Assembly: GCA_902790215.1 (NCBI GenBank)
Contig: CADAQX010000016.1
Location: forward strand, 1 to 64,000
DNA: 64,000 bases
Source of the DNA: an uncultured Bacteroidota bacterium
GTDB lineage: Bacteria > Bacteroidota > Bacteroidia > Bacteroidales > P3
Reading direction: 5' to 3'
In this document: piece by piece, positions 1 through 64,000 of the stretch
How positions within the stretch are numbered: position 1 is the first letter of the stretch
How the letters are laid out: each line of letters opens with the position of its first letter
Made by a program: the position numbers and the translations under genes
The notes under the pieces: generated by a model
The model's database searches: none
Seen by the model: only the letters and a program-made list of their open reading frames with translations
What the model was told of the DNA's origin: nothing

Positions 1-142
1 CAGCGTCGTCAACATCGAGCCCGGCTATGAAGCCGTCGTGCAGGGTATGGAGCATTGCCTTGTGGCCTTGCGCGACCACAGCCTGCTGGTGTGCCGCCTC
101 GACGACGAGCAGAACATCAAGCACTGGATAGAACGCCTGTAG
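1..142 (+). CDS. C-terminal end of a probable mannose-1-phosphate guanylyltransferase (partial)
   Basis: An open frame enters from the left edge (first complete codon at position 2) and ends with TAG at 140-142, leaving 46 residues. The tail reads VVNIEPGYEAVVQGMEHCLVALR, then LLVCRLDDEQNIKHWIERL. This resembles the C-terminal beta region of Bacteroidales mannose-1-phosphate guanylyltransferases (GDP-mannose synthesis), which end with a strand of the LLVC/LLIC type followed by D/E-EQ-I and a short helix. The match is from memory on a short tail, so the family call is tentative, but the coding frame is clear. A rho-independent terminator follows at once. Confidence 0.5.
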   Translation, partial: SVVNIEPGYEAVVQGMEHCLVALRDHSLLVCRLDDEQNIKHWIERL

Positions 143-159
143 GCAACAATACCCCTATG

Positions 160-204
160 AAGCAGGATTTTTTATACACCGTGTGTAAGAAATCCTGCTT
201 TTTT
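160..204 (+). terminator. Rho-independent terminator
   Basis: Arms AAGCAGGATTT (160-170) and AAATCCTGCTT (190-200) form an 11-bp perfect stem followed by a T run. It closes the partial gene ending at 142. Confidence 0.85.
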
Positions 205-235
205 GCGTCTTTATAGGTAAACATAACTTACTGCA

Positions 236-736
236 ATGAAAAAGACACCGCTCATCCTCCTGTTTGTCGCCTTGCTGCTGACGGCCTGCGACCCCGCTCA
301 CACTTCAGAGTTTGCCATCGACAACCGCACCGACCACGCTCTCACTATCCAGTCGCTCCAGCCTGTTGACACCGTCCGCAGCAACTATGCCATGCTCTAT
401 CCCCTCTCGGCACCGGCGCATACCGACAGTGTTGTAGATGTCCAAGGGGGTATTGGCACAGCCGACCTTGGAGAATTCGCCTATCTTATCCCTCAACGTT
501 TTTATGGCGACAGTGTGCAAATCCGTTTCGACGACGGACGTGTACTCACTTTCTATCGCGACAGCGTCGGGGCCGATGCGCTGTACCGTATTAATGATGC
601 CAATGCCCCTGCCTCGCTCTACCGCTACGAGGGGCGACCCAACCCCTCGGGACCTTTCAAAGGCTACATGCGTTATGGCAAGCTCACCCTCGTAGTCACC
701 GACAGCCTGTATAACATGAGCAGCCCGCGTCCATGA
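236..736 (+). CDS. Hypothetical lipoprotein
   Basis: A 166-aa protein. The N-terminus (MKKTPLILLFVALLLTAC) is a classical lipoprotein signal with the lipobox LTAC, so Cys18 would be acylated and the protein anchored in a membrane. The rest is soluble and beta-rich (FAIDNRTDHALTI, VQIRFDDGRVLTFYRD). No family is recognised. Its stop overlaps the start of the downstream ECF sigma factor gene as ATGA, so the two are translationally coupled, and the membrane protein at 1215 completes a three-gene operon. A role in the envelope response run by that sigma factor is inference from position only. Confidence 0.85.
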   Translation: MKKTPLILLFVALLLTACDPAHTSEFAIDNRTDHALTIQSLQPVDTVRSNYAMLYPLSAPAHTDSVVDVQGGIGTADLGEFAYLIPQRFYGDSVQIRFDDGRVLTFYRDSVGADALYRINDANAPASLYRYEGRPNPSGPFKGYMRYGKLTLVVTDSLYNMSSPRP

Positions 737-1209
737 CCGATGACGAGTTCATAGCCCAGCTTTCGCAACACGAGCGTCTCCTGCACAGCATCAGTGTCAC
801 CTTCGCCCGCGGCGATGCCGAAGTAGAGAAGGACATCTATCAGGAGATACTCTACAACCTGTGGCGCACCCGCGACCGCTACAACGGGCAGTGCTCGATA
901 AAGAACTGGCTCTACCGTGTGGGGTTGAACACCGCCATCAGCCTTTGGAGGCAGGAGAAGAAACGGGTGCAAACCACACCGATAACTCCCCTGATGGAAG
1001 AAACCGTCGCCGACGAGCCCTCGGCGCCCCTCTACGACGAACTCTACCGCCTCATTGACCTCCTGCCCAAAAACGACCAGGCGTTGGTGTTCCTCTACAT
1101 CGACGGCGCCACCGAGGAGGAGATGGCCTCCGTTCTCGGCATTTCGCAAACCAACGTGGGTGTCCGCATCCACCGCGTGAAACAAAAACTATCCAAACTA
1201 AAATCCTAA
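733..1209 (+). CDS. RNA polymerase sigma factor, ECF (sigma-70) family
   Basis: A 158-aa ECF sigma factor. Region 2 lies at about residues 10-75 (core-binding and -10 recognition helices; IYQEILYNLWRTRDRY, then SIKNWLYRVGLNTAI). Region 4 lies at about 105-158, with the typical tail YIDGATEEEMASVLGISQTNVGVRIHRVKQKL, whose helix-turn-helix would read the -35 region. Region 3 is absent, as expected for the family. The start ATG at 733 overlaps the preceding lipoprotein stop. The next gene encodes a membrane protein, the position where an anti-sigma factor is usual, but no FecR-like or zinc anti-sigma motif is visible there. Confidence 0.93.
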   Translation: MTDDEFIAQLSQHERLLHSISVTFARGDAEVEKDIYQEILYNLWRTRDRYNGQCSIKNWLYRVGLNTAISLWRQEKKRVQTTPITPLMEETVADEPSAPLYDELYRLIDLLPKNDQALVFLYIDGATEEEMASVLGISQTNVGVRIHRVKQKLSKLKS

Positions 1210-1214
1210 GCGTT

Positions 1215-1796
1215 ATGGAAGATATACTGGACCAACTGCGCGACAGCCGCCTTGTACAAACGCCGAAGTGGCAGCGCGAAATCAATATCAACGACCTCTC
1301 CGCCCACAACAAAGCCCACGCGGCCTACGACCACTTGCGTTGGCGGCTCAACTGGGGCTTGCCCGGCAGCATAGTGCTCATGCTTGTAGTGGCGGTGCTG
1401 GCTCCCTATTATGTCCACTCGCTGCCCTACTTTGTCTGCTACGCTGTAGTGCAGCTTATCACCATCGTGCGGGTGATGATAGCCGTGCAGATGTACATCG
1501 CCATCCGTCACCTCGACCCCACGCGTCCCGTGGCCGAAGTCAACGCCTATGCCGACCGCATGACACTCCTGCAGCGCTTCAACCACCACTATACCCTCTA
1601 CATCAAGCTGCCTCTCACCATCTGCCTCGGTCCCCTTTTCGGTCCCCCGCTGGGTTTCGACTTTTTTTGCTACAAGTGGGTCCTCTACCTGTGGATTGTT
1701 CTCTGCGTTGTGCTGCTCTCGCTCAACGCCTGGGGCATCGTGCGCTCCTTCCGCAAGCTGGACGCCGCCATAGAAAACATCAAAAACAACAACTAA
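1215..1796 (+). CDS. Membrane protein, possible anti-sigma partner
   Basis: A 193-aa protein starting 5 bp after the sigma factor stop. A soluble N-terminus of about 48 residues (MEDILDQLRDSRLVQTPKW) is followed by about four hydrophobic segments (near 49-68, 70-92, 128-148 and 152-172) and a short basic tail. The layout, cytosolic N-terminal segment then membrane domain directly behind an ECF sigma gene, fits a membrane-bound anti-sigma factor, but there is no sequence motif to prove it. The family is not recognised. Confidence 0.8.
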   Translation: MEDILDQLRDSRLVQTPKWQREININDLSAHNKAHAAYDHLRWRLNWGLPGSIVLMLVVAVLAPYYVHSLPYFVCYAVVQLITIVRVMIAVQMYIAIRHLDPTRPVAEVNAYADRMTLLQRFNHHYTLYIKLPLTICLGPLFGPPLGFDFFCYKWVLYLWIVLCVVLLSLNAWGIVRSFRKLDAAIENIKNNN

Positions 1797-1809
1797 TACC
1801 CTAAAAACC

Positions 1810-1855
1810 GTTTCCCACTTGTTTCGCACTTTTTAAATGTGACACAAGTGGGGAA
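1810..1855 (+). terminator. Stem-loop downstream of the sigma-factor operon
   Basis: Arms GTTTCCCACTTGT (1810-1822) and ACAAGTGGGGAAC (1843-1855) pair with one mismatch or wobble around an A/T-rich loop. There is no long T run after it, so it may be a terminator or an mRNA-end hairpin, and it could serve both strands because the next gene converges on it. Confidence 0.55.
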
Positions 1856-1902
1856 CAGCTGTATTATGACTGGGCGGGGAGAATGGCGGGAGGGGACGCT
1901 GG

Positions 1903-3597
1903 TTAGCGCACCTGCAGCACCTCACCGTGGTCGTTGACAATGGCGCGGTAGAACCAGTCGGGGTAGGGGGGCTGCTGCGGGAAACGCACCACACCCGTTG
2001 GGGTGGTCTCTATCTGCCCGTCTTTCACGTGCTTGATGTTGCCGTCGATATACTTGGTCAGCAGCAGCTGGTCCAGATCGGACCACTCATCCATCATGGT
2101 GCCGGCCAGTTGGCGGCTGAGGGCGGTGAGCTGCTGGGGGGTGGTGTTGGGGCTCAGTTTGTCCACGCGGGAGATGAAGTAGTTCTCACATTCCCTTTGC
2201 ACGTTGCGCACATCCACAATCATGGAGTCGTAGCGCAGGTAGCAGAAGTTGCTCACGCGGTTGAAGAGCCAGAAGGCCGCTGTGGGCGAGTAGCGGCTCA
2301 TGGAGCCGTTGCCCTCGCGGAAGCAGAGGGGAATGCTGTCGATGGCGCAGAACATGGGGCAGTAGCAGGTGCTGTAGGTGTCGTCAACGCCGAACCAGAT
2401 GATGCCGCCCAAGTGGTTGGGGAGCCAGCTGCGGCATTGCGCCACAAAGCTGAAGCCGGTCTGCTGGGTGCTGATGGCACGCTCGTGGACGTATTCCTTG
2501 CCATCGACCTTGAAGTCCATGGGGCGCCAGCGGTAGGGGCAGTGGAAAGGACCTGCGCCCACGTCCTGGGTCATGTCCATGGGTGTGCCCTCGAAGTGGT
2601 CGCGCATCAGCTCCATCACGTCGTGGGTGGAAAGTTTCCGGTCGGGCTTAATCCACAGGGGGAGGCGTTCGGCCTTGGGGTTGCCCATGGCGTAGGCTTC
2701 GTAGCGCTGCATGCCTTGGGCTATGCGGTTGAAGAAGGCATAGACGCGAGCCTCGCAGGCGCGGAGGCCGGAGAAGGTAAGGGGGTTGTAGGTGTCGGCA
2801 TAGCTGAAGTCGGCATCCTTGCCGCTGAACCAGCCGTTCTTGCGGGCAAAGGAGACAACATCGTGGCTATAGACGCACTCCACCTCGGGTTCGTTGATAT
2901 AGTCGAGGTGCAGGCTGCTGATGGCGGGGTGCAGCCCTTTGCCGCGTGCTTTGCGCCAGCGAGCGGGTTCCTGCGGGAACTGGGTGATGCGGGCCTGGTT
3001 AGCGTGGGCGCTGACGTAGCCTTCAGGCACACGGCGCGCCACCCACACGGCGCCTTTCTCCTCGTGTCCCTTGCTGGTGATGTCGAAGAGCCATACCTCG
3101 TTGGGGTCTGCCAGCGAGAAGGTCTCGCCGCCGTCGGCATAGCCGTAGGTGGCCACGAGGTCGGCCATCACGCGGATGGCCTCGCGGCAGTTGCGGGCGC
3201 GCTGCAGGGCGAGATAGATGAGGTTGCCGTAGTCAATGCCCTCGGGGTTGCCCTTGCTGAGGGGTGCGATTCCGCCCCAGGTGGTCTCGCCCATGGCGAA
3301 CTGGTGCTCGTTGATGAAACCTACTACGCGGTAGGTGAGCGGGGCTTGAGGGATGTCGATTTGGTGCTTGAGGCTGCCGTAGTTGTAAAGGCTGAGCATT
3401 TCGCCTGCGGGATGGGTGCCGCCGGGGTGGAAGCGCAGCTGTCCGTAGCGGGTGTGGCTGTCGGCGGCGTAAGTAATCATTGTGCTGCCGTCGGCAGTGG
3501 CCCCCCGACTGAGGAGGAAATTGGTGCAGGCGCGCCCTGTCGAGGGTGCGGTAGCAGCGAGCGAAAGCAGCAGAAGTGCAATAAGTGATTTCTTCAT
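1903..3597 (-). CDS. Secreted C69-family dipeptidase
   Basis: A 564-aa protein of peptidase family C69 (dipeptidase A/PepD-like, N-terminal-nucleophile hydrolases). After a signal peptide (MKKSLIALLLLSLAATAPSTG) comes ACTNFLLSRGATADGSTM, where the Cys would become the N-terminal nucleophile. The following TAADSH.RYG and FAMGETTWGG stretches are typical of the family. It probably trims dipeptides outside the cytoplasm. A reading frame runs 33 bases further upstream to 3630, but the -7 promoter element on this strand lies at 3628-3635, so transcription begins inside that extension; the MKK start at 3597 is therefore chosen. It stands alone, convergent with the sigma operon. Confidence 0.93.
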   Translation of the reverse strand: MKKSLIALLLLSLAATAPSTGRACTNFLLSRGATADGSTMITYAADSHTRYGQLRFHPGGTHPAGEMLSLYNYGSLKHQIDIPQAPLTYRVVGFINEHQFAMGETTWGGIAPLSKGNPEGIDYGNLIYLALQRARNCREAIRVMADLVATYGYADGGETFSLADPNEVWLFDITSKGHEEKGAVWVARRVPEGYVSAHANQARITQFPQEPARWRKARGKGLHPAISSLHLDYINEPEVECVYSHDVVSFARKNGWFSGKDADFSYADTYNPLTFSGLRACEARVYAFFNRIAQGMQRYEAYAMGNPKAERLPLWIKPDRKLSTHDVMELMRDHFEGTPMDMTQDVGAGPFHCPYRWRPMDFKVDGKEYVHERAISTQQTGFSFVAQCRSWLPNHLGGIIWFGVDDTYSTCYCPMFCAIDSIPLCFREGNGSMSRYSPTAAFWLFNRVSNFCYLRYDSMIVDVRNVQRECENYFISRVDKLSPNTTPQQLTALSRQLAGTMMDEWSDLDQLLLTKYIDGNIKHVKDGQIETTPTGVVRFPQQPPYPDWFYRAIVNDHGEVLQVR

Positions 3598-3627
3598 AAT
3601 AGGGGTTTGTTTGGGTGTTTGAATTTG

Positions 3628-3635
3628 CAAAGATA
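3628..3635 (-). promoter_or_regulatory. Bacteroidota -7 element for the C69 peptidase
   Basis: On the minus strand the sequence reads TATCTTTG followed by CA, an exact TAnnTTTG match, about 30 bp ahead of the chosen start codon. It decides the start of the peptidase gene. Confidence 0.75.
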
Positions 3636-3672
3636 CAAAGAAAAATGAAATTTGAAGATTGAAAAATGAGAA

Positions 3673-3695
3673 TTGCCATTTAATTCGTATCTTTG
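3673..3695 (+). promoter_or_regulatory. Promoter for the gene at 3792
   Basis: TATCTTTG at 3688-3695 followed by CA, with a TTG-containing -33-like element near 3673-3675. It lies about 100 bp ahead of the start codon, giving a leader of roughly 90 nt. It is back to back with the peptidase promoter. Confidence 0.7.
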
Positions 3696-3791
3696 CATTG
3701 TGTTCGCACTATGGGCAGAGGGACTTTAAGATATGTGTAGGTGTTTTATAATGAGTGCGTCACACGATTATTTGTTTAAAAAAAGTATGCT

Positions 3792-4466
3792 ATGGAATTA
3801 AAAGAATCGTTGAAAAATCTGGTGTTTGACAAAAACGACCTGAAGGGACAGGTCTATTATGCCACGAAAGATGCCTTTGAGCTGTTCCGCAAAACCACAC
3901 ATGAATTGATAGACCTGCTGAAAGAGCAAGCGCAGAAGGAGAACCGCAATGTATTGATTGGCTTCACCGACAGGGGTGACTTTGAATTCGAGGCCAGGTT
4001 TGCCAGCGATGTGTTGGTGTTTGTGATGCACACCAATGTGTTCGAGTTCTCGCGCGACCACCAGGTGATGAAGTCGCCGTATATCCGGGAGGACACCACC
4101 CGCTCGTACTGCGGTGTGATAAGGATATACAACTTCCTTGCCGATTCGTTCCTCTACCAGCGCGACCAAGACCTTGGATATATGATTGGCCGAGTGTTTG
4201 TTAACCGCGAAAACCACTACTTTATCGAGGGCAAGCGCGAGCTGGGAATGCTGTACAATAACTTCAATACCTCACTGATTAGCAATGAGTCAGTGCAAAG
4301 TATAGTGGAGTCGGCGATAGAATATACCACAAATTTTGATTTATTAACACCTCCTTATGACGAAGTGAAGATGGTTTCGGTGGGTGAGATGCGCAATAAT
4401 TTCGATAAAAAATCACTGGCCACAGGTAAACGTTTAGGCTTTAGATTTCAGGCAGATACGGATTAA
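3792..4466 (+). CDS. Conserved hypothetical protein
   Basis: A 224-aa soluble protein with no signal peptide or membrane segment. The first 60 residues are helical and charged (ELKESLKNLVFDKNDLKG, then AFELFRKTTHELIDLLKEQ). The middle is a mixed alpha/beta region with many aromatic residues (FEFEARFASDVLVFVMHTN, GVIRIYNFLADSFLYQRDQ). I recall similar proteins in other Bacteroidales but no assigned function. It sits alone between divergent promoters and the tRNA-Glu gene. ATG at 3792 is the only plausible start. Confidence 0.85.
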   Translation: MELKESLKNLVFDKNDLKGQVYYATKDAFELFRKTTHELIDLLKEQAQKENRNVLIGFTDRGDFEFEARFASDVLVFVMHTNVFEFSRDHQVMKSPYIREDTTRSYCGVIRIYNFLADSFLYQRDQDLGYMIGRVFVNRENHYFIEGKRELGMLYNNFNTSLISNESVQSIVESAIEYTTNFDLLTPPYDEVKMVSVGEMRNNFDKKSLATGKRLGFRFQADTD

Positions 4467-4503
4467 TTACGCGTCTTGTCCACAGCAAATAGTGAAAAAA
4501 TAT

Positions 4504-4534
4504 TTTGCCAATCCAAAAAAAGTTAGTAATTTTG
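4504..4534 (+). promoter_or_regulatory. Promoter for tRNA-Glu (and rpsT)
   Basis: TTTG at 4504-4507 (-33) and TAATTTTG at 4527-4534 (-7), spaced 19 bp, an excellent Bacteroidota sigma-ABfr-type promoter 22 bp ahead of the tRNA. No terminator is seen between the tRNA and rpsT, so it probably transcribes both. Confidence 0.8.
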
Positions 4535-4556
4535 CACCCGCTTTTCTAAGGCAAAT

Positions 4557-4631
4557 GGTCCGTTCGTCTAGTTGGCCTAGGACGTAAGATTTTCATTCTT
4601 AAAATCGCGGGTTCGAATCCCGCACGGACTA
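4557..4631 (+). tRNA. tRNA-Glu (anticodon TTC)
   Basis: A cloverleaf of 75 nt: acceptor GGTCCGT pairs with ACGGACT (G-U at position 1-72), anticodon stem TAAGA/TCTTA with loop TTTTCAT giving anticodon TTC, and T arm CGGG-TTCGAAT-CCCG. The discriminator is A and the CCA end is not encoded. Confidence 0.95.
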
Positions 4632-4663
4632 CAAAAACAATAAAGAAAGTATAATAGACAATT

Positions 4664-4915
4664 ATGGCACATCACATTTCTGCAAAGAAAAGAATTCGTT
4701 CCAACGAGAAGAAAAGAGTCGAGAACCGTTATTACGCCAAGACCATGCGCAATGCCCTGCGCGACTTCCGCGCCCTTGAGGACAAACAGGTCGCTACCGA
4801 GCGTCTGCCCAAGATGGTTTCCATCATCGACAAGCTCGCCAAGCGTTCCGTCATCCACAAGAACAAAGCCGCTAACCTGAAATCTAAACTTCAGAAGAAG
4901 GTCAACGCCATGTAA
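4664..4915 (+). CDS. rpsT: 30S ribosomal protein S20
   Basis: 83 aa, close to the usual 84-88. It begins MAHHISAKKRIRSNEKKR and continues with the basic three-helix bundle that binds 16S rRNA (IIDKLAKRSVIHKNKAANLKSKL). It is a primary-binding small-subunit protein. It follows tRNA-Glu by 32 bp and is closed by a strong terminator, so it is either co-transcribed with the tRNA or a single-gene unit. Confidence 0.97.
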   Translation: MAHHISAKKRIRSNEKKRVENRYYAKTMRNALRDFRALEDKQVATERLPKMVSIIDKLAKRSVIHKNKAANLKSKLQKKVNAM

Positions 4916-4966
4916 TCGCGTCGCGACCGAAAGGGAGCAACGTATTATAATTGGTTCCACGAATAT

Positions 4967-4996
4967 AAAAGCCGGTGCACATGCATCGGCTTTTTT
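4967..4996 (+). terminator. Rho-independent terminator after rpsT
   Basis: AAAAGCCGGTGC and GCATCGGCTTTT pair (one mismatch) around a 4-nt loop, followed by a T run. Confidence 0.88.
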
Positions 4997-5360
4997 GTGT
5001 TTGTCCTGTAGGACTGTCGGGAACCAGTATGGAAGTTTGGCCGACTTTTGGAAAGGTGCACTTCGCACTCGGACGAGGGTGGATGGGTTGAGAGTAAATT
5101 GTATGTCGGTATGGTCTTGGTGGTGTTTGGGCGATGGTCGGGGAGGGTGTTTCTCTGTATTGTGAAGAGTGTCAGGCTTGTTTCTTTGGGAAGAGCGGCT
5201 GTCGTACTGTTTTATGTGACGGGAATGCATGAATTTTTGAAAATAAGGGGTTGCTTAGGCTGTTTTGCAGGGGAGTATGGGGTGGTATTGGAGAAAAATA
5301 TGGTTTTGTAATAATCAGATATACAGTATGAAGTGATATTTTATAAAAAAATATTTGTTT
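4997..5360. other. Intergenic stretch without a supported gene
   Basis: A G-rich stretch between rpsT and tRNA-Asp. One 87-codon frame exists (5048-5311) but it has no promoter, no ribosome site and a composition unlike a protein; I do not call it. No RNA family is recognised. Confidence 0.5.
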
Positions 5361-5395
5361 TTTGCTTGCTAATTCAGAAAAAAGTTGTACTTTTG
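5361..5395 (+). promoter_or_regulatory. Promoter for tRNA-Asp
   Basis: TACTTTTG at 5388-5395 followed by CACCCGC, the same context as the tRNA-Glu promoter (TTTTGCACCCGC). A TTTG at 5361-5364 may be the -33 element, though the spacing is slightly long. Confidence 0.7.
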
Positions 5396-5441
5396 CACCC
5401 GCATTTGAGAAAAAAAGAGAGGTCTTTTTCATGGTGAAAAC

Positions 5442-5519
5442 GGTCCGGTAGTTCAGTTTGGTTAGAATACATGCCTGTCACGCATGGGGTCGCGAGTTCG
5501 AGTCTCGTCCGGACCGCCA
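5442..5519 (+). tRNA. tRNA-Asp (anticodon GTC)
   Basis: Acceptor GGTCCGG pairs perfectly with CCGGACC; anticodon stem CATGC/GCATG with loop CTGTCAC gives anticodon GTC; T arm GCGAG-TTCGAGT-CTCGT. The discriminator is G and, unlike the tRNA-Glu here, CCA is encoded at 5517-5519. Confidence 0.95.
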
Positions 5520-5525
5520 AACGAA

Positions 5526-5557
5526 GAAGTCCTCAGAATTGAGGACTTCTTTTTTTT
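5526..5557 (+). terminator. Terminator after tRNA-Asp
   Basis: GAAGTCCTCA (5526-5535) pairs perfectly with TGAGGACTTC (5540-5549) across a GAAT loop, then eight T. The T run leads straight into TTTGCA, 15 bp before the tmRNA 5' end. Confidence 0.9.
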
Positions 5558-5573
5558 GCAGCAATACCCACCC

Positions 5574-5964
5574 GGGGCTGACCGGTTTTGACAGCAAGGA
5601 GGGGGATTTGTAAGCATGCAGGCTCACGCATCAGCAGCCTTGAAAACCGATGCAGAAAGATAATTGGCGAAAATAACTACGCTCTTGCTGCCTAACCGAA
5701 GTACAGTAGGTAGGGCTTAATCCCCGCAACAGTTGCGGGGACAAGACATCTCCCACCGACCCCGCCCGTCGGTCGGTGACCCGGAGGTGCTCGTGAGAAC
5801 GGGATAGCCGGAGGCTTGCCTCGCTCCTCTGGTGAAGTTTTAGGGGCTAAGGTCTGCCTTGGGTTTCCTTGTCCAGAGCCGGCTCGAAAAGCAATCAGGG
5901 AATAAGCATGTAGAAAGCACATCTGTCACTTGTTTGGACGAGGGTTCGACTCCCTCCAGCTCCA
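5574..5964 (+). ncRNA. ssrA: Transfer-messenger RNA (tmRNA)
   Basis: A tmRNA of about 391 nt that rescues stalled ribosomes with SmpB. The 5' end GGGGCTGACCGGTTTTGACA and the 3' end GGTTCGACTCCCTCCAGCTC form the tRNA-like domain (GGGGCTG pairs with CAGCTCC, discriminator A, CCA not encoded). The tag reading frame GGC GAA AAT AAC TAC GCT CTT GCT GCC TAA at 5666-5695 encodes GENNYALAA, a Bacteroidales-type degradation tag. Several GC-rich hairpins in the 5700-5830 part fit the pseudoknots. Its 3' end is repeated in inverted form just downstream. Confidence 0.96.
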
Positions 5965-5970
5965 CAAAGA

Positions 5971-5997
5971 AAGACCGCAGAAAGGCGGTCTTTTTTT
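5971..5997 (+). terminator. Terminator after tmRNA
   Basis: AAGACCGC (5971-5978) pairs with GCGGTCTT (5985-5992), followed by a T run to 5997. Confidence 0.88.
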
Positions 5998-6184
5998 ATG
6001 AGCTGGAGGGAGTCGGAAGCATGAGAAGAGGGGAGAAGTTGAGAGTGTTCCGCTCCTCGGCTCTTCGCCTCGCTCGCTGGCAGAACGGCCACCGGCGGTT
6101 CCTTTCTTCTCCAGCTCCACAAAATAAGCGAGGACTGTTTAGACGGTTCTCTCTTTTTTGTGGGGCTGGAGGGCGCCGGAAGCA
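5998..6184. repeat. Inverted partial copies of the tmRNA 3' end
   Basis: Pieces of the tmRNA tail recur in alternating orientation. GAGCTGGAGGGAGTCGGAAGC at about 6000-6020 is the reverse complement of the tmRNA end (5945-5963). CTCCAGCTCCACAAAA at 6109-6124 is a direct copy. TTTTGTGGGGCTGGAGG at 6156-6172 is again inverted, followed by GGAAGCACAAG. The last two form a 14-bp stem (6111-6124 with 6156-6169, one G-U pair). No gene is supported here. tmRNA 3' ends are common integration sites, so this may be a scar of past insertions. Confidence 0.65.
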
Positions 6185-6219
6185 CAAGAAAACTTAGTGG
6201 TGTGATCTGTCGTCGATGC

Positions 6220-6464
6220 AACCATCAAGCGTCGTCATTTATTCGATCGTTATTCGCTCGTTTTCCCTTTTGTTTCCGTTTCAGAAGGGGAAAAACGAGG
6301 GAAACATATCGGAAAACGATAAGATAAAGAACGACGCAACACCGAGTCCTGAAGGCGCACAGAGGAATGTTGGGAACAAATATGCGACACTATCGGAACG
6401 CTGAGGAACGTTGACGCAAGGTGGCGTAATCCTTCACAGAATAAAAAGTAACTTCCGCGCGAAG
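6220..6464 (+). repeat. Dispersed ~245-bp repeat, copy 1
   Basis: Begins AACCATCAAGCGTCGTCATT and ends ACTTCCGCGCGAAG. The same sequence occurs in reverse orientation at 20428-20671 and 61760-62004. Shared landmarks are a pair of CGATCG/ATTCG motifs near one end, a TATCG-GAAAA-CGATA-like hairpin, and AACGTT with GGGAACAAATATGCGACACTATCGGAAC in pieces. It carries no conserved reading frame. It may be a non-autonomous mobile element or a structured RNA; the family is not recognised. Confidence 0.8.
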
Positions 6465-6625
6465 CGGCACGCGCCTCACTGAAGTTTATATCCTTTCACG
6501 CTTCTTCAAGTCTCTTTATGCCATATCAGCATTTCTATTGGCGCAGGAGAAGTATAAAGTTGAAAGCTTTCTGCCGCATCTGGATAATTTTCAATTTTTT
6601 ATCTTTCAATATTCAAACTATTTCG

Positions 6626-6633
6626 TATCTTTG
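6626..6633 (+). promoter_or_regulatory. Promoter -7 element for the T9SS gene pair
   Basis: TATCTTTG followed by CA, about 117 bp ahead of the start at 6750. The leader contains two small hairpins: GAATTG-CTGGT-CAATTC (about 6663-6679) and CTTGA-N7-TCAAG (about 6680-6696). Confidence 0.75.
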
Positions 6634-6749
6634 CAGGGTGGATATGGCACAGCCGCAAGGGGGAATTGCTGGTCAATTCCTTGATAGACAGTCAAGTGCT
6701 GTACCATGTTTTTTAGATAATATTATAATAATCACTAAAAAAAGACAAT

Positions 6750-8456
6750 ATGAAGTTAAAAGTACGCTTTTTATTGATGGCGGCGGTTATGGTTATACTG
6801 CCGTCAGCAGTTTGGGCGCAGGCAAAACCCTGTGACCCTATCTATGGTCTGCCCTGGTGGGAGGACTTCCAGGCTTACCCGCACAACACCACTCCGCCCA
6901 CGGAGCCGGCCTGCTGGCATTTCCAGGGTACCAATGAGCCTTCTATCGGTTCGTACAATATCCATAACGGGTACCTTACCTGTGTCCTCGACCTGTACAG
7001 CACGGGCGAGACATGGGCAGTGCTGCAGAATCCTTTTGACACCACGCTGACCATCAACCACATGCAGGTGACGTTCAGTGCGGGTAAATCGCGCAACGAC
7101 GCCTCGCTGAACTCCGATTTGATTATCGGCATCTGCAAGAACCCGACAAATCCGGTGGGCAATTTCACGCCGTTAGACACGGTGCTGGCCATCCCGTATT
7201 GCTCTCCCGACACCATGGCCCGCTTTACTGTCGATTTCTCCGGCTATAACGACACCGGCCGTTATTTCTGTTTCCTGACCAAGCCCCTCCTGTCGAGCGG
7301 CATCAATTTCCTGGCCATCGACAGCATCTTGTTCGATTTCAATGACCACTGCATGGTTCCCCAGGGTCTTCATGTCGGTTTTGTAACAGATATGTCGGCC
7401 ACGTTCAGATGGCATCAGTATCACAGCGGGCATGCCCAGCTGGAGTACAAGCGTGTCTCGGACACGGCATGGGTTACCAACGATGTGACAGGGTGCTCCC
7501 ATACATTCAGCGGCGTTTTCTCGCCCAATACACCCTATATGGCCCGTCTGCGCCAGGACTGCACGCTGGCTTCCAACGGATGGTCTGACTGGAGCGACAC
7601 GGTTTATTTCACCACTGACACGGTGCGCTGCCGTATGCCGCAGGATTTGACGATTACCGATATTGCCAATACGACCGCCTCGTTCCACTGGACCTCGGGC
7701 GGCACTGCCACCCAGTGGGAGTTGCATGTGTTCAACAGCGCCTACGACCGCACGTTCACTGCCACAACCAACAGCTACACGGTCACGGGTCTTACGCATG
7801 GCACCAACTACCGTGTAACGGTGCGTTCCATGTGCGACGCTTCCAATGCCTCTGAATGGACGGACACCATCATGATTACTACGAGCCAGTGCTACCCCGT
7901 GTCGAATGTAAGGGCAACGCCTACGATGCACGAGGCTGTCATTACATGGGCAGAGGGTACCAATTCCACCGGCGAATGGGAGGTGGTTTATGGCCTTCCG
8001 GGCTTTACCGAAGGGACAGAGCTGGGTTCACAGGTTGTCACCGGCACCCCGCAGGCAACCCTTTCCGGCCTGGATTCGGCTACGACATATGTAGCCAAAG
8101 TGCGCACCCTGTGTGAGGATGGCCGCTACAGCGAGTATATGACGGTTACCTTCACCACTCAGGGCGGGAGCCAGCAGGGCATAGCAGATGCTGAAGGCAT
8201 CGCCGTGGCCGTGTACCCCAACCCCGCCGCCACCTCTACCACGGTTGCCGTGAAAGGTGCCGAGGGTCGCGTCAATGTGGCCATCATAGCTCTCGACGGC
8301 CGCATACTGCAGACCTATGTCAAGGACTGCCCCACCGACTGCGAGATGGTTCTCGATGTCGAGGGCTTGGCCAAGGGCGCCTATCTGATACGCATCTACA
8401 ACGACCGTATCAACACAGTCCGTAAGTTCAATGTCGCGGAGAACCTCCGCTGGTAA
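6750..8456 (+). CDS. Secreted fibronectin type III protein with T9SS sorting domain
   Basis: 568 aa. A signal peptide (MKLKVRFLLMAAVMVILPSAVWAQ) is followed by a region of about 180 residues with an EDF and DTVLAIPYCSPDT pattern, probably a beta-jelly-roll like those beside FN3 units in the next protein. Three fibronectin-type-III domains follow (about 204-290, 294-380, 380-473). A type A T9SS C-terminal sorting domain (about 477-568) contains VYPNPA and ends GAYLIRIYNDRINTVRKFNV. It should cross the outer membrane by the Por (T9SS) machinery and be surface-attached or released. It is the first gene of a pair; the downstream giant starts 19 bp after its stop. Confidence 0.92.
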   Translation: MKLKVRFLLMAAVMVILPSAVWAQAKPCDPIYGLPWWEDFQAYPHNTTPPTEPACWHFQGTNEPSIGSYNIHNGYLTCVLDLYSTGETWAVLQNPFDTTLTINHMQVTFSAGKSRNDASLNSDLIIGICKNPTNPVGNFTPLDTVLAIPYCSPDTMARFTVDFSGYNDTGRYFCFLTKPLLSSGINFLAIDSILFDFNDHCMVPQGLHVGFVTDMSATFRWHQYHSGHAQLEYKRVSDTAWVTNDVTGCSHTFSGVFSPNTPYMARLRQDCTLASNGWSDWSDTVYFTTDTVRCRMPQDLTITDIANTTASFHWTSGGTATQWELHVFNSAYDRTFTATTNSYTVTGLTHGTNYRVTVRSMCDASNASEWTDTIMITTSQCYPVSNVRATPTMHEAVITWAEGTNSTGEWEVVYGLPGFTEGTELGSQVVTGTPQATLSGLDSATTYVAKVRTLCEDGRYSEYMTVTFTTQGGSQQGIADAEGIAVAVYPNPAATSTTVAVKGAEGRVNVAIIALDGRILQTYVKDCPTDCEMVLDVEGLAKGAYLIRIYNDRINTVRKFNVAENLRW

Positions 8457-8475
8457 TCAAAAAAACATAACAGCT

Positions 8476-11400
8476 ATGAAACATTTATTGAAAATCGCCG
8501 CTTTGATTGCGGTTGTCATACTGCCTTTTGCTTCACGGGCACAGTCTTACCAGTCGGTTCCCTATTCCACCGGTTTCGAGGGATTGAGCACAGGCAGCCA
8601 GCCCACAGGATGGGTGGTGTACCAGACGGGTACGAATATTGATGTGACCTTCCCCTGCGCCTACAACTATTCGGGTAATGCCCGTAACGGCAATGTGTAT
8701 TATGAGTTTGAGTTCAGCTCCAGTTCTGCCACCCGCTATGAGCAGGTGGCCACCTGCGAGTTTGCCAACCCCAGCAGCCTGATGGTGGATTTCTATGCTT
8801 CCACCATTGCCTCGTATGCACCCACACTGTTTGAAGTGGGCGTGATGGAGGACAGTGTATTTGTCCCCGTGGACACGGTGACGCTGACCAATGCCTCCTC
8901 TTTCAGCTCGTCGGCTTACTATCACTACCGAGTCTATCTGGTGGAATATACAGGCGACGGTCACCGCATTGCTTTCCGCGCTACAAGAAGCACCTCGGGA
9001 CAGATGACCCTGTTCCTTGACGACCTGACCATTTCGACTGCCCCCACCTGCGCCTATATGCCCGGCACACCGAGTGCCACAGTCGATTCCAACAGCGCAA
9101 CCCTTACGTGGAGTGCTCCCTCAGTATCGATGGGCTATATGCTATACCTGAACAATGACAGCACCTGGTATTTCTCCAGCACCAACAGCTACACCTTCAC
9201 GGGACTGAACCCCAACACTGCCTATAGCGGCTACCTGTACAACACCTGCGACGGCAGCGACACCAGCGAGGCTGTCCCCTTCAGCTTCCGCACCGCCTGC
9301 GGCATGCCGGTGCTGCCTATGGTGGAAGACTTTGAGTTGGGCGGCACATTCCCTCCCTGCTGGAACATCACCGAGACCAGCGGCAGCTCGCCCAGTGCCT
9401 ATAGCGGCTATGGACACACAGGCTCCTATTGCCTGCGCATGTACAGCTACAACAACCCCCTGTCGGTGGCAACACCTCTGATATATACCGACCTGAACCT
9501 GCTGCAGCTGAAGTTCTGGGCCAGGAAGTCCTCTTCCTCCTATGGCACCTCCTTGGCTGTGGGATACACTACCAGTCTCGACTCGATAGCCAACGCCACG
9601 TATGTGGACACCATCAACCTCGGCACCAATTACGAGGAATATCTCTACCAATTTGAGAATGCCCCCGCCGCGCACGGGTACATTATTCTCAGGAAGACGA
9701 CATTCTCCAGTGACTATGGCTCGATATACATCGACGATATAGAGATAGGGCTGGCTCCCACCTGCCTCTATATGCCCGGCACCCCGGCGGTGGCGACGAT
9801 AGACTCGAACAATGCCACCCTCCGCTGGACGGCCGCTTCCACCGGCAGCTACTATGCCCTCTACCTTGAGCAGGACAGCACTTGGCACAATGCCTATGTC
9901 ACCACATATACTTTCACCGGTCTCAACGCCAACACCTATTATAGTGGCAGACTCTACAACATCTGTGCTGCCGGCGACACCAGTAACTGCACCTATTTCA
10001 GTTTCCGCACCAACTGCGGCACCACGGTACTCCCGCTGGTGGAGAATTTCGACACCTACGGCAGCGAGTTCCCCAGCTGCTGGCGCATCCTTGAGATGAG
10101 CGGAACCTATCCCTCCATCTCCACTTCGGCAGGGCGTAGCGGCTATGGCGTGTATATCTACGCCTACAACAACGGAGTCAACTGCTCCTTTGCATCGCCC
10201 CGCATCGAGCAGCCCATCAACACTGTCGAGACCAAATTCTGGGGTCGCGGCACCAGCACCTCCTACTACACCCATACCGTGATGGTGGGATATGTGACCA
10301 ACCTCGACTCGATAGCCCATGCCGTATGGGTCGACACAATGACCATGACGGAATCGTGGCAGGAATATACGGTGTCGTTTGCCAACCTGAACACGACCGA
10401 CACAGGCTATATCGTCTATCGACGTCTGGGCGGCAACTATGGCTACACCTATATCGACGACATCACCATCCGCGAGGTGAGCAGCTGCGGCATCCCGCAG
10501 GCTCTTCACGTAACAGGTACTGCCTCGGGTCAGATGAGCCTTGCATGGCAAGACAGCCTGGCCAGCAGTTGGGAGGTGGTGTATGGCGCTACGGGAATAG
10601 ATCCCGACACGGTTGTGACCAATACGGTTATCGCCAATGCCGACACAGTGACGGTAACGGGTCTTGACAACAATACCACCTACGACTTCTATGTCCGCGC
10701 CATCTGCGGTGGTATGAACAGCTACTGGCAGGGTCCCGTCACCGCACGTCCCAACCTGCATGTGATGCGTACTAACCAGACCGACACAGTCTATATGTGC
10801 GGCGGTTCTATCTGCGACGACGGCGGTCTGGATGGCAACTACACTTATGACCAGACCTCCACGGTGATAGTATATCCCACCGACAACACACAGACCGTTG
10901 TCATCTCGGGTAGCTACAACACCTATTCTTCCTCTTCGTCCACGTATGGCGAACTTATCATCTATGAGGGTGTGGGTACCAGTGGTCGTGTGCTCGGCTC
11001 CTTCTATGGCACCGACACATTCCGCGTCGCCTCGTTGGAAGGCGCTGCAACCATCCGCTTTGCCGCTTCCGGCTATAGCGACTACTACACCGCTTCCGGC
11101 TATCTGCTCAATGTAAGCTGCGAGCCGCTGGCTTCCTGCAATCCTCCGTATGATGTCGAGGTGAGCAACGTTACCGGTTCCTCAGCCATTGTCAGCTGGG
11201 ACTACGGCACCGCAATCACTCCGCAGAGCTTCACCGTCACGGTGCTCGACACCGCTGCTTCTTCCAGCATGATCTACACGGTGCCCGACACCGTCCGTTC
11301 CTATCAGATAAGCGGCTTGTCGCAGACAACCACCTACTATGTCACCGTTACTGCCAATTGCAGCAGCAGCGATGCCAGCAATCCCGTGGGTACCTACTTC

Positions 11401-14400
11401 ACCACCACATGCTACGTGGGCGGCAATATCCAGATAGGCGACGGCACAGCCACTGCCACCAGCTACCCCATCAACTCCTATTACAACTACACCATCTGCC
11501 AGATTCTTTATGACAACAATGATGTGGCTGCACTTACCGACACCATCTTTGGAGTCAAACTCTATCAGGTTTCCGGTCCCAACACCACGCGCAATGTCAC
11601 CATCTATCTCGACACCACCAGCCGTGCCTCGCTCAACGGCAACAGTGACTATGTGGTAATGGACAGCTCCAAGATTGTCTATACAGGTTCACCCACCTTC
11701 CATGATGGCTGGAACACGTTCACCTTCACCACTCCTTGGGTGCGTCCCTCTATGACAAACAACTTGGTCCTCACCTTCGACGACAACACCGGCAGCTGGT
11801 CAAGCACAACCACCTGGCAGGCCACCGGCAACCAGTCAGGTTCCACAATCTATGCCTATGGCGACGGTACCAACTACGACCCCAGTTCCACCAGCATCTC
11901 CTTCACCACCACTTCTACCCGTCCCAACGTGGTCTTTGTGGCTCCCTGTGGCGATGCCTCCTGTGTGCCTCCCAGCGTCGTTGTTGGCGGCGTTACTTCC
12001 TCCTCTGTCACCCTCAACTGGGTGCCCGGCCTCACTGAGACGGGTTGGACAGTGGAATATAAACTTGCCTCCGACACCGCTTGGACAGTGGCCGTAGCCA
12101 ACACCATCGCCCAGACCTATACGGTTACAGGTCTCTATGCCAACAGCCTCTACTCCTTCCGGGTGGGCAGCCTGTGCAGCGGCAGCACCAATGTTCCTTA
12201 TTCCTATGCCTCTGCCCGTACCGCATGCGCGGTGATGAGCCGCAGCTCCCTGCCTCTCACTGAGGACTTCGAGTCATACAACACTGGCGAAGTGCCCAAC
12301 TGCTGGCAGGCCCCGATGACCGGCACCAGCAGCTCCGGCATCTTCCCCGCCTGCTACAACTATTCCTACAACGCCCATGGCGGCAATGTGTATTTCGAGA
12401 TGGAAAGCTCTTCCACACAAGACGAGATATTCACGCTTCCCGCCATCGACACCATCGACGGTCTCGAGGTCAACTTCTATGCCGCAGGCTATAGCTACAA
12501 TGCCCCCACGGCCTTTGAGGTGGGTGTATGGGAAGACTCAGTGTTTGTAACCCTCGACACTCTCAATCTCGATTTCTCCGGCTACTATGTTTATCATCCC
12601 TACTATGTGCGCATCAACTATAGCGGCAATGGCAACCGCATTGCCTTCCGTGCCACAGGCAGCAACTACACCGTCTTCCTCGACGATTTCAACATCTATG
12701 TGCCCAACCCCTGCGACTCGGTCACCAATGTTGTGTTTGACTCCATCGGCATGTCACGTCTTGCTGTCAGCTGGACCGATACCGCTGCCCGCGGCAGCTA
12801 TGTGGTCAAGATTGGCACCGCCAACAATCCGGCTGCTGCCATAGCCACCTACACCACTACCAATACCCACTACTCCTTCACTGGCCTCACGGCTCTCACC
12901 AACTACTATGTATGGGTGTATGCCAACTGCTCCGGAGCCCTCAGCGACCCCGTCATGGCTATGTCCACGACCCTTGGCGCCGACCCGCATTTCCTGCCTT
13001 ATTACAACGACTTTGAGGACTCCACCAACAGCTTCTCCGTCTACCAGCGTTCCGGCTCCAACACTTGGTATACCGGCACAGCAGTCAACTACAGCGGCAC
13101 ACATGCCATGTATGTCACCAGCGACAACGGTGTGACCAACGACTACGACAACACCGTGCAGTCCATCTCCTTTGCCATGACTTATCTGCAGATACCCTAC
13201 GACAGCTCCTATGCCATCAGCTACGACTGGCGTTGTCAGGGCGAGGGCAGCTACGACCTCATGCGTGTGGCACTCGTTCCCGAGGAGTATGACTTCACCA
13301 CCTCCTTCACCGCTATCAACCGCTACAGCAACACTTTGCCCACAGGCTGGATTGCCCTCGACGGCGGCAAGCGCAACCTCCGCAACACTTGGCAGCACGA
13401 CGACAACTCTGTCCGTTTGACTGCCGGCAACTACTACCTGACTGTTGTATGGGTCAACGATGGCCGCTTTGGCACCAACCCCTCTGCCGCCATCGACAAT
13501 ATCTCCTTCACACTGCTTACCTGCCCGGCTCCCGAGAATCTTGTGGCTACCTCCAACTCTTCCACCACCATCGATGTGGACTGGTCCGACGGGGCTGCCT
13601 CCTCGTGGATAGTGGAGTATGGAGTCAGCGGCTTCACCGCTGGTATGGGTACCACACGCACGGTGACTGTCAGCAATGCCACCCTCACCGGACTGGCTCC
13701 CACCACTGCCTACGACATCTATGTCCGTCCTATCTGCAGCGCCACTGACACCGGCTTTAGAGCCATGACCACCTGCACCACCTCATGCGATAGTATCATC
13801 ACCGAATTTCCGTGGGTGGAAGACTTCGAGAACGGCATTGCCTGCTGGAGTCAGTTCCAGTCGCGCGGCACTGTCGAATGGACCACTGGTCGCGGCGGTA
13901 ACGCCTATGGTGGAATGACGGGTGCCGCTACCGGCGAATACAATGCACGCTTCACCTGCAACAGCTACAATGGCTACACCACCTATCTCATTACCCCGAT
14001 GCTCGACATTGAGAGCAGCGACGAGGTCATGATGACCTTCTACCATGCCCAGCCTGCATGGGGTACCGACCAGGATACCCTCGCCGTGCTTTACCGCACC
14101 AGCCCGAGCTCCTCTTGGCAGTACGTCGCTTCTTGGAGCAACAGCATTACTGCTTGGCAGCTCGATACCGTCATGCTCCCCAATGCCTCATCCACCTATC
14201 AGGTGGCCTTTATGGCACACTCCGGCTTCGGTCTGGGCATCTTGCTCGACAGCATTGTGGTCTACGGTTCTGAGTCCTGCACACGTCCCACCTTTGCCAA
14301 TATCAACGTGGGAGCAACTACCGTTGCCGCCACCTGGACCAGCCCGGCCAGCAGTTTCGATGTGGCTGTGAAACCCGCCAACTCCAATGTATGGCCCGAA

Positions 14401-15354
14401 GCCACCCACATCACCGACCACAACTACACCTTCACCGGACTGGAGCCCAACACGACCTACAATTTCCGAGTGCGCAGTATCTGCAGCGACACCTCGCTCT
14501 CATTCTGGACTACAGGCAACTGTGTGACCGACTCGCTGGAATGCTACGTGCCTGAAAACCTCACCATTGCCGAGACCGATTTCCAAAGTGTTACTCTCTC
14601 GTGGAATCCCGACCTCACCTACCATGCAGTAGCTTATGTGGTGAACATCTTCAACTCTGCCATCAGTGGTTACGACACCGTCTATAGCAACAATGTCACC
14701 ATTACTGGCCTCAACCCCAACATGAACTACAATGTCAGGGTGCGTGCCATGTGCTCCGCCACCACCTACAGCGACTGGGGCGAGACCCTCGCCTTTACCA
14801 CCAACGCCTGTCAGCCTGTTGCCGATGTGGCGGTCAACAACGTCACTGCCACCTCCGCTACCGTCACTTGGACACCCCAGGGCGATGCTGACTCATGGGT
14901 GGTTTCTTATGGCTATACCGGCTACACACAGGGACAGGGCACCGACATCGTGGTCAACACACCCTCTTATGTCATCAACGGCCTGTATCCGGAAGTCTCC
15001 TACGATGTCTATGTGCGCACAGCCTGCTCTGACGAGGTCTTCAGTAACTGGTCTGCCGTGCAGAGCTTCACCACAACGTCACAGGAGGGCATCACCACTG
15101 TCGAGGGCGATGTAGTCTGCACCATCTATCCCAACCCCGCCAACGATGCCACAACCATCAGTATCAGCGGTACCAACGGAACGGTACGCATCACGGTGAT
15201 TGACATGAACGGACGTACTGTGGCTTCCGACGAGATGAATTGCTCCGGCGACTGCACCAAGCAGATGTCCGTCAGCAACCTCGCCCAGGGTGCCTACTAT
15301 GTGCGTGTTGTGGCCGACAACGTCAACATGGTGAGAAAACTGATAGTAAAATAA
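8476..15354 (+). CDS. Giant multidomain FN3/jelly-roll surface protein with T9SS sorting domain
   Basis: 2292 aa from the MKHLLKIAALIAVVILPFASRAQ signal peptide; an in-frame ATG 45 bases upstream lies inside the preceding gene and would put extra residues before the signal. Architecture: an N-terminal jelly roll (about 30-190), then repeated pairs of an FN3 domain and a jelly-roll unit that starts with a V.DFE motif (LPMVEDFELGGTFPPCWN, LPLVENFDTYGSEFPSCW, LPLTEDFESYNTGEVPNCW, FPWVEDFENGIACW). A CUB-like domain lies at about 770-885 and three FN3 domains in a row near 1935-2200. The type A T9SS sorting domain (about 2205-2292) contains IYPNPA and ends in VRKLIVK. Probable adhesin or glycan-binding surface protein; no catalytic domain is seen. 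Confidence 0.93.
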   Translation: MKHLLKIAALIAVVILPFASRAQSYQSVPYSTGFEGLSTGSQPTGWVVYQTGTNIDVTFPCAYNYSGNARNGNVYYEFEFSSSSATRYEQVATCEFANPSSLMVDFYASTIASYAPTLFEVGVMEDSVFVPVDTVTLTNASSFSSSAYYHYRVYLVEYTGDGHRIAFRATRSTSGQMTLFLDDLTISTAPTCAYMPGTPSATVDSNSATLTWSAPSVSMGYMLYLNNDSTWYFSSTNSYTFTGLNPNTAYSGYLYNTCDGSDTSEAVPFSFRTACGMPVLPMVEDFELGGTFPPCWNITETSGSSPSAYSGYGHTGSYCLRMYSYNNPLSVATPLIYTDLNLLQLKFWARKSSSSYGTSLAVGYTTSLDSIANATYVDTINLGTNYEEYLYQFENAPAAHGYIILRKTTFSSDYGSIYIDDIEIGLAPTCLYMPGTPAVATIDSNNATLRWTAASTGSYYALYLEQDSTWHNAYVTTYTFTGLNANTYYSGRLYNICAAGDTSNCTYFSFRTNCGTTVLPLVENFDTYGSEFPSCWRILEMSGTYPSISTSAGRSGYGVYIYAYNNGVNCSFASPRIEQPINTVETKFWGRGTSTSYYTHTVMVGYVTNLDSIAHAVWVDTMTMTESWQEYTVSFANLNTTDTGYIVYRRLGGNYGYTYIDDITIREVSSCGIPQALHVTGTASGQMSLAWQDSLASSWEVVYGATGIDPDTVVTNTVIANADTVTVTGLDNNTTYDFYVRAICGGMNSYWQGPVTARPNLHVMRTNQTDTVYMCGGSICDDGGLDGNYTYDQTSTVIVYPTDNTQTVVISGSYNTYSSSSSTYGELIIYEGVGTSGRVLGSFYGTDTFRVASLEGAATIRFAASGYSDYYTASGYLLNVSCEPLASCNPPYDVEVSNVTGSSAIVSWDYGTAITPQSFTVTVLDTAASSSMIYTVPDTVRSYQISGLSQTTTYYVTVTANCSSSDASNPVGTYFTTTCYVGGNIQIGDGTATATSYPINSYYNYTICQILYDNNDVAALTDTIFGVKLYQVSGPNTTRNVTIYLDTTSRASLNGNSDYVVMDSSKIVYTGSPTFHDGWNTFTFTTPWVRPSMTNNLVLTFDDNTGSWSSTTTWQATGNQSGSTIYAYGDGTNYDPSSTSISFTTTSTRPNVVFVAPCGDASCVPPSVVVGGVTSSSVTLNWVPGLTETGWTVEYKLASDTAWTVAVANTIAQTYTVTGLYANSLYSFRVGSLCSGSTNVPYSYASARTACAVMSRSSLPLTEDFESYNTGEVPNCWQAPMTGTSSSGIFPACYNYSYNAHGGNVYFEMESSSTQDEIFTLPAIDTIDGLEVNFYAAGYSYNAPTAFEVGVWEDSVFVTLDTLNLDFSGYYVYHPYYVRINYSGNGNRIAFRATGSNYTVFLDDFNIYVPNPCDSVTNVVFDSIGMSRLAVSWTDTAARGSYVVKIGTANNPAAAIATYTTTNTHYSFTGLTALTNYYVWVYANCSGALSDPVMAMSTTLGADPHFLPYYNDFEDSTNSFSVYQRSGSNTWYTGTAVNYSGTHAMYVTSDNGVTNDYDNTVQSISFAMTYLQIPYDSSYAISYDWRCQGEGSYDLMRVALVPEEYDFTTSFTAINRYSNTLPTGWIALDGGKRNLRNTWQHDDNSVRLTAGNYYLTVVWVNDGRFGTNPSAAIDNISFTLLTCPAPENLVATSNSSTTIDVDWSDGAASSWIVEYGVSGFTAGMGTTRTVTVSNATLTGLAPTTAYDIYVRPICSATDTGFRAMTTCTTSCDSIITEFPWVEDFENGIACWSQFQSRGTVEWTTGRGGNAYGGMTGAATGEYNARFTCNSYNGYTTYLITPMLDIESSDEVMMTFYHAQPAWGTDQDTLAVLYRTSPSSSWQYVASWSNSITAWQLDTVMLPNASSTYQVAFMAHSGFGLGILLDSIVVYGSESCTRPTFANINVGATTVAATWTSPASSFDVAVKPANSNVWPEATHITDHNYTFTGLEPNTTYNFRVRSICSDTSLSFWTTGNCVTDSLECYVPENLTIAETDFQSVTLSWNPDLTYHAVAYVVNIFNSAISGYDTVYSNNVTITGLNPNMNYNVRVRAMCSATTYSDWGETLAFTTNACQPVADVAVNNVTATSATVTWTPQGDADSWVVSYGYTGYTQGQGTDIVVNTPSYVINGLYPEVSYDVYVRTACSDEVFSNWSAVQSFTTTSQEGITTVEGDVVCTIYPNPANDATTISISGTNGTVRITVIDMNGRTVASDEMNCSGDCTKQMSVSNLAQGAYYVRVVADNVNMVRKLIVK

Positions 15355-15407
15355 TCTTTAGGAACTTCTGGGGTTTTCCATAATCTCAAATGTTTCCAAT
15401 GAAATTG

Positions 15408-15440
15408 ACAGGGGCGGTGCATCTCACCGCCCCTGTTGTT
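15408..15440 (+). terminator. Strong terminator after the giant T9SS gene
   Basis: ACAGGGGCGGTG (15408-15419) pairs perfectly with CACCGCCCCTGT (15425-15436) across a 5-nt loop, followed by TGTTT. Confidence 0.85.
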
Positions 15441-15450
15441 TATAAACCCC

Positions 15451-15471
15451 AATCGGTCATTAGGCCGACTT
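15451..15471 (-). repeat. Short repeat, reverse copy of the one at 63011-63031
   Basis: Twenty-one bases identical, in reverse complement, to 63011-63031; the core GTCGGCCTAATGACCGA can fold as a TCGG...CCGA hairpin. Related copies lie at 58570-58622 and 62848-62862. Each lies just behind a gene for a secreted protein. Confidence 0.65.
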
Positions 15472-15493
15472 GTATAACATGGGTGAGGGCAAA

Positions 15494-15524
15494 AAGAAAA
15501 GCCCAGCGTAGCAAGGCTTTTCTT
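15494..15524 (-). terminator. Terminator for the ribonucleotide reductase gene
   Basis: On the minus strand AAGAAAAGCC (15515-15524) pairs with GGCTTTTCTT (15494-15503), and the run continues as TTTTTGCCC. It lies 35 bp beyond the nrdJ stop. Confidence 0.8.
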
Positions 15525-15558
15525 GGATATCAAATATGTCTATAAAGTTCCGTGGTTG

Positions 15559-18138
15559 TTACGAGCACTTTGACCATCCGCAGTTGGGGCAGCTCTTGCA
15601 GCCGCCGGTGTAGATGATCTTGGCGCCGCAGTCGGGGCAGGTTTCGCCGGTCTCGGTGCCGTCCTTGATGTAGCGTTTCAGCGCACGGGCCACACCGTTG
15701 GACCAGGTGGTGATGCTGTCCACGTCGAAGTTCAGCTTGCCGATAAGTTCCACCACATTGGGGATGGGCATTCCGTGGCGCAGGATGCCGCTGATGAGCT
15801 TGGCGTAGTTCCAGTACTCTTTCTTGAACATGCGCGAGAGGCCGCCGATGGTGACGGGGTAGCCGTCCTGGTCGAGGAACTGGAAGTCGTAGCGGGCGTG
15901 TTCGTCGCCTTTCTCTTTGACGCGGATGACCCATCCTTTCTCCACCCACTTGGGCAGCACGAAGTTCTCGGCGCGGCCGGTGAAGATTTCGTAGGGTCGG
16001 TGTTCGTACATGCCTACGACGGCAATCCAGTCCTCTTTGTCGTTCTTGAAGCGGACGACCTCGGCCTCCAGTTTCTTGGGGCGTTTGGGGGCTTTGCTCT
16101 CGATGAACTCATTGCAGTTCTTGTTCTCGCTCTTCGAGACCAGCACACCGTGGCGCGAGCCGTCGCGGTAGATGGTGCAGCCCTTGCATCCCGATTCCCA
16201 TGCCGTCTGATAGATTGTGCTTACTATTTCCTCCGAAGTCTCCTTCGGGATGTTGACGGTGACGCTGATGGAATGGTCCACCCATTTCTGGATGGCGCCC
16301 TGCATCTTGACTTTGTTCACCCAGTCGATGTCGGCCGAGGTGGCTTTGTAGTAGGGCGATTGGGCGATGAGGCTGTCAATCTCCTTGTCCTCCATTTTGT
16401 CGATTTGCTCCATGGTGTAGCCTTTCAGCTTGAGCCAGTCGATAAACTTGGGGTGCAAGACGTTGTATTCTTCAAAGTAGTCGCCGTTCTCGTCTTTGAC
16501 CACTTTGTGCTTGGAGGTGTCTTTGTCGTTGGGGTTGATTTTCTTGCGGCGCTTGTAGCTGACGAGGAAGACGGGCTCGATGCCGGAGGTTGTCTGGGTG
16601 CAGATGCTCACGGTGCCGGTGGGGGCGATGGTGAGGAGTGCGATGTTGCGGCGGCCGTTCTGTATCATCTCTGCATACATCTTGGGGTCGGCCTCGGCCA
16701 GGCGCATGATGAAGGGGTTGAGTTTTTCGCGGTTGGCGTCGTAGAGCGGGAAACTGCCGCGCTCCTTGGCCATAGTGACCGAGGAGCCGTAGGCGGCGCA
16801 GGCCAGGGTGCGCTGCACCTTGACAGCAAAGTCGGTGGCTTCGTCGGTGCCATAGCGCAGGTTCATGCCGGCCAGCATGTCGCCCTCGGCGGTGATGCCG
16901 AGACCGGTGCGGCGGCCTTCGAGGCACTTCATCTTGATGTTCAGCCACAGGTTGCGCTCCACGCTCTTGATGTCGTCGCTTTCAGGGTCGGCGTCAATCT
17001 TGGCAAGTATCTTGTTCACCTTCTCCAACTCGAGGTCGATGAGGTCGTCCATCAGTCGCTGGGCTTTGGTGATGTGGTCGCGGAAAAGGTCGAAGTCGAA
17101 TTCTGCCTCGGGGGTGAAAGGGTTCTTCACATAGCTGAAGAGGTTGACGGCTATCAGGCGGCAGCTGTCGTAGGGGCAGAGGGGTATCTCACCGCACGGG
17201 TTGGTGGAGACGGTGCGGTAGCCAAAGTCAGCGTAGCAGTCGGGCACGCTCTCGCGCAGGATGGTGTCCCAGAAGAGCACACCGGGTTCTGCCGAAGCCC
17301 AGGCGTTGTGGATAATCTTGTTCCAAAGCTTGCGGGCGTCAATCTCCTGCCGCACGGTGGGGTTGGGGCTATCGACGGGGTATTGCTGCACGAAGGGTTT
17401 GCCGTCGCGCACGCATTCCATGAACTCGTCGGTGACTTTGACCGACACATTGGCGCCGGTTATCTTGCCCTGCTCCAGCTTGGCGTCGATAAACTGCTCG
17501 GCGTTGGGGTGTTTGATGCTGATGCTGAGCATCAGGGCACCGCGACGGCCGCCTTGCGCCACCTCGCGGGTGGTGTTGCTGTAGCGCTCCATGAAGGGGA
17601 CGATGCCCGTGGAGGTCAGCGCGCTGTTCTTCACCGGGCTGCCCGCCGGGCGGATGTGGGTGAGGTCGTGGCCCACGCCGCCGCGCCGCTTCATGAGCTG
17701 CACCTGCTCCTGGTCAATCTTCATGATGCCGCCGTAGGAGTCGCTGGCCCCGCTGTTGCCAATGACAAAGCAGTTGGAGAGCGACACCACCTGGAAGTTG
17801 TTGCCGATGCCAGACATGGGGCTTCCCTGCGGGATGATATACTTGAAGTCTTTCAGCAGTCCATAGATGGTCTCCTCCGACATGGGGTTGGGGTAGTTGC
17901 GCTCGATGCGGGCAAACTCCGAGGCCAGCCGGTGGTGCATCATATCGGGGTTCAGTTCATAGATTTTGTCCTCGTCGCGCAGGGCGTATTTGTTCATCCA
18001 CACGTTGGCTGCGAGCTCGTCGCCTCCAAAGTACTCAATGGATGACTTCATAATATCCTCAGGCATATACTGGGTATAGGTCTTTGGCTTAAGGTGCTGA
18101 GTATCATTACCAAAATCTAAAAACATGTCGGACTGCAT
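15559..18138 (-). CDS. nrdJ: Adenosylcobalamin-dependent (class II) ribonucleoside-diphosphate reductase
   Basis: 859 aa. It makes deoxyribonucleotides using vitamin B12 and works with or without oxygen. Visible family features: the FQVVSLSNCFVIGNS region with a redox-active Cys, GGVGHDLTHIRPAGSPV, the substrate-site motif NPCGEIPL, TIAPTGTVSICTQTTSGIEP, and a C-terminal zinc-ribbon-like tail CPDCGAK...GCKSCPNCGW typical of large NrdJ proteins. The start MQSDMFLDFG at 18138 is preferred; a frame extending to 18192 adds 18 basic residues not expected in the family. It is a single gene with its own terminator. No cobalamin riboswitch is recognisable upstream. Confidence 0.95.
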   Translation of the reverse strand: MQSDMFLDFGNDTQHLKPKTYTQYMPEDIMKSSIEYFGGDELAANVWMNKYALRDEDKIYELNPDMMHHRLASEFARIERNYPNPMSEETIYGLLKDFKYIIPQGSPMSGIGNNFQVVSLSNCFVIGNSGASDSYGGIMKIDQEQVQLMKRRGGVGHDLTHIRPAGSPVKNSALTSTGIVPFMERYSNTTREVAQGGRRGALMLSISIKHPNAEQFIDAKLEQGKITGANVSVKVTDEFMECVRDGKPFVQQYPVDSPNPTVRQEIDARKLWNKIIHNAWASAEPGVLFWDTILRESVPDCYADFGYRTVSTNPCGEIPLCPYDSCRLIAVNLFSYVKNPFTPEAEFDFDLFRDHITKAQRLMDDLIDLELEKVNKILAKIDADPESDDIKSVERNLWLNIKMKCLEGRRTGLGITAEGDMLAGMNLRYGTDEATDFAVKVQRTLACAAYGSSVTMAKERGSFPLYDANREKLNPFIMRLAEADPKMYAEMIQNGRRNIALLTIAPTGTVSICTQTTSGIEPVFLVSYKRRKKINPNDKDTSKHKVVKDENGDYFEEYNVLHPKFIDWLKLKGYTMEQIDKMEDKEIDSLIAQSPYYKATSADIDWVNKVKMQGAIQKWVDHSISVTVNIPKETSEEIVSTIYQTAWESGCKGCTIYRDGSRHGVLVSKSENKNCNEFIESKAPKRPKKLEAEVVRFKNDKEDWIAVVGMYEHRPYEIFTGRAENFVLPKWVEKGWVIRVKEKGDEHARYDFQFLDQDGYPVTIGGLSRMFKKEYWNYAKLISGILRHGMPIPNVVELIGKLNFDVDSITTWSNGVARALKRYIKDGTETGETCPDCGAKIIYTGGCKSCPNCGWSKCS

Positions 18139-18245
18139 GGGTGCTTTTCTTTTTAAGTTTGACAATAACAAATAATTACTGCGATGTCGCATTTTTTTTT
18201 CAGACCGCTAAAGTACACAATACTTTTATAATAACGGGAAATGAG

Positions 18246-18265
18246 TTATCAACACCTTATCCGCA
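18246..18265 (+). promoter_or_regulatory. Two DnaA-box-like sequences upstream of nrdJ
   Basis: TTATCAACA (18246-18254) and TTATCCGCA (18257-18265) each differ from the DnaA box TTATCCACA by one base and sit in tandem about 110 bp ahead of nrdJ. DnaA control of ribonucleotide reductase genes is known in other bacteria; here it is only a possibility. Confidence 0.3.
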
Positions 18266-18364
18266 GAAGATATTATTGAATTGTGGCACAATGGTTAATA
18301 CGATAATAACGCGATGGTGTTAAAAAAGTGTGACGGGAAAACTGCTCGATTGGAAAAAGATGGG

Positions 18365-18372
18365 TATCTTTG
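18365..18372 (+). promoter_or_regulatory. Promoter -7 element for the lipoprotein at 18383
   Basis: TATCTTTG followed by CA, an exact match. It lies only about 10 bp ahead of the first in-frame ATG (18383) and 22 bp ahead of the second (18395), so the transcript would be nearly leaderless if the first ATG is used. Confidence 0.75.
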
Positions 18373-18382
18373 CACCGTCTAA

Positions 18383-18922
18383 ATGCAAAGGGATATGATA
18401 TATAGAACAGTGTTTTTACTTGCTGCGCTGGCGGCTTTGGTGCTGTCGGTTGCGTGTAATAATAAAGCCGCGAAGGGTACTGAAGAGGTTTTTGCCGAAG
18501 CGGAAAAACCGGACGACTATGTCAAGTGGGATAGTCAATATTGGGACAGCACGAACCATTATCTCCTATTGGTGAAATGGATTGGCGACACGATGATACG
18601 GTTCGACTACCGGGTGATTGATTCGTTGGGGAACTATCGGTATGTCGGTGATACGGCGGTGAACAAATACGGCTGGTTGGCCTGTGAGTTTATAGAGAGT
18701 GGCGACAACAGCCTCATCCCGGCTGACGAATACTTATGGGAGGACAGCGTTTCATACGGCGTCCGGTTTGAAAAAGACTCTTACACAGATACGACGTACC
18801 GGGGAAGCGTTTCCCTCGGCATCCGCATCGGGCTGAACGACGCCCGCCGTGCAATAGTGCGGTCGGACAGCAGGCGATGGAACTCGCCGATGCTGCATCA
18901 TGTCGAGCCAGAGTACCCGTAG
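18383..18922 (+). CDS. Hypothetical lipoprotein
   Basis: 179 aa. The N-terminus MIYRTVFLLAALAALVLSVAC is a lipoprotein signal with lipobox SVAC. The mature part begins with a flexible Asn/Lys-rich linker and then a compact acidic domain rich in W, Y and D (YVKWDSQYWDSTNHYLLLVKW). No family is recognised. Given the promoter position, the second ATG at 18395 (preceded by AAAGGGAT) may be the true start; it gives the cleaner signal peptide. It is a single-gene unit at the left edge of the accessory island. Confidence 0.8.
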   Translation: MQRDMIYRTVFLLAALAALVLSVACNNKAAKGTEEVFAEAEKPDDYVKWDSQYWDSTNHYLLLVKWIGDTMIRFDYRVIDSLGNYRYVGDTAVNKYGWLACEFIESGDNSLIPADEYLWEDSVSYGVRFEKDSYTDTTYRGSVSLGIRIGLNDARRAIVRSDSRRWNSPMLHHVEPEYP

Positions 18923-18997
18923 CCTGCCGCTTCATAATGTCGCAAGAGCGACACACCGAAAAAAAGATGGAAAAGTTGTTATTTCAAAAATAATTGC

Positions 18998-19005
18998 TAT
19001 CTTTG
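18998..19005 (+). promoter_or_regulatory. Promoter -7 element for the ATPase at 19049
   Basis: TATCTTTG followed by CA, with a TTG-containing -33-like sequence near 18976-18978; leader about 35 nt. Confidence 0.75.
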
Positions 19006-19048
19006 CAATTGGCATTAATTTAATGACAATTACATTAATACTTGTTAT

Positions 19049-20371
19049 ATGAGATTTTACGACAGGGAAAAAGAGCAGGAAACACTGCTCAATAATTGGA
19101 ATCAATCCGCTGAACGTGGGCGGCTTACCGTGCTTATTGGACGGCGGCGTATCGGCAAGACCACCCTGCTGACACGAAGCGCCGATGGGTACAACAGCCA
19201 CCAGCCGATACTCTATCTATACGTCTCAAAAGACAATGAGAGGGTGTTGACAGGCAAATTCCAAGAAACAACTGAGCGGCTTCTTGGTCTGAAAATCTAT
19301 GGCAAGATTGAAACCTTTGCCCAATTCTTTGAGCAACTGTTGCTCTATGGGCAACAACACCATTTTACGCTTGTGTTTGACGAATTCCAGAATTTCCTGA
19401 AAGCAAATCCAGCCATTCCGAGCCATATTCAGGAACTGTGGGACCGCTATCACGAACAGTCAAAGGTCAACATGATAGCCTGTGGCAGCATCTACAGCAT
19501 GATGCACAAACTATTTGACAACGAAGACGAACCCCTATATGGCCGTCAAGACTGCTGGATAGTCATGCATCCCTTCCGTATCAGTGTGTTGAAACAGATT
19601 CTCGGCGACCACAACCCCCAGTATTCCCACGAAGACCTACTCTGCCTTTACGCATTGACTGGTGGCGTTGCCAAATATGTAGCGTGGCTCATGGATGGCG
19701 GGGCTACCACCAAGACCCAGATGCTACGGTGGGCCACCCAATCGGGTTCCCCCTACCTCTCCGAAGGGTCGGAACTCATCATGTCCGAGTTTGGCAAAGA
19801 CTATAGCAACTACCTCAGTATCCTCCAGTTGATAGCTTCTGGCTTGACCACTCAGAGCGAGATAGACAGTGTCATCGGAAAAAACACCGGAGCCTATCTT
19901 GACAACCTGGAACACGACTACAACTATATCCATCGCAAACAGCCCCTGTTCAGCAAACCGGGTGGCCGAAACCTGCGTTGGCAGATAGACGACTGCTTCC
20001 TTCGGTTTTGGTTCCGTTTCATCCTGCGCAACCAGGCACTTGTCGAGATGGAGCGCAACGACCTGCTGTTGGAAATTGTCGAGCGAAACTATGAACAATA
20101 TTCCGGCATGGTGCTCGAGCAGTATTTCCGGCAGAAATGGATGGAGGAAGAGCGTGTCACAATAGTGGGCAACTATTGGGATCGCAAAGGTGAAAACGAG
20201 ATAGACATGATTGCCCTTAACGACATCGATAAAACTGCAACAGTGGCGGAAATCAAGCGCAACCCCAGGAAGTACAATCCCGCCGAGCTGACGAATAAAG
20301 TGGTCGTATTGAACAGCCACCTGGCAAATTATCATGTCACCCAGAGAGGCCTCTCATTGGATGATATGTGA
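19049..20371 (+). CDS. Archaeal-type AAA ATPase with C-terminal DUF234-like nuclease-fold domain
   Basis: 440 aa. The P-loop GRRRIGKTT (residues 31-39) and Walker B LVFDEFQNF (Asp111, Glu112) belong to the archaeal ATPase group (PF01637-like, STAND superfamily). A helical lid and winged-helix part follow (LIASGLTTQSEIDSVIGKN). The C-terminus (about 370-440) has EIDMIALND...ATVAEIKRNPRK, the DUF234-type arrangement with a D...E-x-K core like restriction-nuclease folds. Such proteins are common in Bacteroidota and archaea, without a settled function. Its own promoter precedes it, and a copy of the ~245-bp repeat starts 57 bp after its stop. Confidence 0.9.
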   Translation: MRFYDREKEQETLLNNWNQSAERGRLTVLIGRRRIGKTTLLTRSADGYNSHQPILYLYVSKDNERVLTGKFQETTERLLGLKIYGKIETFAQFFEQLLLYGQQHHFTLVFDEFQNFLKANPAIPSHIQELWDRYHEQSKVNMIACGSIYSMMHKLFDNEDEPLYGRQDCWIVMHPFRISVLKQILGDHNPQYSHEDLLCLYALTGGVAKYVAWLMDGGATTKTQMLRWATQSGSPYLSEGSELIMSEFGKDYSNYLSILQLIASGLTTQSEIDSVIGKNTGAYLDNLEHDYNYIHRKQPLFSKPGGRNLRWQIDDCFLRFWFRFILRNQALVEMERNDLLLEIVERNYEQYSGMVLEQYFRQKWMEEERVTIVGNYWDRKGENEIDMIALNDIDKTATVAEIKRNPRKYNPAELTNKVVVLNSHLANYHVTQRGLSLDDM

Positions 20372-20427
20372 AGAAACAGCCCGGTGGACAGTTTCGATAG
20401 CGCAGCGGTGAAAAGAACGCTTGCTGC

Positions 20428-20671
20428 TTCGCGCGGAATATACTTTTTATTCTGTGAAGGATTACTCTACCTTTCGCCATCTTACTCCACTGTTCCGATA
20501 GTATCGCATATTTGTCCCCAACGTTCCTCTATGCGCCTTCCGGACTCGATGTTGCGTCGTCCCTTATCATATCGTTTTCCGATAAGTTTCCCTCATTTTT
20601 CCCTTTCTGAAACGGAAAACGAGTGGAAAACGATCGAATAACGATCGAATAAATGACGATGCTTGATGGTT
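20428..20671 (-). repeat. Dispersed ~245-bp repeat, copy 2 (reverse)
   Basis: Reverse-orientation copy of 6220-6464, recognisable by CTTCGCGCGGAA at the left, TGTCCCCAACGTTCCTCT in the middle and ATGACGATGCTTGATGGTT at the right. It fills most of the gap behind the archaeal-type ATPase gene. Confidence 0.8.
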
Positions 20672-20740
20672 CCTTGGACGTGCAACAGGGAAGGCACAAC
20701 GTGTAATTTATCTCGAATGCGAGGAGTCATCACAGTGGTA

Positions 20741-20903
20741 AAATAAGGAAGTTTGATGAAGCGTTTTTGTGCTAATAGGGAATTATTTCGTATCTTTGCA
20801 ATTGCTTTTGAAAGAACAGACGAATTTGGTGTAAATAGAATTGAAAGAATAGTTGATTCACCGCGCAGATAGATTGCGCGGAGCCTTTGTACTGTCAAAT
20901 TCG
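20741..20903 (+). repeat. Regulatory direct repeat, copy 1
   Basis: About 160 bp homologous to 22534-22684: both begin AAATAAGGAAGTTTGAT, contain AATTATTTCGTATCTTTGCAA with a -7 element (TATCTTTG, here 20791-20798), CTGCTTTTGAAAGAA or TTGCTTTTGAAAGAA, AGAATAGTTGA.TCACCGCGCAGA, and end with the palindromic module. The two copies flank the DUF4143-type ATPase gene as direct repeats. This copy's final -7 element is degenerate. Confidence 0.75.
20861..20897 (+). promoter_or_regulatory. Palindromic promoter module a (degenerate)
   Basis: Arms CCGCGCA (20861-20867) and TGCGCGG (20875-20881) are perfect inverted repeats around 7 bp. Exactly 10 bp after the TGCGC core comes TACTGTCA (20890-20897), a decayed form of TAnnTTTG. 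It has the same geometry as modules b to e, but promoter activity is doubtful. Confidence 0.6.
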
Positions 20904-20961
20904 TTGCCCATATACAATGACCTTAGAAGGCTGATACAATCAATAAGATCTTGGAAAAGTA

Positions 20962-21042
20962 CAATAATCTTGAAATGATGCAATATTTATTGTTGCAATA
21001 ATCTTGAAAAGTTGTATCTTTGCATTCGCAATAATCTTGAAA
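20962..21042 (+). repeat. Three direct repeats (iteron-like) at the ATPase promoter
   Basis: CAATAATCTTGAAA occurs at 20962, 20996 and 21029, spaced 34 and 33 bp, so all would lie on one face of the helix. They bracket the -7 element at 21015-21022, and the third covers the expected transcription start. A related AAGATCTTGGAAAAG lies just upstream (about 20946). They look like operator sites for a DNA-binding protein. Confidence 0.7.
21015..21022 (+). promoter_or_regulatory. Promoter -7 element for the ATPase at 21060
   Basis: TATCTTTG followed by CA. It shows that the reading frame ahead of about 21029 is untranscribed, so translation must start at the ATG at 21045 or 21060. Confidence 0.75.
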
Positions 21043-21059
21043 TAATGGAATGTTTTTCT

Positions 21060-22409
21060 ATGAAACGAAAGATTTACAACAAGTTATTAGAATGGAAGCA
21101 GCAACGCAACGGCACAACAGCTGTGCTGATTGAGGGTGCTCGGCGTATTGGCAAAAGCTACATCGTGGAGGAGTTTGCTCGCAACGAGTACGATTCGTAT
21201 ATTTTCATCGACTTCAACAAGGCTGACAAGGTGGTGGCCACCTGGTTCGACACCCTGCTGGATGACCTCGACACCCTGCTGATGAACCTCCAGATACATT
21301 ATGGCACTCGGCTCACACCAGGCAAATCTGTCATTGTATTCGACGAGGTGCAGCTCTGTCCGCGCGCCCGTGCCGCCATCAAATACCTGGTGGCCGACGG
21401 CCGGTTTCACTATATCGAAACGGGGTCGCTCGTCAGCATTAAGAAAAATGTACGCAACATCGTGATACCCTCCGAAGAAGAGGCGCTGCCTATGTACCCT
21501 ATGGATTTCGAGGAGTTCCTTTGGGCGTTGGACAACGACATGCTGATGCCCTATATCAGCCAATGCTACGAAAAACGACAGCCACTCGGCGCACTCCACC
21601 GCAAAGCATTCGAATACTTCCGCACCTATATGATTGTGGGCGGTATGCCACAAGCTGTTCAAGCCTTTGTTCAGTCGAAGGATTTCGATCAGGTAGATCG
21701 TGTGAAACGCGGTATCCTCCAAGTCTATGCCAACGACATCTCTAAATACGCCGCTGGTATGGAGCACAAGGTGAAAAGCATCTTCGACCAAATACCTGCA
21801 CAACTGCAGAAACATGAGAAAAAATTCCGTCTGTCCGCGCTGGAACCTGGCGCGGCCTACCGCGACTACGACGATGCCTTCTTCTGGCTCTCCGATGCCG
21901 GCATCGTGAATATTTGCTACAACTGCACCGCACCCAATGTGGGGTTGCGCCTCAACATGGAACGCAACACCCTCAAATGCTATATGGCCGACACTGGTTT
22001 GCTCATCTCCCATGCTTTCGACGAAAACGGTAAGGTTCCCGTGGAACTCTACCAGAAACTGCTTCTCAACAAGCTGGAAGTGAACCAGGGTATGATTGTG
22101 GAGAATATCGTGGCGCAAATGCTCGCCACAAACAACCACAAACTTTATTTCTACAGCAACTCCAGTCGCGACAACGCCAGCGACCGTATGGAGATAGACT
22201 TCCTTACAGCCAAAAGCAAGCTCACCACCCGACACAATATCACGCCCATCGAAGTGAAGTCGTCGCAACGCTATACCCTTTCCTCCTTGCGTAAATGTGT
22301 GGAGAATTTTGGAGAATACCTCGCCACTCCTGTCGTATTACATGGAGCCGACTTGAAGGAGGAAAACAGCATACTTTTTCTCCCGCTATATATGGCAACA
22401 TTGTTATAA
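21060..22409 (+). CDS. ATPase with DUF4143-like C-terminus
   Basis: 449 aa from the MKRKIYNKLLEWKQQ start (an ATG five codons upstream, 21045, is equally possible). P-loop GARRIGKSY (from residue 26), Walker B VIVFDEVQL (Asp95, Glu96), then the ETGSLVSIKKN sensor region and PMDFEEFLWAL, typical of the AAA_14/DUF4143 family. The C-terminus (ENIVAQML, MEIDFLTA...ITPIEVKSS) has the restriction-nuclease-like D...E-x-K core of that family. It is common and variably present in Bacteroidota. It sits between two direct copies of a regulatory repeat and behind three iteron-like repeats, suggesting tight, perhaps self-, regulation and possible loss by recombination. Confidence 0.9.
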   Translation: MKRKIYNKLLEWKQQRNGTTAVLIEGARRIGKSYIVEEFARNEYDSYIFIDFNKADKVVATWFDTLLDDLDTLLMNLQIHYGTRLTPGKSVIVFDEVQLCPRARAAIKYLVADGRFHYIETGSLVSIKKNVRNIVIPSEEEALPMYPMDFEEFLWALDNDMLMPYISQCYEKRQPLGALHRKAFEYFRTYMIVGGMPQAVQAFVQSKDFDQVDRVKRGILQVYANDISKYAAGMEHKVKSIFDQIPAQLQKHEKKFRLSALEPGAAYRDYDDAFFWLSDAGIVNICYNCTAPNVGLRLNMERNTLKCYMADTGLLISHAFDENGKVPVELYQKLLLNKLEVNQGMIVENIVAQMLATNNHKLYFYSNSSRDNASDRMEIDFLTAKSKLTTRHNITPIEVKSSQRYTLSSLRKCVENFGEYLATPVVLHGADLKEENSILFLPLYMATLL

Positions 22410-22533
22410 ATTGTTAAAATAAGTAAAGGCAAGACAGCTATAGGTATCATCAACAAAAAAAACTCCGCGCAAACTGGTACACGGCTATATCAGGCTGGTA
22501 CAAATAAGGAAGTTCCAGAAGTGAATATTGGGA

Positions 22534-22684
22534 AAATAAGGAAGTTTGATATAATTGTGCAGATAAGGAATTATTTCGTATCTTTGCAACTGCTTTTGAA
22601 AGAATGGATATGAAAAAAGAATAGAGAGAATAGTTGACTCACCGCGCAGAAAGATTGCGCGTGATGTTTGTACTTTTGCAGTCG
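22534..22684 (+). repeat. Regulatory direct repeat, copy 2
   Basis: Second copy of the ~150-bp repeat (see 20741-20903), with a first -7 element TATCTTTG at 22579-22586 and the palindromic module at its right end driving the WYL gene. A further fragment AAATAAGGAAGTT occurs at 22502-22514. Confidence 0.75.
22643..22678 (+). promoter_or_regulatory. Palindromic promoter module b (WYL gene)
   Basis: CGCGCA (22643-22648), 7 bp, TGCGCG (22656-22661); 10 bp after TGCGC comes TACTTTTG (22671-22678), then GCAGTCGAAAA. The palindrome covers roughly -20 to -35, so a bound protein would block the polymerase. Autoregulation by the WYL protein is an inference. Confidence 0.75.
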
Positions 22685-22701
22685 AAAAAAAACAGAATAT
22701 T

Positions 22702-23808
22702 ATGCCCGCTAATAAGAATGCTGTAACACGATATTACATACTGGACAGGTTGCTGGGCAACCGCTATCATAACTACTCTTCCAAGGATTTGTGCCAGCTT
22801 GTCAACGAGGAGTTGAAGGAACTGAGAGGTAAGGAAGAGTTGGAGAGGAAAGTGGAAGCGGTAAGCCTTCGCACCATTCAGGACGACCTGAATTATCTTG
22901 AATTTGGGCCGTTTCTTGCCGAGATTGAGCATTACCAGATTGATGTTCCAAGTCAGAAAAACCCCAGTAAGACCGTCAAGAAGACCTGCCACCGCTATGC
23001 CGACCCCTCTTTCTCCATCTTCAAGAAGGAGATGACGGAGGATGAGAAGTATCTGCTCTCTGAGGCATTGTCGCTGTTGGGCCAGTTCGACGGTTTGCCC
23101 AATCTGGAGGGCTTGGAAGCATTGAGAAAGAGTCTGAACGTGAAGACCGACCGGCAGATAATCTCCTTTACAAAGAATCCGTTGGAGAACTCCACTCTGC
23201 TTGGCGAACTCTTCACGGCCATTTCTCAACAGCAGGTGGTGGAACTGCACTATCACCGCTTCGACACTCCAGACGAGGAACGGACGGTGACGTTACATCC
23301 CTATCTGCTCAAGGAATACAACCGCCGTTGGTATCTTATTGCAGCAGCGGAGGAGGGCGGGAAGTTGCTGAACTTCGCCCTCGACCGCATTGACAAAGTG
23401 GTGCCGTTGCCGTCGCATGAATATGTACCGTATGATGGCGACCTCAACGAGCGGTTTGAGGACATTGTGGGCGTAACGCTCAATGATGACAAGGATTTGC
23501 AGACTATTGTGTTCTGGGTCAGCAACCGCTCCAAGGACTATGTGGCGACCAAGCCCATCCACGAGTCACAGCGCAATATCCGAGGGGAACGGGAAAAAGA
23601 GTTCCGCGAGAAGTACCCCACGCTGTGCGAAGGACGTTTCTTCTTGATTGACTGCATCGAGAACTACGAGTTGATTCGCGAGCTGACCTCCTTCGGCAAA
23701 GACTTGATAGTCCTCTCCCCGCAGAACATAGTAGAGCAAGTGCAGCAAAGGATTATAGAGATGCACAACGAGTACTCAGCCGTTTTTAAAAAAGATAAGA
23801 GCCGCTGA
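22702..23808 (+). CDS. WYL-domain transcriptional regulator
   Basis: 368 aa. The N-terminal ~90 residues form a winged helix (YYILDRLLGNRYHNYSSKDL, then VSLRTIQDDLNYLE, the recognition-helix pattern of DeoR/WYL regulators). The WYL domain lies at about 175-250: VVELHYHRFDTPDEERTV, LHPYLLKEYNRRWYLIA with the W-Y-L triad at 210-212, and LNFALDRI. A WCX-like tail follows. WYL regulators bind nucleotides or nucleic-acid signals and often repress defence genes (CapW, BrxR) through palindromes. The same palindrome lies before this gene and four other sites in the island. Stop to next start is 82 bp with its own promoter. Confidence 0.93.
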   Translation: MPANKNAVTRYYILDRLLGNRYHNYSSKDLCQLVNEELKELRGKEELERKVEAVSLRTIQDDLNYLEFGPFLAEIEHYQIDVPSQKNPSKTVKKTCHRYADPSFSIFKKEMTEDEKYLLSEALSLLGQFDGLPNLEGLEALRKSLNVKTDRQIISFTKNPLENSTLLGELFTAISQQQVVELHYHRFDTPDEERTVTLHPYLLKEYNRRWYLIAAAEEGGKLLNFALDRIDKVVPLPSHEYVPYDGDLNERFEDIVGVTLNDDKDLQTIVFWVSNRSKDYVATKPIHESQRNIRGEREKEFREKYPTLCEGRFFLIDCIENYELIRELTSFGKDLIVLSPQNIVEQVQQRIIEMHNEYSAVFKKDKSR

Positions 23809-23839
23809 GACAACTTTGACTGATATGAAAATAATTTCG

Positions 23840-23847
23840 TATTTTTG
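23840..23847 (+). promoter_or_regulatory. Promoter -7 element for the AlbA_2 gene
   Basis: TATTTTTG followed by CA, preceded by AAAATAATTTCG as at several promoters here. It lacks the palindrome, unlike its neighbours. Confidence 0.7.
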
Positions 23848-23890
23848 CAGAGAGAAAGAATAACAAAAGTATAGGTTTCCAAGGAAAGAA

Positions 23891-25423
23891 ATGATTAATA
23901 CATACGACATAAAGGAATTGCAACTACAGCAGGAAGGGCAGCAGTTTGACCGTAAAAGCTTCCGCATTGATGCCAAGACTTTGGCAGTGTTAGTGGTGGC
24001 TTTTGCCAATGCAGATGGCGGTGATGTGGTGATAGGCATAGAAGATAATGGCAAAATCACTGGTATCAATGGGAATGAAGACCACCTTAACGAGTTGCTG
24101 CGTGTGCCCTTCGACTTCTGTTTGCCATCTGTGCCTGTAGAGGTGCATTTTGTGGATTGTATCGATGAAGAAGGGAAAGCCAATAGGGTGCTGGTGATGC
24201 ATGTAGAGCCCAGTATGCGAGTGCATGCCAATCAAGTCGATGATGCTTACTACAGGGTGGGTGACAAGTCGAAGAAACTGAACTTTGAGATGCGCATGCA
24301 GTTGTTCTATGCCAAGGGTGGCCGCTATTATGAAGATGAACCCGTATATGGTGCGACCATTGATGACATCGACCTCGACTATGTTGCCCAGCATTGTAGG
24401 AAGATTGGCTATGCTAAAGATGCAGAGAGCTATCTACGTACTAACAAAGGGTATATTACGACAGTAAACGGGGTGGACAAAGTGTCGGGTGCAGCCATAT
24501 TGCTGTTTGGCAAGGACCCTCAGAAGTTCTTCCAACGGGCGCGTATCCGTATAGTACGCTATTTGGGTGACGAAGAACGCTTTGGCCGTGAGATGAATGT
24601 GGTGAAAGATGTATCGTTCGAAGGTCGAATCTTAGAGATGACACAAAAGGCAATCGCCTTTGTTGATACGCAAATCAGGGAGTACACCTTTTTAGGTGAA
24701 GATGCTCGCTTTGTCACCATACCGCAATATCCCCCATTCTGCTGGACGGAATTGATAGTGAATGCTGTTGCTCATCGCGACTACAGCATCTTGGGTACCG
24801 ACATCATGGTGAAGATATTCGACAATCATTATGTGGTGGAAAGCCCAGGAATCTTGCCTGGCATGGTGCGCATCGACAATATCCGCCAGATGCATTTCTC
24901 GCGTAATCCCAAGATAGTCGAGTTTATGCGAGAATACAAACTGGTCAAAGAGTTCGGCGAGGGTGTTGATCGTATGTTCCGTGAGATGTCCGAGGCTGGC
25001 AACCCTGCTCCTGAATATAAGCAGGTGGAGTTTATGGTCAAAGTGCGACTGAATTCTGCATTGAGGGAAGAGGATACAAATGATATAAAGGGAGGTGAAA
25101 AACAAGGGGGTGATCAAATAAAGGAGAAACGGCCGGAAAATGTCCTAGAAAAAACACTTAATAAAGAAGTGCAATTAACAGAAAGGCAGGCTAAAATAAT
25201 CAACAGGCTGAAAGAGACTGGCAAGATGAATGTCCTAGAAAATATCCTAGAAAATGTCCTGGAAACCTCCGCTTCATTGGCCTCCTATTTGGGGGTAAAT
25301 GAAAGAACCATTCGACGGGACTTGCAGTTTCTTCAGAAACAAGGCATCATCCAACATGTGGGACCTGATAAGGGTGGACATTGGGAGGTGATAGCGCAAG
25401 ATGAAAAAGGTGAGAAGCAATAG
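23891..25423 (+). CDS. AlbA_2 (Schlafen-like) ATP-binding transcriptional regulator
   Basis: 510 aa. Residues 14-140 form the Schlafen AlbA_2 domain (EGQQFDRKSFRIDAKTLA, FANADGGDVVIGIEDNGKITGI). A GHKL-like ATPase part follows at about 290-370 (WTELIVNAVAHRDYSI with the N-box Asn, HYVVESPGILPGMV, KEFGEGVDRMF). The C-terminus (about 430-500) is a winged helix (LTERQAKIINRLKETGK, LASYLGVNERTIRRDLQFLQKQGII). Such proteins are widespread putative regulators, often in defence islands. A short internal repeat (NVLEKTLNK, NVLENILENVLE) links the domains. It follows the WYL gene and precedes the large ATPase operon. Confidence 0.92.
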   Translation: MINTYDIKELQLQQEGQQFDRKSFRIDAKTLAVLVVAFANADGGDVVIGIEDNGKITGINGNEDHLNELLRVPFDFCLPSVPVEVHFVDCIDEEGKANRVLVMHVEPSMRVHANQVDDAYYRVGDKSKKLNFEMRMQLFYAKGGRYYEDEPVYGATIDDIDLDYVAQHCRKIGYAKDAESYLRTNKGYITTVNGVDKVSGAAILLFGKDPQKFFQRARIRIVRYLGDEERFGREMNVVKDVSFEGRILEMTQKAIAFVDTQIREYTFLGEDARFVTIPQYPPFCWTELIVNAVAHRDYSILGTDIMVKIFDNHYVVESPGILPGMVRIDNIRQMHFSRNPKIVEFMREYKLVKEFGEGVDRMFREMSEAGNPAPEYKQVEFMVKVRLNSALREEDTNDIKGGEKQGGDQIKEKRPENVLEKTLNKEVQLTERQAKIINRLKETGKMNVLENILENVLETSASLASYLGVNERTIRRDLQFLQKQGIIQHVGPDKGGHWEVIAQDEKGEKQ

Positions 25424-25503
25424 AAGCAAATAAATGGATTGACGAGTTTAATGAAAACAGAATAGAGAATTGAAAACACTGAAAAATAGATAGAAAAACC
25501 ACC

Positions 25504-25538
25504 GCGCAAAAAGATTGCACTTCAAGGGTGTAATTTTG
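25504..25538 (+). promoter_or_regulatory. Palindromic promoter module c (large ATPase operon)
   Basis: GCGCA (25504-25508), AAAAGAT, TGCAC (25516-25520; one base off the perfect palindrome), 10 bp, then TAATTTTG (25531-25538) and GCAGCCGAAAA. It is the distal one of two promoters ahead of the gene at 25618. Confidence 0.72.
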
Positions 25539-25563
25539 CAGCCGAAAACGAAACAGAAAAAAG

Positions 25564-25595
25564 TTTGTACGAATGCAATTAAAAGTGTATCTTTG
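25564..25595 (+). promoter_or_regulatory. Proximal promoter of the large ATPase operon
   Basis: TTTG (25564-25567) and TATCTTTG (25588-25595) with a 20-bp gap, a full consensus promoter, giving a leader of about 15 nt. A four-codon frame ATG GCT AAT GAA TAA at 25611-25625 overlaps the true start at 25618. Confidence 0.75.
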
Positions 25596-25617
25596 CAAAA
25601 TTAAAGTTTAATGGCTA

Positions 25618-28600
25618 ATGAATAATATTAAAGATTACATTCTTAACATCTATAATGGATTACAAGAGAATGAGGTTCTGCCTATTAGTAATGATTCTAT
25701 AAAAGATGCGATTCGTCATATAGAAGTATTTAGTTTGAAAGATTCAAAGAACCTTTTTGTAATTGTAGCTGCTCTGAATTTACTAAGTGCTGATGCTAAG
25801 AAAAACGTTAAAACCAATCTGTACTACAGTTATATAAAAAGTAATGTAAGCAAGGTTGCAGATTATGTAATATCTAATAAAAATATATTTCCAGATGCTT
25901 CAGTTTATTATGATAAAAATCAACGTTGTTTTTATTTCAATGTTTTTGAAGTGATATTTAGTTTCCATCAAGTCAAAGAGACTGAAAAAATATTAGAAGC
26001 AGCAAATTATGACCCAATAATATGGCCAGGCATAAGATTACAACGTATAGCTCAAACCATTTTTGATTATGCAGTCACAATGTCAAGTGATAATGCTGAA
26101 ATAGTGGAAAAATCAGATTCATCTATTACTGAACTGATGAATCAGGATCCACTTTTTTCTTGTCCAGACTGTGGGAAACAAATATCAAAATCTGCTAAAT
26201 TCTGTCCTCATTGCGGGTTTGACAATAGTGGAGACGAAGAGATCGTCAAAGACGTAAATGTTGGTAATCGAGTTCAGATAGATTCTAATGGAACTATAAA
26301 AGTTGGCACAGTTCAAACAAAAGGGAAAAACTATCTCGGATTAAAACTACAAGATGGAACTATTTATCGTGTTAGATATAATTACATTTCTTCTATATCT
26401 TTGATAACTCAGCCAGTTATTGAGAATAGTTCTGTTTATGAAAGTACTGCAGTCTCTAATCGTTGTTATGAACTATTGCGAAGGATAATCATGTTAGAAG
26501 AAATTGATTGGAGTTCGAATATCTTGACTAATTCGGTATTAAAAGAGATTTCGCCTATGCGAATAAGAGCAATTACAGATGGCGGGAAGTCTATTTATTG
26601 TAGATTTCCTGTTGGTTTTTCGTGGAAATCTTCTAAAGTTGGTGATAGGATTTTTAGTGTTAATAGCTCTAGTGAAGGTATTTCTATTTATTCCATTATG
26701 GAAATGTCATATACGGATTTATGTGATCATTTCAGATATAGTATTGGAAATATCAAACTCGGTCCAAAGAACAAAGGAGTACAACATTGCAAGTCAATAA
26801 TCTTGTATATCAAACAGATAGCCAAGAATAAAGAATCTAAGGCCTTATTAAACCATATAAAGAAAGAAATAAAATTGTTATCTTCATTTTTCTTGATTAA
26901 TGAAAACGAAGATCAAGCATTGCTAAATAACAATAAGCAAGGAGTACATAAGAATAGTAACCCCCAAAAAGAATCTACTGAATCAGAATCCAATCTAAAA
27001 CAATCATTAAAGACCCAAGTTGGAGATACGGTTAATTCGGAAATACCAAATGATGCGATGCCTACGCAACCCACATACAAATTGGATATTGTTGAGGACG
27101 CAAAAAAAAACAGGATTCTTTCAAATGAACTGCCTTTGATGGCAGAATCCGAATGTAGACAAATAGAGAAGGATCTTGATACCATGATACGAGAAGGGTT
27201 GAGGGAAGAATGCCTGTCAAAATCCTATGAGGTAATCACCACTCAAAGGCCAACTCCTAAATACTTAAGAAGTTATCTTGACCGAATTGTAAATACTGAA
27301 ATTGCATTAAATCATACAGAACAGGCGAAAGAAACACTTGCCGTACTTATCGCTTTCAGTGAAAGCCAAGAAGATACAAAGCCTAATAATTTAAGTCACC
27401 TGTATATATCATTAGCCCGATTGTTTGTTAAATCTGGAGATAAAGAAAATGCAAGATTATCGTTAGATTGGGCAGAATACATATTCCCAAAAAACAAAAA
27501 AGTTGTGTCCACTCTAAGAAATACTATTGGTGAGAACGAGTTTGATACACTAATTGCTTCAGCAGATGGCTCAAACATTGTTCAATCAGCGATAGTACAA
27601 GATGTTGTGGTAAGCAGAATGTTGATTCAAGATGTAGAACAATATGCAAAATCTCAAGCGACTTTGGATGAAGAGGAATCAACGCCACTTGAATTATTCA
27701 ATATGGCCGAGATGGCTAGCACAGACACTACAAAGAGTTTTGAGTTTAGAGCACAAATGTTTCTTGATGCTGCTGCAGCATACTATAATGCTAATTTGTC
27801 ATCGAATACGCAATTTAAATTGGCAGTTGCACACTATGCGAGAATGAAAGGCAATTCTCTGATGGCTAAAATAACAGAGTCAGTACAACAATATCCAGAC
27901 AGCCAATCTCTTTTAATCGCTGAATGTGACAGCGCAAGAAGTTATTATCTTGAAGCTTTAGGGCTGTATAATGATCTCGCGCAAAAAAGGTATCTCCAAG
28001 AGTTATTATTAAAATATTTAAAGATTGAGAGTTTGGCATCCCAAATAGAAGGAGGTAGAACCCCAGATTCAGAATGGCATAAGGGGACGTTAAAAGTAAA
28101 GATGCGTGATTGTCTGAAAGACTTCAATATAGAAAGTCAGAAAGTACTTTATCGTGCATGTATTGCTATTGGTTCTTCTTCGGAAAGGGCGTGGAACACT
28201 CTTTCTAACGATGAGGATGGTATAGGCCCATTGTATGGAAAATTAGGTGGTGATATAGAATTCAGAAGGAAAGCTTATGAAATCATAAATACAATGGAGA
28301 AATCTTTTGTTGATATAGATCTTGCTCCAGGAGAATTCTTACGTAAGATTTTTGAAAATCGCCAAACTCGTGTTAAAGAATTAAGAAACAGAATAGAAGA
28401 TTGTCTTTCTTGGGATTTTGATCCATTTAATATTTCATCATTTGAAGAAAAATGGAGATTAATCGATGAATATAAGGAACTAATGACAACCACTGATAAG
28501 TTGGCGTTTGGTTCAATAAATGAAGTGATAAACATTTTAAAGTCTTATGTGGGACAAAAGATTGATGTACGTTTTCTTAACCTTGTTAGCTCACAGCAAA

Positions 28601-30285
28601 TACTGATTAAGAGTAAGCGTATAATTGCTGAGACAACGACCTTCTATGGACGTATTTTATTTTTCCATCTACAAGAAAAGTGGTTGAAAGAAATAAGTCG
28701 TCAAATTGAAGAGAAAGAAGCAAGCGCATTGCCACAACTGCAGATTTTGCCAGAACCTTGCTATATCAAATTGAACGATGATGAAATGGGCGTTATTGAT
28801 TTTGTTGTCGTGAATAATGGTGTTTCCACCGCCCAATCTTTTGTCATCACCGCCACGATTAATGGAAAAGAATACGTAGTCACACATGAAGAAGAATTAG
28901 CAGCTGGAGATACTTGCGAAGAATGCATTGAATCTAACGATTTTAGCCAACTTGATTCAGCAGATGTTTTATTTAAGCTAACTGCAAAACATAAAGAGAG
29001 AAATTTGCCCACAACGGAGACAGAGGTCACATACGAAAAGGAAAGCGGCGAAATTTTGACAGATATACCTTGGACCATAAAAAACACACCTAAAGAAACT
29101 ATCTTCAAAGGACGTGAAGGTAAATTAACCACGCTGATTTCCCATTATCTTTCTGAAGAAAGGTACATGACTTTTATCCTTTATGGGTTGACAAGAACAG
29201 GTAAAACTTCAATATTAGATTACCTTTGTGATAGAATTGATGGAAAAAAAATAAAAGAAGATGAAACAAAAATCATTAGGGCATTCAAATGGTCATTTGA
29301 TGACAAAGAATTTAAAAATATAAAGAGGTCTGACTTATGGGCACATTTGTTAGAAACACGTATTTACGATATACTTCCAGATGAATTAGCTAATGCTGTT
29401 GACGCTGCATATCAAGAACAGGGATTGCCTCCAGCAGACAAACTTTCACAATCTGACTTGGATATTATTATTGACGCTCTTAATAGTTGTAATATTATAC
29501 CCCTTATTGCAATTGATGAATTTTCTTATATTCGTAAAATAATAGAGGAAGGATTGTTGGATACTACTTTTCTTAAAAAACTCAGAGAAATATCATATTC
29601 AGGAAGAGCGTGCTTCTTATATGCTGGGACTTACGACATCAAAGATATTCCCAAAGAATATGGTTTAACAGGCGAGATGAATAATACTTATGGCATGCCT
29701 ATTAATGAGATTGAAGAAGAGTATGCTAATGAATTAATAGATGTTTGTCCTAATCTTATTTTTGATGACAAAGCAAAAAGTCTCATTCGAGCCCTTTCGG
29801 GTTGTGTCCCTTATTGGATACAGTGGATTTGTTTAAATTGTGGAAAATATGCTATTGCGCATAGACGTCGCCATTTAGGGGTTAGAGACGTAAATCATGT
29901 TGTTGGGGTCATGACCGGCGAAATTCAGCCTAGCAAGAAAGACACTTGGCAAGAAATTGACGAAATTAATTTCTATAACAACCAAATTGATCCAAATAAC
30001 ATTGCTGAACACCAACTAATTTCAAGTATCGCATTCATTGTTAGAGGAAGCACTCATAATGAACGTGGCGTAAGCATGGATGAACTTAATAGTCTATGGA
30101 ATAAATACAATGTTAATGAGTCTGTCCGCAAGAATATGGTACATGCTCTTACTGAACTAGAAAAGAGAAAAATAATAAAACAGTTCACGGATGAAACACG
30201 TGAAGTATATCGATTAAATGTAGATCTTTTCCGCAGATGGTGGTTTGCTCACCATAGAGACCTCGATCGTGAATTTAAACAGTAA
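25618..30285 (+). CDS. Giant zinc-ribbon, TPR and C-terminal ATPase protein (unassigned)
   Basis: 1555 aa, one of the longest genes here and visibly AT-rich. In order: an unrecognised helical N-terminus (1-170); a zinc ribbon with Cys182, Cys185, Cys196, Cys199 (CPDCG and CPHCG); an SH3-like beta segment (about 215-270); an Asn/Ser-rich linker (440-500); TPR-like helices (about 510-870); a helical stretch; an Ig-like beta sandwich (about 1040-1135); and a STAND/AAA ATPase with P-loop GLTRTGKTS (1190-1198) and Walker B LIAIDEF (Asp1300, Glu1301). It ends in a winged helix (about 1480-1555). Stop to the next ATPase start is 12 bp, so they form an operon. The build (sensor repeats plus NTPase) resembles STAND-type immune sensors, but no known Avs or other named architecture is matched and no effector domain is visible. 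Confidence 0.9.
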   Translation: MNNIKDYILNIYNGLQENEVLPISNDSIKDAIRHIEVFSLKDSKNLFVIVAALNLLSADAKKNVKTNLYYSYIKSNVSKVADYVISNKNIFPDASVYYDKNQRCFYFNVFEVIFSFHQVKETEKILEAANYDPIIWPGIRLQRIAQTIFDYAVTMSSDNAEIVEKSDSSITELMNQDPLFSCPDCGKQISKSAKFCPHCGFDNSGDEEIVKDVNVGNRVQIDSNGTIKVGTVQTKGKNYLGLKLQDGTIYRVRYNYISSISLITQPVIENSSVYESTAVSNRCYELLRRIIMLEEIDWSSNILTNSVLKEISPMRIRAITDGGKSIYCRFPVGFSWKSSKVGDRIFSVNSSSEGISIYSIMEMSYTDLCDHFRYSIGNIKLGPKNKGVQHCKSIILYIKQIAKNKESKALLNHIKKEIKLLSSFFLINENEDQALLNNNKQGVHKNSNPQKESTESESNLKQSLKTQVGDTVNSEIPNDAMPTQPTYKLDIVEDAKKNRILSNELPLMAESECRQIEKDLDTMIREGLREECLSKSYEVITTQRPTPKYLRSYLDRIVNTEIALNHTEQAKETLAVLIAFSESQEDTKPNNLSHLYISLARLFVKSGDKENARLSLDWAEYIFPKNKKVVSTLRNTIGENEFDTLIASADGSNIVQSAIVQDVVVSRMLIQDVEQYAKSQATLDEEESTPLELFNMAEMASTDTTKSFEFRAQMFLDAAAAYYNANLSSNTQFKLAVAHYARMKGNSLMAKITESVQQYPDSQSLLIAECDSARSYYLEALGLYNDLAQKRYLQELLLKYLKIESLASQIEGGRTPDSEWHKGTLKVKMRDCLKDFNIESQKVLYRACIAIGSSSERAWNTLSNDEDGIGPLYGKLGGDIEFRRKAYEIINTMEKSFVDIDLAPGEFLRKIFENRQTRVKELRNRIEDCLSWDFDPFNISSFEEKWRLIDEYKELMTTTDKLAFGSINEVINILKSYVGQKIDVRFLNLVSSQQILIKSKRIIAETTTFYGRILFFHLQEKWLKEISRQIEEKEASALPQLQILPEPCYIKLNDDEMGVIDFVVVNNGVSTAQSFVITATINGKEYVVTHEEELAAGDTCEECIESNDFSQLDSADVLFKLTAKHKERNLPTTETEVTYEKESGEILTDIPWTIKNTPKETIFKGREGKLTTLISHYLSEERYMTFILYGLTRTGKTSILDYLCDRIDGKKIKEDETKIIRAFKWSFDDKEFKNIKRSDLWAHLLETRIYDILPDELANAVDAAYQEQGLPPADKLSQSDLDIIIDALNSCNIIPLIAIDEFSYIRKIIEEGLLDTTFLKKLREISYSGRACFLYAGTYDIKDIPKEYGLTGEMNNTYGMPINEIEEEYANELIDVCPNLIFDDKAKSLIRALSGCVPYWIQWICLNCGKYAIAHRRRHLGVRDVNHVVGVMTGEIQPSKKDTWQEIDEINFYNNQIDPNNIAEHQLISSIAFIVRGSTHNERGVSMDELNSLWNKYNVNESVRKNMVHALTELEKRKIIKQFTDETREVYRLNVDLFRRWWFAHHRDLDREFKQ

Positions 30286-30297
30286 TAATAGAAAGAT

Positions 30298-32124
30298 ATG
30301 GAACCATTTATTGTTAATAAAGTTATAGATGATATTAATTGCCTTTATGGCCGTTCAAGATGCATAGATACTCTCATTTCGTGTGTCAAACGTCGTGAGA
30401 ATGCGGGAATAATTGGAGCACGTCGATTTGGAAAGACGAGTTTGCTAAAATCCATGTTGTCTTATATCGAATCACATCCTGAAATAAATGCATTGCCAAT
30501 ATATTTTGATGTAAAAGATGATTTTACCGACATACACAAAGATACTCCTAAAGTCTACTATACATTAGCAGCTATATTAGCCAAGAAGATGTGTGATACG
30601 GGGATTCTACAAGAGGGAAATTACAGCATATCAAGAAGATGCATTTTGGATGTATCTGCAGATTTGTCTGACATGATTGTTCAAATGAGCTCATGGCACT
30701 CCGAATACCAATCAAAGGCTTTTTTCAATTTGACAGATGAAGTGTGTAAACACGGAAAATATGTTTTGTTGCTACTCGATGAGATTGATTCTCTTCTTCT
30801 GGATGCGTTTAATACTCCATCAGATTTTGGAAGAATTAGAGGTGCCGCAACAGATAAAACTGAAAAATTGGCATTTTGGATTGCGGGGACATCTTCTTGG
30901 AAGTCAATAACGAAGAGTATTGGCTCTCCAGAGCTAAACTGTGGATTAGAACAGATAAGACTATCCTCTTTAGATAAAGAAGACTTTGCTGCTATGTGGA
31001 AAAACGAATGTTCCCTCATAGATAATAAAGATTTGTATCAAAAATTAGTTTTACTTGAAGATGCAATTTATTCAAAAACTGGTGGCGTGCCTTATTATGC
31101 AAAGTTCATAGGGTCTAGTTTTATGAATGGTAATATTACGGAAATGCCAGACTATAGCATTCTACGAGATTACTTGATTGGAATATTCGAAAGTAGATTT
31201 ATGACTGATGATGAACGCTCTGCCTTAAAACTATTATCAAAAGGGGGAAAGGTATTTGCAGAGAATCTTCCCGATGGAATTGTTGCATTATATAATAAAG
31301 GTTTAGTAGAAATAAAACAGAGCGGTGAGTATTATGTTGCCTTTCAATTTTTAGCCGACTATGTTAACGCTATCAGTTCGAATAGCATTTTAGAGACATC
31401 ACCAGATATTGAAAAGAAAGAACGAGAATTATTAGTGGATGAAATAGATAGATTGCGAAAAGCCGTAAATAAATTATATAAAAGTAATAAGCCATTCGTT
31501 GCTACAGACGATGATACGACTGATTTTCGTAATTTGAGAATTCCTTGTAATGAAGAATCTGCTCTATTTGCCTTCGCAACTTCATTATATAAACTTTATT
31601 ATGAGGGAAGTGGGAAAGGGAATAGGCTTCCTGTTGGTTTTTATGATGATAAGTTTACGAGAATGATAAGAGTTTTACGACATAAGTGTGATCATCAGGA
31701 TTGTATAACTGATTTGATGGATGATGACGAACTCTATGAAATGATAAATAATGGAAATCCACCCATCTCACCGGACCATTTTAAGAACATACAAACAAAT
31801 GTTCTTCTTATGTTTAAAGATGAACTATTGTTAATGATAGAAAAGGGGCCTAAAAATGACAAAAAGAAAGCCTCTCCAACTCCTGAATTAAGAGAGCAAC
31901 TAATTGATGGGGAATGTTTCGAAGGAGTTATTGTTAAGGTGAGTAATCAAAATGGTACATTCCTTAATGTAAAGTGTAACCAATACCATCACACTCTTCC
32001 TATAAAAACTAAGCGTGAAGAATTATTTGTTGATGATGTTGTTTCATTTAAGGCCATTTGTGAGCCAAATAAAAAAGACCCAAACAGAGATTTTTGGGCT
32101 GCTTATGATGTTCATTTGAAATGA
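30298..32124 (+). CDS. AAA ATPase with C-terminal OB-fold-like domain (unassigned)
   Basis: 608 aa, second gene of the AT-rich operon. P-loop GARRFGKTS (40-48) and Walker B VLLLLDEIDSL (Asp161, Glu162) within an archaeal-type ATPase domain (FYGR-like start LYGRSRCIDTLI; sensor FWIAGTSSW). A winged-helix part follows at about 290-365. A helical domain with conserved-looking RVLRHKCDHQD lies around 395-510. A Lys-rich linker is followed by a C-terminal OB-fold-like segment (about 535-608: FEGVIVKVSNQNGTFLNVKC, LFVDDVVSFKAI), similar to cold-shock or S1 domains, which suggests nucleic-acid binding. It may work with the 1555-aa partner. The terminator follows 47 bp after the stop. Confidence 0.9.
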   Translation: MEPFIVNKVIDDINCLYGRSRCIDTLISCVKRRENAGIIGARRFGKTSLLKSMLSYIESHPEINALPIYFDVKDDFTDIHKDTPKVYYTLAAILAKKMCDTGILQEGNYSISRRCILDVSADLSDMIVQMSSWHSEYQSKAFFNLTDEVCKHGKYVLLLLDEIDSLLLDAFNTPSDFGRIRGAATDKTEKLAFWIAGTSSWKSITKSIGSPELNCGLEQIRLSSLDKEDFAAMWKNECSLIDNKDLYQKLVLLEDAIYSKTGGVPYYAKFIGSSFMNGNITEMPDYSILRDYLIGIFESRFMTDDERSALKLLSKGGKVFAENLPDGIVALYNKGLVEIKQSGEYYVAFQFLADYVNAISSNSILETSPDIEKKERELLVDEIDRLRKAVNKLYKSNKPFVATDDDTTDFRNLRIPCNEESALFAFATSLYKLYYEGSGKGNRLPVGFYDDKFTRMIRVLRHKCDHQDCITDLMDDDELYEMINNGNPPISPDHFKNIQTNVLLMFKDELLLMIEKGPKNDKKKASPTPELREQLIDGECFEGVIVKVSNQNGTFLNVKCNQYHHTLPIKTKREELFVDDVVSFKAICEPNKKDPNRDFWAAYDVHLK

Positions 32125-32171
32125 ATGGTTTGAATAGAATCTATTTCTTGTTGTATTTTTTGGGGGGGGAT

Positions 32172-32202
32172 GCCGGGTAATAATTTATTACCTGGCTTTT
32201 TT
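32172..32202 (+). terminator. Terminator of the large ATPase operon
   Basis: GCCGGGTAATA pairs with TATTACCTGGC (one G-U) around a short loop, then six T. Confidence 0.9.
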
Positions 32203-32250
32203 GTTGTCTTCAAAGCTTTTTTATTGCAAATCCCGCTATACTTTATTTGC

Positions 32251-32285
32251 GCGCAAAAAGATTGCGCAGCATTGTTGTAATTTTG
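32251..32285 (+). promoter_or_regulatory. Palindromic promoter module d (paralog pair)
   Basis: GCGCA (32251-32255), AAAAGAT, TGCGC (32263-32267), 10 bp, TAATTTTG (32278-32285), then GCAATCGAAAAACAAC. The most complete copy of the module. Confidence 0.78.
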
Positions 32286-32328
32286 CAATCGAAAAACAAC
32301 GAAGAAACAATCACCAAAGAACAAGATT

Positions 32329-32802
32329 ATGGAAACTATGACTATCACAAAGAACATGACGAATACGGCTCTCACAACCATTGCCGCCAAGGCTCTTCCT
32401 GCTCTTTCGGGCAGTTCTCTCACTTACAACCCAGAAAAGAATGTTTTCTTGACAATGGGCTACACTAGCAATGCTGGGAACACTTATTATCGTGCAATAC
32501 GATTGTCTAATCGGTTGGCTGTGTACTACGACCTTGGGGAAGGTTATAAATATACCTTTCTTAACGGCATTACGCTGTACGCTTGGGATGGGCAAAAGGC
32601 CAATATCATTGCTAAAAAGACTTGGGGAGGGTGTGATTGGCGCTGCTTCAATGAGAGTGATGCTAAGAATGAAAGCATACTTATGCTGAAGGACTACCTT
32701 GCGGGGCAAGTGAAGGCCATGGGATGCAGTGTCCCCGATAGCCAACTCCTCAGTTTCTCACGAGGAATGATTGAGGAGACCCAACAGAAACTTCTACGAT
32801 AG
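32329..32802 (+). CDS. Hypothetical protein, paralog of the next gene
   Basis: 157 aa, soluble, no signal peptide. The core (about 40-105) reads YTSNAGNTYYRAIRLSNRLA, then YTFLNGITLYAWDG, which aligns with the protein at 32850 (YESASGHRYYKGIRFCDRLA, YTWTYIDGIELYAFNE). Spacing and pattern suggest a small beta-sheet domain followed by a helical tail (about 115-157). The family is not recognised. It is the first gene behind promoter module d, and the pair forms an operon. An alternative start at residue 4 or 10 cannot be excluded. Confidence 0.82.
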   Translation: METMTITKNMTNTALTTIAAKALPALSGSSLTYNPEKNVFLTMGYTSNAGNTYYRAIRLSNRLAVYYDLGEGYKYTFLNGITLYAWDGQKANIIAKKTWGGCDWRCFNESDAKNESILMLKDYLAGQVKAMGCSVPDSQLLSFSRGMIEETQQKLLR

Positions 32803-32849
32803 ATACTGTTGAACGAACTCAATGTATAACCAACAAAAAAGAGAAAGAG

Positions 32850-33350
32850 ATGGCGTTACTTACCAAGGCAAACAATAAGACTCTTTTTGATAGGATACTA
32901 CCATCATTCGGAAATCCAAGAGAGCGTATCCCTGTATGGGATGAAGGCCAAAAGATGTTTATCTGCGAAGAATATGAGAGTGCAAGTGGCCATCGCTACT
33001 ATAAAGGAATCCGTTTCTGCGACAGACTGGCTGTCGTGGAAAAAGTGGGGCTTTATTACACTTGGACGTATATTGACGGTATCGAGCTATATGCGTTTAA
33101 CGAAACCCGGATGGAACTTGTCCAGAAAAGAGATTATGATAAAGTATTCCGAAGCGAAACGTTCGTCCGCCGAGAAACAGAAATCATGGTACGGAATTAC
33201 TTCGAAGGGATTATGAAAGCCCAAAAGATTTCCATGCCCAAAGAACAGATTGAAGCACAAGTCAAGGAAGTCGTTGATGGATGCTATAAAAGCTTTCTTG
33301 ATAATGATTTTAATCTTCGACTTATACAAATCATTCCTCAAATTGAATAA
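32850..33350 (+). CDS. Hypothetical protein, paralog of the previous gene
   Basis: 166 aa, soluble. It shares the beta-rich core with the product of 32329 (see there) and a longer helical C-terminus (ETEIMVRNYFEGIMKAQKI, then EQIEAQVKEVVDGCYKSFL). It starts 47 bp after the preceding stop without its own promoter, so it is the second gene of the operon. The two diverged paralogs may form a heterodimer or recognise different targets; function unknown. Confidence 0.82.
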   Translation: MALLTKANNKTLFDRILPSFGNPRERIPVWDEGQKMFICEEYESASGHRYYKGIRFCDRLAVVEKVGLYYTWTYIDGIELYAFNETRMELVQKRDYDKVFRSETFVRRETEIMVRNYFEGIMKAQKISMPKEQIEAQVKEVVDGCYKSFLDNDFNLRLIQIIPQIE

Positions 33351-33367
33351 TGAGGATCTATTTTTTT
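33335..33367 (+). terminator. Probable terminator of the paralog pair
   Basis: TCCTCA (33335-33340) pairs with TGAGGA (33351-33356) over a 10-nt loop, followed by a run of seven T (33361-33367). The stem is short and overlaps the end of the gene. Confidence 0.5.
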
Positions 33368-33406
33368 CTTCCTTGAGTTATGAAAAATGAGTGTGCAAGT
33401 TGGCCG

Positions 33407-34231
33407 TTATTCATACCTTATCATGCCAGCCAGCTGGAGGAAATAGTCGTTGCTCCAGATGTCGAGGTCGTGGGGGGTGCGGACAAATGGCATCACATCG
33501 GCTTTTACCTGCCTTATGTCTGTTGTCGCCAGCCGTTCCTTAAGCATGTCGGTGAATTGGTCGCGGTTTATTTCAAGGCCGTTGAATTCTTTTATCCGCA
33601 TCTGTAGATGGCTGAAGTTAAGCGGCACCTGATTGCGCACGTACCACTCGAAGTCGTACCAGTCGCGCCCTTTCACCCGATGTTTCCACTGCCGAAATAC
33701 CAAGGCATGCATCTTGCCGGCAAAAAGATTGGGGAGGGTGACACAACGCGTGAAGAATGAGAAGGGCTGCAGCAACAACCTTTCTTCGGTTTCGAATTGT
33801 AAGGGCGGTTCGGTGTCAACCTCTATCTTAATCTTCAGGCTCTTCTCTGTGGTGAAAGAGAGATTATAAACGTCGGTGTTGTCTTTCAGAAAGGCTGACT
33901 CCACTTTGCCGAAATTGCGCTTGTCCTTTTTAGTTATCTCCACTTCGCGCCCCAGGAGGTGGCATTCGTCGATGATGGCGGGGAAGTATTTCTCCAGAGA
34001 AAAGCTGCTGTCTTTGTGCAGCAGGGTGAAATCCATGTCTTCCGAATAGCGGTTCATACCGTGGAAGATACGCAGACAAGTGCCGCCATAGAAGGCTGCT
34101 TCGGAAAAGAAGCCACCCCGATAGAGTCCGCAGAGGACAACCTGTTGCATCACTTCGTATAAAGCATTGCGCCTGGCGTCGGCAGTATCCATAGGATAGC
34201 GCGATAGCATCTGCTTTAATATGTCATTCAT
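33407..34231 (-). CDS. abiEii: AbiEii/AbiGii-type nucleotidyltransferase toxin
   Basis: 274 aa. It belongs to the AbiEii (type IV toxin-antitoxin) family of DNA-polymerase-beta-like nucleotidyltransferases, which arrest growth and can abort phage infection. The defining motif GGTCLRIFHGMNRYSEDMDF (about 49-68) holds the catalytic GG/S and D.D residues. Further family features are KIEVDTEPP, LFAGKMHALVFRQW and KGRDWYDFEWY. Its start overlaps the last 8 bp of abiEi, giving tight coupling. It is transcribed toward the paralog pair. The length is normal for the family, and all key residues are present, so it should be active. Confidence 0.93.
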   Translation of the reverse strand: MNDILKQMLSRYPMDTADARRNALYEVMQQVVLCGLYRGGFFSEAAFYGGTCLRIFHGMNRYSEDMDFTLLHKDSSFSLEKYFPAIIDECHLLGREVEITKKDKRNFGKVESAFLKDNTDVYNLSFTTEKSLKIKIEVDTEPPLQFETEERLLLQPFSFFTRCVTLPNLFAGKMHALVFRQWKHRVKGRDWYDFEWYVRNQVPLNFSHLQMRIKEFNGLEINRDQFTDMLKERLATTDIRQVKADVMPFVRTPHDLDIWSNDYFLQLAGMIRYE

Positions 34232-34856
34232 GGCTTATCAGTTTTGTCAGTAGGGTGATAATATTGTTTTTCACGGGTGCATGTTTGCCACATTGTTCAA
34301 GAAGCGACACATCAAAATGGCTAAGGGCATCCATATCGAAGCGCAGGTCATCGGCAAGCCAGCTCTTGAGGCTCTTAATGCTTGTGGCTATCAGGCCAGA
34401 GTTTTTTACAATCAGGTCGCACAGAGCCTTCTCTGGTGAGGCGACAAGATAGGTGTCGGCATCTTGGGACTCCTGCCGTATGCCAAGGGAGAAATAGTTC
34501 TGCGGGCACGAGTAATAGGAAAAGCGTCCAATGGGTGTGTCGAAACTGCGGCTGTGCTTGATGGTCATCGACTGGGTTTCATATACCCGCTCGGGGATTA
34601 GGCCGTAATGCCGCAGAGCGGTGTGCATGCTGACATAGGAAGGGCCATAGAGATGGTTGGCTATAAGCATAGGTATTATAGTGGCACCGTCGTCGGCGCT
34701 GCGCACGTAAAGACCGCGCTTCAGCCTGACGATATGCCCTTCCTGCTCCAAACGGCGTGCCTTGTCGTTGATTTGGCGGGTGCCAGCATACAAAGACGCC
34801 AAGACAGATGTCGTAAAAGGAGTGTTACCAACTTGATTAAGTGCGGTTTTTGTCAT
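34224..34856 (-). CDS. abiEi: AbiEi-type antitoxin
   Basis: 210 aa from ATG at 34856. An N-terminal winged helix (MTKTALNQVGNTPFTTSVLA, NDKARRLEQEGHIVRLKRGL) is followed by the AbiEi C-terminal domain (SYVSMHTALRHYGLIPE, SRSFDTPIGRFSYYSCP, VASPEKALCDLI). AbiEi antitoxins block the toxin and repress their own operon by binding inverted repeats. A reading frame continues 123 bases upstream, but it runs through the promoter and operator, so the MTKTAL start is chosen. Confidence 0.92.
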   Translation of the reverse strand: MTKTALNQVGNTPFTTSVLASLYAGTRQINDKARRLEQEGHIVRLKRGLYVRSADDGATIIPMLIANHLYGPSYVSMHTALRHYGLIPERVYETQSMTIKHSRSFDTPIGRFSYYSCPQNYFSLGIRQESQDADTYLVASPEKALCDLIVKNSGLIATSIKSLKSWLADDLRFDMDALSHFDVSLLEQCGKHAPVKNNIITLLTKLISHE

Positions 34857-34879
34857 TTGTTGCGTGTTGTTTGGTACTG

Positions 34880-34887
34880 CAAATATA
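34880..34887 (-). promoter_or_regulatory. Promoter -7 element of the abiE operon
   Basis: Minus strand reads TATATTTG followed by CAG, an exact TAnnTTTG match about 24 bp ahead of the abiEi start. Confidence 0.75.
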
Positions 34888-34889
34888 CG

Positions 34890-34936
34890 AATTTTGTACA
34901 GAAAAACGAGAAAAAGTCGTTTTTCTGTACAAAATT
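34890..34936. promoter_or_regulatory. Probable AbiEi operator: 20-bp perfect inverted repeat
   Basis: Arms 34890-34909 and 34917-34936 are perfect reverse complements (core TTTTGTACAGAAAAACGA) around GAAAAAG. They lie directly upstream of the abiE -7 element, over the -33 region, where bound antitoxin would stop transcription. Confidence 0.75.
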
Positions 34937-34973
34937 TTCCATTTTTATCATGAAATACCATGAAAAATAAGGC

Positions 34974-35008
34974 GCGCAAAAAGACTGCACGTGGAGGGTG
35001 TAATTTTG
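34974..35008 (+). promoter_or_regulatory. Palindromic promoter module e (helicase)
   Basis: GCGCA (34974-34978), AAAAGAC, TGCAC (34986-34990), 10 bp, TAATTTTG (35001-35008), then GCAGCCGAAAAACAAC. Divergent from the abiE promoter. Confidence 0.75.
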
Positions 35009-35039
35009 CAGCCGAAAAACAACTAAAACCAGATGGACT

Positions 35040-37106
35040 ATGGAAAAAAAGAATGACACCACAAAGCAGCAGGAGTTCACGATGGATGCCGACCAGGAGA
35101 AGGCATTTGCTCTAATCGAGAGTACCAACACGAGCCTCTTCATCACGGGTAAGGCGGGTACGGGTAAGTCCACTTTCATCAAGATGATTCAGGAGAAGAT
35201 TGACAAGAATTTTCTTGTGCTAGCACCGACGGGCATCGCCGCCATCAATGTAGGTGGGCAGACGATGCACTCGTTCTTCGGTTTCCCCTTTGAGGTGATA
35301 GGGCCTCATACCCAGATGAGGGTGTCGGAGGAGAAGCAGATTCTGTTGAGGCATATCGACACCATCATTGTGGATGAGGTGTCGATGGTGCGATGCGATA
35401 TGGTGGACGGGATGGACCGATTTCTGCGCGAGGCATTCCACACCCACATGCCGTTTGGCGGCAAGCAGGTAGTATTTGTGGGCGACCTGTTCCAGCTGCC
35501 CCCTGTGGTGTCGGAACCTGCCGACGAGGATATGCTGTGCCACCTGTGGGAGAAGGGCAAGCCTTACTTCTACAAGGCTCATGTGCTGAAAAGGATGAAC
35601 CTGCCCAAGATTGAGTTCCGCACGGTGTATCGCCAGAGGGACAGCGAGTTTTTGGAAGTGCTGAACCGACTGCGCGTTGCGGAGTGCACACAACGTGACT
35701 TGGCTTTGCTCAACCAGCGCGTGAGCTATTCGGACGACACGGAGGATTATTCGGTTATCCTGTCCGCCCACAGGAAGCGGGCAGACCAGATGAACGAGCG
35801 GAAACTGGCGGAGCTGGACGGTGAAGAGTTTTGCTATAAGGGTCATGTGGATGGCAAGTTCAAGACGAAAGACTTTATCGTGCCGGAGTTGTTGAAACTG
35901 AAAGTGGGGGCACAGGTCATCTTCTGCCGGAACATCTCGCACAGTTGTGTCAATGGCACCATCGCCATTGTTTCGAACCTGAGCGAGGACACCGTCACCG
36001 TAACCTTGGAGAACGGCGCGGAGGTGAATGTGGCGCAGACAACGTGGGAAAGTGTGGAGCGGGTATATAACCGAGAGACGAAGAAGATGGAGTCGGAGGT
36101 GGTGGGTTCCTTTACCCAATACCCGTTGAAGTTGGCCTGGGCTATCACCATCCACAAGTCGCAGGGGATGACCTTCGACAGGATGCATTTTGACCTCACA
36201 CGTGGCCTCTTTGCATCAGGACAGGCGTATGTTGCCATCAGCCGTATGCGCACGTTGGAAGGGCTGACGCTGAGCAACCCCTTGATGCAGCACCACATCA
36301 TCTTAGACCCGGAAATCAAGGCTTTCGCCAACTCATATAACGACACCGCCATGATTGACGACGAGATGGAGATAGGGGAGAAGGTGTATGGCTACCTGAA
36401 GGAGAAGGATTATGACGGGGCTGTGCGCACCTGCCTGACCTACGTGGTGGAGAAGAGCAAGCGGGGCGACTACCGCAATGCGGCATTGCTGGCGAAGAAG
36501 ATGTTTGACGTGATGCTGGACGACGAGTGCCTGATGGGAGCGACGGAGGGCGTGGAGCTGCTGAAGGACAGCAGCATGACCTGCGACTTCCTGAACGCGG
36601 TGCTGTGCCTGTATGGGAAGCGGTATGAGGAGGCCATCGGCTATGCCGACTTGGTGCTGGGAAGAAGGACGTGCCTTGAGGCCATGTTTGTCAAAGAACG
36701 GGCTTTGTATGCGCTGGGTCGGTTTGACGAGGCGTACGATGTGGACTACCAAATCATCATGGCTGCCAACGACTCGGACGACAAGAAGGGTATCGACAAG
36801 AAACAGCTGTTGCTGGAGGCAAAGATTAACACGCAGATTGGTAACTCGAACATGTCTATCTGCAAGAAGCTGGTAAAGATATGCCCCGAGTGCCTGAAGG
36901 CGTATGTGATGCTGAGGACGGAGGCGTTGAAGAACGGGAAGGCGTTAGAAACAACCGACGATGCGGAGAGTGACGAGAACGAACAGCTGGTGGTGGCCTT
37001 CAACGATGCGGAGGTGCCGGACGAGGAGTTTGAGCAGATGCTTGAGGAGAGTCAAGGCAGCAGGGCTTTTGCGAGATTGGGGAGAAGGGTGGCCAGACTG
37101 TCGTAG
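35040..37106 (+). CDS. PIF1-like superfamily 1 helicase with C-terminal TPR region
   Basis: 688 aa. Helicase motifs: I GKAGTGKST (37-45), Ia APTGIAAINVGG, II IIVDEVSMV (Asp112, Glu113), III VFVGDLFQLPP, and the late motifs QVIFCRN, LAWAITIHKSQGMTFD and GQAYVAISRM, a PIF1/RecD2-like set for a 5'-3' DNA helicase. The last ~220 residues (470-688) are helical and TPR-like (YEEAIGYADLVLGRRTCLE, then ALYALGRFDEAYDVD) with an acidic tail. This fusion recurs in Bacteroidota as I recall. It is driven by palindromic module e and divergent from abiE, so it may belong to the island regulon. Confidence 0.92.
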   Translation: MEKKNDTTKQQEFTMDADQEKAFALIESTNTSLFITGKAGTGKSTFIKMIQEKIDKNFLVLAPTGIAAINVGGQTMHSFFGFPFEVIGPHTQMRVSEEKQILLRHIDTIIVDEVSMVRCDMVDGMDRFLREAFHTHMPFGGKQVVFVGDLFQLPPVVSEPADEDMLCHLWEKGKPYFYKAHVLKRMNLPKIEFRTVYRQRDSEFLEVLNRLRVAECTQRDLALLNQRVSYSDDTEDYSVILSAHRKRADQMNERKLAELDGEEFCYKGHVDGKFKTKDFIVPELLKLKVGAQVIFCRNISHSCVNGTIAIVSNLSEDTVTVTLENGAEVNVAQTTWESVERVYNRETKKMESEVVGSFTQYPLKLAWAITIHKSQGMTFDRMHFDLTRGLFASGQAYVAISRMRTLEGLTLSNPLMQHHIILDPEIKAFANSYNDTAMIDDEMEIGEKVYGYLKEKDYDGAVRTCLTYVVEKSKRGDYRNAALLAKKMFDVMLDDECLMGATEGVELLKDSSMTCDFLNAVLCLYGKRYEEAIGYADLVLGRRTCLEAMFVKERALYALGRFDEAYDVDYQIIMAANDSDDKKGIDKKQLLLEAKINTQIGNSNMSICKKLVKICPECLKAYVMLRTEALKNGKALETTDDAESDENEQLVVAFNDAEVPDEEFEQMLEESQGSRAFARLGRRVARLS

Positions 37107-37482
37107 AAAAGATTGTCGGATGCCGTTGCGGTGCTACGGTTGTTGCAGTTCAGAATGTTTTTTTTCAAGATGGGGGGGGTAATAGTGGAATGGAACTGTA
37201 GCACTGTAACAACTGTAACAGTTACGCTGGGGGAGGTGCTTATGGGTCGAAGTTGCCTCTTTGTGGGGTCGTTGCGGGGCCGTTGTGAGGAGCGAAGCTA
37301 GAGCGAAGGCAGAGCGAAGGCAGAGCGAAGCCTCAACGGCTCCTTCATCCAGAGGGACGGTTTGCTGTGTCTGAACACGAATTGCCGCGAATCATTCAAT
37401 AATTGTCTGGCGGTATCTTCGTGATAATTTGTGTTGTATGCTGTTTTTTGTAGGGGTTTGTGTCTATGTTGTGAAATTTGTG
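37107..37482. other. Intergenic stretch with a short tandem repeat
   Basis: No gene is supported. At about 37291-37332 the unit AGAGCGAAGGC is repeated roughly three times (AGCGAAGCTAGAGCGAAGGC onward). Near 37200 lies ACTGTAACAACTGTAACAGTTAC, a small inverted repeat in pieces. No strong terminator for the helicase gene is visible. Confidence 0.5.
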
Positions 37483-37490
37483 TATATTTG
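37483..37490 (+). promoter_or_regulatory. Promoter -7 element for the EFR1 ferredoxin
   Basis: TATATTTG followed by CAGGGCG, about 54 bp ahead of the start at 37545. Confidence 0.7.
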
Positions 37491-37544
37491 CAGGGCGAAA
37501 GCGGAGGTTGTCCGCGATGGTATTATCATTTTAATAAGTGGATT

Positions 37545-38318
37545 ATGATATTCTTTTATTCGGGTTGCGGCAATAGCCGGCATGTGGCGGAGAAGGTGGC
37601 GGAGGCGACGGGTGACCAGTTGGTTTATATCCCTCAGGCGGCGCGTGAGGGCAAAACGCACTATGCCGTCCGGACGGACGAGCGTGTGGGGTTTGTGTTC
37701 CCCATCTATTCGTGGCGGCCGCCGCAGTTGGTGCTGGATTTCATCGGCGGGTTGCGGTTGGAGGGCAAGCCGTCGTATGTGTATATGTTCGTCACGTATG
37801 GCGACGATGCGGGGCAGGCCGACCAGGTGCTTGGCAAAGCGCTGGAGGCAGCGGGCCTGCAGTTGGATGCCGCCTTCGGGGTGACGATGCCGAACACGTA
37901 TGTGAATATGTTGTTTATGGATGTGGACAAGCCCGATGTGGTGCAGCGGAAGCTGGAGGAGGCCGAGAGGCGGGTAGGGGAGGTGTCGGGATGGATAGCG
38001 GCGCGAAAGAGGATGACGGATTTGAACAGGGGCGGTGCGCCGAGGCTGAAGACGTTTGTGGTGGGGGTTGGCTTTAACAAGTGGGTGTCGGACAAGAAGT
38101 ACCGGGCGACGGACGCTTGTGTGTCGTGCGGCCGGTGTGCGGAGGTGTGCCCATTGCAGAATATCACGATTGAGGATGGCCGTCCGCGCTGGAACGGACA
38201 TTGCACCCATTGCGAGGCGTGCTACCACTATTGCCCGCAGAATGCCGTCCAGTTCGGCCGCGTAACGCGCGGGAAGGGGCAGTACCATTTCGATGAGAAA
38301 AACGGCCGAGAAAAGTAG
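37545..38318 (+). CDS. EFR1 family flavodoxin-ferredoxin fusion protein
   Basis: 257 aa from MIFFYSGCGNSRHVAEKVAE. The N-terminal half is a flavodoxin domain binding FMN (phosphate loop SGCGNS at residues 6-11; FPIYSWRPPQ). The C-terminal part has two 4Fe-4S motifs, CVSCGRCAEVCP and CTHCEACYHYCP. EFRROs move electrons between ferredoxin-like donors and unknown acceptors in anaerobes. The frame continues upstream but crosses the promoter at 37483, so the later ATG is used. It is a single gene between the island and the ribosomal cluster. Confidence 0.93.
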   Translation: MIFFYSGCGNSRHVAEKVAEATGDQLVYIPQAAREGKTHYAVRTDERVGFVFPIYSWRPPQLVLDFIGGLRLEGKPSYVYMFVTYGDDAGQADQVLGKALEAAGLQLDAAFGVTMPNTYVNMLFMDVDKPDVVQRKLEEAERRVGEVSGWIAARKRMTDLNRGGAPRLKTFVVGVGFNKWVSDKKYRATDACVSCGRCAEVCPLQNITIEDGRPRWNGHCTHCEACYHYCPQNAVQFGRVTRGKGQYHFDEKNGREK

Positions 38319-38519
38319 CTTGAATTGAGACCTGGAGAAGGGTTTTTCCGGGTGAAAAATACCGAGACTGTGGGGCTGTTGATAACTTGTTGCAATCAGG
38401 TGCCGATTGTATACAGATGTTAAGTTGTAAAAGATTGATTTAAAGTGCCTCGGTGAGATTTTAAGTTTTTTTAACAAGCAAAAGTGCGATTGTTACTTTG
38501 CGGGGTGAAAAATTAGTTG

Positions 38520-38527
38520 TAATTTTG
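38520..38527 (+). promoter_or_regulatory. Promoter of the rpsL-rpsG-fusA ribosomal cluster
   Basis: TAATTTTG followed by CATTCC, about 80 bp ahead of rpsL. The gap of 290 bp before rpsL has no gene. Confidence 0.75.
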
Positions 38528-38608
38528 CATTCCATTTCGAGGGTGAATTATGCCCTCGTGAGGTAACAGAAAACATTAATAATTAAGTATATAACATTAA
38601 AAGACAAA

Positions 38609-38992
38609 ATGCCAACAATTCAGCAATTAGTTCGCAAAGGACGCCAGCAGATGGAGTATAAGTCGAAATCTCCCGCTTTGGACAGCTGCCCCCAGCGTCG
38701 CGGCGTCTGCACCCGTGTGTACACCACCACCCCTAAGAAACCTAACTCGGCAATGCGTAAGGTTGCCCGTGTGCGTCTCACCAACCAGAAAGAGGTCAAC
38801 GCCTACATCCCCGGTGAGGGCCACAACCTGCAGGAGCACTCTATCGTTATGATCCGCGGTGGTCGTGTGAAGGACCTCCCCGGTGTGCGTTATCATATCA
38901 TCCGCGGTGCATTGGACACCAGTGGAGTTGACGGTCGTCGTCAGCGTCGTTCGAAATACGGTGCCAAGCGTCCGAAACAGGCTGCCAAGTAA
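38609..38992 (+). CDS. rpsL: 30S ribosomal protein S12
   Basis: 127 aa, full length. It sits in the decoding centre. The accuracy loops are intact: [19 protein letters not shown] (with the Lys of streptomycin fame) and [14 protein letters not shown]. First gene of the string rpsL-rpsG-fusA-rpsJ. Confidence 0.98.
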
Positions 38993-39054
38993 GTTTAAGA
39001 ATCAAGATTTAAGAATTAGGAGTTGCCGTGAGGCAATTTTAATGAAAAAGAGAA

Positions 39055-39522
39055 ATGAGAAAAGCTAAACCCAGAAAACGTATTATCCTTCCGGATCCCA
39101 AATATAACGACGTGCTCGTTACTAAGTTTGTAAACAACCTGATGTTGGGCGGTAAGAAGACCATTGCCTACAAGATTTTCTACGAGGCAATCGACGTTGT
39201 TGCCGACCGTACCAAGGAAGACGGCATCGAGGTGTGGAAGAAAGCTCTGGCCAACATCACTCCTTCTGTGGAGGTGAAGAGCCGCCGTATCGGTGGTGCC
39301 ACTTTCCAGGTTCCTACCGAGATTCGCCCCGAGCGCAAGCAGTCTATCGGCATGAAGAACTTGATCAGCTTCAGCCGCAAGCGCAGTGAGAAGACCATGG
39401 CCCTGAAACTGGCCGCCGAGATTCAGGCTGCCTACAAGGAAGAGGGTGCCGCTTTCAAGCGTAAAGAGGATATCCACCGTATGGCTGAAGCCAACAAGGC
39501 TTTCTCGCACTTCCGTTTCTAA
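39055..39522 (+). CDS. rpsG: 30S ribosomal protein S7
   Basis: 155 aa, normal length. It begins [19 protein letters not shown] and contains the rRNA-binding [16 protein letters not shown] segment. S7 nucleates the 30S head. It is 62 bp behind rpsL. Confidence 0.98.
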
Positions 39523-39573
39523 GATAACAATAAAGAATATTACAATAACAAGCCCAAGCAAAGCAATAAGTAA

Positions 39574-41667
39574 ATGTCAGATTTACATTTTACACGGAAT
39601 ATCGGCATCATGGCCCACATAGACGCTGGCAAGACTACCACTACCGAGCGTATACTTTTCTATACCGGCAAGAACTACAAGCTGGGAGAGACGCACGAGG
39701 GGTCAGCCACAATGGACTGGATGGTGCAGGAACAGGAGCGTGGTATCACCATCACTTCTGCCGCCACCACCGTGTATTGGGACTGGCATGAGCAGCGCTA
39801 TAAATACAATATTATAGACACTCCGGGTCACGTGGACTTCACCGTTGAGGTGGAGCGTTCGCTGAGGGTGCTCGACGGAGCCATTGCCATTTTCTGCGCA
39901 GTGGGCGGCGTGGAGCCCCAGTCGGAGACCGTCTGGCGCCAGGCCGACAAGTACGGCGTGCCCCGCATCGCGTTTGTCAACAAGATGGACAGAGCGGGTG
40001 CCGACTTCTTCGGTGTGGTCAACCAGATTAAGGAGCGCTTGGGCGCCAACCCTATCCCCATTGAGATTCCCATTGGGCAGGAAGACCTGTACAAGGGTGT
40101 TGTGGATTTGATTTCGAACAAGGCCCTGGTGTGGGACGAGAGTTCCAACGGCCAGCGTTTCGAGGAAATCCCGATGCCTGAGGACTTGAAGGACATTGCC
40201 GCCGAGTATCGCCAGAAACTGGTGGAAGGCGTTGCCGAGGAGAACGAGGAACTGTTGGAGAAATTCTTTGACGACCCCGACTCCATCACGGCTGACGAGA
40301 TTATCGCCGAGATTCGCAAGGCCACGCTGGCCAAGAAGATTGTGCCGGTGATGTGCGGTTCGGCCTTTAAGAACAAAGGTGTGCAGACCCTGCTTGACGC
40401 AGTGGCCGCTTTCCTCCCCAGCCCCCTCGACATGAAAGAGGTGGACGGAATCAACCCCAAGACCGAGAAAGAAGAGATGCGTCCGATAGACGTGAACGCT
40501 CCTTTCTCGGCTTTGGCTTTCAAGATTGCCACAGACCCGTACGTGGGCAGACTTTGTTTCTTCCGCGTGTATAGCGGTTCGCTGGAGTCGGGCTCGTATG
40601 TGTATAATGCCAATACGGGCAAGAAGGAGCGCATCTCGCGCATCATGCAGATGCATTCCAACAAGCAGAACCCGATGGAGCGCATCGAGGCCGGCGACAT
40701 CGGAGCCGCAGTCGGTTTCAAGGACATCAAGACCGGTCACACGCTGTGCGACGAGAAACACCCCATCGTCCTTGAGTCGATGAAGTTCCCCGAGCCGGTT
40801 ATCAGCATCGCTGTGGAGCCGCTGACGCAGGGCGATATGGACAAGATGACCAATGCACTGACCAAGCTGGTGGAGGAAGACCCCACTTTCCGCGTGAAGA
40901 GCGACGAGGTGTCGGGCCAGACCATTATCAGCGGTATGGGCGAGCTGCACTTGGACATCATCCTCGACCGTTTGCGTCGTGAGTTCCAGGTGGAGGTGAA
41001 CCAGGGTCGTCCGCAGGTGGCATACAAGGAAGCCATCACCGCCACTGTCCAGCATCACGAGATCTACAAGAAGCAGACGGGCGGCAAGGGTAAGTTTGCC
41101 GACATCTTGTTTGAGATCGGTCCTGCCGACGAGGGTGTCACGGGCTTGCAGTTTGTCAATGAGGTGAAGGGTGGTAATATTCCGAAAGAATACATTCCTG
41201 CTATCGAGAAGGGCTTCAAGGAGGCTATGCAGAACGGTGTCCTGGCCGGCTACCCGATGGACAGCATGAAGGTCACGGTGCTGGATGGTTCGTTCCATCC
41301 GGTGGATAGCGACCAGCTGTCGTTTGAGGTCTGTGCCAAGATTGGTTTCAAGGAGGCCTGCCGCAAGGCTAAGCCGGTTCTGCTTGAGCCCATCATGAAG
41401 CTCGAGGTGCTGACCCCCGACGCCTACGTGGGCGATGTGACGGGCGATTTGAACCGCCGTCGCGGTATGCTGGAGAACATCTCCGCCAAAGTGGGTGTGC
41501 AGGCTATTCATGCCCTGGTGCCTCTGGAGCAGATGTTCGGCTATGTGACCGCATTGCGCACGATCACTTCGGGACGTGCCAACTCCACGATGGAGTTCTC
41601 CCATTATGCCGAGGTGAGCCACGACCAGCAGGAGAATATCTTAAAGAGTAAATATAATAATTATTAA
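39574..41667 (+). CDS. fusA: Elongation factor G
   Basis: 697 aa, full length. GTPase motifs G1 AHIDAGKTT (14-22), G3 DTPGHVDF and G4 NKMD are intact, followed by domains II-V (late [20 protein letters not shown]). It drives tRNA-mRNA translocation. No tuf gene follows, as is usual in Bacteroidales. Confidence 0.98.
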
Positions 41668-41679
41668 AAATAAATAACC

Positions 41680-41988
41680 GTGAGTCAAAGAATTAGAATC
41701 AAACTGAAATCTTACGACCACAATCTCGTCGACAAGTCCGCCGAGAAGATTGTTAAGACCGTTAAGATGACGGGTGCAGTGGTGAATGGTCCCATTCCGC
41801 TGCCGACAAACAAAAAGATTTTCACTGTCAACCGCTCGACTTTTGTCAACAAGAAGAGCAGAGAGCAGTTTGAGTTGAGCACCTACAAGCGCCTTATGGA
41901 CATTGACATCAATGACCGTGCCAAGACGATTGATGCGCTGATGAAACTCGAGCTCCCCAGTGGTGTAGAAGTGGAAATTAAAGTGTGA
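41680..41988 (+). CDS. rpsJ: 30S ribosomal protein S10
   Basis: 102 aa, starting with GTG at 41680 ([20 protein letters not shown]), 12 bp behind fusA. The start is fixed by homology; no ATG lies nearby. It is also the NusG/NusB partner in antitermination in other bacteria. Confidence 0.96.
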
Positions 41989-42014
41989 AATTAATAACTC
42001 AGCCAATGTGAGTA

Positions 42015-42030
42015 GCCGTCGTGTGACGGC
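42015..42030 (+). other. Hairpin in the rpsJ-rplC gap
   Basis: GCCGTC-GTGT-GACGGC, a 6-bp GC-rich stem inside an outer CAGC...GCTG pairing (about 42000-42042). It may be a binding site for an autoregulating ribosomal protein such as L4; this is inference. Confidence 0.4.
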
Positions 42031-42070
42031 GAGAATAAGCTGAAAACTAAAAAACAATCCATTAAAAGAA

Positions 42071-42700
42071 ATGTCAGGATTAATTGGTAAAAAAATTGGA
42101 ATGACCAGTCTTTTTGATGCCGACGGTAAGCAGATACCGTGCACAGTTATTGAAGCTGGTCCTTGTGTGGTAACACAAGTGAGAACCATTGAGAAAGATG
42201 GTTATGAGGCCATTCAGTTGGCTTTTGGCGATCAGAAAGAGAGCCGCGTGAACAAGCCGATGAAAGGCCATTTTGCAAAGGCCAACACCACTCCCAAACG
42301 CTATCTTGCCGAGTTCAGCCGCTTTGAGGAGGGCCACAAAAAGAAATATGGTGAAGTTTTGACGGTGGAAGTCTTCCAGGAAGGCGAGTACGTTGACGTT
42401 GTCGGAACCTCGAAAGGTAAGGGTTTCCAGGGTGTCGTTAAAAGACACGGTTTTGGTGGTGTAGGTGACTTGACTCACGGCCAGCACGACCGTCTGCGTG
42501 CCCCCGGTTCGATTGGCGCCAGTTCGTATCCTTCGCGTATCTTCAAGGGTATGCGCATGGCTGGCCAGACCGGCAACCACAGAGTGAAGATCCAGAATCT
42601 TCAGGTTGTCAAGATTATCGCTGAAAAGAATTTAATGTTAGTGAAAGGTTCTGTACCGGGACCCAAAGGTTCAATAATAAAACTTGAAAGATGGAGTTAA
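42071..42700 (+). CDS. rplC: 50S ribosomal protein L3
   Basis: 209 aa, full length ([55 protein letters not shown]). It binds near the peptidyl-transferase centre. Its last 10 bases overlap rplD. Confidence 0.97.
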
Positions 42701-43323
42701 AAGTCTATAACATCAACGGAAGCGAAACCGGTAGAACCATCAACCTCGACGATTCTATCTTCGCCATCGAGCCCAACCAGCATGCTATTTATCTGGATTG
42801 CAAACAGTATATGGCTGACAACCGTCAGGGCACCCATAAGGCTAAAGAACGCAGTGAGAATGCACACAGCACTCGTAAGCTGAAACGTCAGAAAGGCACC
42901 GGCGGTGCACGTTCGGGCGATTTGAAGAGCCCAGTCTTCGTCGGTGGCGGCCGCATTTTCGGACCCCAGCCCCGCGACTATCGGTTCAAGCTGAACATTA
43001 AGGTGAAACGTCTTGCCCGTCGTTCCGCCCTCAGCGAGAAGGTTGCAGCAAGCGCTATGACTGTTGTTGACAATATCAATCTCGAGGCTCCCAAGACAAA
43101 GAAAATGATCGAAATTCTCAATAATCTTAAATTAGGTGACAAAAAATCACTTATTGTTCTTGAGAATCAAAATAATTTCGTATCTTTGTCTGCTCGAAAC
43201 CTCCCTAAGGTAAAGGTCGTAAACGTGTCTCAGTTAAATACTTATGACATTGTAAACGCATCCAATATCGTAGTTACAGAGGCTTCATTTGATGAAATCA
43301 ACCGCGTTTTGGCAACAAAATAA
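42691..43323 (+). CDS. rplD: 50S ribosomal protein L4
   Basis: 210 aa. The tunnel loop is intact ([33 protein letters not shown]). It starts within the end of rplC. Its coding region carries a promoter-like sequence at 43160-43188. Confidence 0.97.
43160..43188 (+). promoter_or_regulatory. Possible internal promoter inside rplD
   Basis: TTG at 43160-43162 and TATCTTTG at 43181-43188, preceded by AAAATAATTTCG, the same context seen at island promoters (20780, 22570, 23830). It would start transcription ahead of rplW and rplB. Confidence 0.4.
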
Positions 43324-43357
43324 AGTAGTTAGTAAAAAGAATTAAGAAAGTTTAACA

Positions 43358-43708
43358 ATGAATATCATAGTAAAACCTCTTATTAGCGAAAAGATGACGA
43401 GAATCACCGAGGCTGCTGCTGCTCCTCAGCTCACCCGTGTCCAGCGTGACAAGAACAAGCCAGCCCCGACGGTTCATAATCGTTATGGTTTTGTTGTCGA
43501 CAAGCGTGCCAATAAGATTGAGATTAAGAAGGCTGTTGAAGAATTATATGGTGTTAAGGTTCTCGATGTTAACACTATGAATTATTCCGGCAAACTGAAA
43601 GCCCGCTACACCAAGGCCGGTTATCTTGTTGGAAGAACGAATGCGTTCAAGAAAGCCGTTGTTACTCTGGCAGAGGGAGACAGCATTGATTTCTACGCTA
43701 ATATTTAA
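43358..43708 (+). CDS. rplW: 50S ribosomal protein L23 with an insertion
   Basis: 116 aa, about 20 longer than usual. After MNIIVKPLISEKMTRITE comes a non-typical segment (residues 19-40: AAAAPQLTRVQRDKNKPAP and TVH) before the family sequence resumes with NRYGFVVDKRANKIEIKKAV. L23 lies at the tunnel exit and docks the signal recognition particle and trigger factor. Confidence 0.95.
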   Translation: MNIIVKPLISEKMTRITEAAAAPQLTRVQRDKNKPAPTVHNRYGFVVDKRANKIEIKKAVEELYGVKVLDVNTMNYSGKLKARYTKAGYLVGRTNAFKKAVVTLAEGDSIDFYANI

Positions 43709-43720
43709 TAAGAAGAAAAA

Positions 43721-43787
43721 AGGGAAGGAGAATAACCCCCTTCCCTAATAAATAATAATAGTAATTAGTCCACTGATAAGCGACTAA
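43721..43787 (+). other. Two hairpins in the rplW-rplB gap
   Basis: AGGGAAGG (43721-43728) pairs with CCTTCCCT (43739-43746), and TTAGTC (43765-43770) with GACTAA (43782-43787). No T run follows the first, so it may tune mRNA processing or partial termination inside the operon. Confidence 0.45.
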
Positions 43788-43803
43788 AAAAGAAAAAAAG
43801 AAA

Positions 43804-44628
43804 ATGGCTTTAAAGAAAATTAAACCTACAACCCCCGGTCAACGTCACAAAGTCGTTGTCACCAATGACGACATCACGACCAGCAAGCCGGAAAAAAGAC
43901 TGGTGTGTGGCTACAGCAAGAGTGGTGGCCGCAATAACCAAGGTAAGATGACCATGCGCTATCTGGGCGGTGGCCATAAGCAGTTATACCGTTTTGTTGA
44001 CTTCAAGAGAAACAAGGATGGTATTCCGGCAGTTGTTAAGACAATTGAGTATGACCCGAACCGCAGTTCGCGCATTGCTCTTGTGTTTTATGCTGACGGT
44101 GAGAAGCGTTATATCCTTGCTCCCCAGGGGTTGAAAGTGGGTCAGACCATTATGTCTGGTAAGGGTGCTGCTCCTGAAATTGGTAACACCCTCACACTTG
44201 CTGAGATTCCTTTCGGTACTTTGATTCACAACATTGAGCTTCGTCCCGGCCAGGGTGCCAAGATGGTTCGCAGTGCAGGTGCCTATGCTCAGCTGATGTC
44301 CCGTGATGACAAATATGCTATCATCAAGATGCCCAGCGGCGAGATGCGCATGATTCTTCAGGCCTGCCGTGCAACCGTCGGTATCGTTTCGAATCCCGAG
44401 CACAACTTGGAGGTTGGCGGTAAGGCCGGTCGTAACCGTTGGCTCGGTCGCCGTCCTCGCAACCGCGGTGTTGTCATGAACCCCGTTGATCACCCGATGG
44501 GTGGTGGTGAAGGCCGTCAGAGCGGTGGACATCCGCGCAGCCGTAAGGGTATTCCTGCTAAGGGCTACAAGACACGTGCTCCCAAGAAACAGTCGAGCAA
44601 GTACATTGTCGAAAGAAGAAAGAAGTAA
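43804..44628 (+). CDS. rplB: 50S ribosomal protein L2
   Basis: 274 aa, full length ([27 protein letters not shown]-like [36 protein letters not shown] with the conserved His of the peptidyl-transferase region). Confidence 0.98.
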
Positions 44629-44647
44629 TCATTAAAAGAAGAAGAAA

Positions 44648-44881
44648 ATGAGTCGTTCATTAAAGAAAGGTCCGTATATCTTGAAGGTCACCATCAAGAC
44701 TTGGAGCCGTGCCTCAATGATTTCGCCTGATTTCGTAGGACAGACCATTGCTGTGCATAATGGAAACAAGTTCATCCCTGTCTATGTCACCGAGAATATG
44801 GTTGGACACAAGCTGGGTGAGTTTGCCCCCACACGTATCTTCCGTGGCCACGCAGGTTCAAAAGATAAAGCTAAGAAATAA
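44648..44881 (+). CDS. rpsS: 30S ribosomal protein S19, shortened
   Basis: 77 aa against the usual 88-92. It begins normally ([11 protein letters not shown]), then has only LKVTIK before [20 protein letters not shown]; about 15 residues, including the N-terminal helix (around residues 12-28 in other bacteria), are missing in frame. The rest is normal ([17 protein letters not shown]-like, [13 protein letters not shown]). S19 binds S13 and 16S rRNA in the head. Either a real contraction or a 45-base assembly deletion. Confidence 0.93.
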
Positions 44882-44907
44882 TAAGTCCAAATAGAAAGTA
44901 ATAAGAA

Positions 44908-45345
44908 ATGGGACAAAGAAAAAGAGAAAGTGCAAATGCACGAAAAGAAGCCAAGAAGACCCTCTACGTGGCTAAGTTGATGAACAATCCTACTTCGCCC
45001 CGTAAGACTCGTCTTGTTGCCGATATGATTCGTGGAGTTGATGTGGACAAGGCTTTGGGTATTTTGAAATATTGCCCGAGAGAGTCTGCCCCCAAGATGT
45101 ATAAACTGGTTCTGAGCGCTGTTGCAAACTGGCAAGCAAAGAATGAGGGTATGCGTCTGGAAGATAGCCAGCTCTATGTGAAACAGATTATGGTTGACGA
45201 AGGCCGCACGATGAAACGTATGCGCACAGCTCCCCAGGGTCGTGGATACCGGATTCGTAAACGCAGCAATCATATCACTGTCATTCTCGGTAGTCGTGTA
45301 GAAGATGCTCCGGCACCTTCAAAAGCTGAAGAAGAAAACAAATAG
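44908..45345 (+). CDS. rplV: 50S ribosomal protein L22
   Basis: 145 aa, with a Lys/Glu/Pro-rich extension at the C-terminus ([12 protein letters not shown]). The tunnel hairpin [20 protein letters not shown] is present. Confidence 0.97.
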
Positions 45346-45369
45346 TAATTAATAAGAAGAAAGTTAACA

Positions 45370-46128
45370 ATGGGACAAAAAACTAACCCAATTGGAAATC
45401 GCTTAGGCATCATCCGCGGATGGGATTCGAACTGGTTTGGCGGCCGTAAATTCGAGCAGAAACTCGTTGAGGACGATAAGATCCGTAAATATCTCAATGC
45501 TCGTCTTGCCAAAGCCAGCATCTCAAAGATTTATATTGAGAGAACCCTCAAGCTCCTTACTGTGACGATTAATACTGCCCGTCCGGGTCTGATTATCGGT
45601 AAGGCCGGTAGTGAGGTTGACAAACTGAAAGAAGAGTTGAAGAAACTCACGGGTAAAGATGTTCAGATCAATATTTCTGAAGTAAAACGCCCTGAACTTG
45701 ATGCAGTCCTTGTGGCTCAGAACATTGCAAAACAGATTGAAGGCCGTGTGCAGTATCGTCGCGCCATTAAGAATGCCATTGTCTCCACAATGCGTTCCGG
45801 TGCTGAGGGTATCAAGGTCTCTATCGCCGGTCGTATCGGCGGTGCAGAAATTGCACGCAGCGAGCATTACAAAGAGGGTCGTACACCTTTACACACTCTC
45901 CGCGCAGACATCGACTATGCTCATGCCGAAGCCCATACCACTTATGGCAGAATAGGTGTTAAGGTTTATATTTGCCGTGGTGTCATCTATGGCAAACGTG
46001 AATTGGTTCCTTCGACTGTCGGCGGTCCTCAGAAAGACCATCGTCCTGCAATGGGTGGAGACCGTCGCCCGAGTAATGGAGCCCCTCGTCGCCGTTCGGG
46101 TATCAACAGAAATAACAACAGTAAATAA
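45370..46128 (+). CDS. rpsC: 30S ribosomal protein S3
   Basis: 252 aa. KH domain [20 protein letters not shown] and C-terminal domain ([20 protein letters not shown]) intact; a basic Arg/Asn-rich tail ends the protein. Part of the mRNA entry site. Confidence 0.98.
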
Positions 46129-46191
46129 AAAAGGTTAGTGATTGGAGTTATAGAAAAACGCTAAACACTCAACGCTAAACAAAAAGAAAAA

Positions 46192-46614
46192 ATGTTACAA
46201 CCTAAGAAAACAAGATATAGAAAGCAGCAGAAGGGTAAAATTAAAGGCAATGCTTTCCGTGGCCATGAATTGGCGTTCGGTACCTTTGGTATCAAATCCC
46301 TGGAAACCTGTTTTATCACAGGCCGTCAAATAGAGGCTGCTCGTCAAGCTGTAACACGTCACATGAAACGTGAAGGTCAAATATGGATTAGAATCTTTCC
46401 GGATAAGCCCATTACAAAGAAGCCCAATGAGGTGCGTATGGGTAAAGGTAAGGGTGCTCCTGAGTACTTTGTTGCCCGTGTCATGCCTGGCACTATTCTG
46501 TTCGAATGCGAAGGCGTTCCGATGGATATAGCAAAAGAAGCTCTTCGTTTGGCTGCCCAGAAACTTCCGATTTCGACCAAGTTTGTTGTAAAAAGAGACT
46601 ATATAGAAGAATAA
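46192..46614 (+). CDS. rplP: 50S ribosomal protein L16
   Basis: 140 aa, full length ([38 protein letters not shown]). It binds near the A-site tRNA. Confidence 0.98.
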
Positions 46615-46628
46615 AAAGAAGAACAGTC

Positions 46629-46838
46629 ATGAAAAACGAATTAGTTTTAAAAGAGCTTTCGACTGCTGAATTGAAGGAGAAACTGGAGAACGAGCGTTCA
46701 TTGTATCAGAAGATGCTGATGACCCATGCTGTCTCTCCGTTGGAGAATCCTAACAAAATAAAAGAAAGTAGAAAAACCATTGCCCGCTGTCTCACAGAAC
46801 TTCGCGCACGCGAAATCGCTGAACAGAAGCAGAACTAA
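46629..46838 (+). CDS. rpmC: 50S ribosomal protein L29
   Basis: 69 aa, starting at ATG 46629 ([19 protein letters not shown]); the frame extends upstream into rplP but homology fixes this start. A two-helix protein at the tunnel exit. Confidence 0.95.
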
Positions 46839-46846
46839 CAGTAGAT

Positions 46847-47101
46847 ATGGAAAGAAATTTAAGAAAAGAAAGAATTGGCGTTGTTGTGAGCAACAAGATG
46901 GACAAGTCTATCGTCGTCAAGGTTGAGCGTAAAGTTAAGCACCCTTTGTACGGTAAGTTTGTCAAGAAGTCCACTAAGTTCATGGCTCACGATGAGAACA
47001 ACGAGTGCAACATTGGTGACATGGTCCGCATCATGGAGACCCGTCCTCTGAGCAAGAATAAGTGCTGGCGTCTCGTTGAAATTGTCGAGAAGGCCAAGTA
47101 A
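46847..47101 (+). CDS. rpsQ: 30S ribosomal protein S17
   Basis: 84 aa, normal ([20 protein letters not shown]; an OB fold that binds the 5' domain of 16S rRNA). Starts 8 bp after rpmC. Confidence 0.97.
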
Positions 47102-47136
47102 AATCACAACAGTCAAGACAATAAGATTGAAAAGAA

Positions 47137-47505
47137 ATGATACAACAAGAAACTAGAATGACCGTTGCCGACAATAGCGGTGCAAAAAGCGCCCTGTGCA
47201 TTCGTGTCCTCGGCGGTACCAAAAAGCGTTACGCAACTATCGGTGACACGATTGTGGTAGCAGTTAAGGATGCTATTCCTTCCGGCAACATTAAGAAGGG
47301 AGCCGTCTCAAAAGCAGTGGTGGTTCGCACTAAGAAAGAGATTCGTCGCAATGATGGCAGCTACATCCGCTTCGACGACAATGCATGTGTCTTGCTTACT
47401 GCAGCCGATGAGCTCCGCGGCACTCGTATCTTCGGACCTGTTGCCCGTGAACTCCGTGACAAGCAATTTATGAAGATTGTTTCATTGGCTCCTGAAGTAT
47501 TGTAA
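47137..47505 (+). CDS. rplN: 50S ribosomal protein L14
   Basis: 122 aa, full length ([37 protein letters not shown]). Contacts the 30S subunit and the silencing factor RsfS. Confidence 0.98.
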
Positions 47506-47526
47506 AATTAAAAAGAAGAGAAAGAA

Positions 47527-47841
47527 ATGAAATTGCACGTAAAAAAAGGGGATACCGTTATGGTTATTGCCGGTGAAGACAAAGGAAAGACCGGCAAAGT
47601 GCTGAAGGTTTATCCCGAAAAGAATCGCGCCATCGTGGAAGGTCGTAATCTTGTCAAGAAACATACCAAGCCCAATGCAAAAAACACCCAGGGCGGTATT
47701 GTTGAGCAAGAGGCTCCCATCCATATTTCCAACCTTATGGTTATGGAAGGAAAGACCCCGACTCGCATAGGTCGGAAAATTAGTGAGAAGACCGGTAAAC
47801 TTGTTCGTTATTCCAAAAAGACAGGAGAGGAGATTAAATAA
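47527..47841 (+). CDS. rplX: 50S ribosomal protein L24
   Basis: 104 aa, with the KOW motif [20 protein letters not shown] at the N-terminus. Its stop codon shares one base with the rplE start. Confidence 0.97.
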
Positions 47842-48401
47842 TGGCATACATTCCTACATTAAAAACCAAATACTCCGAGGAGATTTTACCTGCTCTGATG
47901 AATGAGTATGGCTATAAGACAGTCATGCAGGCTCCTCGTCTGAAGAAAATCACCTTGAACCAAGGTCTGGGCAAAGCCGCCATTGCAGACAAAAAGGTTA
48001 TTGACAAGGGTATTGAGGAAATGACGCTTATTGCCGGACAAAAGGCTGTTGCAACCAAGTCGCGCAAGGATATCTCCAATTTCAAACTGCGTCGTGGCAT
48101 GCCTATCGGTGTGCGTGTGACGTTGCGCGGTGATCGTATGTACGAGTTCTTGGAGCGTCTTATCACTGCTTCTATCCCCCGCATCCGTGATTTCCGCGGT
48201 ATTAACGATAAGGGATTTGACGGTAAAGGCAATTACACCTTTGGCATTTCGGAGCAGATTATTTTCCCCGAGATTGATATCGACAAGATTGATCGTATTC
48301 AGGGAATGGATATTACTTTCGTTACTTCGGCCAACACCGATAAGGAGGCTATGTCCTTGCTCAAATTGTTCGGTATTCCTTTTAAGAATCAACAAAAATA
48401 A
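47841..48401 (+). CDS. rplE: 50S ribosomal protein L5
   Basis: 186 aa, full length ([40 protein letters not shown]). Binds 5S rRNA. Overlaps rplX by one base. Confidence 0.98.
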
Positions 48402-48407
48402 GAGATA

Positions 48408-48707
48408 ATGGCAAAAGAATCAATCAAAGCAAGAGAACGCAAAAGAGCAAAAATGGTGGCCCGTTATGCTGCCAAGCGTGCTGCATTGAAGGAAATCGTC
48501 CGTACCGGCGAACCTGAAGAAGTTGAGAAAGCAGTTATCGCTCTTCAGAAACTTCCCAAGAATGCCTGCCCCATTCGTATGCATAACCGTTGTCAGCTCA
48601 CTGGCCGTCCCAAAGGATATATGCGTCAATTCGGTATTTCGCGTATCAACTTCCGTGAGATGGCAGTCAGCGGTTTGATACCCGGCGTTAAAAAATCAAG
48701 TTGGTAA
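48408..48707 (+). CDS. rpsN: 30S ribosomal protein S14
   Basis: 99 aa, the long form without the four-Cys zinc site (only CPIRMHNRC remains), as in other Bacteroidota. The C-terminus [19 protein letters not shown] is conserved. Confidence 0.97.
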
Positions 48708-48717
48708 TAATCATTGG

Positions 48718-48725
48718 TAGCTTTG
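48718..48725 (+). promoter_or_regulatory. Possible internal promoter ahead of rpsH
   Basis: TAGCTTTG followed by CAAG, an exact TAnnTTTG match 46 bp before the rpsH start; no clear -33 element. Confidence 0.4.
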
Positions 48726-48771
48726 CAAGTTGGCAAAACCAATACTACAAAACTTAAAATCAAGAATAATT

Positions 48772-49173
48772 ATGGTAACAGATCCTATTGCAGATTATTT
48801 GACCCGCATGCGCAATGCAATTGCCGCTAAACACAGGGTTGTTGAAATTCCTGCATCAAAATTGAAAAAGGAAATCACTAAGATTTTGTTTGAGAAGGGT
48901 TATATCCTTAACTACAAATTCGAGAATGAAGGCTCGCACAATCAGAGCATTAAAATTGCGTTGAAATACCATCCTGTGACAAAGATTTCTGCCATCTCGG
49001 AGTTGAAGCGTGTCAGCAGCCCCGGTTTGCGCCGTTATGTCTCTGTCGATGAAATGCCCCGTGTTCTCAATGGTTTGGGTATCGCTATTATTTCTACATC
49101 AAAAGGCCTTATGACTGACAAAGAAGCTCGTACTTTGAATGTCGGAGGTGAAGTAATTTGTTATATCAGCTAA
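48772..49173 (+). CDS. rpsH: 30S ribosomal protein S8
   Basis: 133 aa from [16 protein letters not shown]; a frame opening at 48730 from TTG would add 14 residues with no homology, so the ATG is used. The C-terminal [20 protein letters not shown] is typical. Confidence 0.96.
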
Positions 49174-49194
49174 TAAAGAGAGGAGAATATTAAA

Positions 49195-49749
49195 ATGTCA
49201 AGAATTGGTAAAATGCCTATCCACCTGCCTTCAGGTGTCGAAGTGAAGATTTCTCCCGAAAATGTCATCACAGTGAAGGGTCCCAAGGGTGAACTCACCC
49301 AGCAGGTCAATCCTTCGATTGCTATGAAATTAGAGGACGGTATTCTCAAATTTGAGCGTCCTTCCGACAGCAGAGAGCACAGAGCAATGCATGGCCTTTA
49401 TCGCGCACTGGTAGCCAATATGGTGAAAGGTGTTTCTGAAGGTTTCAAATGTGTTCAGGAAGTTATTGGTGTTGGATATAAAGTACAGGCAAACGGTAAC
49501 GTCATTGAGATGGATTTAGGATACAGCCACAAGATCTTTTTTGAGCTTGCTCCCGAAATCCATGTCGAGACTGTAACCGAAAAAGGTAAGAATCCGATTA
49601 TCACGATGACTTGTTGCGATAAACAGATTCTTGGTCAGGCCGCAGCTAAAATTCGTTCCTTGCGCAAACCTGAGCCTTACAAGGGTAAGGGTATCCGTTT
49701 CCAGGGTGAAGAGATTAGAAAGAAGGCTGGTAAGGCTGCAGCTAAATAG
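49195..49749 (+). CDS. rplF: 50S ribosomal protein L6
   Basis: 184 aa, full length (MSRIGKMPIHLPSGVEVKIS; RKPEPYKGKGIRFQGEEIRK). Confidence 0.98.
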   Translation: MSRIGKMPIHLPSGVEVKISPENVITVKGPKGELTQQVNPSIAMKLEDGILKFERPSDSREHRAMHGLYRALVANMVKGVSEGFKCVQEVIGVGYKVQANGNVIEMDLGYSHKIFFELAPEIHVETVTEKGKNPIITMTCCDKQILGQAAAKIRSLRKPEPYKGKGIRFQGEEIRKKAGKAAAK

Positions 49750-49795
49750 TTAAAATAATCGCCAAAGAAAAAAGAAGATTAGCGGTACTCCTGAG

Positions 49796-50074
49796 ATGCC
49801 TCGTCTGTCAGTGTTTAGGAGTAACAAGGAAATCTATGCACAAATTATTGACGATGTAAAGGGTGTGACACTAACCGCAGCTTCCTCGAGAGAGAAAGGT
49901 GTCGAAAAGAGTGGCACAAAAAGCGAAATGTCCGCTAAGGTTGGCAAACTTTTGGCTGAACGTGCAATCGCTGCCGGTATTAATAAAGTGGTATTTGATC
50001 GTAATGGTTATCTTTACCACGGTCGTGTTAAATCCTTGGCAGATGGTGCCAGAGAAGGTGGTTTAAAATTCTAA
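49796..50074 (+). CDS. rplR: 50S ribosomal protein L18, N-terminus missing
   Basis: Only 92 aa from the first ATG, against about 114-118 in relatives. The family sequence continues in frame upstream of that ATG (49763-49795 would read [11 protein letters not shown] before [10 protein letters not shown]) up to a TAA at 49751-49753, but no ATG, GTG or TTG exists there; ATT at 49778 is the only alternative. The neighbouring frame reads AKEKRR, like the usual L18 N-terminus. So either an unusual start or a small deletion with frameshift. L18 brings 5S rRNA into the 50S. Confidence 0.85.
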
Positions 50075-50078
50075 AGTC

Positions 50079-50597
50079 ATGGCAGAAGTAAATGTAAAAA
50101 GAGTAAAATCGAGCGAAATCGAATTTAAAGATCGTCTTGTTGCAATCAATCGTGTAACGAAGGTTACCAAAGGTGGTAGAACATTCACTTTTGCAGCCAT
50201 TGTCGTTATTGGAAACGAGAATGGAGTTGTTGGCTATGGTCTTGGAAAGGCCAAGGAAGTTCAGGCTGCCATTCAGAAAGGCGTTGATGATGCAAAGAAG
50301 AACCTCATCAAAGTGCCTGTGTTGAAAGGTACGATTCCTCATGAGCAGTGTGGTAAGTATAGCGGTGCTCGCGTCTTTTTGAAACCCGCAGCTCCTGGTA
50401 CCGGTGTTATTGCCGGTGGTGCTATGCGTGCCGTACTGGAAAGTGTCGGTGTGAAGGACGTGTTGGCCAAGTGCAAGGGCTCGTCCAACCCGCACAGTGT
50501 TGTGAAGGCTACCATCAATGCCTTGTTGCAGATGAAGGATCCTTACATGGTTGCTGAACTGCGTGGTATTACTCTTGACAAAGTGTTTAATGGTTAA
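50079..50597 (+). CDS. rpsE: 30S ribosomal protein S5
   Basis: 172 aa, full length ([50 protein letters not shown]). Shapes decoding accuracy and mRNA entry. Starts 4 bp after rplR. Confidence 0.98.
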
Positions 50598-50614
50598 TTT
50601 AAGGAGATAATAAA

Positions 50615-50800
50615 ATGGCAGAAAAGACTTTAAAGATTAAACAGGTTAGAAGTATCATCGGACATCCTGCCCGTCAAAAGAGGACTATGGCTGCATTGGG
50701 TCTCAGAAGAATCAACCATGAGCGCGTTGTAGTTGCCACCCCTCAGATCCTGGGTATGATTGAAAAGGTGAAACACTTGATCACCGTAGAGGAAATATAA
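50615..50800 (+). CDS. rpmD: 50S ribosomal protein L30
   Basis: 61 aa, normal (KIKQVRSIIGHPARQKRTMA). A small hairpin (GTC-CGTCT with AGACG-GAC, about 50811-50839) fills the gap before rplO. Confidence 0.96.
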   Translation: MAEKTLKIKQVRSIIGHPARQKRTMAALGLRRINHERVVVATPQILGMIEKVKHLITVEEI

Positions 50801-50864
50801 TTAATTAGAAGTCTCGTCTTACTAAAATACAGACGTGACATCCAAAACTTCAAAATAGAATATT

Positions 50865-51314
50865 ATGAGTTTAAATAATCTCCAACCCGCAAAAGGTTCC
50901 GTCAAGCATTCCAAACGAGTGGGTCGTGGTGCAGGCTCTGGCAAAGGTGGCACCGCTACACGTGGTAACAAAGGTGCAAAGTCCCGTTCGGGTTACCATC
51001 AGAAGATTGGTTTCGAAGGTGGTCAGATGCCCATCTATCGTCGTTTGCCCAAGTTTGGATTCAAAAACATCAACCGTATAGAGTATGTGGGTATTAACAT
51101 CGATGTACTCAATACCCTTGCTGAAACAAAAAACATCACCGACTTCAATGTTGATGTCTTCAAGCAGAATGGCCTGATTTCCGGTAAGGATCGCGTTAAG
51201 ATTCTGGGTCGTGGCGAGCTGAACAAGACAATCAATGTTACTGCACATGCCTTCTCTGCTTCCGCAAAGCAGGCTATCGAGGCCAAAGGTGGTGCTGTTT
51301 CCGTTATTGAATAA
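50865..51314 (+). CDS. rplO: 50S ribosomal protein L15
   Basis: 149 aa, full length, with the Gly/Arg-rich N-terminus (RVGRGAGSGKGGTATRGNKG) and a folded C-terminal domain. Confidence 0.97.
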   Translation: MSLNNLQPAKGSVKHSKRVGRGAGSGKGGTATRGNKGAKSRSGYHQKIGFEGGQMPIYRRLPKFGFKNINRIEYVGINIDVLNTLAETKNITDFNVDVFKQNGLISGKDRVKILGRGELNKTINVTAHAFSASAKQAIEAKGGAVSVIE

Positions 51315-51324
51315 AGAAAATGAA

Positions 51325-51374
51325 GTTGATGGAGTTGGTATGCAACAGATATCGATTCCATCAACTCCAAAACA
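51325..51374 (+). other. Alternative hairpins in the rplO-secY gap
   Basis: GTTGATGGA (51325-51333) pairs with TCCATCAAC (51357-51365), while GGAGTTGG (51331-51338) could instead pair with the overlapping CAACTCC that follows (51363-51369). The two folds exclude each other. There is no T run. Confidence 0.4.
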
Positions 51375-51389
51375 AAAAAACTAACTATA

Positions 51390-52748
51390 ATGAAGAGATT
51401 TATACAGACACTCAAAAACATCTGGTCGATTGAAGACCTGCGGAAAAGAATCCTTTATACAATTGGATTGGTTCTGGTATACCGCATAGGTTGTTATGTC
51501 GCCCTGCCCGGTGTTGATCCTACTCAGTTGCAGAATCTGCAGAATCAGGGTTCCGATGGTCTGATGGGTCTGTTGAACATGTTCTCGGGTGGTGCATTCT
51601 CGAATGCCTCCATCTTCGCATTGGGTATTATGCCTTACATCACTGCATCCATCGTGATTCAGTTGTTTGTTATGGTTATCCCTTCTTTCCAGAAGATGCA
51701 GCGCGATGGTGAAAACGGCCGCAGAAAGATGAACCAGATTACCCGTCTCCTCACTGTTGCTATTACCGGTTTCCAGGCTCCTGCCTACATCACCAACATG
51801 ATGTATCAGCTAGGCGCCTCTTCAACGGCCATCTATCCCTTTGACGGTACTTCCCCGACTTGGACTTTCTGGGCTTCCAGCATCATTATTCTGATTGCAG
51901 GAACTCTCTTTGTCATGTGGTTGGGCGAGCGTATCACTGAAAAAGGTGTGGGTAATGGTATCTCACTGTTGATCATGATTGGTATTATCGCTCGCTTGCC
52001 TTTTGCACTTTTTGGTGAGTTTGTCTCTCGTCTCACCGATGCAGGTGGCGGTTTGGTGATGTTCCTGATTGAGATAGTGGTTCTGCTTGCAGTTATTCTG
52101 TTGGTCATTTTGCTGGTCCAGGGTACCCGCCGTATCCCCGTCCAGTATGCAAAACGTATTGTTGGCAACAAACAGTATGGTGGTGTCAGACAGTACATCC
52201 CCATTAAAGTAAATGCCGCTGGCGTTATGCCCATCATCTTTGCTCAGGCAATTATGTTCATCCCCATTACGTTGATGGGTTTCACCGGCAATTCCGACTC
52301 CAAGTTCTGGATGGCCTTCACCGACTTCAATGGCTTCTGGTATAATGTGGTGTTCTTCATCTTGGTTGTGCTGTTCACCTACTTCTACACAGCCATTGCC
52401 ATCAATCCCAACCAGATGGCTGATGACATGAAAAAGAACGGTGGTTTCATTCCCGGTGTGAAGCCTGGTAAAAAGACTGCCGAGTATCTTGAAGGCATCC
52501 TGTCAAAGATTACCCTTCCGGGTTCAATCTTCCTGGCTATAGTTGCCATCCTCCCTGCCATCATTCGTCTGTTTAATGTGAATACCCAGTTTGCACAATT
52601 CTACGGCGGCACCTCGTTGCTGATTCTCGTAGGTGTGATTCTGGATACCCTCCAGCAAATCGAAAGCCATCTGCTCATGCGCCACTACGACGGTCTTACC
52701 AAGACTGGCCGTATTAAAGGTCGCACCTCAATGTCTGTACAAGCATAG
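51390..52748 (+). CDS. secY: Preprotein translocase subunit SecY
   Basis: 452 aa with about ten transmembrane helices (IGLVLVYRIGCYVALPGVD at TM1; plug region GGAFSNASIFALGIMPYITA; the cytosolic loops RRIPVQYAKR and NPNQMADDMKKNGGFIPGVKPG that contact SecA and the ribosome). The channel of the Sec pathway. No adk gene follows. Confidence 0.98.
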   Translation: MKRFIQTLKNIWSIEDLRKRILYTIGLVLVYRIGCYVALPGVDPTQLQNLQNQGSDGLMGLLNMFSGGAFSNASIFALGIMPYITASIVIQLFVMVIPSFQKMQRDGENGRRKMNQITRLLTVAITGFQAPAYITNMMYQLGASSTAIYPFDGTSPTWTFWASSIIILIAGTLFVMWLGERITEKGVGNGISLLIMIGIIARLPFALFGEFVSRLTDAGGGLVMFLIEIVVLLAVILLVILLVQGTRRIPVQYAKRIVGNKQYGGVRQYIPIKVNAAGVMPIIFAQAIMFIPITLMGFTGNSDSKFWMAFTDFNGFWYNVVFFILVVLFTYFYTAIAINPNQMADDMKKNGGFIPGVKPGKKTAEYLEGILSKITLPGSIFLAIVAILPAIIRLFNVNTQFAQFYGGTSLLILVGVILDTLQQIESHLLMRHYDGLTKTGRIKGRTSMSVQA

Positions 52749-52766
52749 TTAATCTGAAATAATATA

Positions 52767-53543
52767 ATGATACTGCTCAAGACCAAAGAAGAAATAGAGC
52801 TGATACGTGACAGCGCCCGTCTCCTCGGCAAAACCCTTGCCGAGGTGGGTCGTCATATCCGTCCAGGAGTCACCACAGCGTTCCTTGACAGCATAGGGGA
52901 TCAGTTTATCCGCGACAACGGAGGTATCCCCCTCTGCAAGGGGTACGAAGGATTCCCGGCAGCTTTCTGTATATCGGTCAACGATGTGGTTGTCCACGGT
53001 ATACCTTCTGATGGCCTCTTCTTGAAAGAAGGCGACAATGTATCGTTAGATTGTGTAATCGAATTAAACGGTTATGTCGCCGATTCGGCGTACACTTTCA
53101 CCTGTGGTGAAGCCTCGCCAGAAATGAATCGGCTTCTCAAAGTGACTAAGGAGGCCTTATATATTGGACTTGACAAGTGTAAGGCAGGTAATCGAATCGG
53201 CGACATAGGCCATGCTGTTCAGCAACACTGTGAGAAAAACGGTTATTCCATTGTGAGGGAACTTTGTGGACATGGTGTGGGTTTCAAGATGCACGAAAGT
53301 CCCAATGTACCCAACTATGGTGTTCCGGGAACAGGGGCACTGCTCAAAGAGGGAATGGTCATTGCTGTCGAACCCATGGTATGCATGGGCTCGAAGAATG
53401 TTACCTTCTCGAAAGAAGATGGATGGACATGCCGCACCAGAGACCGTAAACCGGCTGCGCATTTTGAGCACACGGTTGCAATCGGCGCCAATGGCCCAGA
53501 CATCCTCACCACATTTGATTTCATTGAAAACAATAATATTTAA
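52767..53543 (+). CDS. map: Methionine aminopeptidase, type I
   Basis: 258 aa. Removes the initiator Met from new proteins. Metal ligands of the pita-bread fold are visible: Asp in LDCVIELNG and in ADSAYTF, His in GHGVGFKMHE, Glu in AVEPM and in HFEHTVAI. It starts 18 bp behind secY, the classical spc-operon position. Confidence 0.97.
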   Translation: MILLKTKEEIELIRDSARLLGKTLAEVGRHIRPGVTTAFLDSIGDQFIRDNGGIPLCKGYEGFPAAFCISVNDVVVHGIPSDGLFLKEGDNVSLDCVIELNGYVADSAYTFTCGEASPEMNRLLKVTKEALYIGLDKCKAGNRIGDIGHAVQQHCEKNGYSIVRELCGHGVGFKMHESPNVPNYGVPGTGALLKEGMVIAVEPMVCMGSKNVTFSKEDGWTCRTRDRKPAAHFEHTVAIGANGPDILTTFDFIENNNI

Positions 53544-53559
53544 GAACTAATAGAAAGAT

Positions 53560-53778
53560 ATGGCAAAACAATCATCCATACAATTGGACGGAACTGTTAC
53601 AGAATCGCTGGGTAATGCTATGTTTCGTGTTGAATTAGAGAATGGGCATCAAATCATTGCCCACATCTCCGGTAAAATGCGTATGCACTACATCAAGATT
53701 CTCCCCGGTGACAAGGTATCCATCGAAATGTCCCCTTATGATCTTACGAAAGGCCGTATCACATATCGTCACAAATAG
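53560..53778 (+). CDS. infA: Translation initiation factor IF-1
   Basis: 72 aa, full length ([39 protein letters not shown]), an OB fold occupying the A site. Starts 16 bp after map. Confidence 0.98.
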
Positions 53779-53829
53779 TGTTGTGGTCATTGAAAATTGA
53801 ATAGAATTAATCGATTAATATAATAAAAA

Positions 53830-53946
53830 ATGAAAGTAAGAGTTTCTGTAAAGAAAAGATCCCCCGAGTGCAAGGTTGTTCGCCGTCATGGGGTTGTCTA
53901 TGTAATCAACAAGAAGAATCCAAAGTTCAAGCAAAGACAAGGATGA
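53830..53946 (+). CDS. rpmJ: 50S ribosomal protein L36
   Basis: 38 aa, [19 protein letters not shown] and on to NPKFKQRQG. Of the usual Cys3-His zinc site only one Cys is left (Ser11, Asn and Phe replace the others), so it is the zinc-free form usual in Bacteroidota. Found between infA and rpsM by reading the sequence directly. Confidence 0.95.
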
Positions 53947-53976
53947 TTAACTAACAAAAAAGAATAAAAAGAATTT

Positions 53977-54354
53977 ATGGCAAGAATTGCAGGTATTGAC
54001 TTACCCAAAAACAAAAGAGGAGTTATAGGTCTCACCTATATCTACGGCATTGGAAGAAGCCTCGCATCAGAAATCCTGGCTAAGGCTGGTATTGATGAGA
54101 ACAAGAAGGTGCAGGACTGGACCGATGATGAACAGAATACCTTGCGTACCATCATCAATGATGAGTATAAGGTCGAAGGTGCACTCCGTTCCGAAGTCCA
54201 GATGAACATTAAACGACTGATGGATATCGGTTGCTATCGTGGTATCCGCCACCGTTTGGGCCTTCCGCTGCGTGGTCAGAGCACCAAAAACAACGCCCGT
54301 ACTCGTAAGGGTAAGAAGAAAACAATCGCTAACAAGAAAAAAGCTACCAAGTAA
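53977..54354 (+). CDS. rpsM: 30S ribosomal protein S13
   Basis: 125 aa, full length ([40 protein letters not shown]), with a basic tail that reaches the P-site tRNA. It normally contacts S19, which is shortened in this genome. Confidence 0.98.
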
Positions 54355-54438
54355 ATAAGTGTAGCAGCCAACCGTGGACTATATGTGAATTTGGAGCGGC
54401 TGGTAAACAAATGTAGAATCAAGCACAAATAAAAAATT

Positions 54439-54828
54439 ATGGCAAAAACTTCTAAACCGACCAAAAAAAGAGTCGTAAAAGTTGAACCTCTTGGAAGAGC
54501 ATGCATCTTTGCTTCTTTCAACAACGTAATTATTTCGTTGACAAATAATGCCGGTCAAGTGATTTCTTGGTCGTCTGCTGGAAAAATGGGCTTCCGCGGA
54601 TCGAAGAAAAACACTCCGTATGCCGCTCAGATGGCTGCGGAAGATTGCGGTAAAGTTGCTTATGATTTGGGCCTAAGAAAAGTTAAAGTCTTTGTTAAAG
54701 GACCTGGTTCTGGACGTGAATCTGCAATCCGCGCAATTAACGGCTGTGGCATTGAGGTGACAGAAATCGTAGATGTTACACCTCTGCCCCACAATGGCTG
54801 CCGTCCTCCCAAGCGCCGTCGTGTCTAA
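54439..54828 (+). CDS. rpsK: 30S ribosomal protein S11
   Basis: 129 aa, full length ([36 protein letters not shown]). Confidence 0.98.
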
Positions 54829-54858
54829 TTATTAACTTTTAAAAATCAGAAAAATACA

Positions 54859-55464
54859 ATGGCAAGATATACAGGTCCTAAAACCAAAATTGCAAGAAAG
54901 TTCCACGAACCGATATTCGGTCCTGACAAGAACTATGAAAAGAAACCCTATGCTCCCGGTATGCACGGTCAGAACAGACGCCGTGGCAAGATTTCGGAGT
55001 ATGGTGTCCAGCTTCAAGAGAAGCAGAAAGCAAAATACACCTATGGTATTTTAGAGCGCCAGTTCCGCAAACTCTATGCCGAGGCATCCCGTCGTGGTGG
55101 TGTTACTGGTGAAGAACTCATGAAACTCATTGAGGCACGTCTTGACAACGTCGTCTATAGGCTCGGTATCGCCTGCAGCCGTGCCCAGGCCCGTCAGCTT
55201 GTGTCCCACCGCCATATTGCTGTCAACGGCAATGTTGTCAACATCCCCTCCTACGAACTGAAAGTGGGTGATGTCATCTCCGTCCGCGAGCGCTCCAAAT
55301 CCCTTGAGATAATCACCGATAACCTCTCCTCCCGTGCCAACAACTATGCTTGGCTTGAGTGGGATGGTTCTAGCCTTTCCGGCAAGTTTCTCAACTATCC
55401 TGAGCGTTCCGATATTCCCGAGAATATCAACGAACAGCTTATTGTCGAACTCTACTCCAAGTAG
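54859..55464 (+). CDS. rpsD: 30S ribosomal protein S4
   Basis: 201 aa, full length. S4 RNA-binding domain [20 protein letters not shown] with [19 protein letters not shown]. In other bacteria S4 represses the alpha operon by binding its mRNA. Confidence 0.98.
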
Positions 55465-55559
55465 TAGCCTGTTCGCTGCCCAATACTTGATGCTGGTCAT
55501 CCGCACCAGTATCCAAGGGTCGGGGTTATTGAATTCATTTAATAAGAAAGCAATCAAAA

Positions 55560-56552
55560 ATGGCAATTTTATCTTTCCAGAAACCCGACACGGTGGTAAT
55601 GCTTGAGGCCGACGATTTCCGTGGAGTATTTGAATTCCGTCCACTGGAACCTGGCTACGGTATCACTATCGGTAATGCGCTGCGTCGTGTGTTGCTCTCC
55701 TCTCTCGAAGGCTTTGCAATCACCTCTGTTCGCATTGACGGTGTCGAGCATGAATTTTCCTCGCTTCCCGGTGTCGTCGAGGACATGACCGATATCATTC
55801 TCAAGTTGAAACAAATCCGTTTCCGCCGCCAAATTGAAGAGTTCGAAACTGAAAAGGTCGCATTCAGTGTGGTTGGCCAGTCCGTCTTCAAGGCTGGTGA
55901 CCTCAACAACTACCTCAATGGTTTCCAGGTTTTAAACCCTGAACTTGAAATCTGTCACATGGAAACCACCACCGAACTCAAGATTGAACTTACCATTGAG
56001 AAAGGTCGTGGATATGTTCCGGCAGACGAAAACAAGAAACCGGGTGATCCCATAGGTGTCATTGCTGTTGACTCAATTCATACTCCTATCAAAAACGTCA
56101 AGTACGAAGTCAGTGACTATCGTGTCGAGCAACGTACGGACTATGAAAAACTCACCTTTGACATTCAAACCGACGGTTCCATCCATCCGAAAGAGGCTTT
56201 GAAAGAAGCTGCCACTATCCTTATCCAGCACTTCATGCTTTTCAGCGATGAACGAATCACCCTCGAGGCCGAGCCGAAACCCGTCCAGGAGGAATTCGAC
56301 GAAAGTACCATCTATACCCGCCAGTTGCTCAAGACAAAGCTTGTCGATATGGATCTCTCCGTAAGAGCTCTCAACTGCCTCAAGGCAGCCGAGGTGGAAA
56401 CCCTGGGCGACTTGGTATCTTTCAACAAAGCTGACCTCTTGAAGTTCCGCAACTTTGGTAAGAAATCGCTCACCGAACTCGAGAATCTGGTAGCATCCAA
56501 GAACCTCGAATTCGGAATGAACATTAGTAAGTATAAATTAGATAAAGAATAA
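55560..56552 (+). CDS. rpoA: DNA-directed RNA polymerase alpha subunit
   Basis: 330 aa, full length. N-terminal dimerisation domain ([38 protein letters not shown]) and C-terminal DNA-binding domain ([36 protein letters not shown]). A 95-bp gap separates it from rpsD. Confidence 0.98.
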
Positions 56553-56558
56553 TAAGAA

Positions 56559-57062
56559 ATGAGACACGGTTGTAAAGTAAATCATCTGTCAAGAACCCAC
56601 GCACATCGCGTTGCTATGCTCTCCAACATGGCCACCTCTCTTATCCTCAATAAGAGAATCGAGACTACGTTGGCCAAAGCCAAAGCACTCAGAGTATATG
56701 TCGAGCCCATCATCAATCGCTCGAAAGAAGACACCACCAACAACCGCCGTGTTGTCTTCAGTTACCTTCACAGCAAAGAGGCTGTTAACGAGCTCTTCCG
56801 CGAAATCTCGCAGAAAGTCGCTAACCGTCCCGGTGGCTACACCCGCATCCTGAAGACCGGCATCCGTCACGGTGACAATTCTGCAATGGCCATCATCGAA
56901 CTCGTTGACTACAACGAGAACATGTTGAAACCTCTCACCGAGAAAAAAGCCAAGGCCACTCGCCGTAGCCGCGCCAAGAAGGCTGAATCCGTTGAGACTC
57001 CCGCCACCGAGGCTCCTGCCGTGGAGACACCCGTCGCCGAGGAAGCTCCCAAGGCTGAGTAG
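56559..57062 (+). CDS. rplQ: 50S ribosomal protein L17 with Ala/Pro/Glu-rich tail
   Basis: 167 aa. The core ([39 protein letters not shown]) is about 120 residues; the remaining tail is low-complexity ([19 protein letters not shown]), as in several Bacteroidales. It closes the ribosomal cluster. Confidence 0.97.
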
Positions 57063-57070
57063 TCCTGTAA

Positions 57071-58483
<1,413 letters not shown>

Positions 58484-58504
58484 GAACAACAGCGACTCAG
58501 GTCA

Positions 58505-58542
58505 AATACCCTGCATGGAATACACATGCAGGGTATTTTTTT
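58505..58542 (+). terminator. Terminator after eno
   Basis: AATACCCTGCATG (58505-58517) pairs perfectly with CATGCAGGGTATT (58525-58537), followed by a T run. Confidence 0.92.
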
Positions 58543-58569
58543 GTGATTCTATTTTAACCCAAAATCTGT

Positions 58570-58622
58570 CATAAACAGACCTAAAAGCGAGAAAGGATAT
58601 AAATGTCGGTTGAATAACCGAT
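58570..58622 (+). repeat. ~54-bp repeat, copy R1
   Basis: Starts CATAAACAGACCTAAAA and ends GTCGGTTGAATAACCGAT. Matches 62977-63030 across its length. The end folds as TCGGTT-GAAT-AACCGA, while the other copy keeps only TCGG/CCGA. Lies behind eno and behind the minus-strand T9SS gene. Confidence 0.65.
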
Positions 58623-58651
58623 TTAGGATTATATTATGCCGCTGGAAACAA

Positions 58652-60100
58652 TTACTCCACAACCAGCTTTTTCGACAGGATGCCCCGGGAAGTGTGAACC
58701 ACGACCAGATAAACGCCTTTAGACCAGTCCTGGACAGAGAACGACGCCGAGAGGCCTTCAGCATACAAGTCCAGGAGCTTTGCGCCGGCCGAGGAGTACA
58801 CCTCAATCCCGTACAACGGGAATTCCGAGGATACAGACACCATGTCGGTGGCGGGGTTGGGCATAACTGTGATATATTCGGCAAGGGGATTTGCGGGGTC
58901 GATGCCATTTCCCTGGACCAGCCATTCCACGGGTTCGCACCAGTCGCTGTAGCGGAGGGTGTCCAGTTCGCGACAGACGGTGCGGACGTATGCCACCATG
59001 GGGACGTTGAGGGTGTCCTTGAATCTCCAACGGTTGTTGTGGCAAGTGACGAAGGTGCCATTGTCGGGGTGTGTTCCCTGTGGGCCGTAGGATAGCTGCC
59101 ACTCGTCGTGCGAGCCGTCGTGGCTCCAGCGCAGGGTAATGGTGTCGCCGAAGCGGCTCATGATGCCGAGGTCGTGTACCGGGGTGCAGGCGGGGGTGTC
59201 CACCGTCCAGATGGTGTCGAAAGTGCGGAGAATCGGAGCCACCCCGAAGAACTCGTGAGTGGGATAGTTTCCCCATTCCTCCATCCGAAGTCCGACCCTG
59301 CTGCCCGCGATGGAGTCGTATGTATCTCCGTAGGGGCAGTGTCTTAAACGAATCTTGCAGTTCCGGGTCGGCATATAGCATGTGGAGTCATACATATAGT
59401 ATTGACGGCTCTCACCGTCAGTGGAATATATAAACCAATACATATAGCAGTAGAGAGGAGGGGGTTCATCCAAAACAACTGGAACGGCATGCCAACCGTA
59501 GCAGGAGTGACCCACATAGAATGAATCCACCACATGGATTGGTTTATCAAACATAACATCCCATCGGTAAAAGTGCTCGCCTCTGCGGTAATGATGGTCA
59601 TTGCAATACAAAGATGGATTGGCCCATTGACCGGGGAACCATTCTTTGCCCTTGATGGAGGCTGAGTCCTGAATGTCAAGGCGTACTTTGGCTAATTCGA
59701 TCAGGGTGTCCAATTCAGCTTCGTAGAGATACAGGTACTCGTCAGGGATGAGTGGGGCAAAACGGGTGGTATCCCAATCCACACCAACAATTGGATCATA
59801 TGCAGGACCCAGGGGATAAGGAATCGCCCATACAGCAATACCGTAGACGTCGGCACCGTCTTCAATGTAGTTGTACTCCATCCTGTCGCCATAAACAGCC
59901 AGAGGGGTGGTGTGTCCTAGAAGGGGGGGGAGGACTAGGCTTCCCTGCACGGTAAGAAGCGGGTGGGTGGAATCGGCCAGCCAGCTTTCGTAGTCGAAAT
60001 CGAAGTAAGGGGTATACACGGTGTCGATGCGCACAAAGCCCTGGGCTGTCCCCGTCCATGTCAGCCAGGCCAATATCAAGGTCAGGACAATCTTTCTCAT
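58652..60100 (-). CDS. Secreted protein with T9SS C-terminal sorting domain
   Basis: 482 aa from MRKIVLTLILAWLTWTGTAQG (signal peptide). The middle is rich in W, Y and D with DTVYTPYFDFDYESW and a FN3-like segment at about 330-420 (ITLRWSHDGSHDEWQLSYGP, VAYVRTVCRELDTLRYSDW). It ends in a type A sorting domain (VMPNPATDMVSV; GVYLVVVHTSRGILSKKLVV). The frame extends 40 codons further upstream, but without a signal. It is 29 bp behind the gene at 60130-61506, forming an operon. Substrate unknown; probably surface or secreted. Confidence 0.9.
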   Translation of the reverse strand: MRKIVLTLILAWLTWTGTAQGFVRIDTVYTPYFDFDYESWLADSTHPLLTVQGSLVLPPLLGHTTPLAVYGDRMEYNYIEDGADVYGIAVWAIPYPLGPAYDPIVGVDWDTTRFAPLIPDEYLYLYEAELDTLIELAKVRLDIQDSASIKGKEWFPGQWANPSLYCNDHHYRRGEHFYRWDVMFDKPIHVVDSFYVGHSCYGWHAVPVVLDEPPPLYCYMYWFIYSTDGESRQYYMYDSTCYMPTRNCKIRLRHCPYGDTYDSIAGSRVGLRMEEWGNYPTHEFFGVAPILRTFDTIWTVDTPACTPVHDLGIMSRFGDTITLRWSHDGSHDEWQLSYGPQGTHPDNGTFVTCHNNRWRFKDTLNVPMVAYVRTVCRELDTLRYSDWCEPVEWLVQGNGIDPANPLAEYITVMPNPATDMVSVSSEFPLYGIEVYSSAGAKLLDLYAEGLSASFSVQDWSKGVYLVVVHTSRGILSKKLVVE

Positions 60101-60129
60101 GGCGTTTTTTGTATTTATTTCGATGTCGG

Positions 60130-61506
60130 TTATTCTTCTGTTGTACACTGCAGTACAGCCTCTTCCTCTATGGTGGTAAACGACAAGGATCCGCTGACGC
60201 TGAGGGGCTTTGTGGGGCAATGGTGCCGGGAGTGGATTTTAATGCCTGGGGAAGAGGAAAAGCCGGGAATCAATTCCATGTTATCGCAATGGGTTTCTGT
60301 GCCGAATATGTATTCATTGAACACAGACAGGCCTAAATTGTCCAGGCCGCTTGTGACGAAGCCGTCGTAGTTGTAGTGGTCCAGAGAGAGGAACTTTTCA
60401 TCAGTGATGAACCGGGACTCGTATAACCCGGCGTATATATTGCTCAAATCCACTTTATGAATATAGTGATTGTATAATCCGCTCAGAGGGCTTTCCATGT
60501 CAGTCAGGTACCAAAGGAATGAACCCGAATGGCTGTATCGGATGTCCTTTACGGGTTCGGCAAAGGCGTTTGCCGCGAGAGGGATATCGATGCTGTGGGA
60601 GAGGATGGGGACGCCGGAACTCGCATCCAGAATCTTGACCGCCAGGCCGGGGTTTGCCCCGTCACGGTAGCTGTAGGCCACGGCGAACCGGTCATTGCCG
60701 CACTCTGTCACCATCACCTGTCCAATCACTGCGTGGTCGGTGAAATAGTATATGTCGGGAGCGTCAGGGTGGCAATAGTTGGCGTAGTTTGGCATGCGGT
60801 TCAGCACCACAAAGTGGAACAGGTTGTCCCCTGTGTCTTTTGCCGTAACCACGATGTGTTTGTCCGTGCAGGCAATGTCGGTGTATCTCTCGTAGCCGTC
60901 CTTGTTATAGTGATAGGCATGGATATCCCAGAGTCCCCCCCAGAAAGCGACATCGCCATAGCCCACGCGTCTATAGATAACGCTGGTGCCACTACGTATA
61001 TCGTTGTCTGCTATGTAGGCTATGCATGTCCCGTTGCCGTCATTGAACGGGGCAATACGTTTCACCTCCGTGACCTGGTCGGTATAGTTCACATCGCAGC
61101 AGTCATTGCTCATAGTATTCTGGAAAAATGTCATCCAATGGAATGTGCCGGAGCTTCCCAGCATGTCGTTGATGTCGAAACAGGCTATCAGGCCGTACTT
61201 GGAAGAGGCATTCAGCATGTAACCTCCGGCAAAGACAGTGTCGCCCATAATGCGGAAATCATTGATATGGACATTGGAGGGGATTTGGATTGATATGGCC
61301 TTTGGGGAATAGTTGTCGTGTAGCGTAATCTTGTTGCTGGGGAGTTTTTTGGAATATACGAGGTACTTGCCCGCTTTCCATTCCCGGACAATCGACGTGT
61401 CGGCTGGGCTTTCAGGCAGATTCCATACAGAACTCTGTCCCATGGCGGAGGCAAAGCACGCCAGCAGAATGGAAACAGATATGAGTGATTTGGTTTTTAT
61501 AATCAT
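60130..61506 (-). CDS. Secreted hypothetical protein
   Basis: 458 aa from MIIKTKSLISVSILLACFAS, an export signal ending near AMGQ. The mature part is a beta-rich protein with many Tyr-Asp and Gly motifs (KAISIQIPSNVHINDFRIMG, DTVFAGGYMLNASSKYG), perhaps a propeller-like fold. It has no sorting domain at its end (VLQCTTEE), unlike its operon partner. The long upstream frame crosses the promoter at 61560-61567, so it is not used. Not recognised. Confidence 0.85.
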   Translation of the reverse strand: MIIKTKSLISVSILLACFASAMGQSSVWNLPESPADTSIVREWKAGKYLVYSKKLPSNKITLHDNYSPKAISIQIPSNVHINDFRIMGDTVFAGGYMLNASSKYGLIACFDINDMLGSSGTFHWMTFFQNTMSNDCCDVNYTDQVTEVKRIAPFNDGNGTCIAYIADNDIRSGTSVIYRRVGYGDVAFWGGLWDIHAYHYNKDGYERYTDIACTDKHIVVTAKDTGDNLFHFVVLNRMPNYANYCHPDAPDIYYFTDHAVIGQVMVTECGNDRFAVAYSYRDGANPGLAVKILDASSGVPILSHSIDIPLAANAFAEPVKDIRYSHSGSFLWYLTDMESPLSGLYNHYIHKVDLSNIYAGLYESRFITDEKFLSLDHYNYDGFVTSGLDNLGLSVFNEYIFGTETHCDNMELIPGFSSSPGIKIHSRHHCPTKPLSVSGSLSFTTIEEEAVLQCTTEE

Positions 61507-61559
61507 TATATTGCTGATATTTATATTTTTGTGTAAAAAAGAGTTGTTTTTTACGTGTA

Positions 61560-61567
61560 CAAATATA
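61560..61567 (-). promoter_or_regulatory. Promoter of the 61506-58652 operon
   Basis: Minus strand reads TATATTTG followed by TA; about 55 bp ahead of the start at 61506. Confidence 0.65.
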
Positions 61568-61609
61568 CAAAAAAAAAAACAAGTATGCATTTTTTTACTA
61601 AAAGATTGT

Positions 61610-61759
61610 GATAATGCTTGAATTAATGCCTGAATGCTTGAGCCGAAGGCCGCGAACACCGCTGAAATAAGTTAATAAAAGTGAGTCAATGTGTAAATGC
61701 TTGAGTGATAAAATACTCAAACAATCAAGCAATCAGACAATCAGGCAATCAATAAGTCG
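61610..61759. repeat. Degenerate 7-8-bp tandem repeats
   Basis: Runs of CAATCAAG, CAATCAG, ACAATCAG and GCAATCAA (about 61720-61752), with the complementary GCTTGA and TGCTTGA motifs at 61614-61642 and 61695. The strands could pair. No gene. Confidence 0.5.
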
Positions 61760-62004
61760 TTTCGCGCGGAAGTTACTTTTTTTTCTGTGAAGAATTACGC
61801 CAACTTTCGCCAACTTACTCCACCGTTCCGATAGTGTCGCATATTTGTCCCCAACGTTCCTCTGTGCGCCTTCATGGCTCGATGTTGCGTCGTTCTTTAT
61901 TATATCGTTTTTCGATATGTTTCCCTCATTTTTCCCTTTGTGAAACGGAAACAAAAGGGAAAACGATCGAATAACGAGCGAATAAATGACGACGCTTGAT
62001 GGTT
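61760..62004 (-). repeat. Dispersed ~245-bp repeat, copy 3 (reverse)
   Basis: Same orientation as copy 2: TTTCGCGCGGAAGTTACTTT at the left, TTTGTCCCCAACGTTCCTCT centrally, AATGACGACGCTTGATGGTT at the right. It closely matches copy 1 reversed. Confidence 0.82.
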
Positions 62005-62122
62005 ACATCAACGTCTGGTTATGCTTGCCAAACTTTAGGTAACCTCCATAATGATGCAATAAAACAATCCATTCTGCGTTATGTATGCAAAGAATGTTTC
62101 CGTCAAATAAAACCTGTAGAAA

Positions 62123-62842
62123 ATGAAAAAGCTGAATTCCCGATTTATGATTGCAGCGGCCTTTTGTGCCGTAATGATATCCGTGTCGTGTACAAAAGAA
62201 GACATAATCCCGGTGTCCACAAACATGTACAACAGACTGCTGCCTATATGGGAGCAGCGCGAATCGCCCCGCTGGCATAACACTGTGGAGAAATATGCGT
62301 CTCATTATGGTTACACCGTTATCAAAGACACTGTTCACGTCGGCAGCGGCAATAGAACGGTCACCTACCTGTGCCAGACCGACACACTCATATATCTGCT
62401 TGAAACCTGGGCTATAAACGACACCCTGTGGTCGCTGGATTGCTACCTGTTCGCTCCCACGGAGCGGTGGCTAAAAGACCAAATGGTGATTTTCGAGAAC
62501 GAGATGTACAACCGTCATCCCGAGGGCTATACCGGCGGCTCCTTTTATTGGTATACGTCTCCTGGAAACGTCGACGGCGGCGACGTGCGGTCGCACGATC
62601 TCTTTGTGCAGCGGGCCAAGGAGCACACCAACGACGTGTGGGAATGGGTCGAGGCACGCACCCGCTATGGTCTCCATCCGCCCTATCTGGGCGAAGACCA
62701 GCTCAAACTGGGCTCTGGCGGCACCCGATACACACTCGACCAGTTGGGCTTGGATGCGGAACACCAAATCCACCAAACCCTTCACATAGGGTTCCACACC
62801 TACGATACCACCGGCTGGAGCAATCCCTACTGGTTTGATTGA
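62123..62842 (+). CDS. Hypothetical lipoprotein
   Basis: 239 aa. Lipoprotein signal MKKLNSRFMIAAAFCAVMIS ending in lipobox SVSC. The mature protein is rich in Trp and Tyr (LWSLDCYLFAPTERWLKDQM, GGSFYWYTSPGNVDGGDV), with no recognised family. No clear promoter is seen; the ~245-bp repeat ends 119 bp upstream. A repeat-derived hairpin region follows. Confidence 0.83.
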   Translation: MKKLNSRFMIAAAFCAVMISVSCTKEDIIPVSTNMYNRLLPIWEQRESPRWHNTVEKYASHYGYTVIKDTVHVGSGNRTVTYLCQTDTLIYLLETWAINDTLWSLDCYLFAPTERWLKDQMVIFENEMYNRHPEGYTGGSFYWYTSPGNVDGGDVRSHDLFVQRAKEHTNDVWEWVEARTRYGLHPPYLGEDQLKLGSGGTRYTLDQLGLDAEHQIHQTLHIGFHTYDTTGWSNPYWFD

Positions 62843-62847
62843 ACCCA

Positions 62848-63031
62848 AATCGGTCGTTAGGGTTTATGCCAGATTAGTATTTGTTCCGAGCAGATTGGCC
62901 GCATCGCTGGCAAAGACGTAGCGGGCTACGGCGAGACAGGGATGTGGACAAGATGCCGGAAGAAATGCTGATATGGCATAAACAGACCTAAAAAAGTGAA
63001 ATGGATTGAAAAGTCGGCCTAATGACCGATT
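62848..63031. repeat. Copy R2 of the ~54-bp repeat with an inverted mate
   Basis: AATCGGTCGTTAGGGTTTATGCC at 62849-62871 is, in pieces, the reverse complement of GGCATAAAC (62975-62984) and of CCTAATGACCGATT (63018-63031). The right part (62977-63030) matches R1 at 58570-58622, and its last 21 bases match 15451-15471 reversed. Confidence 0.65.
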
Positions 63032-63077
63032 ATTGGTGGGTGAGGCAATAATTTGTGGAAATGAACGTTATGGGGGC

Positions 63078-64000
63078 ATGAAGAAACGGCTTGTATTGAC
63101 GGTTGTTTTGGTGGGCTGCTGGGTGGCAGCCAATGCCCAGATGTCGGAGGTGAACGATTGCCTCCGTTTTCTGCCCTCACGCATGGCAAATCACGTCCGC
63201 ACTGAGAGGGAGTATCGACTCTCCACCGGAGCGACGGGTACCCGCAGTCTGGTGGCAACCATCCGCTACGACCGGCAGGGATACATGACCTACCATCGTT
63301 ATGGGTCGGAGATGCCCGACAGCATCGAGTGCACTTACGACTCACTCAATCGGCTGGTACAGTGGAAAAGCGCTGAGCGCCGTTGGGACAACGACAGCCA
63401 GCGGATGGTGATGGGCAGTCTTATCGTCGAAAACTTTGACTATACTCCCGACGGGTTGGTCAGCCTCGTCCGAACGGTTATATACGACCGCGTCAACGCT
63501 AAAATCGATACCACAGTCATTACCTACCGCCTTATCCATCTGGAACGCTCCGGCTGGGGTGTTACGGAGTGCGATTATGCCTATTACGAAAGGGGATCGT
63601 TGGGTGAGGTGGTGACGGTGGAAACTGATACCTGCAGTTTCCGTCGTGAGTACGACACTGAGGGTCACCTGCTGCACCAGACCTATACCAACGAAGTCGG
63701 CTCGCGCGGGTTAGACAACTACGAAGAGCGTTACGCCTACGACAGAGAGGGCCGCGTGCTGTACGAGATTATATGCAGTTATGGCGGATGCGACTCGATG
63801 GCCTATCGCTACGGCGCGAAAGGCAACGTGGTGGAGAAGTCGGGCAAATCGTGGGTACAAGGCATTGAGTCGGATATTGTTGTTCGTTTAAGTCCCGAGG
63901 GTTTCCCCATTGAACGCACAGAAGTCTTTTACCCGCCGGAGGGAGACGAATCAGCGGAGCGCAGAGTCACCCGCACATGGTATGATGCCAAAGGCAGTGT
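63078..64000 (+). CDS. Secreted YD-repeat-like protein (partial)
   Basis: An open frame of 307 codons from ATG at 63078 runs off the right edge without a stop. The signal peptide MKKRLVLTVVLVGCWVAANA ends before QMSEVNDC. The mature part has irregular repeats of the form YDxxGxxxxxxY (IRYDRQGYMTYHRYG, EYDTEGHLLHQTY, YAYDREGRVLYEI, WYDAKG), similar to RHS/YD repeats. Probably a surface or lipoprotein-like beta protein. The C-terminus, where a T9SS domain might be, is outside the window. Confidence 0.85.
   Translation, partial: MKKRLVLTVVLVGCWVAANAQMSEVNDCLRFLPSRMANHVRTEREYRLSTGATGTRSLVATIRYDRQGYMTYHRYGSEMPDSIECTYDSLNRLVQWKSAERRWDNDSQRMVMGSLIVENFDYTPDGLVSLVRTVIYDRVNAKIDTTVITYRLIHLERSGWGVTECDYAYYERGSLGEVVTVETDTCSFRREYDTEGHLLHQTYTNEVGSRGLDNYEERYAYDREGRVLYEIICSYGGCDSMAYRYGAKGNVVEKSGKSWVQGIESDIVVRLSPEGFPIERTEVFYPPEGDESAERRVTRTWYDAKGS

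Follow-up and report, generated by a model that had tools for sequence, protein, structure and literature searches.

Among described regulators, the closest in fold to the protein considered here is DriD of Caulobacter crescentus, a homodimeric WYL activator (PDB 8tp8, 9pfq). The DriD operator, ATACGAC-N7-GTCGTAT, is reported to overlap a weak -35 element and to keep the same distance to the -10 across its promoters (preprint PMC12340889). PafBC of mycobacteria is likewise described as a WYL activator (PMC11804915), while CapW (PMC9122588) and BrxR (PMC9122601) are described as repressors of defence operons that act through palindromes or inverted repeats near promoters. The element TAnnTTTG is reported as the ordinary -7 element of the primary sigma factor (PMC7366714). 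We present here a 64,000-nucleotide stretch of DNA from an uncultured Bacteroidota bacterium (the window), in which, judging from sequence, several unrelated defence-type genes share one precise promoter, with a neighbouring WYL-type sensor as its very probable switch.

The module, GCGCA-N7-TGCRC-N10-TAnnTTTG, occurs exactly at four positions (Table 1, modules 2 to 5), each followed by GCA[AG][CT]CGAAAA, and at a fifth (copy 1) with all mismatches inside the -7 element. The preliminary description had given these five palindromes, the 10-bp spacing to a TAnnTTTG element that is decayed in the first copy, and a GCAnYCGAAAA start region behind the four intact copies, and each was found as described. 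With up to 3 mismatches allowed, the window holds 7 module matches (shuffled sequences: mean 1.1, maximum 5). The module had been seen nowhere else in the window, and this extends to the whole genome, where the exact form is found only at the four island sites and not at random or housekeeping positions. The bare palindrome GCGCA-N7-TGCRC has 8 further genome positions; requiring a RAWARRY centre leaves just the five island sites. The claim that the modules head five genes or operons stands for copies 2 to 5 and probably not for copy 1. The sequence around that copy aligns over 158 columns with the copy-2 region 5' of the WYL gene, at 78% identity, and the DUF4143 gene is preceded by an ordinary promoter, TTG-N19-TATCTTTG, at 21015. 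Copy 1 is therefore probably a dead duplicate, and the working copies are likely four rather than five.

Table 1. Coordinates of promoter modules and genes of the island within the window
Feature	Position	Strand	Details
Copy 1, decayed	20863..20897	+	Palindrome intact, -7 element lost (TACTGTCA); 3 mismatches
Ordinary -7 element TATCTTTG	22579..22586	+	TTG at gap 21; lies 5' of module 2
Module 2	22644..22678	+	Putative operator 22644-22660; -7 element TACTTTTG 22671-22678; 23 bp 5' of WYL gene
WYL-domain regulator, 368 aa	22702..23808	+	Proposed DNA-binding protein of the module; Pfam WYL (PF13280) 4.5e-15, above cut-off; linkage; fold
Schlafen AlbA_2/HATPase_c_4/HTH protein	23891..25423	+	Behind WYL gene; ordinary promoter at 23840
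Module 3	25504..25538	+	5' of 1555-aa and 608-aa genes; followed by ordinary promoter (25588)
1555-aa protein	25618..30285	+	Zinc ribbon; first gene after module 3
608-aa protein	30298..32124	+	Weak AAA_14 match, below cut-off
Module 4	32251..32285	+	Upstream of paralogue pair
Paralogue pair, 157 and 166 aa	32329..33350	+	27% identical over 134 columns
Module 5	34974..35008	+	Upstream of PIF1-like helicase
PIF1-like helicase, 688 aa	35040..37106	+

The position of the WYL gene behind its own module suggests autoregulation, which we propose, and the TATCTTTG element upstream of that module may serve as its basal promoter. NCBIfam returned no name for the WYL protein, a Pfam search gave no match for either paralogue, and Rfam found nothing in the window beyond a tmRNA and two tRNAs. 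Relatives of the PIF1-like helicase are the first gene after the module in 4 other loci (a cluster of 5).

The spacing between palindrome and -7 element hardly varies from 10 bp. TAnnTTTG stands at exactly N10 in 26 of 29 palindromes from 99 genomes, a set not chosen for spacing. The set derived from WYL genes, also free of spacing selection, has a -7-like element (1 mismatch allowed) at gap 10 in 18 of 25 sites and at any other gap between 4 and 18 in at most 3. A gap of 11 replaces 10 at L162, which adjoins a WYL gene, and at L173, and gap-11 elements also occur at L119, L127 and L210. Outside the source genome, 19 of 27 palindromes in a draw across the phylum are without a -7-like element at N10, and we read most of these as chance. 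At 335 other TAnnTTTGC sites, TTTG is commonest at gaps 19-21 (53 sites), and five ordinary intergenic promoters of the island have TTG at gaps 19-22; none of the four modules checked has TTG at those gaps. The palindrome covers the -33 position and stands in for the -33 element. The placement is that of a pseudo-palindrome over the -35 region at a constant distance from the -10, a few gap-11 sites aside, and not the CapW/BrxR type over the -10 or flanking the promoter.

The preliminary description had proposed one controlling protein acting through a fixed geometry on unrelated genes, and relatives bear this out: with the module confined to the island here, WYL genes are its commonest neighbour elsewhere. 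Among 72 loci picked by DNA pattern alone, some of which share a contig with another, WYL was the commonest gene family (34 loci; next family, 11). Conversely, 58 WYL loci were retrieved by protein similarity (30 of 44 plus 30 of 51 matches listed, minus L130 and L131, which carry a partial WYL), and 23 of these genes have TRYGCA-N7-TGCRYA within 250 bp upstream, a number that averaged 0.013 and never exceeded 1 in 300 rounds of shuffling. In seven further WYL genes, all of the source genus, the upstream palindrome keeps the core GCGCA-N7-TGCRC but differs in its outer letters, and 28 of the 58 have neither form within 250 bp upstream. The palindrome is also found at WYL genes that are placed divergently and not behind the promoter. 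Across 59 genomes of the genus, module and WYL co-occur in 14, with the module only in 1, WYL only in 10 and neither in 34 (Fisher p 1.8e-6). All 14 genomes with both have at least one module on the WYL contig, within ~3 kb, and of 91 module sites, 14 have WYL as the first gene behind them. Two genomes, G041 and G023, have additional modules on contigs with no WYL match; a site on G041 contig 11 (L017) seems to be a chance match. These comparisons make the island's own WYL protein the very probable regulator of the module.

A winged helix-turn-helix is modelled in this protein as helices 5-18, 27-41 and 56-68 followed by strands 75-83 and 91-99, and a WCX domain was also detected (2.4e-4, below cut-off; above cut-off in relative L182). 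Between the winged helix-turn-helix and the WYL domain, where DriD has a three-helix bundle, only helices 113-126 and 135-144 are modelled, in a region of pLDDT about 60-72 (pTM of the model 0.41). By the model, the protein is closest in fold to the activators DriD and PafBC, before the repressors CapW and BrxR: Foldseek gave E values of 1.9e-13 for DriD, 8.9e-13 for PafBC, 5.0e-9 for CapW and 9.8e-8 for BrxR, with full-length DriD matches at ranks 1-5 (TM ~0.43 at the model pTM given above). A profile search gave PafBC 1.7e-13, DriD 4.8e-7, BrxR 4.2e-5 and CapW 1.1e-3. A single-sequence search found DriD (3.1e-4) and one PafBC chain (3.9e-3) and, up to E 10, neither CapW nor BrxR. None of 22 aligned proteins has both arginines of the PafB ssDNA-binding pair; counted by eye, 20 rows read [AP]LDR and 2 read RLDQ.

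We consider it probable that the module combines a promoter with a built-in WYL operator, through which the WYL protein activates its own gene and three operons. The protein, consisting of winged helix-turn-helix, linker, WYL and WCX domains, would bind as a dimer to palindromes of the type TGCGCA-N7-TGCGCA. These would lie at a fixed 10 bp from TAnnTTTG and fill the -33 region, in which TTG is normally read by sigma domain 4. The WYL domain would sense a ligand, probably a product of nucleic-acid damage, and the ligand-bound protein would hold RNA polymerase at the module promoters, so that the WYL gene and three neighbouring operons may be turned on together in the manner of DriD. Comparative evidence from sequence shows the operator and its pairing with the WYL protein; we infer dimer binding, activation and the nature of the ligand.

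On the same operator the WYL protein might instead repress, blocking RNA polymerase at -33 until it is freed by a ligand produced in the course of infection. A site over -33 would also fit a repressor, and repression is what has been reported for BrxR and CapW, WYL proteins linked to defence (PMC9122601, PMC9122588). The WYL gene lies behind its own operator, and because the -7 elements are near consensus, which partly reflects searches that mostly demanded that element, the module promoter might fire unaided. However, CapW sites are described as overlapping the -10 (PMC9122588), and for BrxR, R-BOX1 is placed immediately 3' of its promoter and R-BOX2 5' of PbrxA (PMC9122601), whereas the module site covers -33 at an almost constant 10 bp from the -7 element, with no TTG at gaps 19-22 in the four modules. 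Repression of this kind would probably not reach the promoter at 25588, 3' of module 3. Since DriD and PafBC outrank CapW and BrxR in fold and profile searches, activation is favoured and repression appears unlikely.

It is improbable that another regulator or an alternative sigma factor reads the palindrome, with the WYL gene only a frequent companion or a target. In 38 of the 72 motif loci, each a stretch of 8 kb or less, no WYL gene was found, and the Schlafen/HTH protein adjoins the WYL gene in the window, but the palindrome recurs at WYL genes retrieved by similarity, divergent ones included, and the -7 element is of the ordinary primary-sigma type (PMC7366714). The Schlafen/HTH neighbour was rejected as regulator because relatives of it occur in 9 of 102 fetched loci versus 47 for WYL. 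A copied repeat with no regulatory role (an insertion-sequence end or duplicated promoter) is the least credible reading: copy 1 duplicates the copy-2 region and the flanks ACCACC and CAGCCGAAAACGAAA recur in some close relatives, but the palindrome recurs 5' of WYL genes found without its use, and we rejected an insertion-sequence or recombination repeat since flanks and genes change in other families while palindrome, gap and -7 element are kept. Nothing points to a viral origin, a viral collection giving 0 module matches.

Elsewhere in Bacteroidota, the module stands upstream of RtcB, Ro60/TROVE and RlaP genes and of retron, Pycsar, restriction and HEPN genes; a scan of relatives, which the preliminary description had suggested, finds it heading other defence-type genes. 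Outside the window, 86 genes are the first downstream of a module; 24 of these were chosen for Pfam, of which 8 had no match and 1 just a leucine-rich repeat. Of 10 first genes run through PADLOC, three (L048, L086, L102) were without a match, and Rfam found nothing in four retron-type loci. The papers searched, with few from subscription journals, yielded no description of this operator and no WYL regulator of RtcB/Ro60 in Bacteroidota. We tentatively suggest that Bacteroidota have, across the phylum, an inducible regulon for stress and immunity, in which a family of WYL activators with RNA repair (RtcB, Ro60, RlaP) as its ancestral target may sense RNA damage rather than ssDNA, and in which the operator-promoter cassette would have come to stand before numerous unrelated systems against phage (retrons, Pycsar, restriction, HEPN, PIF1). 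If so, damage from one attack would switch the whole island on together. The module bears on how multi-system defence islands are jointly switched on. Sequence reveals the operator, its geometry and the sensor protein, and so offers a signature with which defence and RNA-repair genes can be searched for throughout Bacteroidota, as well as a direct way to test whether RNA damage is linked to immunity by WYL proteins.

The module resembles the DriD system, as described, in its pseudo-palindrome with a 7-bp centre (TRYGCA-N7-TGCRYA, whose TACGCA variant shares TACG...CGTA with the DriD operator), in a site over the -35/-33 at the same distance to the -10/-7, in its several target operons and in the divergent arrangement seen in many distant relatives. 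It differs in the 16-18% identity over full-length fold matches, in the ssDNA-binding arginine pair, reported complete in DriD and incomplete in the 22 aligned proteins, in promoter class, in its putative defence and RNA-repair targets and, within the source genus, in having the WYL gene itself behind the module. PafBC, the best profile match, also serves promoters read without the usual contact of sigma to the -35, but is reported as a heterodimer on a -26 motif with an ssDNA ligand and a DNA-damage regulon (PMC11804915). CapW and BrxR share the control of anti-phage systems from repeats near their own genes, and BrxR acts at two places in one island (PMC9122588, PMC9122601); as described, they differ as repressors with sites over the -10, or immediately 3' of one promoter and 5' of another, and they have weaker fold matches and chains of 291-299 aa versus 368. 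RtcR of rsr-rtcBA is an unrelated CARF and sigma-54 activator reported to sense tRNA fragments, yet like the module in distant Bacteroidota it controls RtcB and Ro60/Rsr genes, and its own gene is divergent (PMC7790460).

The window contains five palindromes of the form GCGCA-N7-TGCRC at the coordinates first assigned to them, four of which carry the full module exactly, with 10 bp between the palindrome and a -7 element, TAnnTTTG. Copy 1, which the preliminary description counted as a fifth module, has lost its -7 element. Its surroundings match the region preceding the gene for a 368-aa WYL-domain protein at 78% identity over 158 columns, and an ordinary promoter precedes the DUF4143 gene, so that we take four modules to be working. 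Across the genome (2.98 Mb in 40 contigs, the window being part of contig 16) there are four exact modules, and all of them lie within one island of defence-type genes, which agrees with the earlier proposal of a possible regulon under one controlling protein. The bare palindrome was found at eight further places in this genome, none with a RAWARRY centre.

Modules, ordinary promoters and genes in the window
Feature	Position	Strand	Remark
2307-aa protein	8431-15354
Ribonucleotide reductase gene	15562-18192		One border of the island
Palindrome copy 1	20863		-7 element lost
Ordinary promoter	21015		Before the DUF4143 gene
Ordinary promoter	22579		Before module 2
Module 2	22644		Precedes the WYL gene
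WYL gene	22702-23808
Module 3	25504		Precedes the 1555-aa and 608-aa genes
Ordinary promoter	25588		After module 3
1555-aa and 608-aa genes	25618-32124
Module 4	32251		Precedes the paralogue pair
AbiEi/AbiEii-type pair	33407-34979	-	Between modules 4 and 5, no module of its own
Module 5	34974		Precedes the PIF1-like helicase
Ferredoxin/flavodoxin-type gene and rpsL	37431-38992		Other border of the island

The island contains ATPases related to the PADLOC candidate families PDC-S27 and PDC-S01, the WYL gene, a Schlafen/HTH gene, the 1555-aa and 608-aa proteins, the paralogue pair, the opposite-strand AbiE-type pair, and the PIF1-like helicase; these genes presumably act in phage defence. The 1555-aa zinc-ribbon and 608-aa AAA-like proteins have almost no family matches and could represent an undescribed defence system. 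Elsewhere in the window, the 2307-aa protein displays nine fibronectin type III stretches, a MAM domain, and a Por secretion tail.

The gap between palindrome and -7 element is nearly rigid. A stricter palindrome, searched in 99 genomes without requiring a -7 element, gave 29 sites, 26 of which have TAnnTTTG at exactly 10 bp; the remaining three are the decayed copy 1 and two sites without a -7 element. A draw of 394 genomes from the phylum yielded 27 palindrome sites outside the window's own genome. None has an exact -7 element within 40 bases; a one-mismatch element lies at exactly 10 bp in eight, solely at 11 bp in two (loci L162, which adjoins a WYL gene, and L173), and at other gaps in two, and 15 have none. 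The loci collected through WYL protein similarity contain 25 upstream palindromes, 18 of them with a -7-like element at gap 10, and every other gap from 4 to 18 has at most 3 sites; the exact elements number 7 at gap 10, 2 at gap 11, and 1 at gap 17.

The palindrome occupies the place of the -33 element. At 335 TAnnTTTGC sites without the strict module, TTTG is commonest 19 to 21 bases 5′ of the TA (20, 22, and 11 sites), which fits the -7 TAnnTTTG and -33 TTTG reported for the primary sigma factor (PMC7366714). These positions fall within the palindrome in the modules. In the island, TTG occurs at gaps of 19 to 22 in five ordinary intergenic promoters and is absent there from all four modules. 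An additional TTG peak at gaps 12 to 14 among the 335 sites probably reflects module variants missed by the strict pattern.

The exact module is present in 16 of the 99 genomes, including the window's own, at 30 sites, and a backwards control pattern in none. A stricter core with the -7 element matched 72 loci in a genome collection and nothing in a viral collection. By record title, all 72 are Bacteroidota, ranging from Bacteroidales to Saprospiraceae, Chryseolinea, Mucilaginibacter, and Chitinophaga; most of the named records sharing the module are Bacteroidales assemblies from rumen and gut. In a group of 60 sites, mostly from close Bacteroidales relatives, the module extends to TG directly 5′ of the -7 element (82% each) and CA-N-Y-CG-AAAA 3′ of it, while 43 sites from distant lineages keep little besides palindrome, gap, and -7 element.

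Four tests point to the WYL protein as the regulator, with binding predicted from sequence. In the genus, a WYL relative is found in 14 of 15 genomes with the module versus 10 of 44 without (p = 1.8e-6). In all 14, at least one module shares the WYL contig, at a distance of about 3 kb or less; in two (G041 and G023), additional modules lie on contigs lacking a WYL match. The exception, G055, carries its modules on a 7.8-kb contig. Sorting the 72 motif-only loci (L031-L102) by the families of their long open frames placed WYL in 34 and the next two families in 11 each; by sequence, the latter look like DUF1016 (YhcG) nucleases and DUF4062 proteins. Protein similarity yielded 58 full-length WYL genes, one query coming from a motif locus, and 23 of them have TRYGCA-N7-TGCRYA within 250 bp upstream (shuffled upstream sequences: mean 0.013, maximum 1). 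Seven more, of the window's genus, have the palindrome core with different outer letters, and 28 have neither form within that distance. The parts best conserved among three WYL groups are the recognition-helix stretch SxRT[IV]QxD and the N-terminal 18 residues (40-48% and 40-62% identity versus 19-35% in other segments), as expected if the groups read the same operator. Of 91 module sites, 14 have the WYL gene itself as the first downstream gene.

All eight gap-10 promoters of the phylum draw (six genomes) precede an RNA-repair gene, namely, RtcB (L164, L165, and L186), TROVE/Ro60 (L176, L181, L182, and L185), or RlaP (L163), each confirmed by Pfam at one locus. RtcB or TROVE lies in the locus stretch at 14 of 23 WYL-derived loci with a relaxed upstream palindrome versus 3 of 35 without, and in RNA-repair-type loci the WYL and repair genes are often divergently arranged. 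The breadth of RNA repair suggests that it may be the ancestral target. The window's genome has no RtcB, and so the regulon here is the island alone.

Of the 86 genes that come first after a module, 24 were run against Pfam, and eight of these gave no match. Five related reverse-transcriptase genes start 277 to 585 bases behind it (L046, at 985-2427 on the minus strand; L026; L064; L088; and L091). That of L046, the one scanned, matches RVT_1 and a retron-type PADLOC model; four contain Y-A-D-D, and in the fifth the frame is truncated at the edge of its stretch. Their leaders form long stems when folded, in keeping with retron noncoding RNAs, and Rfam gave no match in the four of these loci that were searched. 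At L064, inside the 585-base leader that follows the module at 678, a second near-exact module copy comes after a small open frame and immediately precedes the retron-like leader. The first genes behind other modules encode five PIF1-like helicases, including the window's own, four related ATPases, of which the one scanned matches AAA_15, two HEPN proteins, and single examples of a Pycsar-type cyclase, a type I methyltransferase, and GmrSD-type, caspase-like, and ResIII proteins.

An AlphaFold2 model of the WYL protein (mean pLDDT, 79; pTM, 0.41) matched DriD and PafBC ahead of CapW and BrxR, and sequence searches agreed. DriD is reported to recognize a 20-bp pseudo-palindrome, with ATACGAC-N7-GTCGTAT as its consensus, that lies over the -35 element; its promoters, one of them bidirectional, share the same distance from site to -10 and match the -35 poorly (preprint PMC12340889). 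Repression is the mode reported for CapW, which binds over the -10 (PMC9122588), and for BrxR, whose two sites lie just downstream of its own promoter and upstream of PbrxA (PMC9122601); for the window's WYL protein it seems less likely than activation. The near-rigid spacing, missing -33 element, and fold lead us to favour activation as the probable mode. Single-stranded DNA is a possible ligand that should not be assumed: PafBC reportedly requires two arginines of the PafB WYL domain to bind it (PMC11804915), and a CapW-ssDNA structure is in the PDB, by entry title. Both arginines are present in DriD in our alignment, whereas the pair is incomplete in the window's family, the first being absent in 20 of 22 proteins ([AP]LDR) and the second in 2 of 22 (RLDQ), counted by eye.

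Under activation, the ordinary promoters at 22579 and 25588 could supply basal expression. Upon damage or infection, the liganded WYL protein would bind its operators, replace the contact between sigma and the -33 element, and step up both its own production and that of the three operons. In the literature reached by our searches, we found no single WYL operator-promoter cassette common to several unrelated operons within an island and to genes for RNA repair and defence across a phylum. Regulation of defence genes by WYL proteins is already known, including that by BrxR at two places in an island, and so is the activation of several promoters by DriD-type proteins.
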